Under the pieces are notes generated by a model that was not told where the DNA came from, searched no databases, and worked only from the letters and a program-made list of their open reading frames with translations. Positions 1 to 53,663 of a DNA stretch of 53,663 bases are shown piece after piece. Within the stretch, counting starts at the first letter, position 1. Every line of letters begins with the position of its first letter. Origin of the DNA: an uncultured Clostridia bacterium (lineage in GTDB: Bacteria > Bacillota > Clostridia > Peptostreptococcales > Anaerovoracaceae); assembly GCA_944386095.1 (NCBI GenBank), contig CALWZU010000098.1, positions 1 to 53,663 of the forward strand, read 5' to 3'. The translations under genes and the position numbers were made by a program.

Positions 1-2
1 AT

Positions 3-1178
3 GTAGAGGGCGGTTTTTATCAAAAAAAATATGCGGGGCTTGGAATTGAAGAGATCCATACCCAGGAAGCCTTTGAAGCCCTTCCCTTTACCAATAAGGA
101 CGAGCTGCGCCAGGGCTATCCGCTGGGGACCTGCGCAGTAGATCAAAAAAAGGTGGGCCGGATCCATTCTTCCTCCGGCACCACGGGAACGCCCATCATC
201 ATTCCCTATACGAAAAAGGACATCGCGGACTGGGCCTTCATGTTTAAAAGATGCTATGAAATGGGCGGCATCACCGAAGATGACGTGATCCAGATCACTC
301 CCGGCTACGGGCTGTGGACGGCAGGCATCGGGTTTCAGGCGGGGGCGGAGCTTTTAGGCAGCATGGTGGTTCCCATGGGGCCCGGCAATACGCCAAAGCA
401 GCTGAAGATGATGATGGATATGAAAAGCACTGTTTTGTGCGCTACCTCCTCCTATGCTCTGCTGCTTGCCGAGGAAATCGAAAAAAGAGGCGTAAAAGAT
501 AAGATCCATCTGAAAAAAGGCGTGATCGGCTCGGAGCGATGGGGAGAGAAAATGAGAAAACGTATTGCCGGCGAGCTGGGAGTGGACTTATACGATATTT
601 ATGGCCTGACGGAAATATATGGACCGGGCATTGGGATGAGCTGCCAGCATGAATGCGGTATGCATTACTGGGACGACTTTTTCTATTTTGAGATCATCGA
701 TCCCAAAACGGGAGCCGTACTGCCCGACGGAGAGGCGGGAGAGCTGGTGATCACCACCCTCAGAAAGGAAGGGGCGCCGTTGATTCGCTACAGAACCCAC
801 GACCTGACCAGGATCCTTCCGGGAGAATGCCCCTGCGGCAGTCATTTCCCCAGGATCGACACCCTTATTGGAAGAACCGATGACATGGTCAAGGTCAAAG
901 GCGTCAACATCTATCCGGGACAGATCGATGATGTGCTTAAGGGAGTGGAAGGCGTCAGCAGCGAATATCAGGTTATGATCGATCATCTCAACGGCAAGGA
1001 TATCATGACGCTATTTTTTGAAATGACGCCGGAGGCGGAAAGAAAAACCGTGGAGACCCAGGTGAAGCAGACCTTTAAAACCCGGGTGGGGCTGACCATC
1101 GAGCCCAAAGCCGTCCCTATAGGAGATCTGCCCAGAAGTGAAAAAAAATCCACCAGGATCTTCGATAACCGGTATTAA
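3..1178 (+). CDS. Phenylacetate-CoA ligase family protein (5' truncated by window edge)
   Basis: AMP-forming acyl-CoA ligase of the PaaK family, which activates an aryl or arylacetic acid with ATP and CoA in the cytoplasm. The reading frame is open from the first bases, so the gene starts outside the window; 391 codons are visible against about 430 in the family, so roughly 40 residues are missing. Near the start of the visible part are the PaaK-type segment LPFTNKDELRQGYPLG and the nucleotide-binding loop SSSGTTGTP. The adenylation motif YDIYGLTE lies around codon 200, and a C-terminal lid domain contains KVKGVNIYP. A GTG at 153 is internal and is not the start. In gut Clostridia such enzymes act on aromatic amino acid breakdown products; the substrate here is not visible. 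Confidence 0.9.
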   Translation, partial: VEGGFYQKKYAGLGIEEIHTQEAFEALPFTNKDELRQGYPLGTCAVDQKKVGRIHSSSGTTGTPIIIPYTKKDIADWAFMFKRCYEMGGITEDDVIQITPGYGLWTAGIGFQAGAELLGSMVVPMGPGNTPKQLKMMMDMKSTVLCATSSYALLLAEEIEKRGVKDKIHLKKGVIGSERWGEKMRKRIAGELGVDLYDIYGLTEIYGPGIGMSCQHECGMHYWDDFFYFEIIDPKTGAVLPDGEAGELVITTLRKEGAPLIRYRTHDLTRILPGECPCGSHFPRIDTLIGRTDDMVKVKGVNIYPGQIDDVLKGVEGVSSEYQVMIDHLNGKDIMTLFFEMTPEAERKTVETQVKQTFKTRVGLTIEPKAVPIGDLPRSEKKSTRIFDNRY

Positions 1179-1277
1179 GCGCCGTCTGTAAAAATCCCGA
1201 TAAGACAGGATCTGATAGGCTCTGTAGGAAAAATTTTCAAAAACCTAAGAAATTCTTCATAAATCAGACAAGGAATT

Positions 1278-1309
1278 TTTACAAATTTCCCGAATTTTTT
1301 TGCTATGAT
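1278..1309 (+). promoter_or_regulatory. Possible promoter for the VanY-like gene
   Basis: TTTACA (1278-1283) and a TG-extended TATGAT (1304-1309) precede the gene starting at 1368. The 20-bp spacer is long, so the call rests mainly on the extended -10 element. The rest of the 1179-1367 gap is AT-rich and shows no gene. Confidence 0.4.
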
Positions 1310-1367
1310 AATTAAAAAAACAAGGACGGCGAATATTCGCTCTATAGAGGAAAAGGAGCAAAAAAGA

Positions 1368-2105
1368 ATGAAAACACTGACTCTGGAGCGTCAGGCGATT
1401 TATATGGGCAACCTGATTTTGGTGGACAGCGCTCATCCCCTGAGAGAAAAGCCCCGGGAGGAGGAACTGTGTCCGGTGGATCCAGCCAATCCGCGTATTT
1501 ACCTGAATAAGCGGGCGGCGAGTATGCTGGAGGATTTGACCGCCTTTGTGGGCGGCCGGGAACGGATCCGGGTCTTGTCAGGGTACTCTCAAAGCGGGTA
1601 TCCTATGGGAAGCGCTTTCGGCATGCAGACCGGGCGTTTTCCGGAATCGGAAACGGGCCTGGCGCTGGATCTGGCTATTTTAGAGCAAGATGAAAAAGCG
1701 CCTGGGGAACCCCTGCCTTTTGAGGAGATGGAAAAGGCCTTCTGGGAAAAGGCGCCTCTTTTTGGATTTATCCGGGATAAAGAAAAGGAAAAGCGCCTGG
1801 CAGAAAGGCTGGGAAAGGGGAAAATAAAATCCGGACGCTTTTTTGGCTCCCTTCGTTATGTGGGTTATCCCCATTCCCGGATCATCAGCCAAATGGATTT
1901 TTCCCTGAAGGATTATCTTCGATTTTTGAAGGATTATCCCATGGAGGGATCCCATTATGATTTTACAAGCCCTGGTCTTGCAGTTGAAATCTTTTACAGG
2001 CGAATGGGAAACGGGGAAAAAACCATGCTGAAGCTTCCCGGCAACGTGCCTTTTATGATTTCCGGAAACAACATGGATGGATTCATTATCACCCTGTGGA
2101 GGTAA
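1368..2105 (+). CDS. VanY/M15B-like protein lacking the zinc ligands (probable pseudo-peptidase)
   Basis: 245 residues with the M15B D-Ala-D-Ala carboxypeptidase scaffold: an LSGYSQSG segment, ETGLALDLA (95-103), LFGFI (131-135), SLRYVGYPHS (161-170), and a C-terminal extension ending in SGNNMDGFIITLWR as in clostridial VanY proteins. Active family members carry His in SEHQTGLALD and Glu-x-x-His before RYVG. Here the aligned positions are PESETGLALD (His to Ser94) and FFGSLRYVG (Glu to Phe, His to Ser161), so only the Asp (101) of the metal site remains. No signal peptide is obvious. The start at 1368 is chosen because AAAGGAG lies 9 bases upstream; the longer frame from 1305 begins inside the probable promoter. 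It may bind peptidoglycan or D-Ala peptides without hydrolysing them. Confidence 0.75.
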   Translation: MKTLTLERQAIYMGNLILVDSAHPLREKPREEELCPVDPANPRIYLNKRAASMLEDLTAFVGGRERIRVLSGYSQSGYPMGSAFGMQTGRFPESETGLALDLAILEQDEKAPGEPLPFEEMEKAFWEKAPLFGFIRDKEKEKRLAERLGKGKIKSGRFFGSLRYVGYPHSRIISQMDFSLKDYLRFLKDYPMEGSHYDFTSPGLAVEIFYRRMGNGEKTMLKLPGNVPFMISGNNMDGFIITLWR

Positions 2106-2173
2106 AAAGAGGGTAGGCAAGGGGCGTTTTGTTGAAATAAGCACAAGTTATCTGCGAATTTTACCATGCCGCT

Positions 2174-2202
2174 TTGTGTTCTTTCTGTGAATATGTTATA
2201 AT
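2174..2202 (+). promoter_or_regulatory. Sigma-A type promoter of the purine permease
   Basis: TTGTGT (2174-2179), a 17-bp spacer and a perfect TATAAT (2197-2202). Transcription would start about 2210, inside or just before the leader hairpins. Confidence 0.7.
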
Positions 2203-2256
2203 GCGGGTATTGACCCGCACCAGGACATCTGTCAGTGGAGGGCGGGTGTCCTTTTG
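2203..2256 (+). promoter_or_regulatory. Candidate attenuator leader with competing hairpins
   Basis: GCGGGT (2203-2208) can pair with ACCCGC (2213-2218). A second GCGGGT (2242-2247) can pair with the same ACCCGC. The second copy also lies in the 3' arm of a hairpin, GGACA (2223-2227) with TGTCC (2247-2251), followed by TTTT. This is the layout of a terminator with an alternative pairing upstream of a permease. It does not match the purine riboswitch consensus that often precedes such genes. If transcription starts near 2210 the first arm would be partly lost, which is a weakness. Confidence 0.4.
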
Positions 2257-2320
2257 CGTCTGAAAACAGAATATCCTGTGAATCGATCATGGAAGAATAG
2301 ATGAAAGGTGGTAAAGGCCG

Positions 2321-3682
2321 GTGCTGCAGCGAATATTTCATTTAAAGGAAAATGGGACGGATGTGCGAACGGAAGCCATCGCAGGGCTTACCACTTTTTT
2401 GTCCATGGTGTATATACTGGCTGTGAATCCCAGTATCCTGTCGGCTGCCGGAATGGAGCCGGGAGCCGTGTTTACGGCGACGGCGGTTTCCGCCGCTTTC
2501 GCTTCTCTTTGCATGGCCTTTTTTGCCAATTATCCGGTCGCCCTGGCTTCCGGCATGGGAATCAACGCTTATTTCGCTTATTCCGTCTGTATGCCGATGG
2601 CCCAGGATGGCATTCAGGATCCCTGGACGATCGCTCTGACGGCGGTTTTGGTAGAGGGCATCATTTTTATTTTGCTTTCCCTGACCCGGTTTCGGGAAAC
2701 CCTTGTGGATGAGGTGCCGCAAAACCTGAAGCTTGGCATTACCGCCGGAATCGGATTGTTTATCGCCCTGATCGGCCTGGAGGAGGCGGGGATCGTAGTA
2801 GGGGATCCATCCACCCTTGTGGCGGTGGGAGATATGGGCTCTCCCGCTTTTATGCTTGCTTTGGCGGGTTTTCTGCTCATCGCGTTTATGTCCCATAAAA
2901 AAATAACCGGCGCGGTTTTATGGGGGATCCTGGCAGTCTGGATCCTGGGCATCCTGGCACAGCTTGCAGGCTGGTATCAGGTGGATCCTGAAGAAGGGAT
3001 GAACTCCCTGATCCCCGAATTTTCTCAGCTCAGCTTCATTCCCCAGGCGCCTATGCTTTTTGACTTTGATTTTTCCTATGTAACGGATCACTTCATCGAG
3101 TTTGCCGTTATCGTTTTTTCTTTTTTATATGTGGATCTGTTTGATACGGTGGGGATCCTCATCGGCGTAGGCTCCAAGGCAAAGCTTCTGGATGAAAAGG
3201 GCAGGCTGCCAAGAGTGGGAAGAGCTTTGATGGCGGATGCCGTGGGAACCGTTGCCGGCGCCTGTCTTGGCACATCTACTGTTACAAGCTATGCGGAAAG
3301 CAATGCGGGAATCGCCCAGGGCGGCAGGACGGGTCTTACCGCTGTGGTAACGGCGGGCTTATTTATCGCCGCCTTGTTTTTTTCTCCTCTGTTCCTGGCG
3401 GTGCCAAGCTTTGCGGTGGCGCCTGCTTTGATTTATGTGGGTCTTTTAATGGCAGACGCCATTCAGAAAATGAATTTTGAATCAGACATAGCGGATTCCG
3501 CAGGAGGATTCATGGCCTTTTTAATGATGCCGCTTACCTATTCCATCGCTAACGGCATTATGTTCGGCATTATTACCTGGGTGACTTTAAAGGTTTTGAT
3601 CGGAAAAGGCAAAAGCATACATCCGGTGATGTGGATCACCTTTTTCCTGTTCGTCCTTCGAATTCTCACCCTGGTATTCTGA
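2321..3682 (+). CDS. NCS2/AzgA-type guanine-hypoxanthine permease
   Basis: 453-residue, strongly hydrophobic membrane protein of the nucleobase:cation symporter family (AzgA/PbuG branch), importing purine bases by ion symport. Family segments include RTEAIAGLTTFLSMVYILAVNP near the N-terminus, ASGMGINAYFAY, the LDEKG-containing cytoplasmic loop after SKAK, and ALMADAVGTVAGACLGTSTVTSYAES in the transport core. About a dozen transmembrane helices can be seen, as usual for the family, and the length is normal. The start is GTG at 2321, placed by AAAGGTGG about 9 bases upstream. The gene is monocistronic: its own promoter and leader precede it and a terminator-like palindrome follows. Confidence 0.92.
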   Translation: MLQRIFHLKENGTDVRTEAIAGLTTFLSMVYILAVNPSILSAAGMEPGAVFTATAVSAAFASLCMAFFANYPVALASGMGINAYFAYSVCMPMAQDGIQDPWTIALTAVLVEGIIFILLSLTRFRETLVDEVPQNLKLGITAGIGLFIALIGLEEAGIVVGDPSTLVAVGDMGSPAFMLALAGFLLIAFMSHKKITGAVLWGILAVWILGILAQLAGWYQVDPEEGMNSLIPEFSQLSFIPQAPMLFDFDFSYVTDHFIEFAVIVFSFLYVDLFDTVGILIGVGSKAKLLDEKGRLPRVGRALMADAVGTVAGACLGTSTVTSYAESNAGIAQGGRTGLTAVVTAGLFIAALFFSPLFLAVPSFAVAPALIYVGLLMADAIQKMNFESDIADSAGGFMAFLMMPLTYSIANGIMFGIITWVTLKVLIGKGKSIHPVMWITFFLFVLRILTLVF

Positions 3683-3733
3683 CAGAACCGGCCTTGAAAA
3701 ACCCTTGCCCCGCATTTTTGAAATAGGAGATGG

Positions 3734-3759
3734 ATGCCTTTCCCGGGAAAGGCATTTTG
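3734..3759 (+). terminator. Perfect 22-bp palindrome followed by TTTT
   Basis: A perfectly self-complementary sequence (3734-3755), ATGCCTTTCCC followed by its reverse complement, with T residues after it. It probably terminates the purine permease transcript. It also holds the only Shine-Dalgarno-like bases (AAAGG, 3748-3752) before the next gene, so it could control translation of that gene. Confidence 0.6.
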
Positions 3760-3765
3760 ATTGAC

Positions 3766-4716
3766 ATGCAAGATTTTTTATACAGCGTAAATATTACCCT
3801 ACCCATTATACTGGTGGTGCTGCTTGGTTATCTGCTTCGAAAAAAAGGGCTGATCGACGGGGCCTTTGTCAATATAGGAAACATGCTCTGCTTTAAAGTG
3901 GCCTTTCCCTTGCTTTTATTTCAGGATCTGGCGAGCGTGGATCTGACAAAGGAATTCCACCTGCCTTTTTTGCTATACTGCGGAGCGGTTACAACGGTTT
4001 CTTTTGCGATCGTCTGGCTTTTGGCCCGGAAATGTATCCAGGATAAACGTGAGATCGGCGCTTTCGTCCAGGGTTCCTTTCGTGGCAGCGCCGCCTTGAT
4101 GGGCATCGCGCTGATCCAGAGTATTTACGGCTCTGCGGCAGCGGCGCCTTTTATGATCATCGGCGCGGTCCCCCTGTATAATATATATTCGGTTATCGTG
4201 CTGACGGTAGAGGGAAACAGAAAAGATGTGTCAATGAAAAAAAGGATGGGAGAGGTGGTTCTGCAGGTGCTGAAAAATCCTCTGATCATCGGTATTTTAT
4301 TGGGGATGCTCGCCTCTCTTTTGAAGCTGGATTTTCCTGCGGGAATAGAGGGCACCATAGACAGTCTGGCCTCTTTGGCGACGCCTCTTGCCCTTTTGGT
4401 GCTGGGGGCGGGCTTTGAAGGGAAAAAGGCGGTGGCTAAGCTTCCTCTGACCCTTTGGGCAAGCAGTATCAAGCTGGTGTTTCAGGGGCTGATCTTTTTC
4501 CCTTTAGCCGTTTTCCTCGGGTTTTCGGCCCCTCAGCTGGTGGCTATCGCAATTATGCTGGTTTCCCCCAGCACTCCCAGCTCATATATAATGGCAAAAA
4601 GCATGGGACAGGATGGCGTTTTGGCAGGCAGCATTGTTCTGGTCACATCGGTGCTGTCGGCTTTTACACTGACGATGTGGATTTTTGTGATGAGAATGCT
4701 TGGAATCATCGTTTAG
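3766..4716 (+). CDS. AEC (auxin efflux carrier) family transporter
   Basis: 316-residue membrane protein with about ten hydrophobic helices, arranged as two halves around a central cytoplasmic loop (EGNRKDVSMKKRMGEVV). The N-terminus LPIILVVLLGYLLRKKGLID and the C-terminal SPSTPSSYIMAKSMGQDG are typical of AEC permeases, which export or exchange organic acids such as malate or malonate. Substrate is not determinable. The start at 3766 fits family N-termini; an upstream in-frame ATG at 3730 would place a palindrome inside the coding region and has its Shine-Dalgarno directly abutting. No strong ribosome binding site precedes 3766 except bases inside that palindrome. Confidence 0.85.
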   Translation: MQDFLYSVNITLPIILVVLLGYLLRKKGLIDGAFVNIGNMLCFKVAFPLLLFQDLASVDLTKEFHLPFLLYCGAVTTVSFAIVWLLARKCIQDKREIGAFVQGSFRGSAALMGIALIQSIYGSAAAAPFMIIGAVPLYNIYSVIVLTVEGNRKDVSMKKRMGEVVLQVLKNPLIIGILLGMLASLLKLDFPAGIEGTIDSLASLATPLALLVLGAGFEGKKAVAKLPLTLWASSIKLVFQGLIFFPLAVFLGFSAPQLVAIAIMLVSPSTPSSYIMAKSMGQDGVLAGSIVLVTSVLSAFTLTMWIFVMRMLGIIV

Positions 4717-4786
4717 CCGGTTTTGCTGTTTAGCTGTATAGATAATAGATAATAATGCGATAAGAGAGAAACAGAAGGAGGAAGAA

Positions 4787-5230
4787 ATGGCAACGTTAGA
4801 GGAATTGAGAGAGTTTTTTCAGGATGACAGGTATGCGGCTTTTTCGGGAGCCCAGATCGATGAGGCGGAAAATGGAAAAGCGGTGTGCAGTATGCTGATA
4901 AAGCCCATGCATATGAACGCGGGAGGCGTGGTGCAGGGCGGCGCGATTTTTACACTGGCGGATTTTGCCTTTGCGGTGGCTTCAAATGCCAAAGGCACTT
5001 TAACGGTATCCTTAAACAACAGTATCTCTTTTTTAGAGGCGGCAAAGGGAAGCCGGCTAATCGCCAGGGCGGTGCCCGTTTCCGACGGCAACAGGATCGT
5101 GGTGTATCAGGTAAGCGTTTGGGACGATTTGGGCACCCATGTGGCGGAAATGACCGTAAACGGCTATGTGAAAAAAGGCGCCGCACTGCCTTTCGCAAAA
5201 AAGCAGGACAGGATCTTTGACCGCCTTTGA
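4787..5230 (+). CDS. PaaI-like hotdog-fold thioesterase
   Basis: 147 residues with the single hotdog domain of PaaI/YbgC-like acyl-CoA thioesterases. The family segment HMNAGGVVQGGAIFTLADFAFAVA contains the N-x-x-G-x-x-x-G-G signature and the acidic catalytic position. The likely role is hydrolysis of aryl- or acyl-CoA to recycle CoA. A strong AGAAGGAGG precedes the ATG. A CoA ligase of the phenylacetate type lies 3.6 kb upstream, but the two are not in one operon, so a shared pathway is only suggestive. Confidence 0.88.
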   Translation: MATLEELREFFQDDRYAAFSGAQIDEAENGKAVCSMLIKPMHMNAGGVVQGGAIFTLADFAFAVASNAKGTLTVSLNNSISFLEAAKGSRLIARAVPVSDGNRIVVYQVSVWDDLGTHVAEMTVNGYVKKGAALPFAKKQDRIFDRL

Positions 5231-5255
5231 TAAAAAGGAGCCTGTGCTTTTTATC
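5229..5255 (+). terminator. Hairpin after the thioesterase gene
   Basis: GATAAAAAG (5229-5237) pairs with CTTTTTATC (5247-5255) directly after the stop codon. The T-run is inside the stem, so termination may work in both orientations; efficiency is uncertain. Confidence 0.45.
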
Positions 5256-5258
5256 CCG

Positions 5259-5287
5259 TTGCGAAAAAAGCGGATTTAAGCTATACT
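5259..5287 (+). promoter_or_regulatory. Promoter of the small acidic protein gene
   Basis: TTGCGA (5259-5264), exactly 17 bases, then TATACT (5282-5287). The leader downstream holds a GC-rich imperfect hairpin around 5309-5333 before the ribosome binding site. Confidence 0.6.
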
Positions 5288-5360
5288 GGAACAAAGAAAA
5301 AAGGGAAAGGCGGCCTTTTTAAAAGGCCCGCCGGAAAACAACAGGGAGGACTGAGGCGTC

Positions 5361-5639
5361 ATGAATCAAAAGGATTGGGAGCAGGATCCCAGATTTCAGG
5401 AGCTTTTGGAAAAGCGCTGCCAGGAGCTTTACGACAAGTTTTACAGGGACAAGTTCTCTCAGGTTTACTATATCACCTATGTGGAAACGGCGGATCCGGA
5501 TAAGGCGGAAAAGCTTGCGGAGGAAACGGCGGAAGAATATGGAGACTACGAGGTTGAGCTGATCATGGATGAGATCAAGGAAGAAATCATCGACATACTG
5601 GAAGGCAGAGAGCCTGAGGAAAGGCCATGGCAGCTCTAA
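5361..5639 (+). CDS. Small acidic protein of unknown function
   Basis: 92 residues, not recognised. It is rich in Glu and Asp with long amphipathic helical stretches (CQELYDKFYRDKFSQVYY, then KAEKLAEETAEEYGDYEVEL). There is no signal peptide, membrane segment or Cys pair. GGGAGG about 11 bases before the ATG and its own promoter support expression. It sits just upstream of the carA promoter but is separated from it. The helical acidic character would suit a protein-binding or regulatory role; this is a guess from composition. Confidence 0.65.
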   Translation: MNQKDWEQDPRFQELLEKRCQELYDKFYRDKFSQVYYITYVETADPDKAEKLAEETAEEYGDYEVELIMDEIKEEIIDILEGREPEERPWQL

Positions 5640-5699
5640 AAGGGGCGTTTTTCACCTCAAAAATCATTTCCTTTTACCCCTCAAGATCGTGTGCAAAGT

Positions 5700-5728
5700 T
5701 TGACATTTTGGCTATATTTTGATATTCT
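5700..5728 (+). promoter_or_regulatory. Promoter of carA-carB/dapF
   Basis: Consensus TTGACA (5700-5705), 17-bp spacer, TATTCT (5723-5728). The remaining leader before carA is about 40 bases, too short for a PyrR-type attenuator, and no terminator hairpin is seen in it. Confidence 0.8.
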
Positions 5729-5776
5729 AATCGTTAGGATGCATTTCCGAGAACATAAGGAGAGTGAAAGCAAGGA

Positions 5777-6856
5777 ATGGAGAAAACAGCATATTTGATA
5801 TTGGAAAACGGTACTGTTTTCAAGGGAAAGTCCTTTGGCTATGAGGGCGAGGCCATAGGCGAGATCGTATTTACCACCTCTATGACGGGATATCTGGAAA
5901 CCCTTACTGACCCGAGCTATTTCGGGCAGATTGTCGTTCAGACTTTTCCGCTGATCGGTAATTACGGCGTAATTCCCGAGGACTTTGAAAGTCCCACGCC
6001 CAAGGTAAAAGGCTATATCGTCAGAGAATGGTGTCAGGATCCTTCTAATTTCAGAAGCCAGGGGAATCTTGACACTTTTTTAAAGGAAAATAAAATTCCG
6101 GGAATTTGCGGAATCGATACCAGGGCATTGACAAAAATCGTCAGAGAATGGGGGGTCATGAACGGAAAAATCGCTTTTTCCGATACCCTTTCCCCGGAGC
6201 AGAAAAAGGAACTGCAGGAATATGCCATCGTAGATGCGGTCAAATCGGTCAGCATCAAGGAAAAAAAGACAACCAAAGGGGAAAAGGAAGATTTCAAGGT
6301 GGTGTTGTGGGACTTCGGGGCCAAGGCCAATATCACAAAATGCCTGACCCAAAGGGGCTGCACGGTCACGGCGGTTCCTTATGACACCAAGGCCAGCGAA
6401 ATCGCCGCCATGAAGCCGGATGGGATCATGCTTTCAAACGGGCCCGGGGATCCGGTGGAAAACACCGCTGTGATCGGGGAAATCAAAAAACTCATGGAAT
6501 ATGACATTCCGATTTTCGGTATTTGCCTTGGACACCAGCTTTTGGCTCTTGCCAATGGCGCCAGAACCGAAAAGCTGAAATACGGACACAGAGGCGCCAA
6601 TCAGCCGGTGATGGAACCGGAGCGGGATCTGGTTTTTGTCACCAGCCAGAATCACGGCTACTGCGTTGTGAAAGAATCTCTGCCGGATTATGCGAAAGCG
6701 AATTTCATCAATGTTAACGATAAAACCTGCGAGGGCATTACCTATGACAATATACGGGCTTTCTCCGTTCAGTTCCATCCGGAGGCATCGGCAGGCCCTC
6801 TGGATACCGGTTTTCTGTTTGATAGATTTTTTAAGATGATGAAAGGAGAAAGATAG
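5777..6856 (+). CDS. carA: Carbamoyl-phosphate synthase small subunit
   Basis: 359 residues, normal length. This is the glutaminase subunit that releases ammonia from glutamine for carbamoyl phosphate synthesis (pyrimidine and arginine pathways). The N-terminal CPSase domain includes NGTVFKGKSFG and FTTSMTGYLETLTDPSYFGQIV. The C-terminal class I amidotransferase domain has the nucleophile Cys in FGICLGHQLLALA and His-Glu in QFHPEASAGP. AAGGAG is 14 bases before the ATG, with a second purine run nearer. The next gene starts 2 bases after the stop, so the two subunits are co-expressed. Confidence 0.96.
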   Translation: MEKTAYLILENGTVFKGKSFGYEGEAIGEIVFTTSMTGYLETLTDPSYFGQIVVQTFPLIGNYGVIPEDFESPTPKVKGYIVREWCQDPSNFRSQGNLDTFLKENKIPGICGIDTRALTKIVREWGVMNGKIAFSDTLSPEQKKELQEYAIVDAVKSVSIKEKKTTKGEKEDFKVVLWDFGAKANITKCLTQRGCTVTAVPYDTKASEIAAMKPDGIMLSNGPGDPVENTAVIGEIKKLMEYDIPIFGICLGHQLLALANGARTEKLKYGHRGANQPVMEPERDLVFVTSQNHGYCVVKESLPDYAKANFINVNDKTCEGITYDNIRAFSVQFHPEASAGPLDTGFLFDRFFKMMKGER

Positions 6857-6857
6857 G

Positions 6858-9800
6858 ATGCCTCTGAATCAAGATATCAAAAAAGTACTGGTCATCGGCT
6901 CAGGCCCCATTGTGATCGGACAAGCGGCGGAATTTGATTACGCCGGGACCCAGGCCTGCCGCGCCCTGAAGGAAGAAGGGCTGGAGGTAGTCCTTGTAAA
7001 CACCAATCCCGACAAGATCATGACCGATCATGTGATGGCCGATAAAATTTATATCGAGCCCCTGACCCTGGAAATCGTTAAAAGAATCATCGAAAAAGAA
7101 AAACCCGACAGCCTTTTGTCAACCCTGGGCGGTCAGACGGGTCTTACCCTTTCCATGCAGCTTGACAGAGAGGGCTTTCTGGAAAAGCATGGTGTAAAGC
7201 TTCTGGGCTCTAACCGGGAAACCATCGATAAGGCGGAGGACCGGCAGATCTTTAAGGATACGATGGAAGCCATCGGCCAGCCGGTGATCCCCTCTACCGT
7301 GGTTCACGATGTGGAAAGCGCCGTGGCTTTTGCCGATGAGATCGGCTATCCCTTGATCATCCGTCCCGGATTTACCCTGGGGGGCACGGGAGGCGGCATC
7401 GTTCATAATGAAGAGGAGCTGCGGGAGATTACCAAAAACGGGCTGCGGCTTTCTCCCATTACCCAGTGCCTTGTGGAAAAATGTATCGCCGGCTGGAAGG
7501 AAATCGAATTTGAGGTTATGAGGGACAGCAAGGGAAACGTCATTTCCATCTGCAGTATGGAAAACATGGATCCCGTGGGCGTACATACAGGCGACAGCAT
7601 CGTGGTGGCGCCGGCTGTGACCCTTTCCGACAAGGAATATCAAATGCTGCGGACGGCGGCACTGAACATTATAAAAGAGCTGAAGGTCAACGGGGGCTGT
7701 AACTGCCAGTTTGCTTTAAATCCCAACAGCTTTGAGTATGCTGTAATCGAGGTCAATCCCAGAGTTTCCCGTTCTTCTGCCCTGGCCTCCAAAGCCACCG
7801 GCTATCCCATTGCCAAGGTCGCCGCAAAGATCGCCATCGGCTATACCCTGGATGAGATCAAAAATGCCATCACAGGCAACACCTATGCCTGCTTTGAACC
7901 TTCCATCGACTATCTGGTAGTCAAATTCCCCAAATGGCCCTTTGATAAATTCGTGTATGCGAAAAGAGAGCTGGGTACGCAGATGAAGGCCACGGGAGAA
8001 GTCATGGCCATCGGGACCAGCTTTGAGCAGGGGATCATGAAAGCGGTACGGGGCGCCGAGATCGGAAGGGATACGCTGAATCATCCCAAATTTATGGAAA
8101 TGACCACCGAGGAAATCAGAGCGAAGCTTCATGACTGCGACGATGAAAGAATTTTTGTCATCTACCAGGCTCTTAAAAGAGGGATCAGCCCCAAAGAGAT
8201 TTTTGATATTACCAAAATCGATCCCTGGTTTACCTGCAAGCTGAGAAATCTGATCCGCATGGAGGAAGCGCTTTCCCAGGCGGATGAGCTGAGCGATGAT
8301 TTATATCTTTCCGCTAAAAAATACGGCTTTCTGGATAAAACCATCGAGGAAATATCCGGAAAGGAAATCAAAAATAAGCGTTATGCCTCTTATAAGATGG
8401 TAGATACCTGCGCCGCTGAATTTAAAGCGGAAACCCCGTATTTTTATTCTACCTACGATGATGAAAACGAGGCGGAAGAGTTTATCGAGGAAAAGGGCGC
8501 AGCCCACAAAAAGACCGTGATCGTATTCGGAGCGGGCCCTATCCGCATCGGACAGGGAATCGAGTTTGACTATGCTTCCGTACAATGCGTGTGGGCTTTG
8601 AAAAAACTTGGCTATGATGTGGTTATCGTCAATAACAACCCCGAAACCGTATCCACGGACTTTGATACCGCCGACCGGCTGTATTTTGAGCCTCTTACGG
8701 AAGAGGACGCCATGAGCATCATCCATACGGAAAAGCCCTACGGCGTTGTGGTGGCTTTTGGCGGACAAACGGCCATCAAGCTGACAAAGCATTTAAACCA
8801 TCACGGCGTGAGGATCCTTGGGACCTCTCCCGACAGCATCGACCGGGCGGAGGATAGAGAACGCTTTGACGAGCTTTTGGAAGAGCTTCAAATCAAACGG
8901 CCGGTTGGGTATACCGTCATGACGAAGGAGGAGGCCTTTGAAACGGCGGATAAAATCGGCTATCCGGTCTTGCTCAGACCCTCCTACGTCCTGGGGGGAC
9001 AAAACATGATCATCGCCTTTAACAAAGAAGATGTCAACGAATATATGGATATTATCCTTTCCCAGAATATCGAAAACCCTGTTCTGATCGACAAGTACAT
9101 GATGGGGACCGAGCTTGAGATCGATGCTATCTGCGATGGAACGGATATCCTGATCCCCGGCATCATGGAGCATATCGAAAGAGCCGGCGTTCACTCCGGA
9201 GACTCCATTGCCGTTTATCCTGCATGGAGCCTGACCGATGATTTTGTGGAAAAGATCCTGGATTATTCCAAGCGTCTGGCTGTTTCTTTGGAAACCAAGG
9301 GACTGATCAACATCCAGTATCTGATTTATCAAAACGAGCTTTATGTGATCGAGGCCAATCCCAGATCCTCAAGAACCGTTCCCTATATCAGCAAGGTGAC
9401 GGGGGTTACCATGGCGGAACTGGCGACAAGAGCCATGTTTGGGGAAGCTCTTAAGGATATGGGCTACGGAACGGGACTTTATAAAATCCCTCCTTATTTT
9501 GCCGTCAAGGTGCCGGTGTTCTCCTTTGAAAAGCTCATTAACGTAGATACCCATCTGGGGCCGGAGATGAAATCCACCGGAGAGGTACTGGGCATTGCGG
9601 GTACTTTGGAGGAGGCTTTATACAAGGGCCTTGTGGCCGCCGGGTATAAAATGAAAAAAGAGGGAGGCGTCCTGATTACCATCCGTGATGCGGACAAGCC
9701 GGAAATCGGAGACATTGCCAGGAAATTCAGCGATCTTGGCTTTAAGCTTTATGCTACGGCGGGAACCGCCAGAGTGCTCAAGGATGAAGGCCTGGAGGTA

Positions 9801-10904
9801 GCGGTGGTAGGAAAGATCCATGAATCGGAGCACAACTGCCTGACCCTTTTGGAAAGCGGCGTTGTGGATTATATCATTTCCACCTCTTCCAGAGGCAGGA
9901 TCCCCACCCAGGATTCCGTTATCATCAGAAGAAAATCCGTGGAGCTTTCCATTCCCTGCCTGACCTCCATCGATACGGCAAACGCGCTGGCCGACAGCCT
10001 TAGAAGCCGTTATTCCCAGGTGAGCACAGAGCTTGTAAACCTCAACGATATGCGCAGCGAAAGAGTAAAGCTGAAATTTACCAAAATGCATGGCTGCAAA
10101 AACGACTATATCTATTTCAACTGCTTCCATCAATCCATCAACAATCCGGAGGGACTGAGCGTCAGCCTTTCCGACCGGCATCTGGGGATCGGGGGCGACG
10201 GCGTAGTGCTGATCTGTCCTTCTGATGTGGCGGATGCCAAGATGCGGATGTTCAATCTGGACGGAAGCGAGGGAAAAATGTGCGGAAATGCGATCCGCTG
10301 TGTGGGGAAATATCTGTATGATAATGATATCGTCAAAAAAGAAGAGATGACCATTGAAACCCTAAGCGGCATCAAAAAGCTTTCTTTGTTCCGGCAAAAC
10401 GGCGAGATCAAATTCGCCAAGGTGGATATGGGAAAGGCCATCCTTGAGGCAAAGGCCGTTCCGGTGCTGATAGATGAGGAAAAGGTCATCCATCATCCCA
10501 CGAAGATCGGCGATAAGGAATATGCCATCACCTGCCTTTCCATGGGCAATCCCCACTGTGTTGTCTTTGAGGAAAATGTGGATGCTTTGAAGCTGGATGT
10601 ATTGGGGCCTGTGTTTGAACATCATCCGATCTTCCCGGAGCGGGTCAACACGGAATTTGTAAAGGTGATCGATGCGCATACCCTGAAAATGCGGGTATGG
10701 GAAAGAGGCAGCGGAGAAACCTGGGCCTGCGGTACAGGGGCCTGCGCGGCGGCTGTGGCGGCTGTGGAAAACGGCTTTTGCAAAAAGGATACGGATATTA
10801 CCGTGCGGCTGAAGGGCGGTAATCTGGTGATCCGTTACACAGACGAAACGGTGTACATGACCGGTAACGCCGAAAAAATCTTTGACGGGGAAATCGAGAT
10901 TTAG
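6858..10904 (+). CDS. carB-dapF: Carbamoyl-phosphate synthase large subunit fused to diaminopimelate epimerase (CarB-DapF)
   Basis: A single 1348-codon frame. Residues 1-1064 are a complete CarB: two ATP-grasp halves, each starting with a VIGSGPIVIGQAAEFDYAG-type motif (near 12 and about 560), an oligomerisation region between them, and a C-terminal MGS-like allosteric domain (about 935-1055, GGVLITIRDADKPEIGD onward). Residues 1065-1348 are a complete DapF: TKMHGCKNDYIYF, catalytic Cys in DGSEGKMCGNAIRC, and the second catalytic Cys in GETWACGTGACAAA. DapF interconverts LL- and meso-diaminopimelate for lysine and peptidoglycan. The join falls at Met1065 (10050), with no ribosome binding site before it, so this reads as a true fusion with full-length partners. 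HGCKND differs from the usual HGxGND. Could be processed after translation. Confidence 0.93.
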   Translation: MPLNQDIKKVLVIGSGPIVIGQAAEFDYAGTQACRALKEEGLEVVLVNTNPDKIMTDHVMADKIYIEPLTLEIVKRIIEKEKPDSLLSTLGGQTGLTLSMQLDREGFLEKHGVKLLGSNRETIDKAEDRQIFKDTMEAIGQPVIPSTVVHDVESAVAFADEIGYPLIIRPGFTLGGTGGGIVHNEEELREITKNGLRLSPITQCLVEKCIAGWKEIEFEVMRDSKGNVISICSMENMDPVGVHTGDSIVVAPAVTLSDKEYQMLRTAALNIIKELKVNGGCNCQFALNPNSFEYAVIEVNPRVSRSSALASKATGYPIAKVAAKIAIGYTLDEIKNAITGNTYACFEPSIDYLVVKFPKWPFDKFVYAKRELGTQMKATGEVMAIGTSFEQGIMKAVRGAEIGRDTLNHPKFMEMTTEEIRAKLHDCDDERIFVIYQALKRGISPKEIFDITKIDPWFTCKLRNLIRMEEALSQADELSDDLYLSAKKYGFLDKTIEEISGKEIKNKRYASYKMVDTCAAEFKAETPYFYSTYDDENEAEEFIEEKGAAHKKTVIVFGAGPIRIGQGIEFDYASVQCVWALKKLGYDVVIVNNNPETVSTDFDTADRLYFEPLTEEDAMSIIHTEKPYGVVVAFGGQTAIKLTKHLNHHGVRILGTSPDSIDRAEDRERFDELLEELQIKRPVGYTVMTKEEAFETADKIGYPVLLRPSYVLGGQNMIIAFNKEDVNEYMDIILSQNIENPVLIDKYMMGTELEIDAICDGTDILIPGIMEHIERAGVHSGDSIAVYPAWSLTDDFVEKILDYSKRLAVSLETKGLINIQYLIYQNELYVIEANPRSSRTVPYISKVTGVTMAELATRAMFGEALKDMGYGTGLYKIPPYFAVKVPVFSFEKLINVDTHLGPEMKSTGEVLGIAGTLEEALYKGLVAAGYKMKKEGGVLITIRDADKPEIGDIARKFSDLGFKLYATAGTARVLKDEGLEVAVVGKIHESEHNCLTLLESGVVDYIISTSSRGRIPTQDSVIIRRKSVELSIPCLTSIDTANALADSLRSRYSQVSTELVNLNDMRSERVKLKFTKMHGCKNDYIYFNCFHQSINNPEGLSVSLSDRHLGIGGDGVVLICPSDVADAKMRMFNLDGSEGKMCGNAIRCVGKYLYDNDIVKKEEMTIETLSGIKKLSLFRQNGEIKFAKVDMGKAILEAKAVPVLIDEEKVIHHPTKIGDKEYAITCLSMGNPHCVVFEENVDALKLDVLGPVFEHHPIFPERVNTEFVKVIDAHTLKMRVWERGSGETWACGTGACAAAVAAVENGFCKKDTDITVRLKGGNLVIRYTDETVYMTGNAEKIFDGEIEI

Positions 10905-10953
10905 CATGAACAAATCATAAAGCCTCATTATTTTAAAGTACAGTTATTGAACC

Positions 10954-10990
10954 GGCTCCGCACTGTTATCCTGGTGCGGAGCCCCTTTGC
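10954..10990 (+). terminator. Terminator after carB-dapF
   Basis: A perfect 10-bp GC-rich stem: GGCTCCGCAC (10954-10963) with GTGCGGAGCC (10974-10983), 10-base loop, followed by a short CCTTT tract. Confidence 0.7.
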
Positions 10991-11013
10991 CTTGTAAAAA
11001 GGGAGGAAGGAAA

Positions 11014-12399
11014 ATGGGAATTGTAGGCGCTTATGCGCTGCCGCACCCTCCTTTGATCATTCCCCAGATCGGAAAAGGGGAAGAAAAAAAGATTCAAAGG
11101 ACGGTGGAGGCATACGATCAGGCTGCAAGGGAAATCGCTTCCTGGGAGCCGGAAACCCTTGTGATCATCAGCCCTCACGCCGTTATGTACCAGGATTATA
11201 TCCACATCGCGCCGGGAGAAAGGGCTTTTGGAAGCTTTGAGTCCTTTGGATACGCCGGCGTGGGAATCGGCGTTTCCTGTGACCTGGCTATGGGAGAAAT
11301 GGTGGAAAAAAAGGCCAGGGAAGCCGGCATTGCTGCCGGAGGCCTTGGAAGGATCGATGATTCCATCGATCATGGGGGATTGATTCCCCTGTACTTTATC
11401 CGCCGGTATCTGCCGGATTTCCAGGTGTGCCGGATCAGCGTTTCAGGCCTTGGGCTTTCAGAGCATTACCGCTTCGGCATGTGCCTCAGAGCTGCGGCGG
11501 AGGCTCTTGGACGGCGGATCGCGATCGTGGCAAGCGGGGACCTTTCCCATCATTTGAAGGATTCGGGGGTTTATTCCTATACGCCTCAGGGACCGGCCTT
11601 TGATAAACGGCTGACCGATGATTTCAAAAAGGGAGATTTTATGGATTTTTTCCGTTTTTCCGAGGATTTCTGCCAGTCTGCCGGAGAATGCGGGATGAGG
11701 GGCTTTATGATGATGGCGGGCGCTTTTGAGGAAAGAAAGGTAAAGCCCCGTTTCCTTTCTTATGAGGGCCCCTTTGGGGTAGGCTACTGCGTATGTGGAT
11801 TTTTGGATCAGGGACCGGATCCTTCCCGGGGGTTTTACCGGTTATGGAAAAAGGAAAGGCGTGATGCGGCAAGGGAAATCGCCGGGAGATCGGATCCGTA
11901 TGTACAGCTTGCAAGGCGCAGTATTCAGTATTATCTGAAGGAGCGGCACACAATGGAGCTTCCCGAAGATCTGCCCTGTGAAATGAGGGAAAAACAGGCG
12001 GGGGTTTTTGTATCTTTGAAAAAAGAGGGCAGGCTCAGAGGCTGTATTGGAACCATCGAGCCTACCTGCGGCCGCCTGGGGGAGGAAATCCTTTATAATG
12101 CCGTAGGAGCCGCCATCGGAGATCCCCGTTTCCCTCCCGTGCAAAAGGAGGAGCTGGAGGAACTTGTGATAACGGTAGACGTACTGTCTGAGCCCCAGCC
12201 TGTCAGCGGACCGGAGGATTTGGATCCCCGGCGCTATGGAGTGATCGTAAGCTATGGGAACCTGAAAGGGCTTTTGCTTCCGGATCTGGAGGGGATCCAC
12301 ACGCCGCAGGAACAGATCCGGATCGCTCTGAAAAAAGCCGGGATACCCAGCGCTGTTGAATATAAGCTGAGCCGCTTTGAAGTGACGCGGCATCATTAG
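11014..12399 (+). CDS. MEMO-AMMECR1 fusion protein (AmmeMemoRadiSam systems B and A)
   Basis: 461 residues. The N-terminal part (about 1-265) is a MEMO/extradiol-dioxygenase-like domain: AYALPHPPLIIPQIG, VIISPHAVMYQDYI, IDDSIDHGGLIPLYF and ASGDLSHHLKD supply the usual His/Asp/Glu pocket. The C-terminal part (about 285-461) is an AMMECR1 domain with the hallmark LRGCIGTIEPT. The two families plus a radical SAM enzyme form the conserved AmmeMemoRadiSam set; its chemistry is not settled to my knowledge. The start at 11014 follows GGGAGG; an upstream in-frame codon lacks one. The radical SAM partner begins 3 bases after the stop. Confidence 0.9.
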   Translation: MGIVGAYALPHPPLIIPQIGKGEEKKIQRTVEAYDQAAREIASWEPETLVIISPHAVMYQDYIHIAPGERAFGSFESFGYAGVGIGVSCDLAMGEMVEKKAREAGIAAGGLGRIDDSIDHGGLIPLYFIRRYLPDFQVCRISVSGLGLSEHYRFGMCLRAAAEALGRRIAIVASGDLSHHLKDSGVYSYTPQGPAFDKRLTDDFKKGDFMDFFRFSEDFCQSAGECGMRGFMMMAGAFEERKVKPRFLSYEGPFGVGYCVCGFLDQGPDPSRGFYRLWKKERRDAAREIAGRSDPYVQLARRSIQYYLKERHTMELPEDLPCEMREKQAGVFVSLKKEGRLRGCIGTIEPTCGRLGEEILYNAVGAAIGDPRFPPVQKEELEELVITVDVLSEPQPVSGPEDLDPRRYGVIVSYGNLKGLLLPDLEGIHTPQEQIRIALKKAGIPSAVEYKLSRFEVTRHH

Positions 12400-12402
12400 A
12401 AT

Positions 12403-13266
12403 ATGGATGTAAGACAGAAAGGTATGGAAACGAAGATGGAAAAAATCAAGTGCGAAATCTGTCCCTGGGCCTGCAGCCTGCAGGAAGGCGAAAACGGCTT
12501 TTGCGGCGTTCGGGGCAACCGGGAAGGAAGGATACAGAATATCAATTACGGTAAACTGGCTGTCGCTTCTTTGGATCCCATCGAAAAAAAACCCTTAAAG
12601 CGTTTTCATCCCGGCAGCAAGATCCTTTCCATCGGCGCCAACGGATGCAATCTTCGATGCCGGCATTGTCAGAATTTCAGCTTTGTCATGGCGGCCGACT
12701 ATGAGATCGATATGATGGAAACAGATCCCCGGGAGGTGGTGGAAACGGCGCTTTCCTATCGGGACCAGGGCAATATCGGTCTTGCCTTTACCTATAACGA
12801 ACCGGTGACCATGTATGATTTTATGATGGACACCGCGAAGCTTTCCAAGGAAAAAGGGCTTTTGAACGTGATGGTCACAAACGGCTACATTAATGAAGAA
12901 CCCCTTCGGAGGCTCCTTCCCTATATGGATGCCATGAACATCGATTTGAAATGCTTTACAAACGAGGGCTATGAAAAGCTGGGGGGAAGGCTTGATGTGG
13001 TGAAACGAAGCATCGAGATCGCTCAGGCTGCCTGCCATGTGGAAATCGCCTGCCTGATCATTCCCGGAGAAAACGATTCCCCTGAAGAGATGGAGGAGGC
13101 CATGAAATGGCTTTCATCTGTGAATCCTGAAATTCCCGTTCACATCGACCGTTTTTTCCCTATGTACAAGGTGCTGGATAAGCCGCCCACTCCCATGAAG
13201 ACCCTGGAGATGCTCAGGGAGGTGGCGGAGAGATATATGAAGTATGTATTTCTGGGAAATGTATAA
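12403..13266 (+). CDS. AmmeMemoRadiSam system radical SAM enzyme
   Basis: 287 residues, PflA-like radical SAM protein. An N-terminal Cys pair region CEICPWACSLQEGENGFCGVRGN precedes the cluster-binding motif CNLRCRHCQNFS (CxxxCxxC), then LAFTYNEPVTMYDF and FTNEGYEKLGG as in this subfamily. It generates a 5'-deoxyadenosyl radical for an unknown substrate, presumably connected to the MEMO-AMMECR1 protein next door. Start is uncertain: ATGs at 12403, 12424 and 12436 are all in frame and none has an ideal ribosome binding site; tight spacing suggests coupling. Confidence 0.9.
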   Translation: MDVRQKGMETKMEKIKCEICPWACSLQEGENGFCGVRGNREGRIQNINYGKLAVASLDPIEKKPLKRFHPGSKILSIGANGCNLRCRHCQNFSFVMAADYEIDMMETDPREVVETALSYRDQGNIGLAFTYNEPVTMYDFMMDTAKLSKEKGLLNVMVTNGYINEEPLRRLLPYMDAMNIDLKCFTNEGYEKLGGRLDVVKRSIEIAQAACHVEIACLIIPGENDSPEEMEEAMKWLSSVNPEIPVHIDRFFPMYKVLDKPPTPMKTLEMLREVAERYMKYVFLGNV

Positions 13267-13299
13267 AATATACGTACAATCCAATCCCATCAACAAAGA

Positions 13300-13351
13300 A
13301 AAACGCCGCAGGGGGCTTCTCTGACAGAAGGAATCCCTTTACGGCGTTTTT
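13300..13351. terminator. Bidirectional terminator between convergent genes
   Basis: AAACGCCG (13301-13308) pairs with CGGCGTTT (13342-13349), flanked by A-run and T-run, between the radical SAM gene and the minus-strand DUF1846 gene. Confidence 0.85.
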
Positions 13352-13381
13352 ATATGTTGTTGTATGCTCTGGCTTACAGGA

Positions 13382-14896
13382 TCAGATGTTGTAATAGAGA
13401 TTTTTGGAGGAAAAAACCGGGTCGCAGGTACAGTCAATTCCCATATCCAGCAAGGTCATTTCCACATTTTTGGAAAGCATGCTGGTGCAATGTGCCCGGC
13501 AGTCCCTCAGCTCGGATATTTTTTCAAGAGCCATCTGGGCCGTGGGATTGGTGGCGGCGCAAAGGGTCAGGGCGATCAGCGTTTCATCGCAGTCCAGGGC
13601 AGCGTTTTCCTTTTTCCACAGGCTGCATTTTAAATACTGGATAGGCTCTAAAATCACAGGAGAAATCAGATGCAGCTCGTCGCTGATACCGGCGATTTCT
13701 TTAACGGCGTTCAAAATACAGGCAGAGGGCGCGTCCATGACCCGGGAGCTTTTTCCCGTAACGATCTTTCCGTTGGGAAGCTCAAGAGCCATAACCGTGA
13801 CGATCTGATCCGATTCCAGGCTGGCGTTGAGCTTAGCGGCTCTTTCCCGGGCCGGGCCCACTACATTCCTGTCATCCTCCTTCAGGCCAAAATCATCCAT
13901 TAAGAGCTTGGCTTTTTCCAGGCACTCCTCGTCCAGGCTGCCTTTTTTATAATCGCATTTGGCAATCAGGTATCTTCTGACGATTTCCTGAAGAGAAGCT
14001 TCCCGAACCACCGCGTCGTCGGTAATGCAAAGGCCGACCCGGTTAACGCCCATGTCGGTGGGGGACTGGTAAACGGATTCCTCTCCCGTGATTTTTTCGA
14101 TGATCCGTTTGATAACAGGAAACATTTCCAGATCCCGGTTATAATTGACCGCTTGAATACCGTGGGCTTCCAGATGGAAATTGTCGATCATATTCACATC
14201 CTTCAGATCCAGGGTGGCGGCTTCATAGGCCACATTCAGCGGGTGCTTGAGAGGGATGTTCCATACGGGGAAGGTTTCGAATTTGGAATAGGCGGCCTTT
14301 CTGCCCATTTTGTTTTCATGATAAAGCTGGCTGAGACAGGTAGCCAGTTTGCCGCTGCCGGGTCCGGGACCGGTGACGGCAACGATGGGCTTTGTAGCGA
14401 CGATATAAGGATTTGCCCCATAGCCTTCATCGCTGACGATCATATCCACATCGGTGGGATAGCCCTTGGTGGCGGTATGGGTATATACCTTGATCCCTCT
14501 GCGCTCCAGCTTTGTCATAAAGGTATCCGTCGCCGGATGGGGCTCATAGCGGGTAATGACCACGCTGTTGACGGAAAGATCGTGGTTTCGGAAATCATCG
14601 ATCAGCCGAAAGACCTCCGCATCGTAGGTGATGCCAAAATCCTGTCTTGTTTTGTTGCGTTCGATATCTCCGGAAAAAATACAGATGATGATTTCCAGAT
14701 TATCCTTCAGCCGGGAAAGAAGCTTGATTTTTGCGTTTTCATCAAAGCCGGGCAGGACGCGTTTGGCGTGTTTATCAAAAATCAGCTTTCCTCCGAATTC
14801 AATATAAAGCCTTTGTCCCTGGGGAATTCGTTCCAATATGTATTTAGACTGTTCCTCCAGATATTTTTCCGAATCAAAACCGATGGCGCGGGGCAT
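13382..14896 (-). CDS. DUF1846 family protein
   Basis: 504 residues, normal for the DUF1846 family of Firmicutes and other anaerobes. Family function is not established. A glycine-rich loop [17 protein letters not shown] near residue 175-190 looks like a nucleotide-binding P-loop, followed by [21 protein letters not shown]; the C-terminal half is an alpha/beta domain with HCTSMLS. No signal peptide. GGAGG sits before the ATG on the minus strand. It is the only minus-strand gene in the left 45 kb. Confidence 0.88.
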
Positions 14897-14929
14897 TTTG
14901 TTTCCTCCATTTCCAAGTTAAAGGGTTAA

Positions 14930-15103
14930 ACGACTACTCTGTTACTCTTATTCCTTTTGAATATTGTGAATTCCAATACATTTCATTTTACTTCCAATCC
15001 AGAAAAATGTAAATAGAACATGAAAAGATCAAAAATTTTTTTAATCAGCCGACAACAATTTTATAATAAAAGGGAATATTACCAAAAACAGGAAAAAAAT
15101 AAA
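14930..15103. other. AT-rich divergent intergenic region
   Basis: Between the minus-strand DUF1846 gene and the promoter of the Tad-like operon. Very AT-rich (runs of A and T), no gene and no clear repeat; it presumably contains the DUF1846 promoter, which I could not pin down. Confidence 0.5.
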
Positions 15104-15132
15104 TTGACAAAATATGTAAATTGAGCTATAGT
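15104..15132 (+). promoter_or_regulatory. Near-consensus promoter of the Tad-like operon
   Basis: TTGACA (15104-15109), exactly 17 bases, TATAGT (15127-15132). It lies 45 bases before the first gene. No other promoter or terminator is obvious until 28.3 kb, implying a transcript of about 13 kb. Confidence 0.85.
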
Positions 15133-15176
15133 GAAAATGTAAAAAATATACAAAAATTGAAGAAAAGGGGGATGAT

Positions 15177-15632
15177 ATGAAATCGTATCAAAATGACTGG
15201 GGGACGCTCATAAGCCAGTACCAGGAAGGGCGCCGAAGGGTAGGCCGTTTTTCCAGAAATATGACAGAGGAGGGACAGGAAGAAAAAGATTTCTGGAAAA
15301 ACAGACAGGGAGAAATGGCAAAAGAAATGTTCTATGAAATGGGCGAGGCCGTTTCTCAGCTTAAATCCTATCATGCCGGAGCCTGCCGCCGGTTTCTGCG
15401 AGGGGAGGGAGAAAGGGTTCTGACCCGGCGGCAAAGGCAGGCGCTGGATCTGAAGGCGGCGGGATACAGCTATGCGGAAATGGGCAGGCGTCTTGGTATA
15501 TCCAGGACAGCGGCTTACAAGCTGTATCAGAGATGCGAAGAAAAAATGCAGGAAAACAGGCAATGGATGTTTCAAAAGGAGGTTAACAAATCCGACGGTT
15601 ATTGCCATGTCCAAAAGGAGGTTTGTCTATGA
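15177..15632 (+). CDS. HTH regulator at the head of the Tad-like operon
   Basis: 151 residues, not matched to a named family. The N-terminal 70 residues are charged and helical. Residues 82-120 (LTRRQRQALDLKAAGYSYAE, then MGRRLGISRTAAYKLYQR) form a helix-turn-helix like sigma-70 region 4 or LuxR-type domains. It has AAAGGGG before the ATG and its stop overlaps the next start (ATGA), so it is translated together with the CpaB-like gene. First position in the operon suggests autoregulation or control of surface-structure expression; this is inferred. Confidence 0.75.
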   Translation: MKSYQNDWGTLISQYQEGRRRVGRFSRNMTEEGQEEKDFWKNRQGEMAKEMFYEMGEAVSQLKSYHAGACRRFLRGEGERVLTRRQRQALDLKAAGYSYAEMGRRLGISRTAAYKLYQRCEEKMQENRQWMFQKEVNKSDGYCHVQKEVCL

Positions 15633-16288
15633 GATCGGTCAAAAAGGCGGCGGGTATTCTTTTGATGGCGGCTGCTCTGGTTATGATGATCTTTTGGGAA
15701 GCTGCCGGAAGAGAGGCTGTTTTATATAAGGATGTGGTGACGGCGGCTTTGCCCATCGAAAAAGGAACGGCCCTGACCTGGGATATGATCAAAACGGAAA
15801 AGGTACCCGCTCATTTACTGGTGGAGGGAGGGCTATCCGAGGAAATGGTTTCCGAATATTTGGGGAAAAAGGCCAATATACGCATTCCTGAAGGGCTTCC
15901 GCTTTCCTCTCTGTGGTTTTATCAAGATAAGGAGCTGATGCCGCAGGGCAGTTCGATTTATGTGATCCCATCTGAATGGATATTTTCCATGAGCAGCTCC
16001 CTGCGAAAAGGGGATACCGTTACGCTTTTAGGCAGGCAGCCCTCTGAAGCGGATTACGGCGATTATGAGGTGGCCTTTGTAAAGGATCAGCAGGGCAGGG
16101 AGGTGACAGAGCTTTCTGGCTTATCCCAGGAAAGACCTCTTTCCAGAACGGAGCCTTCCGCCCCTCCTGCCAGCATGGAAATTATCGCCACAAAGCAGCA
16201 GTACAGCCGTCTTGCGGCTGCGGCTTCAGGGGGAGAAACCTTCACAGCGGTGCACAAGGAGGAAATCTATGAAGAAGCCATACGATAA
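15629..16288 (+). CDS. CpaB/RcpC-like SAF-domain membrane protein
   Basis: 219 residues. Residues 6-25 (AAGILLMAAALVMMIFWEA) form a signal anchor, followed by a SAF-like domain (VVTAALPIEKGTALTWDMIKTEKVPAHLL; KKANIRIPEGLPLSSLWF) of the type found in CpaB pilus-assembly and flagellar P-ring chaperone proteins. The rest is an extracellular beta-rich part with a Ser/Pro linker (RTEPSAPPAS). In Tad systems CpaB acts outside the membrane. Start at 15629 follows AAAAGGAGGT and overlaps the regulator stop; the longer frame from 15602 is not supported. Its 3' end overlaps the next gene by 20 bases. Confidence 0.78.
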   Translation: MRSVKKAAGILLMAAALVMMIFWEAAGREAVLYKDVVTAALPIEKGTALTWDMIKTEKVPAHLLVEGGLSEEMVSEYLGKKANIRIPEGLPLSSLWFYQDKELMPQGSSIYVIPSEWIFSMSSSLRKGDTVTLLGRQPSEADYGDYEVAFVKDQQGREVTELSGLSQERPLSRTEPSAPPASMEIIATKQQYSRLAAAASGGETFTAVHKEEIYEEAIR

Positions 16289-17069
16289 AGTATTTGTATT
16301 TCATGGCTGCGATTATAAGGTGGGCACTACCATGACGGCCCAGGCGGCAGCGGAGCTGGCGGCAGAATGCAGAAAAGACCTGAGGGTCTTATTTTTATGC
16401 TTAAACGGCAGAGAAAGCACCAGCTATTGCAGAGAAGCAGTCAACAGCATCCAGACCATCAAGATGAAAGTGGATAACCGGCTTTTGACGCATGATGAGC
16501 TGATTCGCTGCTGCGTCCGGCAAAAGCAGCTGTTTGTCCTGGGAGGCGCTTCGGGCATTCTCAATCACCGGCATTATTCTCCTGATTTTGCCGCTTATGT
16601 GCTGGAGATGGCTGATCAGGTCTTTGACCTGATCCTTGTGGACAGCGGCAATGAAATCGACAGCGGCCTTGCGGTAGGCGCGCTGCAGATGACGGAAAAC
16701 CGGCTTATGGTTTTGGGACAAAACGAGACCCTCCTTTCCCGGATGGAGGCCTTGATGCCGATTTATAAGGCTCTTGAGCTTCGTTTCAGGGCCTATGTGG
16801 TAAACCGTTATATGGCCGATGATCCCCATGACGCCCGGTATCTGCGAAAAAGGCTGAAGCTGGAGGAGGGGGATCAGCTTATCTGCGTTCAGGATCAGTA
16901 TGGCTTTTCCCGCTATGCGGAAATGGACAAGACCACGCTGTTGGAATATAAAAATCAGGAGTATGTGGGAGGCATCAGCGAGATACTCATGTATCTGTTT
17001 GAAAAAGCAGGTATAGAGGGCGGGGTGGAGATCCGTTCCAAAAAGAAGCTGCCCTTTGGGAAATGGTAA
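16269..17069 (+). CDS. CpaE/TadZ-like MinD-family protein with altered P-loop
   Basis: 266 residues of ParA/MinD fold. The P-loop position reads HGCDYKVGTTMTAQ (12-25), where MinD has KGGVGKTT: both the signature and the catalytic lysines are missing from their usual places, although a Lys (17) is present one step before V-G. Then come LRVLFLCLNGRES, FDLILVDSGNEIDS (Walker B-like, Asp) and RLMVLGQNETLLSRM. In Tad systems CpaE/TadZ places the machine at a cell site and often has degenerate motifs. Start at 16269 with AAGGAGG upstream; overlaps cpaB-like gene. Next gene starts 11 bases after its stop. Confidence 0.78.
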   Translation: MKKPYDKVFVFHGCDYKVGTTMTAQAAAELAAECRKDLRVLFLCLNGRESTSYCREAVNSIQTIKMKVDNRLLTHDELIRCCVRQKQLFVLGGASGILNHRHYSPDFAAYVLEMADQVFDLILVDSGNEIDSGLAVGALQMTENRLMVLGQNETLLSRMEALMPIYKALELRFRAYVVNRYMADDPHDARYLRKRLKLEEGDQLICVQDQYGFSRYAEMDKTTLLEYKNQEYVGGISEILMYLFEKAGIEGGVEIRSKKKLPFGKW

Positions 17070-17080
17070 AAGGAGGAAGC

Positions 17081-18604
17081 ATGCAGAAATTTTATCTGGA
17101 GGATTATCTGAAAAAGGAAGAGGAAATCCGGGAAGAGGGCTATAGCGAAGAGGAAATCCAGGACAGGTTTCAAAAGCTGTGTAACCGGATATATGAAAGC
17201 TTTGAAGCTGAATGGAGCGGGGAGCAGGAGGGTCTTGGAAGCCTTCTTGATCTGCAGAAAAAAGCCATTATCGGTTACGAAAAAGAGGTGGCTTTTTTCA
17301 TGGATAAGATCCGGGAATACCTCAGGAGAACCGGAGAGGAAAACATCCTTTATCCTTCCTATTACAATTCTCCCGAGGAGGGAGTCTACCATGAAAATTG
17401 GGGGCTTGCAGGCCTTGCCCAGTGGTTTCACGAGGATTACCGGCAAAGCAGCTCGGCTAAAATCATAGGAGAGAGGATCTATTTTATGGAAGAGGGGCGG
17501 ATGGTTTTAAAAAAACAGCGCATCAGCCGCAGCAGGCGGGAACAGCTTGTGAGAGCGCTGATGCTCAGGACGCCGGAGGAAAGGCTGGATCAGGATTTTC
17601 ATGAGCTGTATCTTCTTGATGGAACCAGGATCACCATTTACAGCGATCAGCTGACGAAAAAGGGGCAGGATGCGATCATCTTCCGGCGTTATATCGTTCC
17701 GGAATATTCCTTTGAAGAACAGGCAAGACGCCATACGATTCCAAAGGAAGGGATCGAGCTTTTTCGGGAAATGGTAAAAATAGGCTATAATACTGTGTTC
17801 CTGGGATCCGTACGCTCCGCCAAAACCTCTTTTTTATCCACCTGGCAAAGCTATGAAAATGAAAAGCTGGAGGGGGTCATGGTAGAAACTGATCCGGAAA
17901 TACCCCTTCATCACATTATGGAAAAAGCGCCTATCATACAGATCGTAGCGGATAACCAAAGGCTCAGCCAGGTTTCCAAAAACCTGCTTCGTTCTGACGC
18001 GGATTATTTCATACTGGCAGAGGCAAGAGACGGAACGGCTTTGGATCTGGCGGTACGAATCGCCAATAAGGGCTCCCGCAGGATGAAAATGACCTTTCAT
18101 TCCTCTGATCCAATGGAATTTTGCTATGATGTGGCAAATGAAATCACAAGAAGCGTAGCCAACGCAGATCTGAAGGCGACCACAAGAAAAGTGGCGAAAA
18201 GCTTTCATTACATTTTTCATTTTGTCCAGCTTCAGGATAAAAGCCAGAAAAGATTAAAAGGCATTTATGAAATTCAAAGCAAGCCGGAAAAGGAGGATTT
18301 TCAGATCATACAGATCTGCCGTTATCGCTATGAAACCGATGACTGGCAGTGGCGCTATCGTATCGGAAAGGACAAGGCCGTGATCGGGCAGGAGGAGGAT
18401 CCCCGGGCTTTCCAGGCTTTTGACCGGCACTTGCAGGCCCTGGCCCAGGCCTATCCTATGGAACGGGAAGCAAAGGAGGTTGGGGAAGAAAATGAAAAAA
18501 CCGGCTATGGCCTTGAGGAAAAGGAAGATAAAAAGGAAGGAAAGGAGGAAGAATGGGAAGTTTCTATTGGCAGCAGGCTGTCAGTATCGGACTATACGGC
18601 CTGA
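17081..18604 (+). CDS. CpaF/TadA-like secretion ATPase with Ala in Walker A
   Basis: 507 residues. An N-terminal helical domain precedes a type II/IV secretion ATPase core. Walker A reads GSVRSAKTS (242-250), with Ala247 in place of the invariant Gly before Lys248. The Walker B region is DYFILAEARDGTALDL (Glu314), and the His box region is MKMTFHSSDPMEF. Arg residues in RRYIVPEYSFEEQARR fit the family's nucleotide pocket. The C-terminus is a Lys/Glu-rich tail that overlaps the next gene by 52 bases. It should power pilus or secretion assembly from the cytoplasmic face. Start 17081 has AAAGGAGG 5 bases upstream, better than the ATG at 17063 inside the previous gene. Confidence 0.85.
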   Translation: MQKFYLEDYLKKEEEIREEGYSEEEIQDRFQKLCNRIYESFEAEWSGEQEGLGSLLDLQKKAIIGYEKEVAFFMDKIREYLRRTGEENILYPSYYNSPEEGVYHENWGLAGLAQWFHEDYRQSSSAKIIGERIYFMEEGRMVLKKQRISRSRREQLVRALMLRTPEERLDQDFHELYLLDGTRITIYSDQLTKKGQDAIIFRRYIVPEYSFEEQARRHTIPKEGIELFREMVKIGYNTVFLGSVRSAKTSFLSTWQSYENEKLEGVMVETDPEIPLHHIMEKAPIIQIVADNQRLSQVSKNLLRSDADYFILAEARDGTALDLAVRIANKGSRRMKMTFHSSDPMEFCYDVANEITRSVANADLKATTRKVAKSFHYIFHFVQLQDKSQKRLKGIYEIQSKPEKEDFQIIQICRYRYETDDWQWRYRIGKDKAVIGQEEDPRAFQAFDRHLQALAQAYPMEREAKEVGEENEKTGYGLEEKEDKKEGKEEEWEVSIGSRLSVSDYTA

Positions 18605-19497
18605 TGGGCTTTGGCTGGTATTTGGTGTTTGGGGAAATTGTCAGATCTTATTACCGGCGAAGGCAGCGCTCCCGGCTTCTTGAAAGTAAAAAGGCATCCT
18701 TGTGGAAGGGCCCCTTTTTCCATCATCTGACCATGGTGGTAGAAACGGCTTCCGGCGGAAAAATCACATTGAAAGGATTTGTTATAATAGAGGGATTTCT
18801 GGCCTTTGTGCTGTTTTTGACCACCTTTTCTACCGCCGGGGCGGGGGCTGTGTTTCTTTCCGCAGCAGGGGTGGTTTTTTTATTCGGTATTTTCCGTCTC
18901 CGGCTGGAGTCCATGAGATACCGGGGCAGCAATGAAGCGGAGGATCTGGTTTCATGCATTTTACATCATTACAGAAGCAGCCACTGCAATATTTTAGAAG
19001 CTCTTGACCTGACTGTGAAGGGAAACGAGCCAGGTATCAAAATCACAAAAAAAGCCTTGTTCCGGCTTTTGATGTCTCTCAGGGGCGCTAAAAGCAAGGA
19101 GGAGCTCAAAAGCGCCGTAGAGGCTTTTGCCTTTGGGATCCGAACCAACTGGAGCAGTATGCTCAGCCAGTGCATTTTCGCGGCTGCGGGAGAGGGAATC
19201 AACATTACGCTGCCTCTTGAGGATATCATCCAGCAGCTGAAGGCGGCCAGATCTTTGGCGGAGGAAAGAAAACGGCTCAACGCCGAAAGCACGAGGCTTA
19301 TCCGATATTTGATCCCCCTTGCCTACGGTCTTTCCCTGGTGGTTTCGGTAAAGTATCTGGGATTGTCTCCGGGGGATCTGATCCGCAATCAGTTTTTCAC
19401 CCAGGCCGGATTATGGATGTTTCTTTTGATTTTGGCCCTGGGACTGATCAATTTTATGCTGGTGGAAATGACAAAGGCAGGGAAATTCGATTACTGA
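18553..19497 (+). CDS. TadB-like inner-membrane platform protein
   Basis: 314 residues with hydrophobic segments near 10-30, 75-115 and two at the C-terminus (LIRYLIPLAYGLSLVVSV; LWMFLLILALGLINFMLV), framing a cytoplasmic helical T2SSF-like domain that contains CILHHYRSSHCNILEALDL. This layout matches TadB platform proteins that work with the CpaF ATPase. AAGGAGG precedes the ATG, and the start lies inside the ATPase gene's 3' end, pointing to translational coupling. Confidence 0.8.
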   Translation: MGSFYWQQAVSIGLYGLMGFGWYLVFGEIVRSYYRRRQRSRLLESKKASLWKGPFFHHLTMVVETASGGKITLKGFVIIEGFLAFVLFLTTFSTAGAGAVFLSAAGVVFLFGIFRLRLESMRYRGSNEAEDLVSCILHHYRSSHCNILEALDLTVKGNEPGIKITKKALFRLLMSLRGAKSKEELKSAVEAFAFGIRTNWSSMLSQCIFAAAGEGINITLPLEDIIQQLKAARSLAEERKRLNAESTRLIRYLIPLAYGLSLVVSVKYLGLSPGDLIRNQFFTQAGLWMFLLILALGLINFMLVEMTKAGKFDY

Positions 19498-19510
19498 AGG
19501 AGGTGATGGG

Positions 19511-20155
19511 GTGAGCATATTGCCTGTAATGGTGTTGTGTCTTTTTTTGGAGCTTGGCATGTTTTTGTATTTTTTTCCAAAAGGAATGCTCGGATGGAGC
19601 CCAAGTGGGAAAAGAAAGGTCAGGAGGCTTTTGGAGGGAATCAAAGGCAGGCTTTTCAACGGAAGCCGCAGACGAAAAAAACGACAGCTGCAGATGGAAA
19701 ATGAGATTTATCAAAGCCTGATACTTTTGAAAAACATGGCGCTTTTACAAAAAAACGCGCCCAAGGGAGGAATCTATATTTTAGAGCAGCTGATCCCCTA
19801 CACCAGGCTGCTTTCCCAGCCTCTTCAAATGATGCTGCATTATATGAGGCTCAACCGTCCTGAACAGGCCCTGGATGCTTTTTGCCGCCTGGGAGATACC
19901 AAATCCGCAGAGCGCTTTGGAAGACTTCTGATCAGGATGGATGAGATCCCTCCCGGTGATTTGCAGCAGACCCTGGAGCTTTACAGAAGCAATCTCAGAG
20001 AGGAGGCCCTGACCCGGGAAAAACAGAAAAACGAGCTGCAAAGCGATCTGGTCTATATTCCGGTTATGGGAAATGTCATGCTGATTTTTATAAATTTTAT
20101 TTATGTGGCCTACTATGCCCAGCAAAGGGATATGTTCCGGCAGCTGTTTATGTGA
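19511..20155 (+). CDS. TadC-like platform protein (short)
   Basis: 214 residues, shorter than typical TadC (about 290-320). N-terminal membrane helix (LPVMVLCLFLELGMFLYFF), a basic stretch (SGKRKVRR ... GSRRRKKR), a helical cytoplasmic domain, and a C-terminal helix VYIPVMGNVMLIFINFIYVAYYA. Order after TadB and gene spacing support a TadC role. GTG start with AAGGAGGTGA upstream. The similarity is by architecture rather than by clear motifs. Confidence 0.65.
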   Translation: MSILPVMVLCLFLELGMFLYFFPKGMLGWSPSGKRKVRRLLEGIKGRLFNGSRRRKKRQLQMENEIYQSLILLKNMALLQKNAPKGGIYILEQLIPYTRLLSQPLQMMLHYMRLNRPEQALDAFCRLGDTKSAERFGRLLIRMDEIPPGDLQQTLELYRSNLREEALTREKQKNELQSDLVYIPVMGNVMLIFINFIYVAYYAQQRDMFRQLFM

Positions 20156-20219
20156 TCTTTCCGGGGATTGCAAGCAGAAAACCCGCCGGGAAAAACAAAG
20201 TGATAAAGGAGGAAAACAA

Positions 20220-20360
20220 ATGAAAGAGGTAATCGTTATTTTTGCAACCGTCGTACTGGGAATCGCCATCGCAGGCTTTGTCATGAATCTGGAGGAGACC
20301 GCGCAATCCGTCACCGATAAAATCGGATCGGACGTAACCACAATGCTCAGTGAACATTAG
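20220..20360 (+). CDS. Tiny pilin-like membrane peptide 1
   Basis: 46 residues: MKEVIVIFATVVLGIAIAGF then a short polar tail ending MLSEH. It begins directly with a hydrophobic helix, as Flp-type pilins do after processing, but has no leader peptide and no Gly-x4-Glu-Tyr cleavage motif. Strong AAAGGAGG before the ATG. The position between TadC-like and TadE-like genes is where Flp/pseudopilin genes sit. It shares its N-terminal pattern with the next three gene products. Confidence 0.75.
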   Translation: MKEVIVIFATVVLGIAIAGFVMNLEETAQSVTDKIGSDVTTMLSEH

Positions 20361-20369
20361 GAGGAAAAA

Positions 20370-20516
20370 GTGAAGCAGATCATCGTTCTTTTTGCCATGG
20401 TGGGTCTTGGGCTCACCATTTATGGCTTTTTGATGGGAAGCGGACAGGATACGGTATATACAAGCGTAAAGGGCCTTTGGCAGGAGCAGATCCAGCAGCA
20501 AAAGCAGTTTCCCTAG
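20370..20516 (+). CDS. Tiny pilin-like membrane peptide 2
   Basis: 48 residues beginning at GTG (VKQIIVLFAMVGLGLTIYGF), with a Gln-rich tail (WQEQIQQQKQFP). TAGGAGGAAAAA directly upstream supports the GTG start, 9 bases after the preceding stop. Same N-terminal pattern as peptide 1 (K-x-hydrophobic-I-V). Probably a second small pilin or membrane subunit; no known family recognised. Confidence 0.75.
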   Translation: MKQIIVLFAMVGLGLTIYGFLMGSGQDTVYTSVKGLWQEQIQQQKQFP

Positions 20517-20531
20517 GAAGGAGGGGATGTT

Positions 20532-20945
20532 ATGAAGCAGGTGATCGTACTAATGGGGATCCTGCCATTTTTGATGGTTTTTATGCTTCAGTATGGGGTG
20601 GAGCAGCAGAATCATTATAAGCTCAGCCAGCTTCAGCAGTTTGTTTATGAAGCCAAGGAGCAGGCGAAACAGGATGGCTGCTTCACGGCAAAAAACATCG
20701 AAACGCTGCGGGAGCGAATCGCCGCCGGGATCAAGATCCCCCGGGAGGAGATCCTGATTGAAGCGACAACTACCCCCAAATACAGAGTCAACGGCTTTGA
20801 TGAAAGGGAAATGATCCATTACAAGGTGCAGGTGCCTATCGATAATCTGATGGCAGGCGCTTCTTTTTTTGGGATCGATAAAAAGGAAAACAGGATGCTT
20901 TATACGATTGAAAATGTTACAGCAAGCGAGCTGATCGGCTTATGA
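20532..20945 (+). CDS. TadE-like pseudopilin protein 1
   Basis: 137 residues. N-terminal helix MKQVIVLMGILPFLMVFML followed by an extracellular domain with one Cys (AKQDGCFTAKNIETLRERI), resembling TadE/TadF minor pilins: a long amphipathic helix after the membrane segment, then beta strands. AAGGAGGGG precedes the ATG. Its stop overlaps the start of the next gene (ATGA). Assignment rests on architecture and context. Confidence 0.7.
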   Translation: MKQVIVLMGILPFLMVFMLQYGVEQQNHYKLSQLQQFVYEAKEQAKQDGCFTAKNIETLRERIAAGIKIPREEILIEATTTPKYRVNGFDEREMIHYKVQVPIDNLMAGASFFGIDKKENRMLYTIENVTASELIGL

Positions 20946-21349
20946 AGCTTTTGATCGTATTTATGGCCCTTGTCAGTCTGAACCTGATGTTTTTGATTTA
21001 TCAGGGGGATATGAATCGTTTTATCCGAGTCCAGTCCGAAATAAAAAGCATCGCGGAGGAATGCGCCGCCGGAGCCAGCCTGTATTATGACGAAGAGGCC
21101 TTTTCCCAAGGCTATTATCTGTATGACAAGAAAGAAGGAAAAAAATATATCGATTATGTTTTGGCCCGCACCTTTAAACCGCCTCTTCAGTGCAGCTATC
21201 AGATCCATTACAGGGAAGGGCCTGAGGAACCGGATCCGGGTATACAGCTCCTTTTGACGGTCCGGGGAAGGGACTGGTTCCGCCTTGGTTTTTTGCGGGT
21301 GGAGGAAATCAAAAGAGAGGCGTTTTATGAACAGAAGGGCTATGGATGA
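20942..21349 (+). CDS. TadE-like pseudopilin protein 2
   Basis: 135 residues. N-terminal helix MKLLIVFMALVSLNLMFLIY, then an amphipathic helix (MNRFIRVQSEIKSIAEECAAGASLYYD) and a beta-rich end. Translationally coupled to the preceding TadE-like gene by a 4-base overlap. The Glu-rich helix after the membrane segment is common in minor pilins. No prepilin cleavage site is visible. Confidence 0.68.
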   Translation: MKLLIVFMALVSLNLMFLIYQGDMNRFIRVQSEIKSIAEECAAGASLYYDEEAFSQGYYLYDKKEGKKYIDYVLARTFKPPLQCSYQIHYREGPEEPDPGIQLLLTVRGRDWFRLGFLRVEEIKREAFYEQKGYG

Positions 21350-21377
21350 GAAAAATAAACAAACAGGGAGGAAGCTA

Positions 21378-22475
21378 ATGAGACCATTTCGCAAAAGACA
21401 CGCCCCAGCCTTTTTGATCCTTGTCATCGTAACCGGCCTGATTCTCTCGACAACACACTCTTTTGGTTATGATGATCTTAAAAAGGATCACTGGGCATAT
21501 GAGCAGATCCACCAGATGAGCCGGCAGGGGATTCTTTCCGGTTATCCGGACGGAACTTTCCGGCCGGACAGGCAAGTGACCTATGGGGAATTTTTAAAGA
21601 TACTTTATATGGCAAAAGGAGAAGAAGCCCTTGACCTTGCTCCTTCTCCCGAGCACTGGTCCAGAAATTATTATGACAAAGCCCTGTCTTTTGGCTGGAT
21701 GACCAGGGCGGATTTCCGATTTACGGCCTTGGATCAGCCTATACCCAGAATGCATATGGCTCTTTTGATATGGGGGGTTTTGCAGCAGGCAAAGGGAGAA
21801 TCTGCACAGGAGGCTTTGGAGAAGGAAGGCCGGGATGAGAGGGAGGAAAAAGGTATAGGGGATTTTATCGACGTGAATGAAAAAACGCCCTATTGCTTTG
21901 AGATAGAAGAGGTATTCCGTTATGGGATCCTTTCCGGCTATCCTGACGGAAGCTTTGGGCCGGGAAAAACCCTGACAAGGGCAGAGGCAGCCACGGCGGC
22001 GGGCAAACTGATCCAGGAGCTGGAAGATATCTCAAAAAGCCAGGGAACAGAGTCCGAAAAAAAGGAAGCCCACGCCGATGGGGAAGAAAAAAAGGAAGAG
22101 GCTGCAAAAACCAAATCCGAAAAGAATGCTGATTGGAAGGATTGCCCTTTGCCTGAGAAAACCGTCAGGGATATCAGCGGACCTTATCCGGTACTGTCCT
22201 GGAGGCTTGTTACGGAAAAGGAATATCCTTTGCAAATACAGAAAGAGAACAATATCACTTATCTTCTGGCAGAGGGGATCACCCACGGGCTGCATTTTTT
22301 CAGAGAAGGAAGTATCAGAGAGGATGCCGGGGCAAGCCAGCTTTACAGCCCCTCCCAAAACCTTTTGATGGTCGTTCTAAAAGAGGATGTGGGCCAAATC
22401 GATTATTTTGTCATCGCGCCTCAGACAAAAGAAGGAGAAGCTTTGATTATGGAAAATCCATACAGGAAGGAATGA
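21378..22475 (+). CDS. Exported protein with three SLH domains
   Basis: 365 residues. Signal peptide (MRPFRKRHAP then a hydrophobic core LILVIVTGLILS). Three S-layer-homology domains: about 32-80 (HWAYEQI ... GILSGYPDGTFRPD), 88-135, and 162-212 (GILSGYPDGSFGPGKTLTRAEAA). SLH domains bind pyruvylated secondary wall polymer, so this would tether something to the cell wall. A Lys/Glu-rich linker (about 216-250) leads to a C-terminal domain I do not recognise. The start at 21378 has GGGAGG 6 bases upstream and gives a clean signal peptide; upstream in-frame ATGs overlap the previous gene. It probably anchors the pilus or the giant protein that follows. Confidence 0.85.
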   Translation: MRPFRKRHAPAFLILVIVTGLILSTTHSFGYDDLKKDHWAYEQIHQMSRQGILSGYPDGTFRPDRQVTYGEFLKILYMAKGEEALDLAPSPEHWSRNYYDKALSFGWMTRADFRFTALDQPIPRMHMALLIWGVLQQAKGESAQEALEKEGRDEREEKGIGDFIDVNEKTPYCFEIEEVFRYGILSGYPDGSFGPGKTLTRAEAATAAGKLIQELEDISKSQGTESEKKEAHADGEEKKEEAAKTKSEKNADWKDCPLPEKTVRDISGPYPVLSWRLVTEKEYPLQIQKENNITYLLAEGITHGLHFFREGSIREDAGASQLYSPSQNLLMVVLKEDVGQIDYFVIAPQTKEGEALIMENPYRKE

Positions 22476-25400
22476 TGGTTATGAGGGGATTTGATCATTT
22501 GTTTTTTTGCAGAAAAGCAAAAATGGTTTCAGCCGCGATCCTTCTTTTTCTGCTTTTTTTTACAGGCGGCTTTGGAAGGGAGGCCATCAAGGCTTTCGAA
22601 AATCCCGATGAAAGAGAAGCCGCCTCTTTCGCTCCCAAAACGTGGTATAAGCTGGTGACCGCCGTTATCTTTATATGGGGGCAGCAAACCGGCGGCGATG
22701 ACACCTGGAGCCCCGCAAGACCGGGAGAGGGCGTGTTTTATGAAAAACACACCGGCTACAGCTTTGAGCATGTGGGAGAAGGAACCGTTACAAGAGTGGA
22801 AATGTATCCCTACACTCCCCAGAGGCTGGATCTGGATGATGAAGACCTGGCGATAACAGGCTTTGGGGGAAGCGCAGGCGCTTATGAGGAGCAATTTTAT
22901 CGCTATGGCTCCCGGCAGATCCATCTGAAAAACAGCGCGGTTTCAGGAAACAGGATTTCCTATACCTGGGAGGCGGAGCTTAAGGCCAATGAGTCCTTGA
23001 TGGACGTGACAGAGCTGATGCAGACAGAGGCGGGTCTTGCCATCATCCGGGATGATATCATGGGAGGCTATGTGCCGCAGGAAATGCAGGCGTATCTGGA
23101 CAGTGTCAAAATACTCGGGCAGGATGTAGGCGCCTATCTTTTATTTGTGCCCTATGTCATAGAATATGATGTGCTGCCCCCGGGAGGGACAGCTCCGGAG
23201 GAGGAAACGGATCCGCCGGAAGAAGAGGAAGATATTCAAAAGCCTCAGGAAATCCCGATTTCCGCGACGGCGAAGCTGTCCCTGCCTCAAAAGGCCTACC
23301 TGGGCCATGACATCCTGGCGGAGGATGAATCTGTAATAGAATACGAAAACCAGATCTATGGCGCCCAGAGAGCTTATGAAATGGGTCTTGGCTCGGGTTC
23401 TTTACGTTTTCCCTCGGAAAATCCCAGCAAGCGGGAGCGTCTCAGTCCATCCCGCTATCTGCTCAGTTTTGAAAACACCGGAGAAAAAACCGTATCCCTG
23501 CGGCTTAGATTAAAGGATGGGAGCGTATTGACAGATGAAAAGCAGATACAGATTCTGGATACGCCCCATGCCCAGGGATATCTTTCCGGCAGTCAGAAAG
23601 AAAACCGTAAACAGCTCCTTCATATCAGCGTTGCCCAGAATCCTCAGGCCCCGGTCAAGGAAATACAGGTCAGGCTGATTTGTGAAGAAAAAGGGGAGGA
23701 AGTAACGCTTTTTCATAAAGCTCTCTCCGGAGGCAAAAATGAAAAGGCAAACAGCGACCATATTAAGACCCGTCCCATCGAAGCCTGCCCCTCCGATGAA
23801 GAATGGATATACTGCCAGCTTCCCTTTTTAACAAAATTTTCTGAAAAAGTGGATATGAAATGGGAAATCCTGGCCCGGGACAGTCTGGGAAAATCCTCAG
23901 TGGCATCGGGAAGCTTTCAGGTCTTGCCGGATATCCCCCCTGATGCGCAAATCAAACTGGAGCCTGTTTTTTACAGGGAAAAGGGCTCTGATACAGCTTT
24001 GATTTCCGTAGAGGACGTTTCGGTTACGGATTCAGATCAGCTTTCCCGAAGCTGGAGTTTTTCTTTTGATAAAGGAAAGACCTTTTTACCCCTGGAACAG
24101 ATCGAAAATTGGGCGGATCTTTCTTTTGGCAGCGGAAAACAGGTGCAGATCCCTAAAGAGGGGGTAGGAGAGGTCTATGTCAGGCTTTCCGTAAAGGATC
24201 AGTGGACAGAGGAAACCCTGGAGGAATATGTTTCCCAGGAGGATTATCTGACAGACCAGGCGGAGGGAAAAACAGTCGTGGATAATATGGCCCCCTATGT
24301 TTCCTTCACAGCCCGAAAGGCGCAAAAGGCGGATTTTCTGATCCTTCCACAGACAGGGGAGGAAGAGGAGCTGGCTGAAAAAGTAAAGGAGGAGATACAA
24401 AAACGATCCAAGCAAAAGGGCTTTGACAGCCGCGTTTACATAGAAGCGCTTCCCGGGGCAGGGGAAAAAAATCATTTTCAGGCGCAGCTCAGGGTCGATA
24501 CCCCAAGCGGTTATCAGGTAAACTGGACAAGCTATGAGGATGAAAATTTTATCGTGGACAATCAAAGGCTGTATAAGCTTGACGCCACCTGGGAGGAGGG
24601 GGTAACGGACGCTTATCCCAAGGGGCCCTACAGGATCTCCGCCTGGCAGGTGATGGGAGAAGAAAATGAAAAGGGAAAGGAAGAGCCTTTATGGAGCTTT
24701 CCCTTTGACGAACAGCTTTTGGATCCTTCCGGGACCGGGGAGGGAAGCTTTTATTTCGGCCAGGACGATCAAGGCCTTTATTTGTTTCTTGTATGCCAGG
24801 GAAAAACGCTGGTGCTAGAAAAGGAAAAGGGGAATCTTTTAACAGTGCTTCCCTTTACAGTGGGAAGAGAAAATTATGTTTACGATCAGGCGATCTACAG
24901 CATGACCCAGGAGGGTATCCTGAAAATCAGCCTGCTGGATGGAAAAAAAGAGATCATCAGCCAGGATCCGGTCCAGGGAAGCACCAGACGTTTTCAGGGG
25001 AGGATCCATTATCTGACCCAGGATGGAAGCATACCGTATATGTGCTTTTTCGATCCCCTTTCCGGACAAAAGGGCCGCTATGCTCTTGAAGAAAGCTCCG
25101 ATGCGCCCGGAAACAGCAGCTACACCTGCGGAGGCATCGATTCGGAGGGAAACTTTTTCATAGTGCGCTCTGAAATACAAAAGGCTGTTTCCATGGGCGT
25201 TTTCGGACAAAAGGGGGTTTTACTCAAAAAGACGGAGCTGAATCCCTCGTCCAATTGCAAAGCCGCTCCCGTAGCGGATGAATCCGGGATATTTACCCAC
25301 ATGGCAAGCGCTTATCTGAGCAGCTCCCGGTCATCCTCAGGGAAAAGAAATTACTATACCTATGCCAGAGTCTATGCGCTTGCTTCTGATAAAAGCCTTT

Positions 25401-28345
25401 CTGTCCAGGAGCGAAGCAGCTCTGATTATCCATCTACAGACAGGATTCTTTATACCGCCTGTTTAGAGGGGATCGTTTATGTGAACACAGGGGCGGAATA
25501 CGTTTACGTTTGGCAAAGCGGAACCGGTATTTATGAGCAAAGAGCCAGAAGCTATCAGTTTGATCTTGAAAAAGGGACCACTCAGATCGAAAAATCCTTT
25601 GGCCTTTGGACAGGCTTTGGAAATCATGGGGAATATTCCCGGATCAGCGAGGCGTTTTTCGCGATCCAGTCCAGCGTGGGAAATCCTTCCTATCACAATC
25701 AGAAGGGCAGCGAAACCATGGTCGTGCAAAAAATAAAAACCCTTCCTGTTATGCAAAATCAGTATCGCAATAAATACTTTGCTCCAAAGCAGGAGGACAG
25801 GATCCAGGTCTTGGTTGATCTGCAAAACTGGCAAAAACAGCTTTCGGAAACCTTTGATCAGGATGAAAAACAGCAGGGCGCACTCCAGGCAACCGCTTCC
25901 AAAGGGACACAGGGAAGCCTTTCCCGCACTCTTGGATTGCAGCCGGCAACCACATACTATTATGAATACCGGCAAAAAGGGACAAGAGAGGATTCTCTTG
26001 TTTTGGAGCATCAGGTGCAAAGAAAGGATCAGACGCTTTCAGAAGGAAAAGACTACAGGGTAGAAAACAGTTTTTCGGAGGATTTTAACGACAGCGCCGT
26101 CCATCCTTTTTTTGATGTCCCAGAGGAAAGGATTATCCAGGGGCGGCTTCGGGGCGGTCACAGCCAGGGCTATGGTTCCTCCAGCAAGCTGTATTCTGAC
26201 AGCAGCAGCCTTTCCTTTGAAATAGAGCCGGGAAAGCAGGGGATTTTGTCCTTTGATTATCACATTTTGCGCGACAGGGAATATGAGCTTTCCAACTATG
26301 TGTCGATCGACGGCTCACCCTGGCTTTTGCATACCCAAATAGAAAATGATAAGACCCTTCATTATACCCATCCTTATATTCTGTCCGAAGGAAAGCATAC
26401 GCTGGAAATTTTCGCGGGAGGCTATGGGAACAAAAACAGCAGTTCTTCTACCTTTATCGACAATCTCAGATTGGATTACATAAAGAGTACAGATGATGTT
26501 GAAAAAGAAGGCTTTTTACAGAAAACAGAGAATATTTCTCCTCTGGAGGATGGATGGTACCAGGTAAGGGGAAGCTTTCAGACTCCCTTTGAAGTGAATG
26601 GCTATGAAGGCATTCAGGGAGAATATATAAGCGGATCGCCGGGCGCTATACCTTTTGCGAGCCTGGATAACAGCAAAACAAACCGCAGCTACCTGGATGT
26701 AGCCCTTCCGCCGGAAAAAACCGCCGCTTATATGGCCATAGGGGTGTCCACCTCGGTAGGAAAGGATTATTCGGTTACCTATCGCAATCCCTCCCGGGAC
26801 GAAAGCTGGCGCTGCTATGGAGATGTTTCCCAGCATCCCTTTGGCATACCAAAGCAGTACCGTATCCTTATGCCATCCGAAGGGGTGAGGGATCAGGTTT
26901 CCCTGGAAGTGACCTATTCTCAGAGAAGAGGAACCAGAGGAAGCTTTACGGGGCTTGAGCTGTTTTTGGTCGATGAGATGTCTCAGACTCTGAAGGAAAG
27001 GCGTTTTTTCATCGATAAAGAACAAGGAAAGGCCTGCGGAGAAACTCAGCTGTATGAGGGAGAAAGCCGCCTTTCCCTTTTGATACCCCAGGATGAGACC
27101 GTGGAATTTCAGGATTTGAGGATCTATTGCATTAGGGAGGGCCAGGCTCAGGAGGTGCTTTTCCTTAAAATGGATGAGGCAGAGGGCCTTGAAGGCTGGG
27201 AAACAGAATCCCTTCATGTGGATTATACTTTTGATAGCAGGCAGGAGGAGAAACCGGCAATCCCCGTTTTCCAAAAAGGGGAAATGCTCGTTTATGACGT
27301 CAGCTATTACGATCATGAAGAGGATCCTTCAAAAGCCAGCTTCTGGGAATATGTCCACCAGCCTCTGCCGGGGGGCGAGCTTCATCCGGAAAGCGGGAAA
27401 ATCCTCGCAGAGCCCATAGAACGTTTTTACCTGGAGGGCAAATATACCCTGACCCACTGGCAAAGGGACGATACCACAAGAGGGAAAACAGAAGGGGGCG
27501 ATCCCCGTTATGATAAGGATTCCAATAAAGCCGTATTTACCTTTTACGTGCAGTCTCAGCCATCGGAAGGTGTGCCCTGGATCCGTTATATCAGGACTGA
27601 TCCCGCTGTTGTGGAAAAGGGAAAGCCCTATGAGATTCTCATACGCCCCGATGACGAAGAAAAGGATCCCCTGGCGCTTTCGGTAGAGCTGTATTACGAA
27701 AAGGAAAGGATCAAAACCCTGAAAAAAAAGGATATCAGAGCCTCCGGTTCCGGAGAGTATCCCGAAATTACCATGAAGGATCTGCCTCTGCCAAAGGAAG
27801 GTCTTTACACGGTGATATGCCGTATCAGCGATCAGACCGGCTCATCTGTTAAGGAGGCTGTTTTTACGGTAGCCGCCTCTTATACATCATCGGGGATGGT
27901 CCATCATACGCCTGTTTGGGATCAAAACCGGAAGCGTTACAATCTGAAACGCTTTGGCAGCACCACAGATGAGATTATGGCTTTTTCCTCCTATATCCTT
28001 AAATCCCATCCAAGGCTGAGGGGTCTTAACGTTTTTTGGTCAGGGGAAGCCTTTGTTCTTTCCGCCCAGACAGATCCCCAGGTTCAGCAGGTAAGCGTCC
28101 GGATCAGGGAGTATCCGTCCTATCAGACTTTTCTGGAAAAAGGAGCCCTTTCTCAGGAGGGGGCAAGATCGTGGAAAGGGCAGCTTTGGGAGTCGTCTAT
28201 GATCGATCTTTGGGGGAAAAATGAGCCGGAGCTTTTAACCTTTGTTTTTACCGGTATACAGGGGAAGCAGGAAAGTGTATTTGCGCAAATCCCCATCATC
28301 ATGGATACAAAGGACAGCTATTGGCAGCTGCACAGGCTCTTTTAA
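22472..28345 (+). CDS. Giant exported multidomain surface protein (1957 residues)
   Basis: Not matched to a named family. N-terminal signal or anchor (KMVSAAILLFLLFFTGGFG), then an acidic Pro/Glu linker near 240-262. Ig-like beta regions lie around 340-600. A beta-propeller-like stretch of repeated short strands is near 760-1070. A jelly-roll/MAM-like segment with FNDSAVHPFF and a closing TFIDNLRLDYI covers about 1200-1336, and an Ig-like domain about 1700-1805 (DPAVVEKGKPYEI ... GLYTVICRISDQTGSS). No C-terminal membrane helix, LPxTG or SLH. Domain edges are estimates. ATG at 22472 overlaps the SLH gene stop; 22475 or 22481 fit the AGGAAGG better. Last gene of the operon; likely the adhesin, tip or cargo of the machine. 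Confidence 0.85.
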   Translation: MMVMRGFDHLFFCRKAKMVSAAILLFLLFFTGGFGREAIKAFENPDEREAASFAPKTWYKLVTAVIFIWGQQTGGDDTWSPARPGEGVFYEKHTGYSFEHVGEGTVTRVEMYPYTPQRLDLDDEDLAITGFGGSAGAYEEQFYRYGSRQIHLKNSAVSGNRISYTWEAELKANESLMDVTELMQTEAGLAIIRDDIMGGYVPQEMQAYLDSVKILGQDVGAYLLFVPYVIEYDVLPPGGTAPEEETDPPEEEEDIQKPQEIPISATAKLSLPQKAYLGHDILAEDESVIEYENQIYGAQRAYEMGLGSGSLRFPSENPSKRERLSPSRYLLSFENTGEKTVSLRLRLKDGSVLTDEKQIQILDTPHAQGYLSGSQKENRKQLLHISVAQNPQAPVKEIQVRLICEEKGEEVTLFHKALSGGKNEKANSDHIKTRPIEACPSDEEWIYCQLPFLTKFSEKVDMKWEILARDSLGKSSVASGSFQVLPDIPPDAQIKLEPVFYREKGSDTALISVEDVSVTDSDQLSRSWSFSFDKGKTFLPLEQIENWADLSFGSGKQVQIPKEGVGEVYVRLSVKDQWTEETLEEYVSQEDYLTDQAEGKTVVDNMAPYVSFTARKAQKADFLILPQTGEEEELAEKVKEEIQKRSKQKGFDSRVYIEALPGAGEKNHFQAQLRVDTPSGYQVNWTSYEDENFIVDNQRLYKLDATWEEGVTDAYPKGPYRISAWQVMGEENEKGKEEPLWSFPFDEQLLDPSGTGEGSFYFGQDDQGLYLFLVCQGKTLVLEKEKGNLLTVLPFTVGRENYVYDQAIYSMTQEGILKISLLDGKKEIISQDPVQGSTRRFQGRIHYLTQDGSIPYMCFFDPLSGQKGRYALEESSDAPGNSSYTCGGIDSEGNFFIVRSEIQKAVSMGVFGQKGVLLKKTELNPSSNCKAAPVADESGIFTHMASAYLSSSRSSSGKRNYYTYARVYALASDKSLSVQERSSSDYPSTDRILYTACLEGIVYVNTGAEYVYVWQSGTGIYEQRARSYQFDLEKGTTQIEKSFGLWTGFGNHGEYSRISEAFFAIQSSVGNPSYHNQKGSETMVVQKIKTLPVMQNQYRNKYFAPKQEDRIQVLVDLQNWQKQLSETFDQDEKQQGALQATASKGTQGSLSRTLGLQPATTYYYEYRQKGTREDSLVLEHQVQRKDQTLSEGKDYRVENSFSEDFNDSAVHPFFDVPEERIIQGRLRGGHSQGYGSSSKLYSDSSSLSFEIEPGKQGILSFDYHILRDREYELSNYVSIDGSPWLLHTQIENDKTLHYTHPYILSEGKHTLEIFAGGYGNKNSSSSTFIDNLRLDYIKSTDDVEKEGFLQKTENISPLEDGWYQVRGSFQTPFEVNGYEGIQGEYISGSPGAIPFASLDNSKTNRSYLDVALPPEKTAAYMAIGVSTSVGKDYSVTYRNPSRDESWRCYGDVSQHPFGIPKQYRILMPSEGVRDQVSLEVTYSQRRGTRGSFTGLELFLVDEMSQTLKERRFFIDKEQGKACGETQLYEGESRLSLLIPQDETVEFQDLRIYCIREGQAQEVLFLKMDEAEGLEGWETESLHVDYTFDSRQEEKPAIPVFQKGEMLVYDVSYYDHEEDPSKASFWEYVHQPLPGGELHPESGKILAEPIERFYLEGKYTLTHWQRDDTTRGKTEGGDPRYDKDSNKAVFTFYVQSQPSEGVPWIRYIRTDPAVVEKGKPYEILIRPDDEEKDPLALSVELYYEKERIKTLKKKDIRASGSGEYPEITMKDLPLPKEGLYTVICRISDQTGSSVKEAVFTVAASYTSSGMVHHTPVWDQNRKRYNLKRFGSTTDEIMAFSSYILKSHPRLRGLNVFWSGEAFVLSAQTDPQVQQVSVRIREYPSYQTFLEKGALSQEGARSWKGQLWESSMIDLWGKNEPELLTFVFTGIQGKQESVFAQIPIIMDTKDSYWQLHRLF

Positions 28346-28380
28346 AAACAAGGAGAAGAGGGCGGTGAGATTTTCTTATT

Positions 28381-28402
28381 TGCAGGCATGCTGATGCCTG
28401 CA
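28381..28402 (+). other. Perfect hairpin after the giant-protein gene
   Basis: TGCAGGCAT and ATGCCTGCA form a perfect 9-bp stem with a 4-base loop. It lacks a following T-run, so it may be a weak terminator, an mRNA 3' stabiliser, or a protein-binding dyad. Confidence 0.5.
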
Positions 28403-28442
28403 GCAAAATTCCGTGAAAAAAAACGGGAAAGCAAAAATCCGG

Positions 28443-28471
28443 TTGAAAAGGGGGGGACAGTCTGGTATATT
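28443..28471 (+). promoter_or_regulatory. Promoter of the acyl carrier protein gene
   Basis: TTGAAA (28443-28448), 17 bases, TATATT (28466-28471), 37 bases before the ATG. Confidence 0.75.
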
Positions 28472-28507
28472 GGAAAACAGAGAAATTGAAAAGGGGAGTG
28501 ACCGGAT

Positions 28508-28735
28508 ATGATCGAGGAAATCAAAGATTACATGGTAAACAATTTTCAGATAGACAGGGACGCTATCGTTCCGGAAGCGCATCTTGCCGATGATTTAAAG
28601 CTGACCTCTCTTGATATCGTTGATATCGCCATGTATGTAGAAGATGAATACGGGATTGTGTTAGGAGAAGAGGAACTTTCCGAAGTAACCACCGTCCAAT
28701 CTTTTATCGATCTTCTGGAAAGCAGCCGGGCTTGA
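28508..28735 (+). CDS. Acyl carrier protein
   Basis: 75 residues, typical ACP length and four-helix pattern. The 4'-phosphopantetheine attachment Ser is Ser34 in LKLTSLDIVD; the usual Asp before it (DSL) is Thr. The second half has EDEYGIVLGEEELSEVTTVQSF as in standard ACPs. It stands alone between its own promoter and a strong terminator, with no fatty acid synthesis gene nearby, so it may serve a pathway other than general fatty acid synthesis. Confidence 0.92.
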   Translation: MIEEIKDYMVNNFQIDRDAIVPEAHLADDLKLTSLDIVDIAMYVEDEYGIVLGEEELSEVTTVQSFIDLLESSRA

Positions 28736-28788
28736 TTTCTGCCCTTTTGCCGGCTGTTCCATAACAATAGAAAAAAATGACGTTTTTT

Positions 28789-28820
28789 GCAGATGAAATG
28801 CTTCATCTGCTTTTTTTTTT
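28789..28820 (+). terminator. Strong intrinsic terminator after the ACP gene
   Basis: GCAGATGAA (28789-28797), loop ATGC, TTCATCTGC (28802-28810), then ten T residues. Confidence 0.95.
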
Positions 28821-28920
28821 CTGTTTTATGTGATAAAATTTAAGGAATAATTCCCCGGCGGAGGTTTTGCTTTCCGGCGGGAACAAAAGGAAGTTCGATT
28901 GATCGGATTTCACCGGAGGA

Positions 28921-30252
28921 ATGACAGTGACGCAGAAATTTTATCATATTCTTACCTTTGGCTGCCAGATGAACGAGCATGATTCGGAAATCATGGCCGC
29001 TATGCTGGAGCAAAAGCATTATGCACCTACAGAAAAAAGATCCCAGGCGGATGTTATCATCATCAATACCTGCAGCATTCGGGAAAATGCGGACAAGCGA
29101 TTTTTCGGAACCCTCGGGCAGCTGAAGAGGCTGAAAAAAGAACACCCTGAAAAAATGATCGCCTTATGCGGCTGCATGATGCAGCAGGAGCATATTACCA
29201 GGGCCATTGAGCAAAAATATCCCTGGGTAGATTTGATTTTCGGCACACATAATTTATACAGGCTCCCCGTTCTCCTGGAGAAGGCAGGGGAAGAAGAAAA
29301 ACTCTTTATGGAAGTCTGGCAGGAGCACAGAGGGATCCAGGAAGGACTTCCATCCCGCAGGAAATATCCATTTAAGGCCTTTGTCAATATTACCTATGGA
29401 TGCAATAATTTTTGCACCTATTGCATCGTTCCCTATACAAGAGGCAGAGAGCGAAGCAGAAGGCCGGAGGATATTCTCCGGGAGATCAGGGCGCTGGCGG
29501 AGGATGGGGTCAAGGAGGTCATGCTTCTTGGACAGAACGTGAATTCCTATGGTAAAGCCGACGGCTTTTCGGTGGATTTTGCAGATCTGATCCATCAGGT
29601 CAATGAAATCCCCGGGATCCAGAGGATCCGTTTTATGACCTCCCATCCAAAGGACCTTTCCGACAAGCTGATAGACGCTTTCCAAAGCTGCGAAAAGCTT
29701 TGCCGGCATATTCACCTGCCGGTGCAGGCGGGCAGCACGGAAATTCTCAGAAGGATGAACCGGCGATACACCAGGGAAGGCTATCTGGAGCTGATCCGCA
29801 AGCTGCGGGAAAAGGCGGGGGAAGACCTGGCCATTACCACCGATATTATCGTAGGATTTCCGGGAGAAACAGAAGAGGATTTTCGCATGACCCTGTCCCT
29901 TTTGGAGGAAGTAGGCTATGACGCCGCCTTTACTTTTCTATATTCTCCGAGGAAAGGAACGCCGGCGGCGGAATATCCCCACCAGGTTCCCGAACAGATC
30001 AAGCATGAGCGTTTTGAAAGAATGCGGCAGGTCCTGGATGCTTCCATGGCAAGGCGCAATAAAGCTTATGAGGGAAGACGGGTGTGGGTTCTGGTGGAAG
30101 GCCCCAGTAAAACGGACCGCACGTTGATGACCGGCAGAACCAGCTCCATGAAAATCGTGAACTTTCCCGGAAAAAGAGATTTGACAGGCAAACTGGTGCA
30201 GGTAAGGATCACTCAGGGTAAAACCTACAGCCTGATGGGAGAGGTGATCTGA
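28921..30252 (+). CDS. miaB: tRNA-2-methylthio-N6-dimethylallyladenosine synthase
   Basis: 443 residues. Methylthiotransferase that converts i6A37 to ms2i6A37 in tRNA. The N-terminal MTTase domain has the three cluster cysteines in FGCQMNEHDSE, INTCSIRENA and CGCMMQQ. The radical SAM motif is YGCNNFCTYCIVPYTRGRERSR, and a TRAM domain closes the C-terminus. The start may be GTG at 28927 rather than ATG at 28921, since CGGAGG ends one base before the ATG. mutS follows one base after the stop. Confidence 0.95.
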   Translation: MTVTQKFYHILTFGCQMNEHDSEIMAAMLEQKHYAPTEKRSQADVIIINTCSIRENADKRFFGTLGQLKRLKKEHPEKMIALCGCMMQQEHITRAIEQKYPWVDLIFGTHNLYRLPVLLEKAGEEEKLFMEVWQEHRGIQEGLPSRRKYPFKAFVNITYGCNNFCTYCIVPYTRGRERSRRPEDILREIRALAEDGVKEVMLLGQNVNSYGKADGFSVDFADLIHQVNEIPGIQRIRFMTSHPKDLSDKLIDAFQSCEKLCRHIHLPVQAGSTEILRRMNRRYTREGYLELIRKLREKAGEDLAITTDIIVGFPGETEEDFRMTLSLLEEVGYDAAFTFLYSPRKGTPAAEYPHQVPEQIKHERFERMRQVLDASMARRNKAYEGRRVWVLVEGPSKTDRTLMTGRTSSMKIVNFPGKRDLTGKLVQVRITQGKTYSLMGEVI

Positions 30253-30253
30253 C

Positions 30254-32902
30254 ATGGCGCTGACGCCAATGATGCAGCAGTATCTGCAAATCAAGGAAAA
30301 ATACCAGGATTGTATTTTGTTTTTCCGGCTTGGGGATTTTTATGAAATGTTCTTTGAAGACGCCATCGAGGCTTCAAAGGCTATGGAAGTGGCCCTGACG
30401 GGAAAGAGCTGCGGCATGGAGGAAAGAGCGCCTATGTGCGGCGTACCCTATCATGCGGCGGATACATATATTGCAAAGCTGATCGAAAAGGGATACAAGG
30501 TAGCCATCTGCGAGCAGATGGAGGATCCCGCCCAGGCAAAGGGCATCGTCAGGCGCGAGGTGATCCGGATCATCACGCCGGGAACGGTGATCAGCCAAAA
30601 TATGCTGTCGGAAAGAGAAAATAATTTTTTGGCCTGTATCTGGACGCAGGAAAAAGAAAGCGGTATTGCCTTTTGCGATCTTTCCACGGGAGAAATCCAT
30701 GCAGGGGGCGTCGGCGCCCCCCGGCAGCGTCAAAAGCTGATAGATGAGCTTGCAAAGCTTCAGCCCGCGGAGCTGCTTGCCTGCGAAACCCTTGAGGAGG
30801 AGGGCTTCCGGGAAGAATTAAAACCAGCCTGGGATGGACTGATCACTTTCCTGAAAGAGGATGACTTTCAGCAAAGAGACTGCCAGGAAACCATTTGCCG
30901 GCAGTTTGGCGTACAGTCCCTGAAGGGACTTGGGATTGAAGAAATGCCGGGCGCCGTAAAAGCTCTGGGCGCGCTTTTATCCTATCTGAAAAGGACGCAA
31001 AAGCACAGCCTGTCGCATTTCACCCACCTGGAGGTTTATGACACGGCGGGGCATATGTCTCTTGATAAAGCTACCCTTAAAAACCTTGAGCTGACAGAGA
31101 CCCTTTATGACAAAAAAACGACCGGATCCTTGCTGGGTGTTCTGGACAGGACCCTGACCGCCATGGGCGGACGAAAAATGAAGCAGTGGCTGAAGGAACC
31201 CCTAAACAGCCTTGAGCCCATTTGCCGCAGGCTGGACGCGGTGGAAGCGCTGACAGAGCAGATCCTGCTTCGAAACGATCTCAGGCAGGCTCTTGGGCAA
31301 ATTTACGATCTTGAAAGGCTTTCCGGCCGGATTGCCTGCGGCAGCGCTAACGGAAGAGATCTGCTGGCCCTTAAGCAGTCTGTGAGCGTTCTGCCGGAAA
31401 TCAGGGGCGTTCTCTCTGACTTTGAATGCGGGCTATTGAAGGACTTATATGATCAGATGGATGATCTGTCTCACATCCATCAGCTGATCGATCAGGCCAT
31501 CGTGGATGAGCCGCCCTATACGATCCGGGAAGGGGGGCTGATCGCCGCCGGATTTTCTTTACAGCTGGATCAGCTTAAAGATTCCATCCGGGAGGGGCAG
31601 CAATGGATCGCTTCTTTGGAAGCCTCGGAAAGGGAAAGGACAGGAATCAAAAATCTGAAGGTAGGATTTAACAAGGTTTTCGGCTATTATATCGAGGTCA
31701 CAAAATCCAACTATGATCTGATCCCTGAAAACTATATCCGAAAGCAGACCCTGGCCAACTGCGAACGGTTTATCACACCGGAGCTGAAGGAGGTGGAGTC
31801 AGCGGTTCTGGGGGCGGAAGCGAAAATCAATCAAATGGAATATGAGATTTTTCTTCAGATCCGCTTCCAGATAGAAAAGGATATCGCCCTGGTACAGAAA
31901 ACCTCTCTGGCTGTAGCGGAGCTGGACGTGCTGGTTTCCTTTGCGGAAACCGCCGCAAAGCTGGGATATGTAAAGCCCCAGGTCAATACCTCCGATGAAA
32001 TCCTCATTGAGCGGGGGCGGCATCCCGTGATCGAGCAAACCATCCGGGACGGGGTGTTTGTGTCAAACGATACTTACCTGGACAGACACGACAGCAGCCT
32101 TCTTCTGATCACAGGGCCCAACATGGCCGGGAAATCCACCTATATGCGGCAGACGGCTCTGATCGTTTTAATGGCTCAGGCCGGCTCCTTCGTCCCCTGT
32201 GAGAAAGCCTGCATCGGAATGGTGGACCGGATCTACACCAGGATCGGCGCCTCAGATAATCTGGCTCAGGGGCAAAGCACCTTTTATGTGGAAATGAGCG
32301 AGCTTGCTTATATCCTCAATACGGCTACGGAAAAGAGCCTGGTGATCCTGGATGAGATCGGCAGAGGCACCAGCACCTACGACGGCCTTTCCATTGCCTG
32401 GGCCTCTATCGAATATCTTTGCAAAACGAAAAAACAGGTCCGAACCCTGTTTGCCACCCATTATCATGAGCTGACCTCTTTAGAGGGGAATATAAAAGGG
32501 GTACGCAACCTGAATGTAGACGTACAGGAAGAAAACGGCGCCGTGGTCTTTCTTCATAAAATTACCCAGGGCAGCGCCAGCAGAAGCTATGGCATTCACG
32601 TGGCAAGAATCGCCGGCGTACCGAAACTGCTTTTGGAAACCGCGGAAGAAAAGCTTTCCCAGCTGGAAAAAACCTCGGTGGATCTGCAGTCTGTGGCGGG
32701 AAATACCGGCCCTGGAGATGAGGCTGCGTTAACAGATAATGCAGAAAAAGACGCCGCTGTCTCTGAAAACGCCCAGCTTTCCTTTTTTGGCTTTGCGCCC
32801 AATCCTCTTGTGGAACGGCTTAAAGGGCTGGATTTGATGAACATAACGCCTTCTCAGGCATTTCAGATATTAGAAGAGCTGCAAAAGGCGGCGAAAGGAT
32901 AA
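30254..32902 (+). CDS. mutS: DNA mismatch repair protein MutS
   Basis: 882 residues, full length. N-terminal mismatch-recognition domain with GDFYEMFFEDA (the Phe-x-Glu contact), core and clamp domains, and a C-terminal ABC ATPase with Walker A GPNMAGKSTYMRQ, signature STFYVEMSE and Walker B LVILDEIGRGTSTYDG, then FATHYHEL. It recognises mispairs and recruits MutL, encoded next. Part of the tight miaB-mutS-mutL-miaA run. Confidence 0.97.
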   Translation: MALTPMMQQYLQIKEKYQDCILFFRLGDFYEMFFEDAIEASKAMEVALTGKSCGMEERAPMCGVPYHAADTYIAKLIEKGYKVAICEQMEDPAQAKGIVRREVIRIITPGTVISQNMLSERENNFLACIWTQEKESGIAFCDLSTGEIHAGGVGAPRQRQKLIDELAKLQPAELLACETLEEEGFREELKPAWDGLITFLKEDDFQQRDCQETICRQFGVQSLKGLGIEEMPGAVKALGALLSYLKRTQKHSLSHFTHLEVYDTAGHMSLDKATLKNLELTETLYDKKTTGSLLGVLDRTLTAMGGRKMKQWLKEPLNSLEPICRRLDAVEALTEQILLRNDLRQALGQIYDLERLSGRIACGSANGRDLLALKQSVSVLPEIRGVLSDFECGLLKDLYDQMDDLSHIHQLIDQAIVDEPPYTIREGGLIAAGFSLQLDQLKDSIREGQQWIASLEASERERTGIKNLKVGFNKVFGYYIEVTKSNYDLIPENYIRKQTLANCERFITPELKEVESAVLGAEAKINQMEYEIFLQIRFQIEKDIALVQKTSLAVAELDVLVSFAETAAKLGYVKPQVNTSDEILIERGRHPVIEQTIRDGVFVSNDTYLDRHDSSLLLITGPNMAGKSTYMRQTALIVLMAQAGSFVPCEKACIGMVDRIYTRIGASDNLAQGQSTFYVEMSELAYILNTATEKSLVILDEIGRGTSTYDGLSIAWASIEYLCKTKKQVRTLFATHYHELTSLEGNIKGVRNLNVDVQEENGAVVFLHKITQGSASRSYGIHVARIAGVPKLLLETAEEKLSQLEKTSVDLQSVAGNTGPGDEAALTDNAEKDAAVSENAQLSFFGFAPNPLVERLKGLDLMNITPSQAFQILEELQKAAKG

Positions 32903-32905
32903 AGG

Positions 32906-34876
32906 ATGCAGACAGAAAATCGAATCAAAAAGCTGCCCCGGGAGGTGGCGGATAAAATCGCGGCGGGAGAGGTTGTTGACAGGCCCGCTTCGATCGTAAA
33001 GGAGCTTGTGGAAAACAGCATCGACGCCGGGGCCACCTCTATTACCGTAGAAATACAGGGAGGCGGCAAAAGCTATATCCGGGTAACGGATAACGGCAGG
33101 GGCATTTCCTCTGAGGATGTGGAAACAGCTTTCCTGCGCCATGCTACAAGCAAAATCGCTTCAACGGAGGATCTGGATAAAATCCTGACCCTGGGCTTTC
33201 GAGGGGAAGCGCTGGCCAGTATCGCCGCCGTGACAAAAACGGAGCTGATCACCAAAAGCTCCCGGGAAAAAACCGGCGTTAAGATCCTTTTGGAAGAAGG
33301 AAGGGTGATCGAAAAAACCCCTACCGGCGCCCCGGAGGGAACCACCGTTATCGTTCGGGATCTGTTTTACCATATTCCCGCCAGGCTTAAATTTCTCAAG
33401 CAGGATCATACGGAAAGCGCCAGGATTATCGATTTGATCTCAAAGCTTTCTCTGGCTTATCCCCAGATTCGTTTCCGGATGATCAACCAGGGAAAGGTCC
33501 TGTTTTCCACCACCGGCAAGGGCGATGTGCTGGAGACGATCATGGTGCTTTTCGGAAAGGAAATCGGGGAAAACCTTATCAGCTTTGCCCAGGCCTGTGA
33601 AGATCCGTGTATGAGCCTTGAAGCCTATGTTTCCGGCCCCGGCTTTACCAGGACTTCCAGGAGAAGCCAGTTCTTTTTTGTCAATGGCAGATATGTCAGC
33701 GACAAGATCCTGGAGCAGGCGGTTTCGGAGGGCTACCGCACAAGGCTGATGGAAGGGCGATATCCCGCTGCCTTTTTGTTTTTTCATATCAGCCCGGAGG
33801 AAGTGGATGTGAATATTCATCCCAATAAAAGAGAAGTCCGTTTTCACAGGCCCGCCCAGGTCAGGACCTTTGTGGCTGGCGCCATTTCCGAAAACCTTGA
33901 CAGAAAGGCCGCCATTCCCCTTCAAAAAGGGGAGCGGATCCTGGGTTTTTCTTCAAATAAAAGCCGTTTTTCAAAACCCTTTTCAGAAGGGATAGACAAG
34001 ATAAAGGATCAGGGGTCGGAAGAAAAGCAGGAGCAAACGGGATTTTTCCTTTCTGAGGCTATGGAAAATGAAGGGAAGCATCCTGTTTGGGAGGCAGGGG
34101 ATCCCCTTGTCACAGAGGTACGGGAAGAAAGGGCAAGGCCTTACACTGGGGGGAAAAACGCTGCTTTTAAGGAACCCCTAACTTCCTCTTTAAGGGATGG
34201 AAACAAAGCAGAAAAAGATCCATCCGGGCCGGAGGCGTCTTTTCGAAACGCTCTTGAAAGGATCAGATGGGCTCAAAAGGAAAGCGTAAAAGGGGATTTT
34301 GATTTTAAGAGCCTGAAGGTTTTGGGGATCCTGTTTCGGACCTATATCGCCGCAGCGGATGAAAAAAGCTTTTATCTGATCGACCAGCACGCCGCTCATG
34401 AACGTGTTTTTTTCGAGGCCTTTTTAAAATCCTTTCAAAGGCAGGAGGCGCCTCCTCAGCTTTTGCTGACGCCTCTTGTGATGGAGACGGATTATGGGTT
34501 TTCCCAGCAAGCGCCCCTTTGGATGGATTTCCTTTCAAGCAGCGGATTTCAGATAGAGATTTTCGGCATGAAGTCCTTTGTGGTGCGGGCGATCCCTTCG
34601 TTTATGTCTTTAGGCCAGGCGGAGGAGTTTTTGCGGGATTTTGTGGATCAGGCTCAGGAGGACAGGGATTTTACGGATCAGAGATCTCTGGAGAAAATCA
34701 TCATGCATGCCTGTAAAAGCGCGGTTAAAGCAAATGATACGCTCCATCCCCAGGAGGTTGAGCGTCTTCTTTCGGATCTTGCTATGGCGGATAATCCTTA
34801 TTCCTGCCCTCACGGCAGGCCGGTCATCGTGACCATCAGCAAATACGAAATGGAAAAAATGTTTAAGCGGGTGTAA
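32906..34876 (+). CDS. mutL: DNA mismatch repair protein MutL
   Basis: 656 residues. GHKL ATPase N-terminus (ELVENSIDAGATSI, DNGRGI, TLGFRGEALASI), a variable linker about 340-450, and a C-terminal dimerisation domain carrying the endonuclease motif DQHAAHERVFFE and later ACKSAVKAND and CPHGRPVIV, so it is of the nicking-competent type. Starts 3 bases after mutS. Confidence 0.97.
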   Translation: MQTENRIKKLPREVADKIAAGEVVDRPASIVKELVENSIDAGATSITVEIQGGGKSYIRVTDNGRGISSEDVETAFLRHATSKIASTEDLDKILTLGFRGEALASIAAVTKTELITKSSREKTGVKILLEEGRVIEKTPTGAPEGTTVIVRDLFYHIPARLKFLKQDHTESARIIDLISKLSLAYPQIRFRMINQGKVLFSTTGKGDVLETIMVLFGKEIGENLISFAQACEDPCMSLEAYVSGPGFTRTSRRSQFFFVNGRYVSDKILEQAVSEGYRTRLMEGRYPAAFLFFHISPEEVDVNIHPNKREVRFHRPAQVRTFVAGAISENLDRKAAIPLQKGERILGFSSNKSRFSKPFSEGIDKIKDQGSEEKQEQTGFFLSEAMENEGKHPVWEAGDPLVTEVREERARPYTGGKNAAFKEPLTSSLRDGNKAEKDPSGPEASFRNALERIRWAQKESVKGDFDFKSLKVLGILFRTYIAAADEKSFYLIDQHAAHERVFFEAFLKSFQRQEAPPQLLLTPLVMETDYGFSQQAPLWMDFLSSSGFQIEIFGMKSFVVRAIPSFMSLGQAEEFLRDFVDQAQEDRDFTDQRSLEKIIMHACKSAVKANDTLHPQEVERLLSDLAMADNPYSCPHGRPVIVTISKYEMEKMFKRV

Positions 34877-34883
34877 AAGGAAC

Positions 34884-35843
34884 ATGCAAAAGGATAGAAT
34901 TTTAGTGGTTGCAGGACCAACCGCCGTAGGAAAAACAGAATATGCCATCGGATTGGCACAGCTTCTGGATGGGGAAATCGTTTCGGCGGATTCCATGCAG
35001 CTTTACAAATACATGGATATCGGCAGCGCCAAGCCGACCAGGCAGGAACAGGAGGCGGTCCCTCATCATCTTGTGGATGAGATCGATCCCCGGGAGCCTT
35101 TCTCTGCTTACGAATATCAGAAAAGGGCCAAGGAGGCGATCCGGGATATTTTTAAAAGAAAAAGGGTGCCGGTGATTTCCGGAGGAACAGGGCTTTATAT
35201 CAATTCCCTGATTTATGAAATGGACTTTTCTGCGCCTCCTGCCTCTGAGGATTTTCGAAAAAAAATGGAGAAGCTGGCCCTGGAAAGAGGTCATGAGGCC
35301 CTTCATCAGCTTTTAAAAGAGAAGGATCCTCTGGCGGCGGAGAGAATCCATCCCAACAACGTGAAAAAGGTCATTCGCGCTCTTGAAATCCTGGAGGGAG
35401 GCTCCGATTGTGTCAGAGAATTCCGGCAATCCTTTGTTATGACAAAGGACTATGAAGTGAGGATCGCAGGGCTGACCCGGGACAGAGAAGAGCTTTACGA
35501 CAGAATCAACCGGCGGGTGGACAGCTTGATGAGGGCGGGCCTTGTAGATGAGGTAAAAAAGCTCTGCGCCATGGGCCTGACGGAGCAGGCCATTTCCATG
35601 CGGGGTATCGGCTATAAGGAAATCTTCGGATATCTGGCGGGAGAATATGATCTTGAGGAGGCGGTTCGTCTTGTCAAGCGCAATACCCGCCATTATGCGA
35701 AACGGCAGATGACATGGCTAAGACGCTACGAGCCGATCCGCTGGTTCGACCTTTCCGTTTATGAAAGGGAAGGCAGCCGGGAGGGCCTTTCTCCCAAGGA
35801 AAGAGTCTGCCGGGATATTGCGGCGTTTTACCGGGAGGGATGA
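34884..35843 (+). CDS. miaA: tRNA dimethylallyltransferase
   Basis: 319 residues. Adds the dimethylallyl group to A37 of tRNA, making the substrate for MiaB encoded upstream. P-loop GPTAVGKTEYA, then DSMQLYKYMDIGSAKPT, SGGTGLYINSL, and the C-terminal TRHYAKRQMTWLRR. Stop overlaps the following recombinase frame. In many Firmicutes hfq follows miaA directly; no hfq is present here. Confidence 0.96.
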   Translation: MQKDRILVVAGPTAVGKTEYAIGLAQLLDGEIVSADSMQLYKYMDIGSAKPTRQEQEAVPHHLVDEIDPREPFSAYEYQKRAKEAIRDIFKRKRVPVISGGTGLYINSLIYEMDFSAPPASEDFRKKMEKLALERGHEALHQLLKEKDPLAAERIHPNNVKKVIRALEILEGGSDCVREFRQSFVMTKDYEVRIAGLTRDREELYDRINRRVDSLMRAGLVDEVKKLCAMGLTEQAISMRGIGYKEIFGYLAGEYDLEEAVRLVKRNTRHYAKRQMTWLRRYEPIRWFDLSVYEREGSREGLSPKERVCRDIAAFYREG

Positions 35844-35845
35844 AT

Positions 35846-37015
35846 ATGGCTGTAAAAAAGGAATCCAAAAAAGAGCTTCGCATTCACAACAAAAGCGACA
35901 AGCCGGATAATCTTCTGCAAAGGGAAAACGAAATATATGAAAAATGCCGGGAAATCGAAAAAGAGCTGCCCTATTTCCTGCGGGGCTTTTTTTCCTATCT
36001 GAAAAGCGGCGTTCTTCCCAACACACGGCTTGCCTATCTGTTCGACATCCGTTTTTTTTGCGAATATCTGGTCAAGGAAACAGCTCTTACAAGGGCCGAC
36101 CTGCCAAAGGATATCACCCAGGAGGAATTTTCCAAGATCAAGGCGGTGGACATCAATATGTATCTGAACGATTACTGCCGCCGCTACCGGGTGGAAAAAG
36201 AGGATGCCGTATATATTTATGAAAACGGAAACCGGTCTCTTTCCCGGAAAAAATCCTCTCTTTCGGTGCTGTTTAAGTATCTGTACAGAGAAGAGACCAT
36301 TCCTTTTAATATCACCGACGGGTTTGATCCCATCCGCCTGCCAAAGCCGGGGGAGAGGGAAATCAAACGCCTTGAAGCGGATGAGGTCAAGATCATGATC
36401 GACGCTGTGCTGGAGGGAAGGGGCCTTACGGATAAAGAGAGGGCCTATTGGAAAAAAACAAAACGCCGGGACGCGGCGATCCTGATTTTGTTTCTGACCT
36501 ACGGCCTGCGGCTGTATGAGCTGCAGCAGCTGAATCTGTCCTCCTTTAATTTTCAAAAGGAAGAATTCAAGATTTACCGTAAAAGGGGAAAAGAGACCAC
36601 TATGCCTTTGAATCAGTCGGCCCTTAAGGTTTTGCAGGATTATATCCAGCTGGAACGTCCGGCCTCAGATGAGCTTCAGCCCCAGTTCAGGGACGCATTG
36701 TTTCTTTCTCTCCAAAAAAAGAGACTGACGGAGAGGGCGATTCGGGAACTTGTAAAAAAATATACCTCTATCGCCATGAACACTGGACGGGATTTTGGCT
36801 ACAGCCCCCATAAGCTCAGAGCAACCGCCGCGACGGCGCTGATTGAAGAGGGCAATTCCATTTTTGATGTCCAGGCTCTTTTGGACCACGATAACATTAC
36901 AACCACGCAGCTTTACGCAGCCCACAGAAGAAACGCCAAAAGAGACTTGATCCGTAATTTTGAATGGCTGGATGAATATGATCCGTCCTTTGAGAAAGGA
37001 GAAGAAAAACGATGA
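35846..37015 (+). CDS. XerC/XerD-type tyrosine recombinase
   Basis: 389 residues. N-terminal SAM-like core-binding domain (YFLRGFFSYLKSGVLPNTRLAYLFDIRFF) and C-terminal catalytic domain with the full active-site set: Arg in LTYGLRLYELQQL, Lys in YRKRGKETT, His-x-x-Arg in SPHKLRATAATAL, His in LLDHDNITTTQLYA and the nucleophile Tyr in that last motif. It carries out site-specific recombination, possibly chromosome dimer resolution, though no attachment sites or mobile element flank it. Start at ATG 35846 (GGGAGG 7 bases before) rather than 35840. Overlaps the next gene by 4 bases, so it is a stable part of this operon. Confidence 0.88.
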   Translation: MAVKKESKKELRIHNKSDKPDNLLQRENEIYEKCREIEKELPYFLRGFFSYLKSGVLPNTRLAYLFDIRFFCEYLVKETALTRADLPKDITQEEFSKIKAVDINMYLNDYCRRYRVEKEDAVYIYENGNRSLSRKKSSLSVLFKYLYREETIPFNITDGFDPIRLPKPGEREIKRLEADEVKIMIDAVLEGRGLTDKERAYWKKTKRRDAAILILFLTYGLRLYELQQLNLSSFNFQKEEFKIYRKRGKETTMPLNQSALKVLQDYIQLERPASDELQPQFRDALFLSLQKKRLTERAIRELVKKYTSIAMNTGRDFGYSPHKLRATAATALIEEGNSIFDVQALLDHDNITTTQLYAAHRRNAKRDLIRNFEWLDEYDPSFEKGEEKR

Positions 37016-38313
37016 ATCAGACCGATGAGCTTTTGATGGGGCAGCTGGGCATCGATCCGAAGGTACTGGGCGCCGTCAGAAAGGCGGAACAGGCTCTTTC
37101 AGAGCATTTTCAAGGGCTTTCCGATGTGGCTGAATATAATCAGTATAAGGTTTTGGGCGCTTTGCAGAAAAATAAAATCAGCGATATGCATTTTTCCTGG
37201 AATACCGGATACGGTTATGATGATCCGGGAAGAGAGGCGGTAGAGCGGGTTTTTTCCGATGTTTTTCATACCCAGGACGCCCTGGTGCGTCCCATCATCG
37301 TAAATGGGACCCATGCCCTTTCTCTGACGTTAACAGGCATTCTCCGGCCGGGGGATGAAATGATCTATTGTACGGGAAAGCCCTATGACACCCTGGAACA
37401 GGTGATCGGGATAAAGGGAAAGCCGGGAGATGGTTCCCTGAAGGATTTTGGCGTGACCTACCGGCAGGTAGAGCTTACGCCGGATGGGCGAATCGATCTG
37501 GAGGCTCTGGAAAAGGCGATCAACGGCAAAACCAAAATGGTCTGCATGCAAAGGGCCACCGGCTATGGCTGGAGAAGAAGCCTTTCGGTGAAGGAAATGG
37601 GAGAATGCTGCCGGTTTGTCAAATCCATCCGAGAGGATATTATCTGTATGGCGGATAACTGCTATGGAGAATTTCTGGATGTGATCGAACCCACCGATGT
37701 GGGCGTGGATGTGATGGCAGGCTCGCTGATCAAAAATCCCGGGGGAGGGCTGGCCCTTACGGGAGGCTATATCGCGGGACGGGAGGACTTGATCCGGCTG
37801 ATTTCCTATCGCCTGACCACAGTGGGCATCGGAAAAGAGTGCGGACTGACCTTCGGACAGACAAGGAGCATTTTACAGGGGCTGTTCCTGGCTCCCAGCG
37901 TAGTGCTGGGGGCGTTGAAGGGAGCTGCGCTGTGCGCCAGGGTTTTCGAGGATCTGGGCTTTGCCGTTTGTCCCAGATACGATGAAGAAAGAAGCGATAT
38001 CATCCAGTGCGTACGGCTTGGAAGCGCGGAAGGGCTGATCGCTTTTTGCCAGGGGATCCAGTCGGCCGCTCCCGTAGACGCCCATGTGACGCCGCTGCCC
38101 TGGGATATGCCGGGCTATCAGGATCAGGTCATTATGGCGGCGGGGGCATTTGTCCAGGGCTCTTCCATCGAGCTCAGCGCCGCCGGACCTCTTAGGGAGC
38201 GTTATATCGTATACTTTCAGGGCGGTCTTACATATGAATATTCCAAAATCGGCGTAATCAAGGCTCTGCAGGCGATGCATGAAAAGAGCCTGATCTCCTG
38301 GGAGGCTCTGTAA
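37012..38313 (+). CDS. Methionine gamma-lyase family protein (YnbB-like)
   Basis: 433 residues, PLP fold type I, the family once called aluminium resistance protein. Segments WNTGYGYDDPGREA, RPIIVNGTHALSLTL, VCMQRATGYGWRRS and ADNCYGEF are characteristic; the PLP lysine is in GSLIKNPGGGLALTGGYIAG. Family members sit next to miaA/hfq in Bacillus and relatives, as here next to miaA and a recombinase. The physiological substrate is not established. Confidence 0.9.
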   Translation: MNQTDELLMGQLGIDPKVLGAVRKAEQALSEHFQGLSDVAEYNQYKVLGALQKNKISDMHFSWNTGYGYDDPGREAVERVFSDVFHTQDALVRPIIVNGTHALSLTLTGILRPGDEMIYCTGKPYDTLEQVIGIKGKPGDGSLKDFGVTYRQVELTPDGRIDLEALEKAINGKTKMVCMQRATGYGWRRSLSVKEMGECCRFVKSIREDIICMADNCYGEFLDVIEPTDVGVDVMAGSLIKNPGGGLALTGGYIAGREDLIRLISYRLTTVGIGKECGLTFGQTRSILQGLFLAPSVVLGALKGAALCARVFEDLGFAVCPRYDEERSDIIQCVRLGSAEGLIAFCQGIQSAAPVDAHVTPLPWDMPGYQDQVIMAAGAFVQGSSIELSAAGPLRERYIVYFQGGLTYEYSKIGVIKALQAMHEKSLISWEAL

Positions 38314-38389
38314 CCGGTGAAAAAACATATTTTGACAAAGCTTTTATCCCTGCCGGGGGCGCATTTCAAAAGGGAGGATCGTTTCCTTT

Positions 38390-39145
38390 ATGAAATCAGG
38401 TTGTATTCCTAAAAAACGAATCCTGACGCTGCTTTTTTTAATCGGTATAATAATGCTTTTAGGGTGGCTTTTTTTCTCAGGAACCAGTGAATCCCTTAAA
38501 GAACCGGGCCCTTTATATGAAAAGGATCCAAAGCCCGCTCCCCTTGATGGCTATGTGATTTGCGTCGATCCCGGCCATGGGATCTACCCGCAGGAGATGA
38601 GAGGAGCTAAAAATCCGGAAGGAACAAGAGGGGCTTTTCAAGCGGAGCATGAGCTGAATCTGAAAGTAGGGCTTTTGCTTGAGGAAATGCTAAAGGATCT
38701 GGGCGCCCAGGTGGCTATGACAAGGACCCAGGCTCAGACCAGCCTTGATAACCGGCAGCGGGCGGATTTTGCCAATGAGCTTGACGCAGATCTGTGCGTA
38801 AAGCTTCACGCTGACAGCAGCCCGGATCCTCAAATAAGGGGGATCAGCGTTTTGATCCCCGGCAGCTGCGCCGGCAATGACAAAGAGATGCTCCAGGACA
38901 GCGCTGCGGCGGGAGAAATCATTTTATCCCAGCTGCTTCTTTCCACCGGAGCGGAAAATCTGGGGCTTGTCGAAAGGACAGATCTGACCGGCTTTTATTG
39001 GTCTGAGGTTCCTGTGGTTTTGGTGGAAATGGGTTTTATGAGCCATCCCCAGGAGGACGCCCTTCTTCAGGAGCCGTCTTATCAGAGGCTTCTTGCCAGA
39101 GGTATTGCAGACGGCATCGTCCGCTGCCTGGTGAAGGGGGTTTAA
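38390..39145 (+). CDS. N-acetylmuramoyl-L-alanine amidase (Amidase_3)
   Basis: 251 residues. N-terminal signal anchor (RILTLLFLIGIIMLLGWLFF) then an Amidase_3 zinc domain: His in DPGHG, Glu in AEHELNLKV, His in KLHADSS and the catalytic Glu in VEMGFMSHPQED. It cleaves the bond between muramic acid and the stem peptide in peptidoglycan outside the membrane. GGGAGG lies upstream of the ATG. Single-domain, with no wall-binding repeats. Confidence 0.93.
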   Translation: MKSGCIPKKRILTLLFLIGIIMLLGWLFFSGTSESLKEPGPLYEKDPKPAPLDGYVICVDPGHGIYPQEMRGAKNPEGTRGAFQAEHELNLKVGLLLEEMLKDLGAQVAMTRTQAQTSLDNRQRADFANELDADLCVKLHADSSPDPQIRGISVLIPGSCAGNDKEMLQDSAAAGEIILSQLLLSTGAENLGLVERTDLTGFYWSEVPVVLVEMGFMSHPQEDALLQEPSYQRLLARGIADGIVRCLVKGV

Positions 39146-39227
39146 AGGATTTTGAACAAAAAAGATGTCAAAATCCCCTGGATATGATACAATACCTCTA
39201 AATAGATAGAAAGGGAGGCGGATGGTA

Positions 39228-39605
39228 ATGGAAGGTCAGGAAGAGATCAGAACGAAAAAGGCCGAAAAACAATATCCTTTTGAATATACCCTGTCTATTA
39301 TTGACGGAAAATGGAAAATCCGCCTGATGTATCTTTTGTCTGTCAACGAAATCATGCGATACGGGGAGCTTAAGCTGGAGGTGCCGGGCATTACCCATAA
39401 GATGCTTGCCAAACAGCTTAAGGAAATGGAAGCTGACGGTATCATCAACCGCAAGGAATATTCCCAAATCCCGCCCAAGGTGGAGTATTCCCTGACAGAA
39501 AAGGGAAAGACCCTGATCCCCATTATCAACGCCATCTGTCTGTGGGGAGAGGAAAATAGACCGGTGGTGGACGGCGAAGTGATCGTTCATAAATGGCACC
39601 TCTAA
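39228..39605 (+). CDS. HxlR-family winged-helix transcriptional regulator
   Basis: 125 residues. Typical HxlR pattern: YTLSIIDGKWKIRLMYLLS, RYGELKLEVPGITHKMLAKQLKEMEADGIINRKEY, VEYSLTEKGKTLIPII and a C-terminal dimerisation helix. Such regulators respond to electrophiles or redox stress, often through a Cys; the single Cys here is in AICLWGE. Start at 39228 has GGGAGG 9 bases upstream; 39222 is also possible. It could bind the short dyad found at 43397-43409 and 51633-51645, which is a guess. Confidence 0.9.
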   Translation: MEGQEEIRTKKAEKQYPFEYTLSIIDGKWKIRLMYLLSVNEIMRYGELKLEVPGITHKMLAKQLKEMEADGIINRKEYSQIPPKVEYSLTEKGKTLIPIINAICLWGEENRPVVDGEVIVHKWHL

Positions 39606-39651
39606 AGAAGCTGCGAAAGGACGAGACATCTTGCTGCAAGGGCAAAAGACA

Positions 39652-39680
39652 TTGACGGAAAGACAGCTATCGGGTATAAT
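39652..39680 (+). promoter_or_regulatory. Promoter of the SCIFF peptide gene
   Basis: TTGACG (39652-39657), 17 bases, perfect TATAAT (39675-39680), followed by about 88 bases before the peptide start. Very strong match, fitting high expression of a small precursor peptide. Confidence 0.85.
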
Positions 39681-39768
39681 AATATAGTTAAAAATGCGTG
39701 GCCATCAGGCCCCGCGCCTTTAAAAATACGGTTCATCGCTATTTAATACAAAGTCGGGAGGAATGAAA

Positions 39769-39912
39769 ATGAAAAGAATCAAGACCATTGAGCAGCGGGA
39801 TCTGCATAAAAGCGCCATGACAGGCGGATGCGGCGAATGTCAGACATCCTGTCAGTCCGCCTGCAAAACTTCCTGCGGCGTTGCCAATCAGAAATGCGAA
39901 AGCAGAAAGTAA
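39769..39912 (+). CDS. scfA: SCIFF (six-cysteine) ranthipeptide precursor
   Basis: 47 residues. Cysteines at 21, 24, 28, 32, 36 and 43 in GGCGECQTSCQSACKTSC and the QKC near the end give the six-Cys pattern of the SCIFF family, conserved across Clostridia. The N-terminal leader (KTIEQRDLHKSAMT) is the part recognised by the maturase. The maturase makes thioether links from Cys to non-alpha carbons. Start at 39769 (GGGAGG 7 bases upstream) rather than 39763. The maturase gene follows 143 bases later. Confidence 0.95.
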   Translation: MKRIKTIEQRDLHKSAMTGGCGECQTSCQSACKTSCGVANQKCESRK

Positions 39913-40055
39913 GTTTCGTGTCGCTAACAAAATAAGATGAACAAAAGGCCCTTGTGCATACAAATGCTGCTGATCGGCTTCGGCGGTTTTTCAGGCGCTC
40001 TTTCAAAAGGAGAAACGCTTTTGGGTATGTGCGGGCTTTTTTTATGGGAGGCTTT

Positions 40056-41435
40056 ATGGTTCATCAATATCAGCTTAACGGCTATTACATCGTGGTGGAT
40101 ACCTGCAGCGGCTCCATTCACAGCGTGGATGATGTGGCCTATGATGTGATTTCCCTTTATGAAACCCACAGCGAGGATGAGATTATCCGGAAAATCCTTG
40201 CTGACTATCCTGACAGAAGGGATGTGAACCAGGAGGAAATAAGGGAATGTCAGGAGGATATCCAGCTTTTGAAAAAAGAAAATCGACTGTTTTCAAAGGA
40301 TCTGTTTGAGCCCCTTTCAGAAAACCTTGCCATGAAACAGGATACGGTGAAAGCGCTTTGCCTGCATGTAGCCCATACCTGCAATTTGAACTGCTCCTAC
40401 TGTTTTGCCGCTCAGGGGAAATATCACGGAGAAAGAGACCTGATGTCTTTTGAAACCGGAAAAAAGGCCATCGATTTTCTCATCAGCCATTCAGGGGACA
40501 GGCATAACCTGGAGGTGGATTTTTTCGGGGGAGAGCCTTTGATGAACTGGGAGACGGTCAAGGAGATCGTCGCTTACGCAAGGCTTCGGGAAAAGGAAGA
40601 AAACAAACATTTCCGCTTTACCCTGACGACAAACGGCGTTCTGATCGATCAGGAAGTAATGGATTTTTGCAATCGTGAAATGGATAATGTGGTTTTGAGC
40701 CTGGACGGCAGGAAAGAAGTCCACGATCATTTTCGAAAGGACTATCAGGGCCGGGGAAGCTACGAAAAGGTTGTTCCTCTCTTTCAGGCGTTTGCGCAAA
40801 GCCGCAGGGGAAAAAGCTATTATATCAGGGGCACGTTTACCCACCATAATACCGATTTTACCAAGGATATTTTTCATATGGCCGATCTGGGCTTTACGGA
40901 GCTGAGCATGGAACCGGTGGTTTGTCCCCCTTCGGATCCCTATGCCTTGACCCAGGAGGATCTTCCCGTTTTGTATGAGCAATATGAGATCCTGGCAAAG
41001 GAAATGAAAAGGAGGAAAAAAGAAGGAAGGCCGTTTACTTTTTACCATTATATGCTGGATCTGTCCCATGGCCCCTGTATTTACAAGAGGATCGCAGGCT
41101 GCGGCTCAGGCACCGAATATCTGGCTGTTACCCCCAAGGGAGAGCTGTATCCCTGTCATCAGTTTGTGGGAGAGACGGCTTACCGGCTGGGAGATCTGGA
41201 AAAGGGGATCGTCAATTCCGCTCTGAGAGATCGTTTTGCTTCCTGTAATGTCTATGCCCGGCCCCAGTGCAGGGATTGCTGGGCAAGGCTTTACTGCTCC
41301 GGCGGCTGCGCAGCCAATGCCTATCATGCCACAGGGGATATCGGCGGGATTTATGAATACGGCTGTCAGCTGTTTAAAAAGCGCCTGGAGTGCGCCATCA
41401 TGCTCCAGGTTGCCGAAAGCGAGGAAGAGGGATGA
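40056..41435 (+). CDS. scfB: SCIFF thioether maturase, radical SAM/SPASM protein
   Basis: 459 residues. N-terminal RiPP-recognition-like part (MVHQYQLNGYYIVVDTCSGSIHSVDD), radical SAM motif CNLNCSYCFAAQG, then FFGGEPLMNW, and a C-terminal SPASM domain with cysteines in YPCHQF, CNVYARPQCRDCWARLYCSGGC and YGCQLF for auxiliary iron-sulfur clusters. It forms thioethers in the SCIFF peptide. The start at 40056 with GGGAGG fits family N-termini; the longer frame from 39954 is not supported. Its stop overlaps the following decarboxylase start (ATGA). Confidence 0.95.
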   Translation: MVHQYQLNGYYIVVDTCSGSIHSVDDVAYDVISLYETHSEDEIIRKILADYPDRRDVNQEEIRECQEDIQLLKKENRLFSKDLFEPLSENLAMKQDTVKALCLHVAHTCNLNCSYCFAAQGKYHGERDLMSFETGKKAIDFLISHSGDRHNLEVDFFGGEPLMNWETVKEIVAYARLREKEENKHFRFTLTTNGVLIDQEVMDFCNREMDNVVLSLDGRKEVHDHFRKDYQGRGSYEKVVPLFQAFAQSRRGKSYYIRGTFTHHNTDFTKDIFHMADLGFTELSMEPVVCPPSDPYALTQEDLPVLYEQYEILAKEMKRRKKEGRPFTFYHYMLDLSHGPCIYKRIAGCGSGTEYLAVTPKGELYPCHQFVGETAYRLGDLEKGIVNSALRDRFASCNVYARPQCRDCWARLYCSGGCAANAYHATGDIGGIYEYGCQLFKKRLECAIMLQVAESEEEG

Positions 41436-42805
41436 TTCTCAAAGGGCCTATCTGCGATTTTGTCAGCGGTTATATAAAGGAAAATCCGGTAAGAATGCAT
41501 ATGCCCGGACATAAGGGCCGGTTTTTCATGGGCTGTGAAGAAAGGGATATTACGGAGGTATCAGGAGGAGATTGTCTGTACCAGGCTGAGGGGATCATCG
41601 CGGAAAGCGAGGCGAGGGCCACTGAAATCTTCGGCTTTGGAAGGACCCTTTACAGCACAGAGGGCTCCAGCCACTGTATCAGGGCCATGATCGCTCTGGC
41701 GCTTTCCCTTTATAAAAAGCGAAATCACGGGGCCGGTCTTCAAAAACCGGTTATTTTTGCGGCGAGAAACGTACACCGTGCTTTTTTATCCGCCTGCGCT
41801 CTTTTGGACGTACAGATCCGCTGGCTGATACCGGAAGAGGCGGTATCTTCTCTTTGCTCCATGAGCCTTGCCCCTGAGAGCCTTCGAAGGGCGCTGGCTG
41901 CGGAAAAACAAAAGCCCTTTGGCGTTTATGTGACTTCTCCGGATTATCTGGGGCACTGCCAGGATATCGCGGCTCTTGGGGAAATCTGCAAAGCCTTTGA
42001 CGTTCCGCTGCTTGTGGACAATGCTCACGGAGCCTATCTGAAGTTTTTACAGCCTTCCCGGCATCCCGTGGATTTAGGCGCCAGTATGTCCTGCGATTCC
42101 GCTCATAAAACTTTGCCGGTGCTGACGGGAGGCGCTTATTTGCAGATTTCCTCTCATTTTTCCTCTCTTATTACCAGGCAGCAGGCAAAAAACGCCCTGG
42201 CTCTTTTCGGCTCCACAAGTCCCTCCTATTTGGTGCTGCAATCTCTTGACCTTTGCAATGCCTATTTAAAAGAGGATTATCCAAAGCGCCTTTCTCTTTT
42301 CTGTGAGAAAATACAGGCATTAAAAAACGGCCTGGCTCAGCTTGGATATGACATTTACCAAAGCGATCCCCTCAGGGTGGTTATTAGTGGAAAAAAAAGA
42401 GGCTACAGGGGAGAGCAGCTGGGAGAGCTGCTTCGTAAAAAGGGCGTCGAGTGTGAATTTTGTGATGTAGATGCTCTGGTTTTAATGCTTACCTGCGAAA
42501 ACCGGCCGGAGGAGCTGGAACTGATCAGGGAGATTCTAGGGGGAGTCGCAGAAAAAGAGCCGTTACCGTCTTTTTCCTTCTCTTTCAAGCAGCCTGTTCA
42601 GAAAATCTCTGTCAGAGAAGCTCTTTTTTCGGAAACAGAACGGATACCGGTTGAAGCCGCTGTTGGCAGAATTTGCGGCGCACCGGTCATCTCCTGCCCG
42701 CCGGCTATTCCCATCGCTCTTTGCGGAGAAATGATCACCGAGGAAATGCTGCCTTTATTTGGCGCCTATGATGTAGATGTAATAGATGTATTAACAGAAA
42801 ACTGA
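41432..42805 (+). CDS. Orn/Lys/Arg decarboxylase family PLP enzyme
   Basis: 457 residues, the shorter YaaO-like branch of fold-type I basic amino acid decarboxylases. N-terminal VRMHMPGHKGR, the PLP-stacking region around YSTEGSSHCIRAM, Asp in LLVDNAHGAYLKF, and the PLP lysine in SCDSAHKTLPVLTGGAYL. It may make a polyamine precursor such as cadaverine or agmatine; substrate not determined. The start overlaps the scfB stop, so it is translated with the SCIFF maturase. Confidence 0.88.
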   Translation: MILKGPICDFVSGYIKENPVRMHMPGHKGRFFMGCEERDITEVSGGDCLYQAEGIIAESEARATEIFGFGRTLYSTEGSSHCIRAMIALALSLYKKRNHGAGLQKPVIFAARNVHRAFLSACALLDVQIRWLIPEEAVSSLCSMSLAPESLRRALAAEKQKPFGVYVTSPDYLGHCQDIAALGEICKAFDVPLLVDNAHGAYLKFLQPSRHPVDLGASMSCDSAHKTLPVLTGGAYLQISSHFSSLITRQQAKNALALFGSTSPSYLVLQSLDLCNAYLKEDYPKRLSLFCEKIQALKNGLAQLGYDIYQSDPLRVVISGKKRGYRGEQLGELLRKKGVECEFCDVDALVLMLTCENRPEELELIREILGGVAEKEPLPSFSFSFKQPVQKISVREALFSETERIPVEAAVGRICGAPVISCPPAIPIALCGEMITEEMLPLFGAYDVDVIDVLTEN

Positions 42806-42814
42806 TTCTGTTAA
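42791..42814 (+). other. Hairpin over the decarboxylase stop codon
   Basis: TTAACAGAA (42791-42799) and TTCTGTTAA (42806-42814) form a perfect 9-bp stem; the stop codon is in the loop. No T-run follows, so it may be a weak terminator or a coupling element. Confidence 0.5.
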
Positions 42815-42836
42815 CCTAAAAAGGAGTGAGGACAGA

Positions 42837-43352
42837 TTGCCCGCAGAACAAAAAATCATCAAACGACTCGAAAAATGCGGCGCTCCCTATGAAATCAGGG
42901 ATGTGGAAAGAGATTTTGAGGGAAGCTCCCAGGATGCCAGCGCGCTGATGCATGTAGATATCCGGCAAATCGCGAAAACCCTGGTTTATAAGGTGCCCTT
43001 TGGGGCGGCTGCCATTATCGCCTCCGGAGACGCTATGATCAGTCAGGATAAGTTTCAAAAGCAATTCGGGGTCAAACCTCAGATGCTGAAGGAGGAGGAG
43101 CTTGTCCGCATGACCGGCTGCCATCCGGGAGCGGTTTATCCTGTGGCGATTTCCAGCCGCCGTGTCAAAACCTATATGGACATTTCCCTGAAACGCTGCG
43201 GAGATCTTTTTGTTTACATTTCCGGAGGAAACGATACCTGTGCGGTGGGCGTACCGCCCCAAAAGCTTTTTGAAGCGGCAGAATGTATGGAATGGGTGGA
43301 TATATGCAAGGACTGGATCAATGAACTGCCCCCTGGCAGCCGGGGACTTTAG
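42837..43352 (+). CDS. YbaK/EbsC-type aminoacyl-tRNA deacylase
   Basis: 171 residues. Prolyl-tRNA-synthetase-associated (INS-like) editing domain that hydrolyses mischarged tRNA, typically Cys-tRNA(Pro). Lys in QIAKTLVYKV and the glycine/proline loop TGCHPGAVYPVA match the family pocket. The start is TTG at 42837, supported by AAAAGGAG 11 bases upstream and by the absence of any other start in frame nearby. Confidence 0.88.
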   Translation: MPAEQKIIKRLEKCGAPYEIRDVERDFEGSSQDASALMHVDIRQIAKTLVYKVPFGAAAIIASGDAMISQDKFQKQFGVKPQMLKEEELVRMTGCHPGAVYPVAISSRRVKTYMDISLKRCGDLFVYISGGNDTCAVGVPPQKLFEAAECMEWVDICKDWINELPPGSRGL

Positions 43353-43379
43353 CAGGATTTTTCCTCCACTTTCCTTTAT

Positions 43380-43409
43380 GTGAGTATATTCCATTCAAGT
43401 GCGTACTTG
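43380..43409 (+). promoter_or_regulatory. Promoter/operator-like 30-nt element, copy A
   Basis: GTGAGTATATTCCAT (43380-43394), two variable bases, then AAGTGCGTACTTG (43397-43409). It holds a TATATT -10-like hexamer (43385-43390) and just downstream a dyad, ACTTG mirrored by CAAGT around GCGT. It lies about 90 bases before the TIGR04076 gene in the same direction. A copy with 28 of 30 identical bases is at 51633-51662. Confidence 0.65.
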
Positions 43410-43498
43410 ATTCAGAAGCGGCTGTGTCATATGATGGTGTTGAACAAGAGGAACGCAAAACGCAACGGGAATGGTTTGTATAATGGGAGGTGCGCATT

Positions 43499-43807
43499 AT
43501 GAGAGATTTAAAAATCACGGTTATGAAGGTAGATCTCAACGAAGAACTCTGCAAGGAATACGGAGATCCGGAAATCGTCGTTTGCCCGGTTCATCAGGTG
43601 GGCCAGGAAATGATGGTGATCGATGGGAAAAAACCGCCGGAAATGTGCGGAGGAGCCTGGGGCTCATTTGAAAAGTATATTTTCGCCATGGCCCACGGGC
43701 TGGATCATTTTACGTTCCCCGGCTGGCTGGGAAAGGACAAGGTATGCATCAATACCTGCAACGACGGCCTGCGTCCTGTGACATTTAAAATCGAAGTCGT
43801 TGAATAG
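43499..43807 (+). CDS. TIGR04076 family protein
   Basis: 102 residues. Small conserved protein with Cys in EIVVCPVHQVGQE, MCGGAWGSFEKYIFAMAHG and NTCNDGLRPVTFKIE, the pattern of the TIGR04076 family, whose function is not known. The cysteines could bind metal or respond to redox. GGGAGG 8 bases before ATG 43499 fixes the start; the GTG at 43490 overlaps that ribosome binding site. Preceded by the 30-nt element copy A. Confidence 0.85.
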   Translation: MRDLKITVMKVDLNEELCKEYGDPEIVVCPVHQVGQEMMVIDGKKPPEMCGGAWGSFEKYIFAMAHGLDHFTFPGWLGKDKVCINTCNDGLRPVTFKIEVVE

Positions 43808-43884
43808 CAGACTGAGCCTGTCTGAACAACGGCAAAATAATATGACCCGTTAAAAGACAGCGGACAATGAAGGAGTGATTTTTT

Positions 43885-44271
43885 ATGGAAAGAAAAACTG
43901 TTTTTGCCCCGGATGCGCCAAAACCGGTGGGAGCTTATTCTCATGGCATCATCGTCAACGGCGTTTATTATTCCGCCGGTCAGATCGGCCTGAACCCTCA
44001 GACCAATGAAATGGTTACAGGAGATGTGGCGGAAGAAGCCAGACAGGTCATGAAAAATATCGGCGCCCTTTTGAAGGCGGCGGGAAGCAGCTACAGCAGC
44101 CTTCTGAAAGCGAATCTTTACATTACGGATCTGAATGATTTCGCTACCATCGACAGCGTCTACAAGGAGTTTGTCACTGAGAATTTTCCTGGAAGAACCT
44201 GCGTACAGGTCAGCGGTATCCCAAAGGGCGGCAGGATCGAAATGGAGGTTGTCGCTTTAGTGGAAGAATAA
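43885..44271 (+). CDS. RidA family enamine/imine deaminase
   Basis: 128 residues, normal for RidA/YjgF. It hydrolyses reactive 2-aminoacrylate-type enamines released by PLP dehydratases. Signature segments VGAYSHGIIVNGVYYSAGQIGL, the substrate Arg in NFPGRTCVQVSGIPKGGRIEMEVVAL. GAAGGAG precedes the ATG. A serine dehydratase lies on the other side of the gene-direction switch, but it is of the iron-sulfur type. Confidence 0.95.
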   Translation: MERKTVFAPDAPKPVGAYSHGIIVNGVYYSAGQIGLNPQTNEMVTGDVAEEARQVMKNIGALLKAAGSSYSSLLKANLYITDLNDFATIDSVYKEFVTENFPGRTCVQVSGIPKGGRIEMEVVALVEE

Positions 44272-44294
44272 GGGAAAAAGGCAAGGATATCAAG

Positions 44295-44326
44295 CAGGCT
44301 TTACAGTTTTTCGTAAGGCCTGTTTT
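44295..44326 (+). terminator. Terminator after ridA
   Basis: CAGGCTTTAC (44295-44304) pairs with GTAAGGCCTG (44313-44322), one G-U pair, then TTTT. Confidence 0.85.
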
Positions 44327-44349
44327 GTCATGAAAGGATGGAACGCGCT

Positions 44350-44964
44350 ATGACAAAAAAAGTCGAAACGGTGTTACAGCAGCTTAAACAAAATGGCTTT
44401 GAGGCCGTGTATTTTGAAAAGGCCGATCAGGCAAAGGCGTATCTTCTAAAGGAGGCGGCTTCGGAGCAAAGCGTTGGCTTTGGAGGATCCTGGACATTAA
44501 AGGAAATGGGCTTGTTTGAAGCTTTAAAGGAGCAGGGAAACAAAGCCTACTGGCACTGGCAGCCGGAGGAGGGGGAAACGCCGGCGTCCACTTTGCTGAA
44601 GGATATGAACACAGACCTTTATATGTGCGGTATCAATGCGCTGACGCTGGATGGAAGAATCATCAATATAGACGGAACAGGAAACCGGCTTTCCAGTATG
44701 CTGTTTGGGCACAAGCATTTATATCTTGTGGCCGGAATCAACAAGATCGCAGGGAATTTGCAGGAAGGCATGATCCGCATCAAAAATGAAGCCTGCCCTA
44801 AAAACGCAAGACGGCTGGGCCTTGAGACTCCCTGCGCCATAACGGGAAAATGCGAAAACTGCAGCAGCCCTCAAAGAATGTGCAATGCCACTTTGATTTT
44901 GGACAGGCAGCCGGGAGGCATACCCACAACGGTCGTGCTCATAGGGGAAGCACTGGGATTTTAA
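44350..44964 (+). CDS. LUD-domain (LutC/DUF1121-like) protein
   Basis: 204 residues. Single LUD domain: EQSVGFGGSWTLKEMGLFEAL, TDLYMCGINALTLDGRIINIDGTGNRLSSMLFG, and a C-terminal Cys group (CAITGKCENCSSPQRMC) that could hold an iron-sulfur cluster. Related proteins take part in lactate oxidation with LutA/LutB, but neither is present, so the role here is open. Start at 44350 rather than 44338, whose ribosome binding site abuts the ATG. Confidence 0.88.
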   Translation: MTKKVETVLQQLKQNGFEAVYFEKADQAKAYLLKEAASEQSVGFGGSWTLKEMGLFEALKEQGNKAYWHWQPEEGETPASTLLKDMNTDLYMCGINALTLDGRIINIDGTGNRLSSMLFGHKHLYLVAGINKIAGNLQEGMIRIKNEACPKNARRLGLETPCAITGKCENCSSPQRMCNATLILDRQPGGIPTTVVLIGEALGF

Positions 44965-45005
44965 AAGGCTTTCCCTCTAAAACATCCATACGCATAATAT
45001 ATCAG

Positions 45006-45031
45006 ATCACCCTGAAAAGGGTGATTTTTTT
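45006..45031 (+). terminator. Terminator after the LUD gene
   Basis: ATCACCCT (45006-45013), loop GAAA, AGGGTGAT (45018-45025), then a T-run. The rest of the 44965-45202 gap is AT-rich and shows no gene. Confidence 0.93.
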
Positions 45032-45202
45032 ATATATCGGACAGGGGGAAGGGAATCAAAAAGAACAGGCTTTAAGCACAAAATACGGAAAATCTCAAAG
45101 GGTTATATACAAGGATTAGGAGAAGGTGGGGTAAAAACCGGCCATGAGATCAAAGTAATCAAACAAAAAAGAAAAAGTGTTCGTGTTTTGAGAAAAAAAG
45201 AA

Positions 45203-45255
45203 TTTACAAAGAACATTTGTTCTGGTATAGTAAAGATAGAAAAGAACATACGTTT
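45203..45255 (+). promoter_or_regulatory. SOS promoter with LexA/DinR boxes
   Basis: TTTACA (45203-45208), 17-bp spacer, TATAGT (45226-45231). A perfect GAAC-N4-GTTC box, GAACATTTGTTC (45211-45222), fills the spacer, and a near-perfect second, GAACATACGTTT (45244-45255), lies just after the start point. A repressor on the first box would block polymerase directly. Confidence 0.88.
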
Positions 45256-45276
45256 AAAAGGGGAGGGAATACGGAC

Positions 45277-45591
45277 ATGAAGAAAAAATATCGCATTCAT
45301 AAGCTACGATTTACTATATTCATCGCTTTGCTGGCACTGACGGCGGGACTGTATGCCGTACACAATCTTCCGTCAAATCAATTAAAGGATCTGCTGCAAG
45401 GCTCCTATGAAATCATCAGCGTCAAAGACGGCGATACGCTGTGGACCATCGCGGCGGATTACAGTCAGCCAGGTGCAGACCTGAGGAAAACCGTATATCA
45501 AATCAGCCAGTTAAATGAAATATCCGACCATGTGATTTATCCAGGCGACGAACTGCTGATACCGGTCAGCTCACCGGAAAAAGCGCTCTGA
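45277..45591 (+). CDS. LysM protein, YneA-like SOS cell-division inhibitor
   Basis: 104 residues. N-terminal membrane helix (FTIFIALLALTAGLYAV, 12-28) and a LysM domain (44-96: SVKDGDTLWTIAADY ... IYPGDELLIPV). Same size and layout as YneA of Bacillus, which halts division after DNA damage. The SOS promoter upstream supports this. GGGGAGG 10 bases before the ATG sets the start. Unlike Bacillus, lexA is not next to it. Confidence 0.88.
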   Translation: MKKKYRIHKLRFTIFIALLALTAGLYAVHNLPSNQLKDLLQGSYEIISVKDGDTLWTIAADYSQPGADLRKTVYQISQLNEISDHVIYPGDELLIPVSSPEKAL

Positions 45592-45873
45592 GGATCCTGG
45601 CCGTTGGTAACAGGGGCTGTGGATGAAAAGATATAAAATACAATTTGAAGAAAGCATTGTAAAAATTTCGCCTGTAGAAAACGGGATTTGATATAGAAAA
45701 AAGGACATGCCATAATATGAAAAAAAGAAAAAAATGCCTTAAATCGAAAATCAGAGCCTCAAAAATTTCCCTTGAATCCGGCAACTTACTGGATGATAAT
45801 CCTTGCGGGACATCCGGGTTTTCAGGCCCGGAAAATAGGATAACATAGAAAACCAGCTTTTTCCCATATTAAC

Positions 45874-45901
45874 TATTCCCAAAATATACATTTAAGGAAT
45901 A
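45874..45901. repeat. 28-bp imperfect dyad
   Basis: TATTCC at one end and GGAATA at the other of a 28-base stretch, with 22 of 28 positions self-complementary around an AT-rich centre. The length and two-arm layout recall Xer sites, but the arms do not match known dif consensus. Confidence 0.4.
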
Positions 45902-45920
45902 CTTATGTTTCACGAAGGAG

Positions 45921-46037
45921 TGTGGATAATCCTGTGGAAAACTCTGTCCATAAAATGTGCATAACCTTTTCCAGGTCCCCTCTCGCCTGTAAATCCATCG
46001 TTTTTTCTCCCATGTTCTGTGGAAATTGTTATCCACG
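45921..46037. other. Cluster of DnaA-box-like 9-mers
   Basis: Perfect TGTGGATAA (45921-45929), with one-mismatch sites TGTGGAAAA (45933-45941), TGTGCATAA (45956-45964) and TTATCCACG (46029-46037), plus weaker TGTGGAAAT (46018-46026). Both orientations occur. The flanks are AT-rich. Confidence 0.55.
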
Positions 46038-46143
46038 GTATTTCAAATTAAATCGTCAGGAACCGGGCAATTTTTTGATCTCTTTTGGAATCTGTTGTTT
46101 CAGATAGAAATTCCTTGTGTGGATTTCATATTAATTTCAATCA

Positions 46144-46193
46144 AAAACGGTATCTGCCCCGGATCTTGTCGACCCTTGGCTGATACCGTTTTA
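46144..46193. terminator. Terminator-like hairpin downstream of the dehydratase
   Basis: AAAACGGTATC (46144-46154) pairs with GATACCGTTTT (46182-46192), A-run before and T-run after, so it can end transcription from either side. Confidence 0.8.
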
Positions 46194-46303
46194 TCATTTT
46201 ACTTCAAGGATTTGAAGCCGCCGTTTTTTAGAGCTGCCGGCCGTTATGTTCAAACCCTTTTGGGGTTTTTGTATCCCTGTCTTTTAATATAGATTTCCTT
46301 TTT

Positions 46304-47986
46304 TTACCATCTCTGCATCGCGCCGCCTTCGTGTGCAGGCAGGCAGTTTAATGCATAGGTTCTGAGAGCCCCCTTTGCTACCTTTGGCGCCGGCTGCTTC
46401 CAGCCTTTGCGGCGTTTTTCGATGATTTCATCCGCTACCTTTAGGCTCAAAAGCCCTTTGGGAATGTCGATTTGTATGATGTCTCCTTCCTCTACCAGCG
46501 CAATCAGGCCCCCTTCGTAGGCTTCAGGGGATACATGGCCGATGATCGCTCCGTGGTTGAAGCCGGAAAATCTGGCGTCGGTAATCAAAGCGACTTTTTC
46601 CGTATAGCCCCTGGCCACCAGAGCATCGGTGATCAGCATGAGCTCTTTCATGCCCGGCGCTCCTTTACATCCTTCATAACGTACAACGATCACATCCCCC
46701 TGGCGGATCTTTCCCTGTTCCAGCGCTTCATATGCCAGACGCTCATGGTCAAAGACCCGGGCCGGGCCTGTGAAGGTCATCATGGAATCCGGAACGCCGG
46801 TAGGACGAACGATGGCGCCGCCTGTGGAGAGATTTCCTTTCAGTATCTTAAGGCCGGGTTTATGATAGAAGGGATGATCCAGCGGCCGGATAACGCCCTC
46901 CGGGGACAGAGCGGAAACATCCACCTTTTCCAGAACCTCCCGCCAGGTGCCGCCCGCAAGCGCCGGCTCATCCAGATGGAGCTTTTCCGAAAGCACCTTC
47001 ATCAGAAAAGGTGTGGCGCCCTGTTCATAGTAATCGGAAATGGTGTAGGGGCCGCTTGGCATGACGCCGCAAATACAGGAAATTTCCTGAGAAAACCGGT
47101 CAAAGTCGTCCATATCAAGATCCAGATTAAGCTCCCTTGCGATGGAGAGAATATGCAAAACGGCGTTAGTGGATCCGGCGATAGCCATATCCACCATAAT
47201 GGCGTTTTCCAGGACTTTTTTTGTAATCAGGCTGCTGGGTCTTCGCCCCTCTTTTGCCATATCCACAATATGAAAGCCCGCCTGTCTTGCCTTTCTGTAA
47301 ATGGCTGAATCCACGGCGGGAACGGAGCCTGCCCCGGGCAGTACCAGATTCATAGCTTCTCCCAGGATCTGCATGGTATTGGCTGTTCCCATGGAAGGAC
47401 AGGCGCCTACGGAGGGACATACCAGCTCCTCCAGCTGGCGGACCTTTTCCATATCTTTGGAAAGAACCGCTACATCCATATCTGCGGCCACTACCCGGCT
47501 TCCATTGCAGCGCCCTGTTGACATGGAGCCTCCGGGTACGATGATGGTGGGAATATCGATCCGGGCTGCGGCAAGATATGCGCCGGCGATGATATTATCG
47601 CAGGAGGCCAGAATGACAAGGGCGTCAAATTTCTGTATGGTGCTGACAAGCTCGATGCTGTCCGCCACCACATCCCGCATGGCAAGATCGTATTTAATGC
47701 TTTCCGCTCCGTTGCTCAGATTTGCGCAGGTGGAGGGTATCCCGAATTCCAAAGGCATTCCCCCGTTGCTCCAGACCCCTTCTTTCACATGCTGCACCAC
47801 CTGTCTTAGATGAGCCGTTCCGGGGGAAGCTTCTGAAAAAGCGTTGGCGATGCCGATGTGAAGCCTTTGGCGAATATCCTGATCTCCAAAGCCCGCCGCC
47901 TTATACATGACCCGCCTCTGAGCGGCCTCAGGCTCATTCCAGTAAGAACGATCCATTACGCCATTGGCGGTTTCGTTGTGATTCAT
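46304..47986 (-). CDS. Divergent IlvD/Edd family dehydratase
   Basis: 560 residues, full IlvD/Edd length. These iron-sulfur enzymes dehydrate dihydroxy or sugar acids. Conserved parts include CPSVGACPSMGTANTM and the C-terminal ARFSGFNHGAIIGHVSPEA. Two motifs differ from branched-chain IlvD: the first cluster Cys (in P-C-N/H) is Gly in EASPGTAHLRQ, and C-D-K-x-x-P-G reads CDNIIAG. An extra Cys occurs in GIPSTCANLSNG. This suggests a side branch of the family with another substrate, not valine/isoleucine synthesis; no ilv genes are near. GGAGGGA before the ATG; 70 bases behind the CoA-transferase, probably one operon. Confidence 0.82.
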   Translation of the reverse strand: MNHNETANGVMDRSYWNEPEAAQRRVMYKAAGFGDQDIRQRLHIGIANAFSEASPGTAHLRQVVQHVKEGVWSNGGMPLEFGIPSTCANLSNGAESIKYDLAMRDVVADSIELVSTIQKFDALVILASCDNIIAGAYLAAARIDIPTIIVPGGSMSTGRCNGSRVVAADMDVAVLSKDMEKVRQLEELVCPSVGACPSMGTANTMQILGEAMNLVLPGAGSVPAVDSAIYRKARQAGFHIVDMAKEGRRPSSLITKKVLENAIMVDMAIAGSTNAVLHILSIARELNLDLDMDDFDRFSQEISCICGVMPSGPYTISDYYEQGATPFLMKVLSEKLHLDEPALAGGTWREVLEKVDVSALSPEGVIRPLDHPFYHKPGLKILKGNLSTGGAIVRPTGVPDSMMTFTGPARVFDHERLAYEALEQGKIRQGDVIVVRYEGCKGAPGMKELMLITDALVARGYTEKVALITDARFSGFNHGAIIGHVSPEAYEGGLIALVEEGDIIQIDIPKGLLSLKVADEIIEKRRKGWKQPAPKVAKGALRTYALNCLPAHEGGAMQRW

Positions 47987-48055
47987 ACAAGATCCCTCCT
48001 TTTCCGTTTTATATGGGATTGTCTTCCTTTTAGTCCATAAAAGCTGAATTTTCTT

Positions 48056-49261
48056 TTACCTGGGAATAATCCCGGCTTCGGCCAGATCTTCAAGCTCCTT
48101 TTGGGTATAGCCGCCTATTTCCCTGAGAACCTGCGCGGTGTCGGCTCCAAGGGCGGAGGATGGCGCGAAGTGATCGATTTTCGTTTCGGAAAATTTGATC
48201 GGGCAGCCAGGCATACGTATTTTCCCCCCGTAAGGATGATCCACCTCGATCATCATTTCTCTTGCGAGGATATGAGGATCTTCCACAAGCTGATCGATTC
48301 CAAGAATCGGGCCTACCGGTATTTTATAATCCTCAAAAATCTGGCAAACCTCTTTTGTTGTGTGCTTTGTGGTCCATTCCTCTACGATCTTAGTCAGTTC
48401 ATCCTCATGGAGCTTACGGTTGTTAGTGGTTTTGTAATCCGGATTCTCCAGAAGGTCAGGACGCTGGATAGCCTGAGCGAATTTTTCAAACAGGGCGTCA
48501 TTGGCCACAGCGATGGCCACATAATCGTCAGATGTCCGGAAAGTATTGAAAGGAACGGCATTTTGATTGGAATTTCCGTTTCGGACAGGGGTGATATGAT
48601 CCATTGTCTGGATCATCACATGGTTTTCAAGGGTGGCGAAAACCGAATCCATCATGGAAATATCGATGTACTGGCCTATGCCTGTCCGCTGCCGGTAGTA
48701 CATGGCCGCCATCAGAGCAAAGGCCATGTGCAGCCCTGCGCAGGAATCTCCCACAGAGGTGCCCAGCTTGATCGGCATACCGTTTTTAGGGCCGGTTACA
48801 GCCATATACCCTCCCATGGCCTGGGCGATAATGTCATAGGCGGCCTTGTTCCGATAGGGGCCTGTCTGGCCGAAACCGGAAATAGAGCCATATATGATCT
48901 GGGGATTATATTTTTTTAAAGTGTCATAGTCGATTCCCAGCTTTTTCGCTACGCCCGGAGCATAATTTTCCAAAACGATATCCGCTTTTTCACATAGACG
49001 GTAGATGATCCCTCTTGCTGTTTCATCCTTTAGATCCAGCTCGACGCTTTTTTTATTGCGGTTCAGATACATGGTATAGCCGCTGCCCTCTTTGATGTTA
49101 GGTTTTGGCCGGAACTGGCGGCTGTCATCCCCTGTCCCCTTTTTTTCCACTTTTATGACATAAGCGCCCAGGTCTCCCAGCAGCATGCTGCAATAGGGCC
49201 CTGAATAAATCCTGGTAAAATCCAGTACCGTGATTCCTTCAAGAGGTCTTTGTGTGTTCAT
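48056..49261 (-). CDS. Class III (CaiB/BaiF) CoA-transferase
   Basis: 401 residues. N-terminal LEGITVLDFTRIYSGPYCSMLLGDLGAYVIKVE is the family signature; ENYAPGVAKKLGIDYDTLK and GFGQTGPY follow, with the likely catalytic Asp in GTSVGDSCAGLHMA. It transfers CoA between organic acids. Relatives activate carnitine, oxalate, bile acids or aryl-lactates; substrate not determinable. AAGGAG precedes the ATG on the minus strand. It leads the pair with the IlvD-like dehydratase. Confidence 0.92.
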   Translation of the reverse strand: MNTQRPLEGITVLDFTRIYSGPYCSMLLGDLGAYVIKVEKKGTGDDSRQFRPKPNIKEGSGYTMYLNRNKKSVELDLKDETARGIIYRLCEKADIVLENYAPGVAKKLGIDYDTLKKYNPQIIYGSISGFGQTGPYRNKAAYDIIAQAMGGYMAVTGPKNGMPIKLGTSVGDSCAGLHMAFALMAAMYYRQRTGIGQYIDISMMDSVFATLENHVMIQTMDHITPVRNGNSNQNAVPFNTFRTSDDYVAIAVANDALFEKFAQAIQRPDLLENPDYKTTNNRKLHEDELTKIVEEWTTKHTTKEVCQIFEDYKIPVGPILGIDQLVEDPHILAREMMIEVDHPYGGKIRMPGCPIKFSETKIDHFAPSSALGADTAQVLREIGGYTQKELEDLAEAGIIPR

Positions 49262-49331
49262 ATGCTTCTCCTTTTCCTTCTCCGCTCTTCATTGTCCGGC
49301 AAAGAAATGGTGGATAGATGGTTTTTCTTTC

Positions 49332-49360
49332 ATGATACCATCCAGGCCATGGCCCTGCAA
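49332..49360 (-). promoter_or_regulatory. Promoter of the CoA-transferase/dehydratase pair
   Basis: On the minus strand TTGCAG (49360-49355), 17 bases, TATCAT (49337-49332). The rest of the 49262-49483 gap shows no gene. Confidence 0.65.
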
Positions 49361-49483
49361 GAGCAAAGGAAAGGATAAAAGGCATCAGATCCATCCGGTA
49401 TAGGGCTTCTGAGTGGTTCCGTTATGGAGCCATTTGACCGGCATCCAAAGCAGAAAAAGGTAAAAAATAAAAAAACAAAAAGC

Positions 49484-49533
49484 AAAAAGCGCCCTTCCGC
49501 TTGAAGCTTTGAAAAGGAGGGGGACGCTTTTTT
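49484..49533. terminator. Terminator after the flavoenzyme gene
   Basis: AAAAAGC (49484-49490) pairs with GCTTTTT (49526-49532) around a GC-richer imperfect stem (CCCTTCC with GGAGGGG). Works for the minus-strand gene ending at 49562. Confidence 0.75.
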
Positions 49534-49561
49534 ATTGCTATATTCGGTTTATCAAAGGGCC

Positions 49562-51511
49562 TTACAGATTAATGCCTGCAAAATATCCCTGTTCTGTGGC
49601 GCGGATGATTTTACCGGGCCGATCCGCGTCTCCGATCACTGTCAGATCAAAGCCTTCCGCTCTTAGAGCCTCCGCAAGATCCTCTCCCACCGGCCTTTGT
49701 CCGCAGGCTATCACAAGCTGATCAAATTCGCTTACACAAAGCTTTCCTTCTCGCAGGTAATTTACATTTCCCTGTTTAATGCTTTCCACGCTTATACCGG
49801 TAAAGGCGCAGATGCCCTGCTCTTTAAAATCCTCCAGTAAATCAGCTTTATTTGAGCTGTCAAGACCGCCCGCCAGATCGGGAAGCATTTCCAGTATTGT
49901 GATGTCGTTGCCCTTTTGCGCCAGATATAAAGCGGTCTCACATCCCACCACGCCGCCGCCGATGATGGTAACCCGTTTGTTTTCTGCGGCTTTTTGATTG
50001 CCCGCCAGGATATCCCATGCCTGAAGGCCCTGTTCAATACCCTCGATAGAGGGCGTAAAGGGAGCGGCGCCTGTGGCGAGAATGATTTCATCGGGGGAAA
50101 GGCTTCTGACAAATTCCAAAGTCGCTTTTGTATCGAGAAGCACCAAAACCCCTTTTCTTTGCATCTCTGCGGCAAACCATTGAGCTGCTTTTTTCAAATA
50201 CTGCTTATGGGGCGGGACGCTGGCGAGCTTGAGCTGTCCGCCTAAAGATGAAGAGGCCTCCGCCAAAGTGACCTGATGTCCCCGTTCAGCCGCCGTGATC
50301 GCCGCCTGCATACCGGCAATGCCTCCGCCGATGACCAGAACTTTTTTAAGCCGGCCGGGAGCTTTGAGCATATCCCTTTCCCATTCATAGCCTACCTGAG
50401 GATTGACGGCGCAGCGAATGGAAACGTTTTTCAATAAATTCTCATAACAGCCATCCAGACAAGACAAGCAGTTTCTGATCTCATCCGCCCTGCTCGCTCT
50501 GGCCTTTTCGGGCCAGAAGGGATCGGCGATAAGGGCCCTTCCGAGTACGACGAAATCCGCAACATGTTCTCTGATTACCTGTTCGCACATTTCCGGTTCC
50601 TTCAGCATACCTACCGCAAATATGGGTACGTTTACCTTTCCCATGATTTTCCCAGGCAGATCCAGCCGGTCTCCTTCCTGGTAACGCCCGGTTTCCATGG
50701 TGGCTGTGGTGTTTGGCGCATAACCTACATTCAGATTCAGATAGTCCACTCCCGCCGCTTCATACATTTTGGCGATCTGCACACTCTCCTCATCTGTCAG
50801 ATGATCGCTTTCCCATTTATGCACCGGCATTCTGACGCCGATGATAAACTGGCTTCCGCAAGCCTTGCGGATTCCCTTAATGATATCCACCGCAAGACGA
50901 GTGCGGTTTTCCAGGCTTCCTCCGTATTCGTCGGTTCTAGTATTGACGGCAGGATTGATGAATTGAGACAGAAGATAGCCTGTAGCCGAATGGACCTCCA
51001 CTCCGTCACAGCCTGCCAGCTGGGCGCTTACCGCCGCCTGGATAAATTTTTGCTCAAGCATTTTAATGTCGTCTTTTGTCAGAACATGGAATTCTCCTGT
51101 TTCCTGCCCCTCCGGCTCCGGTGCGACCCGGACAGGCGTTTGCCCGTCAATAGTGCTTTTCCAGGTATTCATGCCTGAATGCTGGATCTGGGGAATCAGA
51201 AGAGCGCCGTAGCGATGAACGCTTCTGGCCAGGCGCTCCCAATCCTTTACATATTTGTCCCCATCCAGGGTATTAGCGTTGGAAATACCCTTTCCTCTTG
51301 GAAATTCAACAGAGACGATTCCCACTAAAATAATGCCGGCTCCGCCCTTTGCTCTTTCCGTGAAATAGGCGATGGACTGCTGGCTGACCGATCCGTCCGC
51401 ATTGGCCATGTTTTCGCTCATGGGCGCCATAACGATACGGTTTTTAACGGTTCTTTTCCCGATTTTTCCGGGGGTGAAAAGATGGGGATAAGCTTTGCTG
51501 GTACTTGTCAT
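49562..51511 (-). CDS. 2,4-dienoyl-CoA reductase-type NADH:flavin oxidoreductase
   Basis: 649 residues. N-terminal Old Yellow Enzyme TIM barrel with FMN (VKNRIVMAPMSENMA, GCDGVEVHSATGYLLSQFINPAVNTRTDEYGGS). The [4Fe-4S] motif is CLSCLDGCYENLLKNVSIRC, followed by a FAD/NAD domain (VLVIGGGIAGMQAAITAAERGHQV; VTIIGGGVVGCETALYLA). Same layout as FadH, the bile-acid enzymes BaiCD/BaiH and the phenylacrylate reductase FldZ, which reduce C=C bonds in anaerobes. Position near a CoA-transferase suggests reduction of an enoate or enoyl-CoA. Strong GGAGG; upstream sits element copy B. Confidence 0.92.
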   Translation of the reverse strand: MTSTSKAYPHLFTPGKIGKRTVKNRIVMAPMSENMANADGSVSQQSIAYFTERAKGGAGIILVGIVSVEFPRGKGISNANTLDGDKYVKDWERLARSVHRYGALLIPQIQHSGMNTWKSTIDGQTPVRVAPEPEGQETGEFHVLTKDDIKMLEQKFIQAAVSAQLAGCDGVEVHSATGYLLSQFINPAVNTRTDEYGGSLENRTRLAVDIIKGIRKACGSQFIIGVRMPVHKWESDHLTDEESVQIAKMYEAAGVDYLNLNVGYAPNTTATMETGRYQEGDRLDLPGKIMGKVNVPIFAVGMLKEPEMCEQVIREHVADFVVLGRALIADPFWPEKARASRADEIRNCLSCLDGCYENLLKNVSIRCAVNPQVGYEWERDMLKAPGRLKKVLVIGGGIAGMQAAITAAERGHQVTLAEASSSLGGQLKLASVPPHKQYLKKAAQWFAAEMQRKGVLVLLDTKATLEFVRSLSPDEIILATGAAPFTPSIEGIEQGLQAWDILAGNQKAAENKRVTIIGGGVVGCETALYLAQKGNDITILEMLPDLAGGLDSSNKADLLEDFKEQGICAFTGISVESIKQGNVNYLREGKLCVSEFDQLVIACGQRPVGEDLAEALRAEGFDLTVIGDADRPGKIIRATEQGYFAGINL

Positions 51512-51632
51512 AATATCCTCCTTTTCCCGGCGCTTCTCAAAAAAGAAAGCCGGATTGAAAGGCTGTGCTTTAAGCGCAGCTCAATGAATATCCTTTTTAT
51601 GAAAATATCCTAATGCAGAAAATCCGGAGATA

Positions 51633-51662
51633 CAAGTACGCACTTTTATGGAATATACTCAC
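51633..51662 (-). promoter_or_regulatory. Promoter/operator-like 30-nt element, copy B
   Basis: On the minus strand GTGAGTATATTCCAT, two variable bases, AAGTGCGTACTTG: identical to copy A at 43380-43409 except for the two middle bases. It overlaps the stop codon of the serine dehydratase gene and points toward the flavoenzyme gene, about 120 bases away. Confidence 0.65.
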
Positions 51663-53245
51663 CTTTTTGATAGACTAAGCTTTTTCTCTATTTCCTTTGA
51701 TGCGGCGGTGCAGGTCAGCCCTGCCTTTCCTGTGCACCGAAGGGCGGCAGGCAAAAGCCTTCCCGCTTCATTGAAGGCCTCGATAGTCTGATCCAGGGGC
51801 ACGACCGGATCAAAGCCTGCCATAGCCATATTAGCGCTTGTCAGCGCGTTTACGCCCGCCAGGATGTTTTTGCCAAGGCAAGGGACCTCTACGGCCATGG
51901 CCACAGGATCACAGGTCAGCCCGAACACATTTTGCAGCGCCATAGACGCAGCGGCGCAGGCTTCTTCACAGGAAGCCCCCATCAGCTGGGCGAGCGCCGC
52001 CGCCGTCATGCCGGAAGCACTTCCGCATTCGGCCTGGCATCCCGCCACTTCCGCCGCGAAGGTGGCCTTCTCCGACAAAAAGACGCCGATCATACCGGCG
52101 GAAAGCATGGCTTTTACTACCTGCTCTTTAGTAAATCCATGGCATCTGGCGGCAGCCAGGACGGTTCCCGCCAGGGTGCCGCAGGAGCCCGCAGTAGGCG
52201 CGGCAACGAAAATTCCCATGGCGCTTTTTACCTCCATCAAAGCGGAAACGCACAGGATGATGTCATTTGTCAGGCTGTCTCCGAGTAGTTTTTTTCGTAT
52301 CTCTTCTTGTTTTAAATAACGGGACTGACATCCCAGTATCCTGTTTTCATAGCTTGTGCCGCAAAGTCCCCCGGAAAGGGCTTTTTCCATCGTCTCTACC
52401 AGCTCCTCCATTTGCTTCAGGACCTTTTCCCGGCTACAGTTTCCTCTGACGCTTTCGTAAAGAAGGGCCATTTCCCACAGCGCCTTATTTTCCCGTTTCG
52501 CGATTTGAAGCATTTCCCGCGTATCATGGAAAGGAACGCTGGGAACAAGCTGAGAGGTGATGGGAAGAATCGGCGTCAGGCGGCAGATCTGGTCTATGTG
52601 AAAGCGGATGGAGCAATCATGGAGCGCTTCCTCATCCAAAGGCTGCTCCGTTCTGATATGCCAAAATCCTCTGGCCTGCTGACCGTGGAAGCAGGAAAAA
52701 ATCTGAGCGTTTGGCATCTTTTCCTCGAGGAAATGGCGGATGCTTAAAACCTGGCTTTCAGAAGGACAGGAGCCCCATAAAAAGGTTTCGTAAAAGCCTC
52801 CGGTTACATGAACATCTTCATTTTGTATTTTCGTAAAGACGATCATACCCCCTCCTGTGGAAAGAGCCGTGGCATCAATGGTTTTTCCGCTTATTCCCGT
52901 AAGCTGCATACGATAGGTATTGGGATGATGATTTTCAAATTCCTCAACCTGAAACGCCAGGGTAAGGCCATTTTCCTCTGCCAGTGAAAATGCCTGAGAA
53001 AGACGGGGATCCTGAGGCAGCATTCCTAAAAGCCCCGCGCAAAGCCCCCTGTCCGCCCATTGTTCTCTGTAGCAGGGGGCAAGGGCGCCGGAGGGGTCAA
53101 AGCATACGGTAAAATGAACCGGCTTTTCTCCCAAAAGCTGACGCATCATATAGCCGATCCGCACGGAGGCGGCGGTATGAGAGCTGGAGGGGCCGCTCAT
53201 GACCGGCCCCAGCACATCGTTGAAGATGCTGGAAAACTGTTTCAC
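51659..53245 (-). CDS. L-serine dehydratase, iron-sulfur type, fused beta and alpha domains
   Basis: 528 residues. Beta domain first (GPVMSGPSSSHTAASVRIGYMM, residues about 13-200), then alpha domain (about 250-528) with AAPTAGSCGTLAG, GCQAECGSASGMTAAA and LTCDPVAMAVEVPCLGKN, whose cysteines hold the catalytic [4Fe-4S] cluster. It converts serine to pyruvate and ammonia for fermentation. Many Clostridia split the subunits; here they are fused as in enteric SdaA. It begins 7 bases after the ruvX stop, so may be co-transcribed with it. Confidence 0.93.
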   Translation of the reverse strand: MKQFSSIFNDVLGPVMSGPSSSHTAASVRIGYMMRQLLGEKPVHFTVCFDPSGALAPCYREQWADRGLCAGLLGMLPQDPRLSQAFSLAEENGLTLAFQVEEFENHHPNTYRMQLTGISGKTIDATALSTGGGMIVFTKIQNEDVHVTGGFYETFLWGSCPSESQVLSIRHFLEEKMPNAQIFSCFHGQQARGFWHIRTEQPLDEEALHDCSIRFHIDQICRLTPILPITSQLVPSVPFHDTREMLQIAKRENKALWEMALLYESVRGNCSREKVLKQMEELVETMEKALSGGLCGTSYENRILGCQSRYLKQEEIRKKLLGDSLTNDIILCVSALMEVKSAMGIFVAAPTAGSCGTLAGTVLAAARCHGFTKEQVVKAMLSAGMIGVFLSEKATFAAEVAGCQAECGSASGMTAAALAQLMGASCEEACAAASMALQNVFGLTCDPVAMAVEVPCLGKNILAGVNALTSANMAMAGFDPVVPLDQTIEAFNEAGRLLPAALRCTGKAGLTCTAASKEIEKKLSLSKR

Positions 53246-53252
53246 CTCATCG

Positions 53253-53545
53253 TCACCTGCTTTCCCAATGGATGGAGTCCTCTGGAGCCTCCCGTTTACG
53301 ATTTTTATCTAAATAACCTTGTAAAATGACCGTGGCAGCCATTTTATCCACAACCTTCTTTCTGTCGCTGCGGCTCACATCCGCCTGTATGAGAACCTGG
53401 GAAGCGATATTGGTGGTAAAGCGCTCATCCATGAAAACGAATTCTGCCTTGATGCCGCTGCTTCTCGCCTTGGTTTCAAGGCGTTTGACGAAATCCCGTA
53501 CAGTGCGGGTCTGATCTGTGGCCATGCCTGAAAGCCCCAGGGGCA
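53253..53545 (-). CDS. ruvX: RuvX/YqgF family protein, 5' part replaced
   Basis: About 97 residues of a Holliday-junction-resolvase-like (RNase H fold) protein, also linked to pre-16S rRNA processing. Visible motifs: [39 protein letters not shown] and the closing [19 protein letters not shown]. The family is about 140 residues; the first third, with the GLDYG motif, is missing. An ATG-led frame up to 53579 exists only because the joined YafQ-like DNA supplies a start (MSRCRRKTA) in the wrong frame; a functional protein is unlikely as sequenced. Confidence 0.8.
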
Positions 53546-53547
53546 GC

Positions 53548-53663
53548 GTGATCGCGGTTTTTCTCCGGCAACGGCTCACCCATCGCCAGCAGCGCCACGA
53601 CCTGCTCCAGCAATTTGATTTTCAGGCCGCGCTTGATGGCCCGCTTGTAGTCCTTCTTAAAGC
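53548..53663 (-). pseudogene. YafQ-type toxin fragment joined to ruvX
   Basis: Read on the minus strand from 53661, the codons give [20 protein letters not shown], then [18 protein letters not shown], a clear match to the N-terminal part of YafQ/RelE-type mRNA interferase toxins. After RDH the family would continue with a Leu-rich segment, but the sequence turns into ruvX. The base composition is also richer in GC than its surroundings. Either an assembly join or a recombination end point. Confidence 0.7.

Follow-up and report, generated by a model that had tools for sequence, protein, structure and literature searches.

For type IV filaments, leader removal by a prepilin peptidase counts as a defining and necessary step, and type IV pilins, with their class III signal peptide, combine a leader ending in Gly or Ala with an N-terminal hydrophobic anchor helix and a small extracytoplasmic part (PMC10191384). 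The known systems closest to the locus described here include the Tad/Flp pilus (type IVc, T4cP), a monoderm form of which is present in the same genome (G000:C22). In the Kil Tad pilus of Myxococcus xanthus, which has exchangeable tips, a Tad machine is paired with variable large surface-acting proteins, the tips themselves being pilins for which peptidase sites are predicted (PMC12075869). Surface proteins anchored through SLH domains carry SLH repeats at the N-terminus.

The window, that is, the whole stretch of 53,663 nucleotides that was analysed, comes from a Clostridia genome and contains a block of 12 co-directional genes at 15177-28345 on the plus strand, as are all the features given below. 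Their order is HTH, SAF/CpaB, CpaE, CpaF, TadB, TadC, pep1, pep2, TadE1, TadE2, SLH and giant, with intergenic spacings of -52 to +64 bp and 4-bp overlaps at HTH/SAF, TadE1/TadE2 and SLH/giant. A preliminary description of this DNA had given the genes, order and coordinates correctly but counted eleven genes instead of twelve. Locus maps of relatives revealed that dozens of genomes repeat this gene order, which indicates that the operon is more than a chance arrangement; judged from these sequences, it is a conserved system and not a local oddity. The operon shares CpaF, CpaE/TadZ and CpaB/RcpC, and probably the platform and TadE-like proteins, with the monoderm Tad/Flp pilus, the gene order is similar and a secretin is absent, as in monoderms. 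In contrast, it contains two small pilin-like genes where the canonical operon has one Flp, none of its four pilin-like proteins carries a leader, TadV is missing and SLH and giant proteins are added as partners.

Single-sequence family support was weak for most operon products, with no convincing Pfam match for TadB, for either small protein, for the TadE-like proteins or for the giant, while family-level profiles rescued CpaF, CpaE and TadB. The SAF-domain CpaB/RcpC-like protein (15629..16288) matched Pfam SAF above the cut-off (8.1e-6) and TIGR03177 weakly, and its gene held its position in nearly all the mapped loci. The CpaE/TadZ-like protein of the ParA/MinD family (16269..17069) has a deviant Walker A (KVGTTMTA), and its profile (A8) found the ParA family (1.4e-9) and MinD (2.9e-8) in the PDB. 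The CpaF/TadA-like ATPase (17081..18604) presents the Walker A GSVRSAKTS and retains the invariant K248 and E314/R316 (alignment A1). Its single-sequence match to Pfam T2SSE was weak (0.003); at the family level, 17 of 28 members of the divergent family matched T2SSE, the best PDB sequences for the family profile were the CpaF entries 8rjf and 9e24 (3.4e-9), and the profile-profile comparison with canonical CpaF reached 99.5%. The two are just ~22% identical in the profile alignment, and in a quick tree the divergent CpaF (31/31 rows) formed a group of their own with a support of 100, apart from 21 canonical CpaF. The TadB-like platform protein (18553..19497) had no match to Pfam T2SSF and scored 91.8% in the profile-profile comparison with canonical TadB from the same group, and the short TadC-like platform protein (19511..20155) matched T2SSF at 0.004 and scored 57-64%. 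The Tad-like, divergent character first proposed for the locus is supported.

The main new point, missed in the preliminary description, is that all four pilin-like genes share the absence of a leader. The first, pep1 (20220..20360), is preceded by the ribosome-binding site AGGAGG and encodes a 46-aa protein (MKEVIVIFATVVLGIAIAGF...); of its 76 tagged sequences, 74 open with the start-Lys-hydrophobic pattern. Its homologue pep2 (20370..20516; 48 aa; pep1-pep2 profile-profile 99.3%) shows start-Lys in 92 of 93 sequences. TadE1, a TadE-like minor pilin (20532..20945), has invariant M1, K2 and Q20 (alignment A5), and TadE2, a TadE/TadG-like protein (20942..21349) whose N-terminus is profile-similar to that of TadE1 (86%), has invariant M1 and K2 (alignment A6). 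Taken together, 312 of the 318 distinct sequences of these proteins begin with the [Met]-Lys-hydrophobic helix start and lack a prepilin-peptidase leader ending in Gly/Ala. As a control, the canonical Flp of the same group had a leader in 16/16 cases, always 7-17 residues long with Gly at its end, followed by the mature Met. One pilin-like protein, in G169/G366, starts with MKKDAISTGLF, which could conceal a short leader. A Met-Lys start is also frequent among ordinary Sec substrates. Signal peptidase I cleavage of the small proteins was considered and rejected: AxA near the helix end occurred in 32/75 pep1 sequences but in 2/92 of pep2, 0/84 of TadE1 and 2/66 of TadE2, so it is not a feature common to the four.

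The AlphaFold2 (AF2) model of TadE1 (pLDDT 92) consists of a continuous helix from residue 2 to 48 followed by a small beta head. Its Pro 12 is shifted by a single position relative to Pro 11 of mature canonical TadE. The profile-profile similarity to canonical TadE was just 32%, with this Pro aligned, and a Foldseek search of the model against the PDB gave no match with E < 0.1. The operon's pilin-like proteins resemble type IV pilins in the hydrophobic anchor helix and the small extracytoplasmic part, while the defining leader is missing. Since the profiles of pep1 and pep2 were not significantly similar to that of canonical Flp (0.7-1.1%), their identity as pilins rests on size, operon position and topology, of which size and position fit the Flp major pilin. 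We found no description of leaderless pilins, or of this gene set, in the open-access literature.

The two last genes encode the SLH wall-anchor protein (21378..22475; Pfam SLH 1.6e-24), which has a unique C-terminal part, and a giant exported protein (22472..28345), whose length is 1957 or 1954 aa according to the start chosen among three ATGs. The SLH gene lay immediately upstream of the giant gene in more than 20 mapped loci, and the two constitute a fixed gene pair. Giants of relatives comprise 1.3-2.3 thousand residues and share the conserved C-terminal domain (27860..28342; alignment A2, 31 sequences), which carries YWQLHR-x-aromatic at the extreme C-terminus and was modelled by AF2 as a beta-sandwich with a short terminal helix. 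Pfam found no domain above the cut-off in five giants, only weak PKD/CARDB/Big-like matches, and Foldseek with the last 430 residues of the giant gave nothing beyond generic Ig-like arrays, whose TM-scores were low. The giant differs from the Kil tips in that it lacks a pilin helix and begins with a Sec-type N-terminus. SLH anchoring is plausible, as the genome contains 44 SLH repeats and encodes a CsaB-type pyruvyl transferase (PF04230). As in other SLH-anchored proteins, the SLH repeats are N-terminal; here, however, they belong to a separate small protein beside the giant and not to a domain of the giant.

We consider that the operon encodes a Tad-derived machine of the type IV filament type with leaderless pilin-like subunits, for which the SLH/giant pair is a dedicated surface client, and we give this reading a probability of about 0.5, slightly on the favourable side. 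Both the formation of a filament and any role in the display of the giant are what we infer from it. Sec would place each pilin-like protein in the membrane as a single helix in N-in orientation. Since only Met-Lys stands ahead of the helix, we propose that CpaF, TadB and TadC could pull these proteins from the membrane with no need of a prepilin peptidase. A short shaft would then be made of pep1 and pep2 and the tip of TadE1 and TadE2, with SAF/CpaB acting as a guide within the wall zone. The giant and the SLH protein would exit through Sec, each by its own signal peptide; the SLH protein would bind a pyruvylated secondary wall polymer, and the giant would dock by means of its conserved C-terminal domain, either at the tip or at the SLH collar. 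At the S-layer, the machine might thereby position, push out or retract a long adhesive arm. More tentatively, and with the odds somewhat against it, these genes may define a class of Bacillota machines whose subunits are made mature, so that the peptidase step is dispensed with, and which display a Sec-exported giant by a C-terminal dock and an SLH collar. A widespread leaderless machine would either break the rule of leader removal or represent a motor that derives from Tad but has ceased to make pili; cultured species in which either outcome can be tested directly are Clostridium aminobutyricum, Sinanaerobacter, Anaerovorax and Paenibacillus. The surface structure may be built in a way so far undescribed, and a function class would become available for the giant surface proteins, which span 1.3-2.3 thousand residues and have no Pfam domain.

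The second outcome, in which no filament is formed, is unlikely in our view. The leaderless proteins would then be a membrane scaffold or piston, and the ATPase and platform an envelope motor or an aid to secretion of the giant. The missing leader together with the retained Met-Lys could indeed block extraction from the membrane, 46-48 aa are very small for shafts and the co-occurrence of giant and machine is strict. However, the N-termini of the giant and the SLH protein, read by eye, both resemble Sec signal peptides, so export across the membrane needs no Tad machine; in addition, the machine is retained in many genomes that lack the giant, and the TadE1 model resembles a pilin with an extracytoplasmic head. 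This no-filament scheme is close to the exporter idea of the preliminary description.

An ordinary Tad pilus supplied in trans seems improbable. The operon has no peptidase (TadV), Flp or secretin; genome-wide, there is one Flp1-like pilin (PF16982 matches C22 only), a lone A24 prepilin peptidase at C67 and no secretin (PF00263), as expected for a monoderm. The initial statements that peptidase and classical Flp were lacking therefore hold for the operon but not for the genome. An A24 peptidase occurs in 137 of 148 relatives, too many for a comparison with genomes that lack it. In favour of supply in trans, a situation that the preliminary description had named as contrary to its reading, Flp and peptidase are both present, and peptidases are exchanged between systems (PMC6668835). 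Against it, the leader-bearing Flp at C22 is part of another, canonical Tad operon, which also encodes its own CpaF and TadB, and the divergent operons encode their own pilin-like set devoid of a cleavage site. The operon is a second, very divergent version of the Tad machine in this genome.

That the SLH/giant pair is a mere bystander, a common surface protein adjoining the operon by accident, we regard as very improbable, even though in most relatives the pair is located away from the operon and both pair and machine are concentrated in one family. Of 148 relatives, 62 have the divergent CpaF, most of them Family XIII/Anaerovoracaceae; this CpaF also occurs in Paenibacillus-like genomes. It was present in 33 of the 34 relatives with the C-terminal domain of the giant and in 29 of the 114 without it (p = 1e-14). 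The co-occurrence held within the family alone (p = 1.4e-6) and, with the window's own genome left out, in a phylum-wide sample (4/5 versus 1/392, p = 2e-8) including Paenibacillus-like genomes. The domain was absent from 29 of the 62 genomes carrying the divergent CpaF, and a more sensitive profile of it added no further genomes among the relatives. This distribution points to a one-way dependence, in which the giant requires the machine but not the reverse. Moreover, the pair adjoins the operon, on either side, in deep and shallow, dispersed branches: the window, L041, L066, L126, L061, L164, L218 (P. tyrfis), L258, L259 and L260. The tie between SLH, giant and Tad genes asserted earlier is thus borne out by a fixed pair, by co-occurrence and by recurrent physical linkage that reaches four distant genomes, Paenibacillus tyrfis among them.

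A pilus for DNA uptake or twitching, unrelated to display of the giant, has precedents in the Micrococcus luteus Tad locus, which serves transformation (PMC6668835), and in Paenibacillus NAIST15-1, which has Tad-like genes and no recognisable pilin (PMC5072692), but it is hardly probable given the association with the giant and the NAIST15-1 pili-related deletions without effect on motility (PMC5072692), which may concern another type of locus. A leaderless machine could explain Tad genes that lack a pilin in homology searches, as in one Paenibacillus (PMC5072692).

Upstream of the block, a consensus scan located the near-consensus promoter reported at first, a sigma-70-type TTGACA-17-TATAGT (15104..15132) with 11/12 matches. 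It was the top-scoring of 17 promoter-like sites in the region, a number not above that in shuffles (14.0 +/- 4.2). The gene that follows encodes an HTH protein resembling sigma-70 region 4 (15177..15632; Pfam PF08281, 4.3e-6) and is lineage-specific, since in the locus maps it stands at the operon head only in the closest relative, L076.

The operon comprises twelve co-directional genes (positions 15177-28345), with short or overlapping gaps all along and a good promoter match upstream (15104-15132). Single-sequence searches with its products matched the SAF and SLH domains, gave weak matches for the ATPase and the platform proteins and revealed no convincing family match for the remaining proteins, while the evidence at the family level was stronger. 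The solved CpaF structures were the best structural match of the ATPase alignment, which included 28 relatives, and 17 of its members matched Pfam T2SSE. Similarly, the CpaE alignment matched ParA/MinD ATPases. None of the 20 TadB members matched Pfam T2SSF; TadB presented a profile similarity of 92% to the canonical TadB of the same group and TadC a weaker one (57-64%). The system works like Tad and descends from Tad.

The four pilin-like proteins of the operon (the small pep1 and pep2, and TadE1 and TadE2) lack the leader by which a review (PMC10191384) defines pilins. Their N-termini in the window were MKEVIVIFATVV (pep1), (V)KQIIVLFAMVG (pep2), MKQVIVLMGILP (TadE1) and MKLLIVFMALVS (TadE2), and each gene was immediately preceded by a ribosome-binding site or translationally coupled. 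Across relatives, the four profiles tagged 318 distinct sequences, 312 of which placed the start codon and a Lys immediately before the hydrophobic helix, most of the six exceptions being unrelated ORFs or ORFs in a wrong frame. In both the TadE1 and TadE2 alignments, M1 and K2 were invariant. As a control, we used Flp pilins from canonical loci of the same group: all 16 carried a 7-17-residue leader ending in Gly and followed by a mature Met-Glu, and 28 out of 32 canonical TadE-like proteins presented a Gly/Ala-xxxx-Glu type pattern. A short leader (MKKDAISTG-LF) may exist in two genomes (G169 and G366), whose pilin-like protein begins with MKKDAISTGLF. The AlphaFold2 model of TadE1 (pLDDT 92) consisted of one helix (residues 2-48) and a small beta head, a predicted fold with the general architecture of pilins, and Foldseek found no match for it in the PDB. 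Since the direct similarity of pep1 and pep2 to Flp was not significant, their role as filament subunits is suggested by their position, size and topology. Because pep1 and pep2 are no more than candidate Flp pilins and the leader was absent when tested, the system was not classed as an ordinary Tad pilus.

The preliminary description had reported neither a prepilin peptidase nor a classical Flp pilin. This has to be confined to the operon, as the 1.7-Mb genome assembly (94% complete, in 128 contigs) encodes both elsewhere: a lone A24 peptidase on contig C67 and, on contig C22, a leader-bearing Flp pilin within a second, canonical set with its own CpaF, TadB-type and TadE-type genes. No secretin was found in this genome. 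In a quick tree of 52 CpaF sequences, one fully supported branch separated 31 divergent from 21 canonical members.

Divergent CpaF (E < 1e-30) was present in 62 out of 148 relatives and in five further genomes from a phylum-wide sample (n=398). Its named hosts comprised Clostridiales Family XIII/Anaerovorax-type bacteria, Sinanaerobacter, Clostridium aminobutyricum and Bacilliculturomica, with Paenibacillus tyrfis as a distant host. Most loci retained the order SAF-CpaE-CpaF-TadB-TadC-pep1-pep2-TadE1-TadE2, with CpaE unrecognised at some diverged loci.

At over twenty loci, an SLH gene lay immediately 5′ of the giant gene, irrespective of how close the operon was. The C-terminal domain shared by the giants was about 145 residues long and closed at the extreme C-terminus with YWQLHR-x-aromatic or a close variant; single-sequence and profile searches concordantly found it in 34 of the 148 relatives. 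Divergent CpaF occurred in 33 of these 34 and in 29 of the 114 relatives without the domain (p = 1e-14; p = 1.4e-6 within the family), the sole exception being G043, a genome 83% complete. In the phylum sample, own genome left out, CpaF was found in 4/5 domain-bearing genomes versus 1/392 (p = 2e-8); relatedness inflates all these p-values, although this sample covers several families. The occurrence of the giant depends on the machine, and this dependence is one-way. The pair was physically linked to the operon in the window and at L041, L066, L126, L061 and L259; at L164 it was upstream of SAF, at the P. tyrfis locus (L218) the giant ran off the locus end with its C-terminus outside the sequence, and in G169 (L258) and G366 (L260) proteins of 752-753 aa replaced the SLH gene between TadE2 and the giant. 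The proposed linkage of the SLH and giant genes with the Tad genes thus recurs at several distant loci. Because linked loci occupy both deep and shallow branches, the linkage is probably old and was later lost across most of the family.

Anchoring of the SLH protein to the wall is plausible, since the genome encodes a CsaB-type pyruvyl transferase and many other SLH proteins (44 repeats over roughly twenty proteins). One of these is a 2786-aa open frame on contig C40. The export of the giant by the machine, as initially proposed, is possible but less economical because the SLH protein and the giant each bear their own signal-peptide-like N-terminus. We rather infer that Sec would insert the pilin-like subunits into the membrane, from which CpaF, TadB and TadC would extract them with no peptidase step; pep1 and pep2 would form a short shaft, TadE1 and TadE2 its tip, SAF/CpaB would act as a guide and the giant would dock via its C-terminal domain. 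No prior description of this system was found in the open-access papers searched. The nearest trace, which may or may not be the same system, is a Paenibacillus locus of Tad-like genes without a recognised pilin, whose deletion gave no motility defect (PMC5072692).

Some relatives without the pair carried different large surface proteins directly after the operon, such as the 1941-aa protein of L064 and the 883-aa protein of L065, with a C-terminal VPKTGD-type sorting signal. In the subgroup with 40%-identity CpaF (L065, L067, L068 and L073), large exported proteins (883-2274 residues) were encoded close to the operon or downstream of it, and some of them terminated in a sortase-type signal (VPKTG); they may represent a different surface client. 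At L129 (G035:C174) and L130 (G042:C55), proteins of 173-296 aa consisting mainly of the giant C-terminal domain were located immediately 5′ of the SAF gene. In Sinanaerobacter chloroacetimidivorans (L044, G065:C23:393000-412000, and L177), a second SAF-CpaE-CpaF set followed the divergent operon. The stretch between the two encoded a pair of Gly-rich exported proteins and a separate 289-aa copy of the giant C-terminal domain, and an A24 peptidase was close by.

Upstream of the operon in the window, the 1348-aa open frame at 6858-10904 reads, judging by its sequence, as an apparent CarB-DapF fusion, in which a carbamoyl-phosphate synthase large subunit precedes a DapF-like diaminopimelate epimerase. 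The two adjoining genes at 10987-13266 read as an AmmeMemoRadiSam set (a MEMO/AMMECR1 fusion and a radical SAM protein) and are ordinary neighbours.
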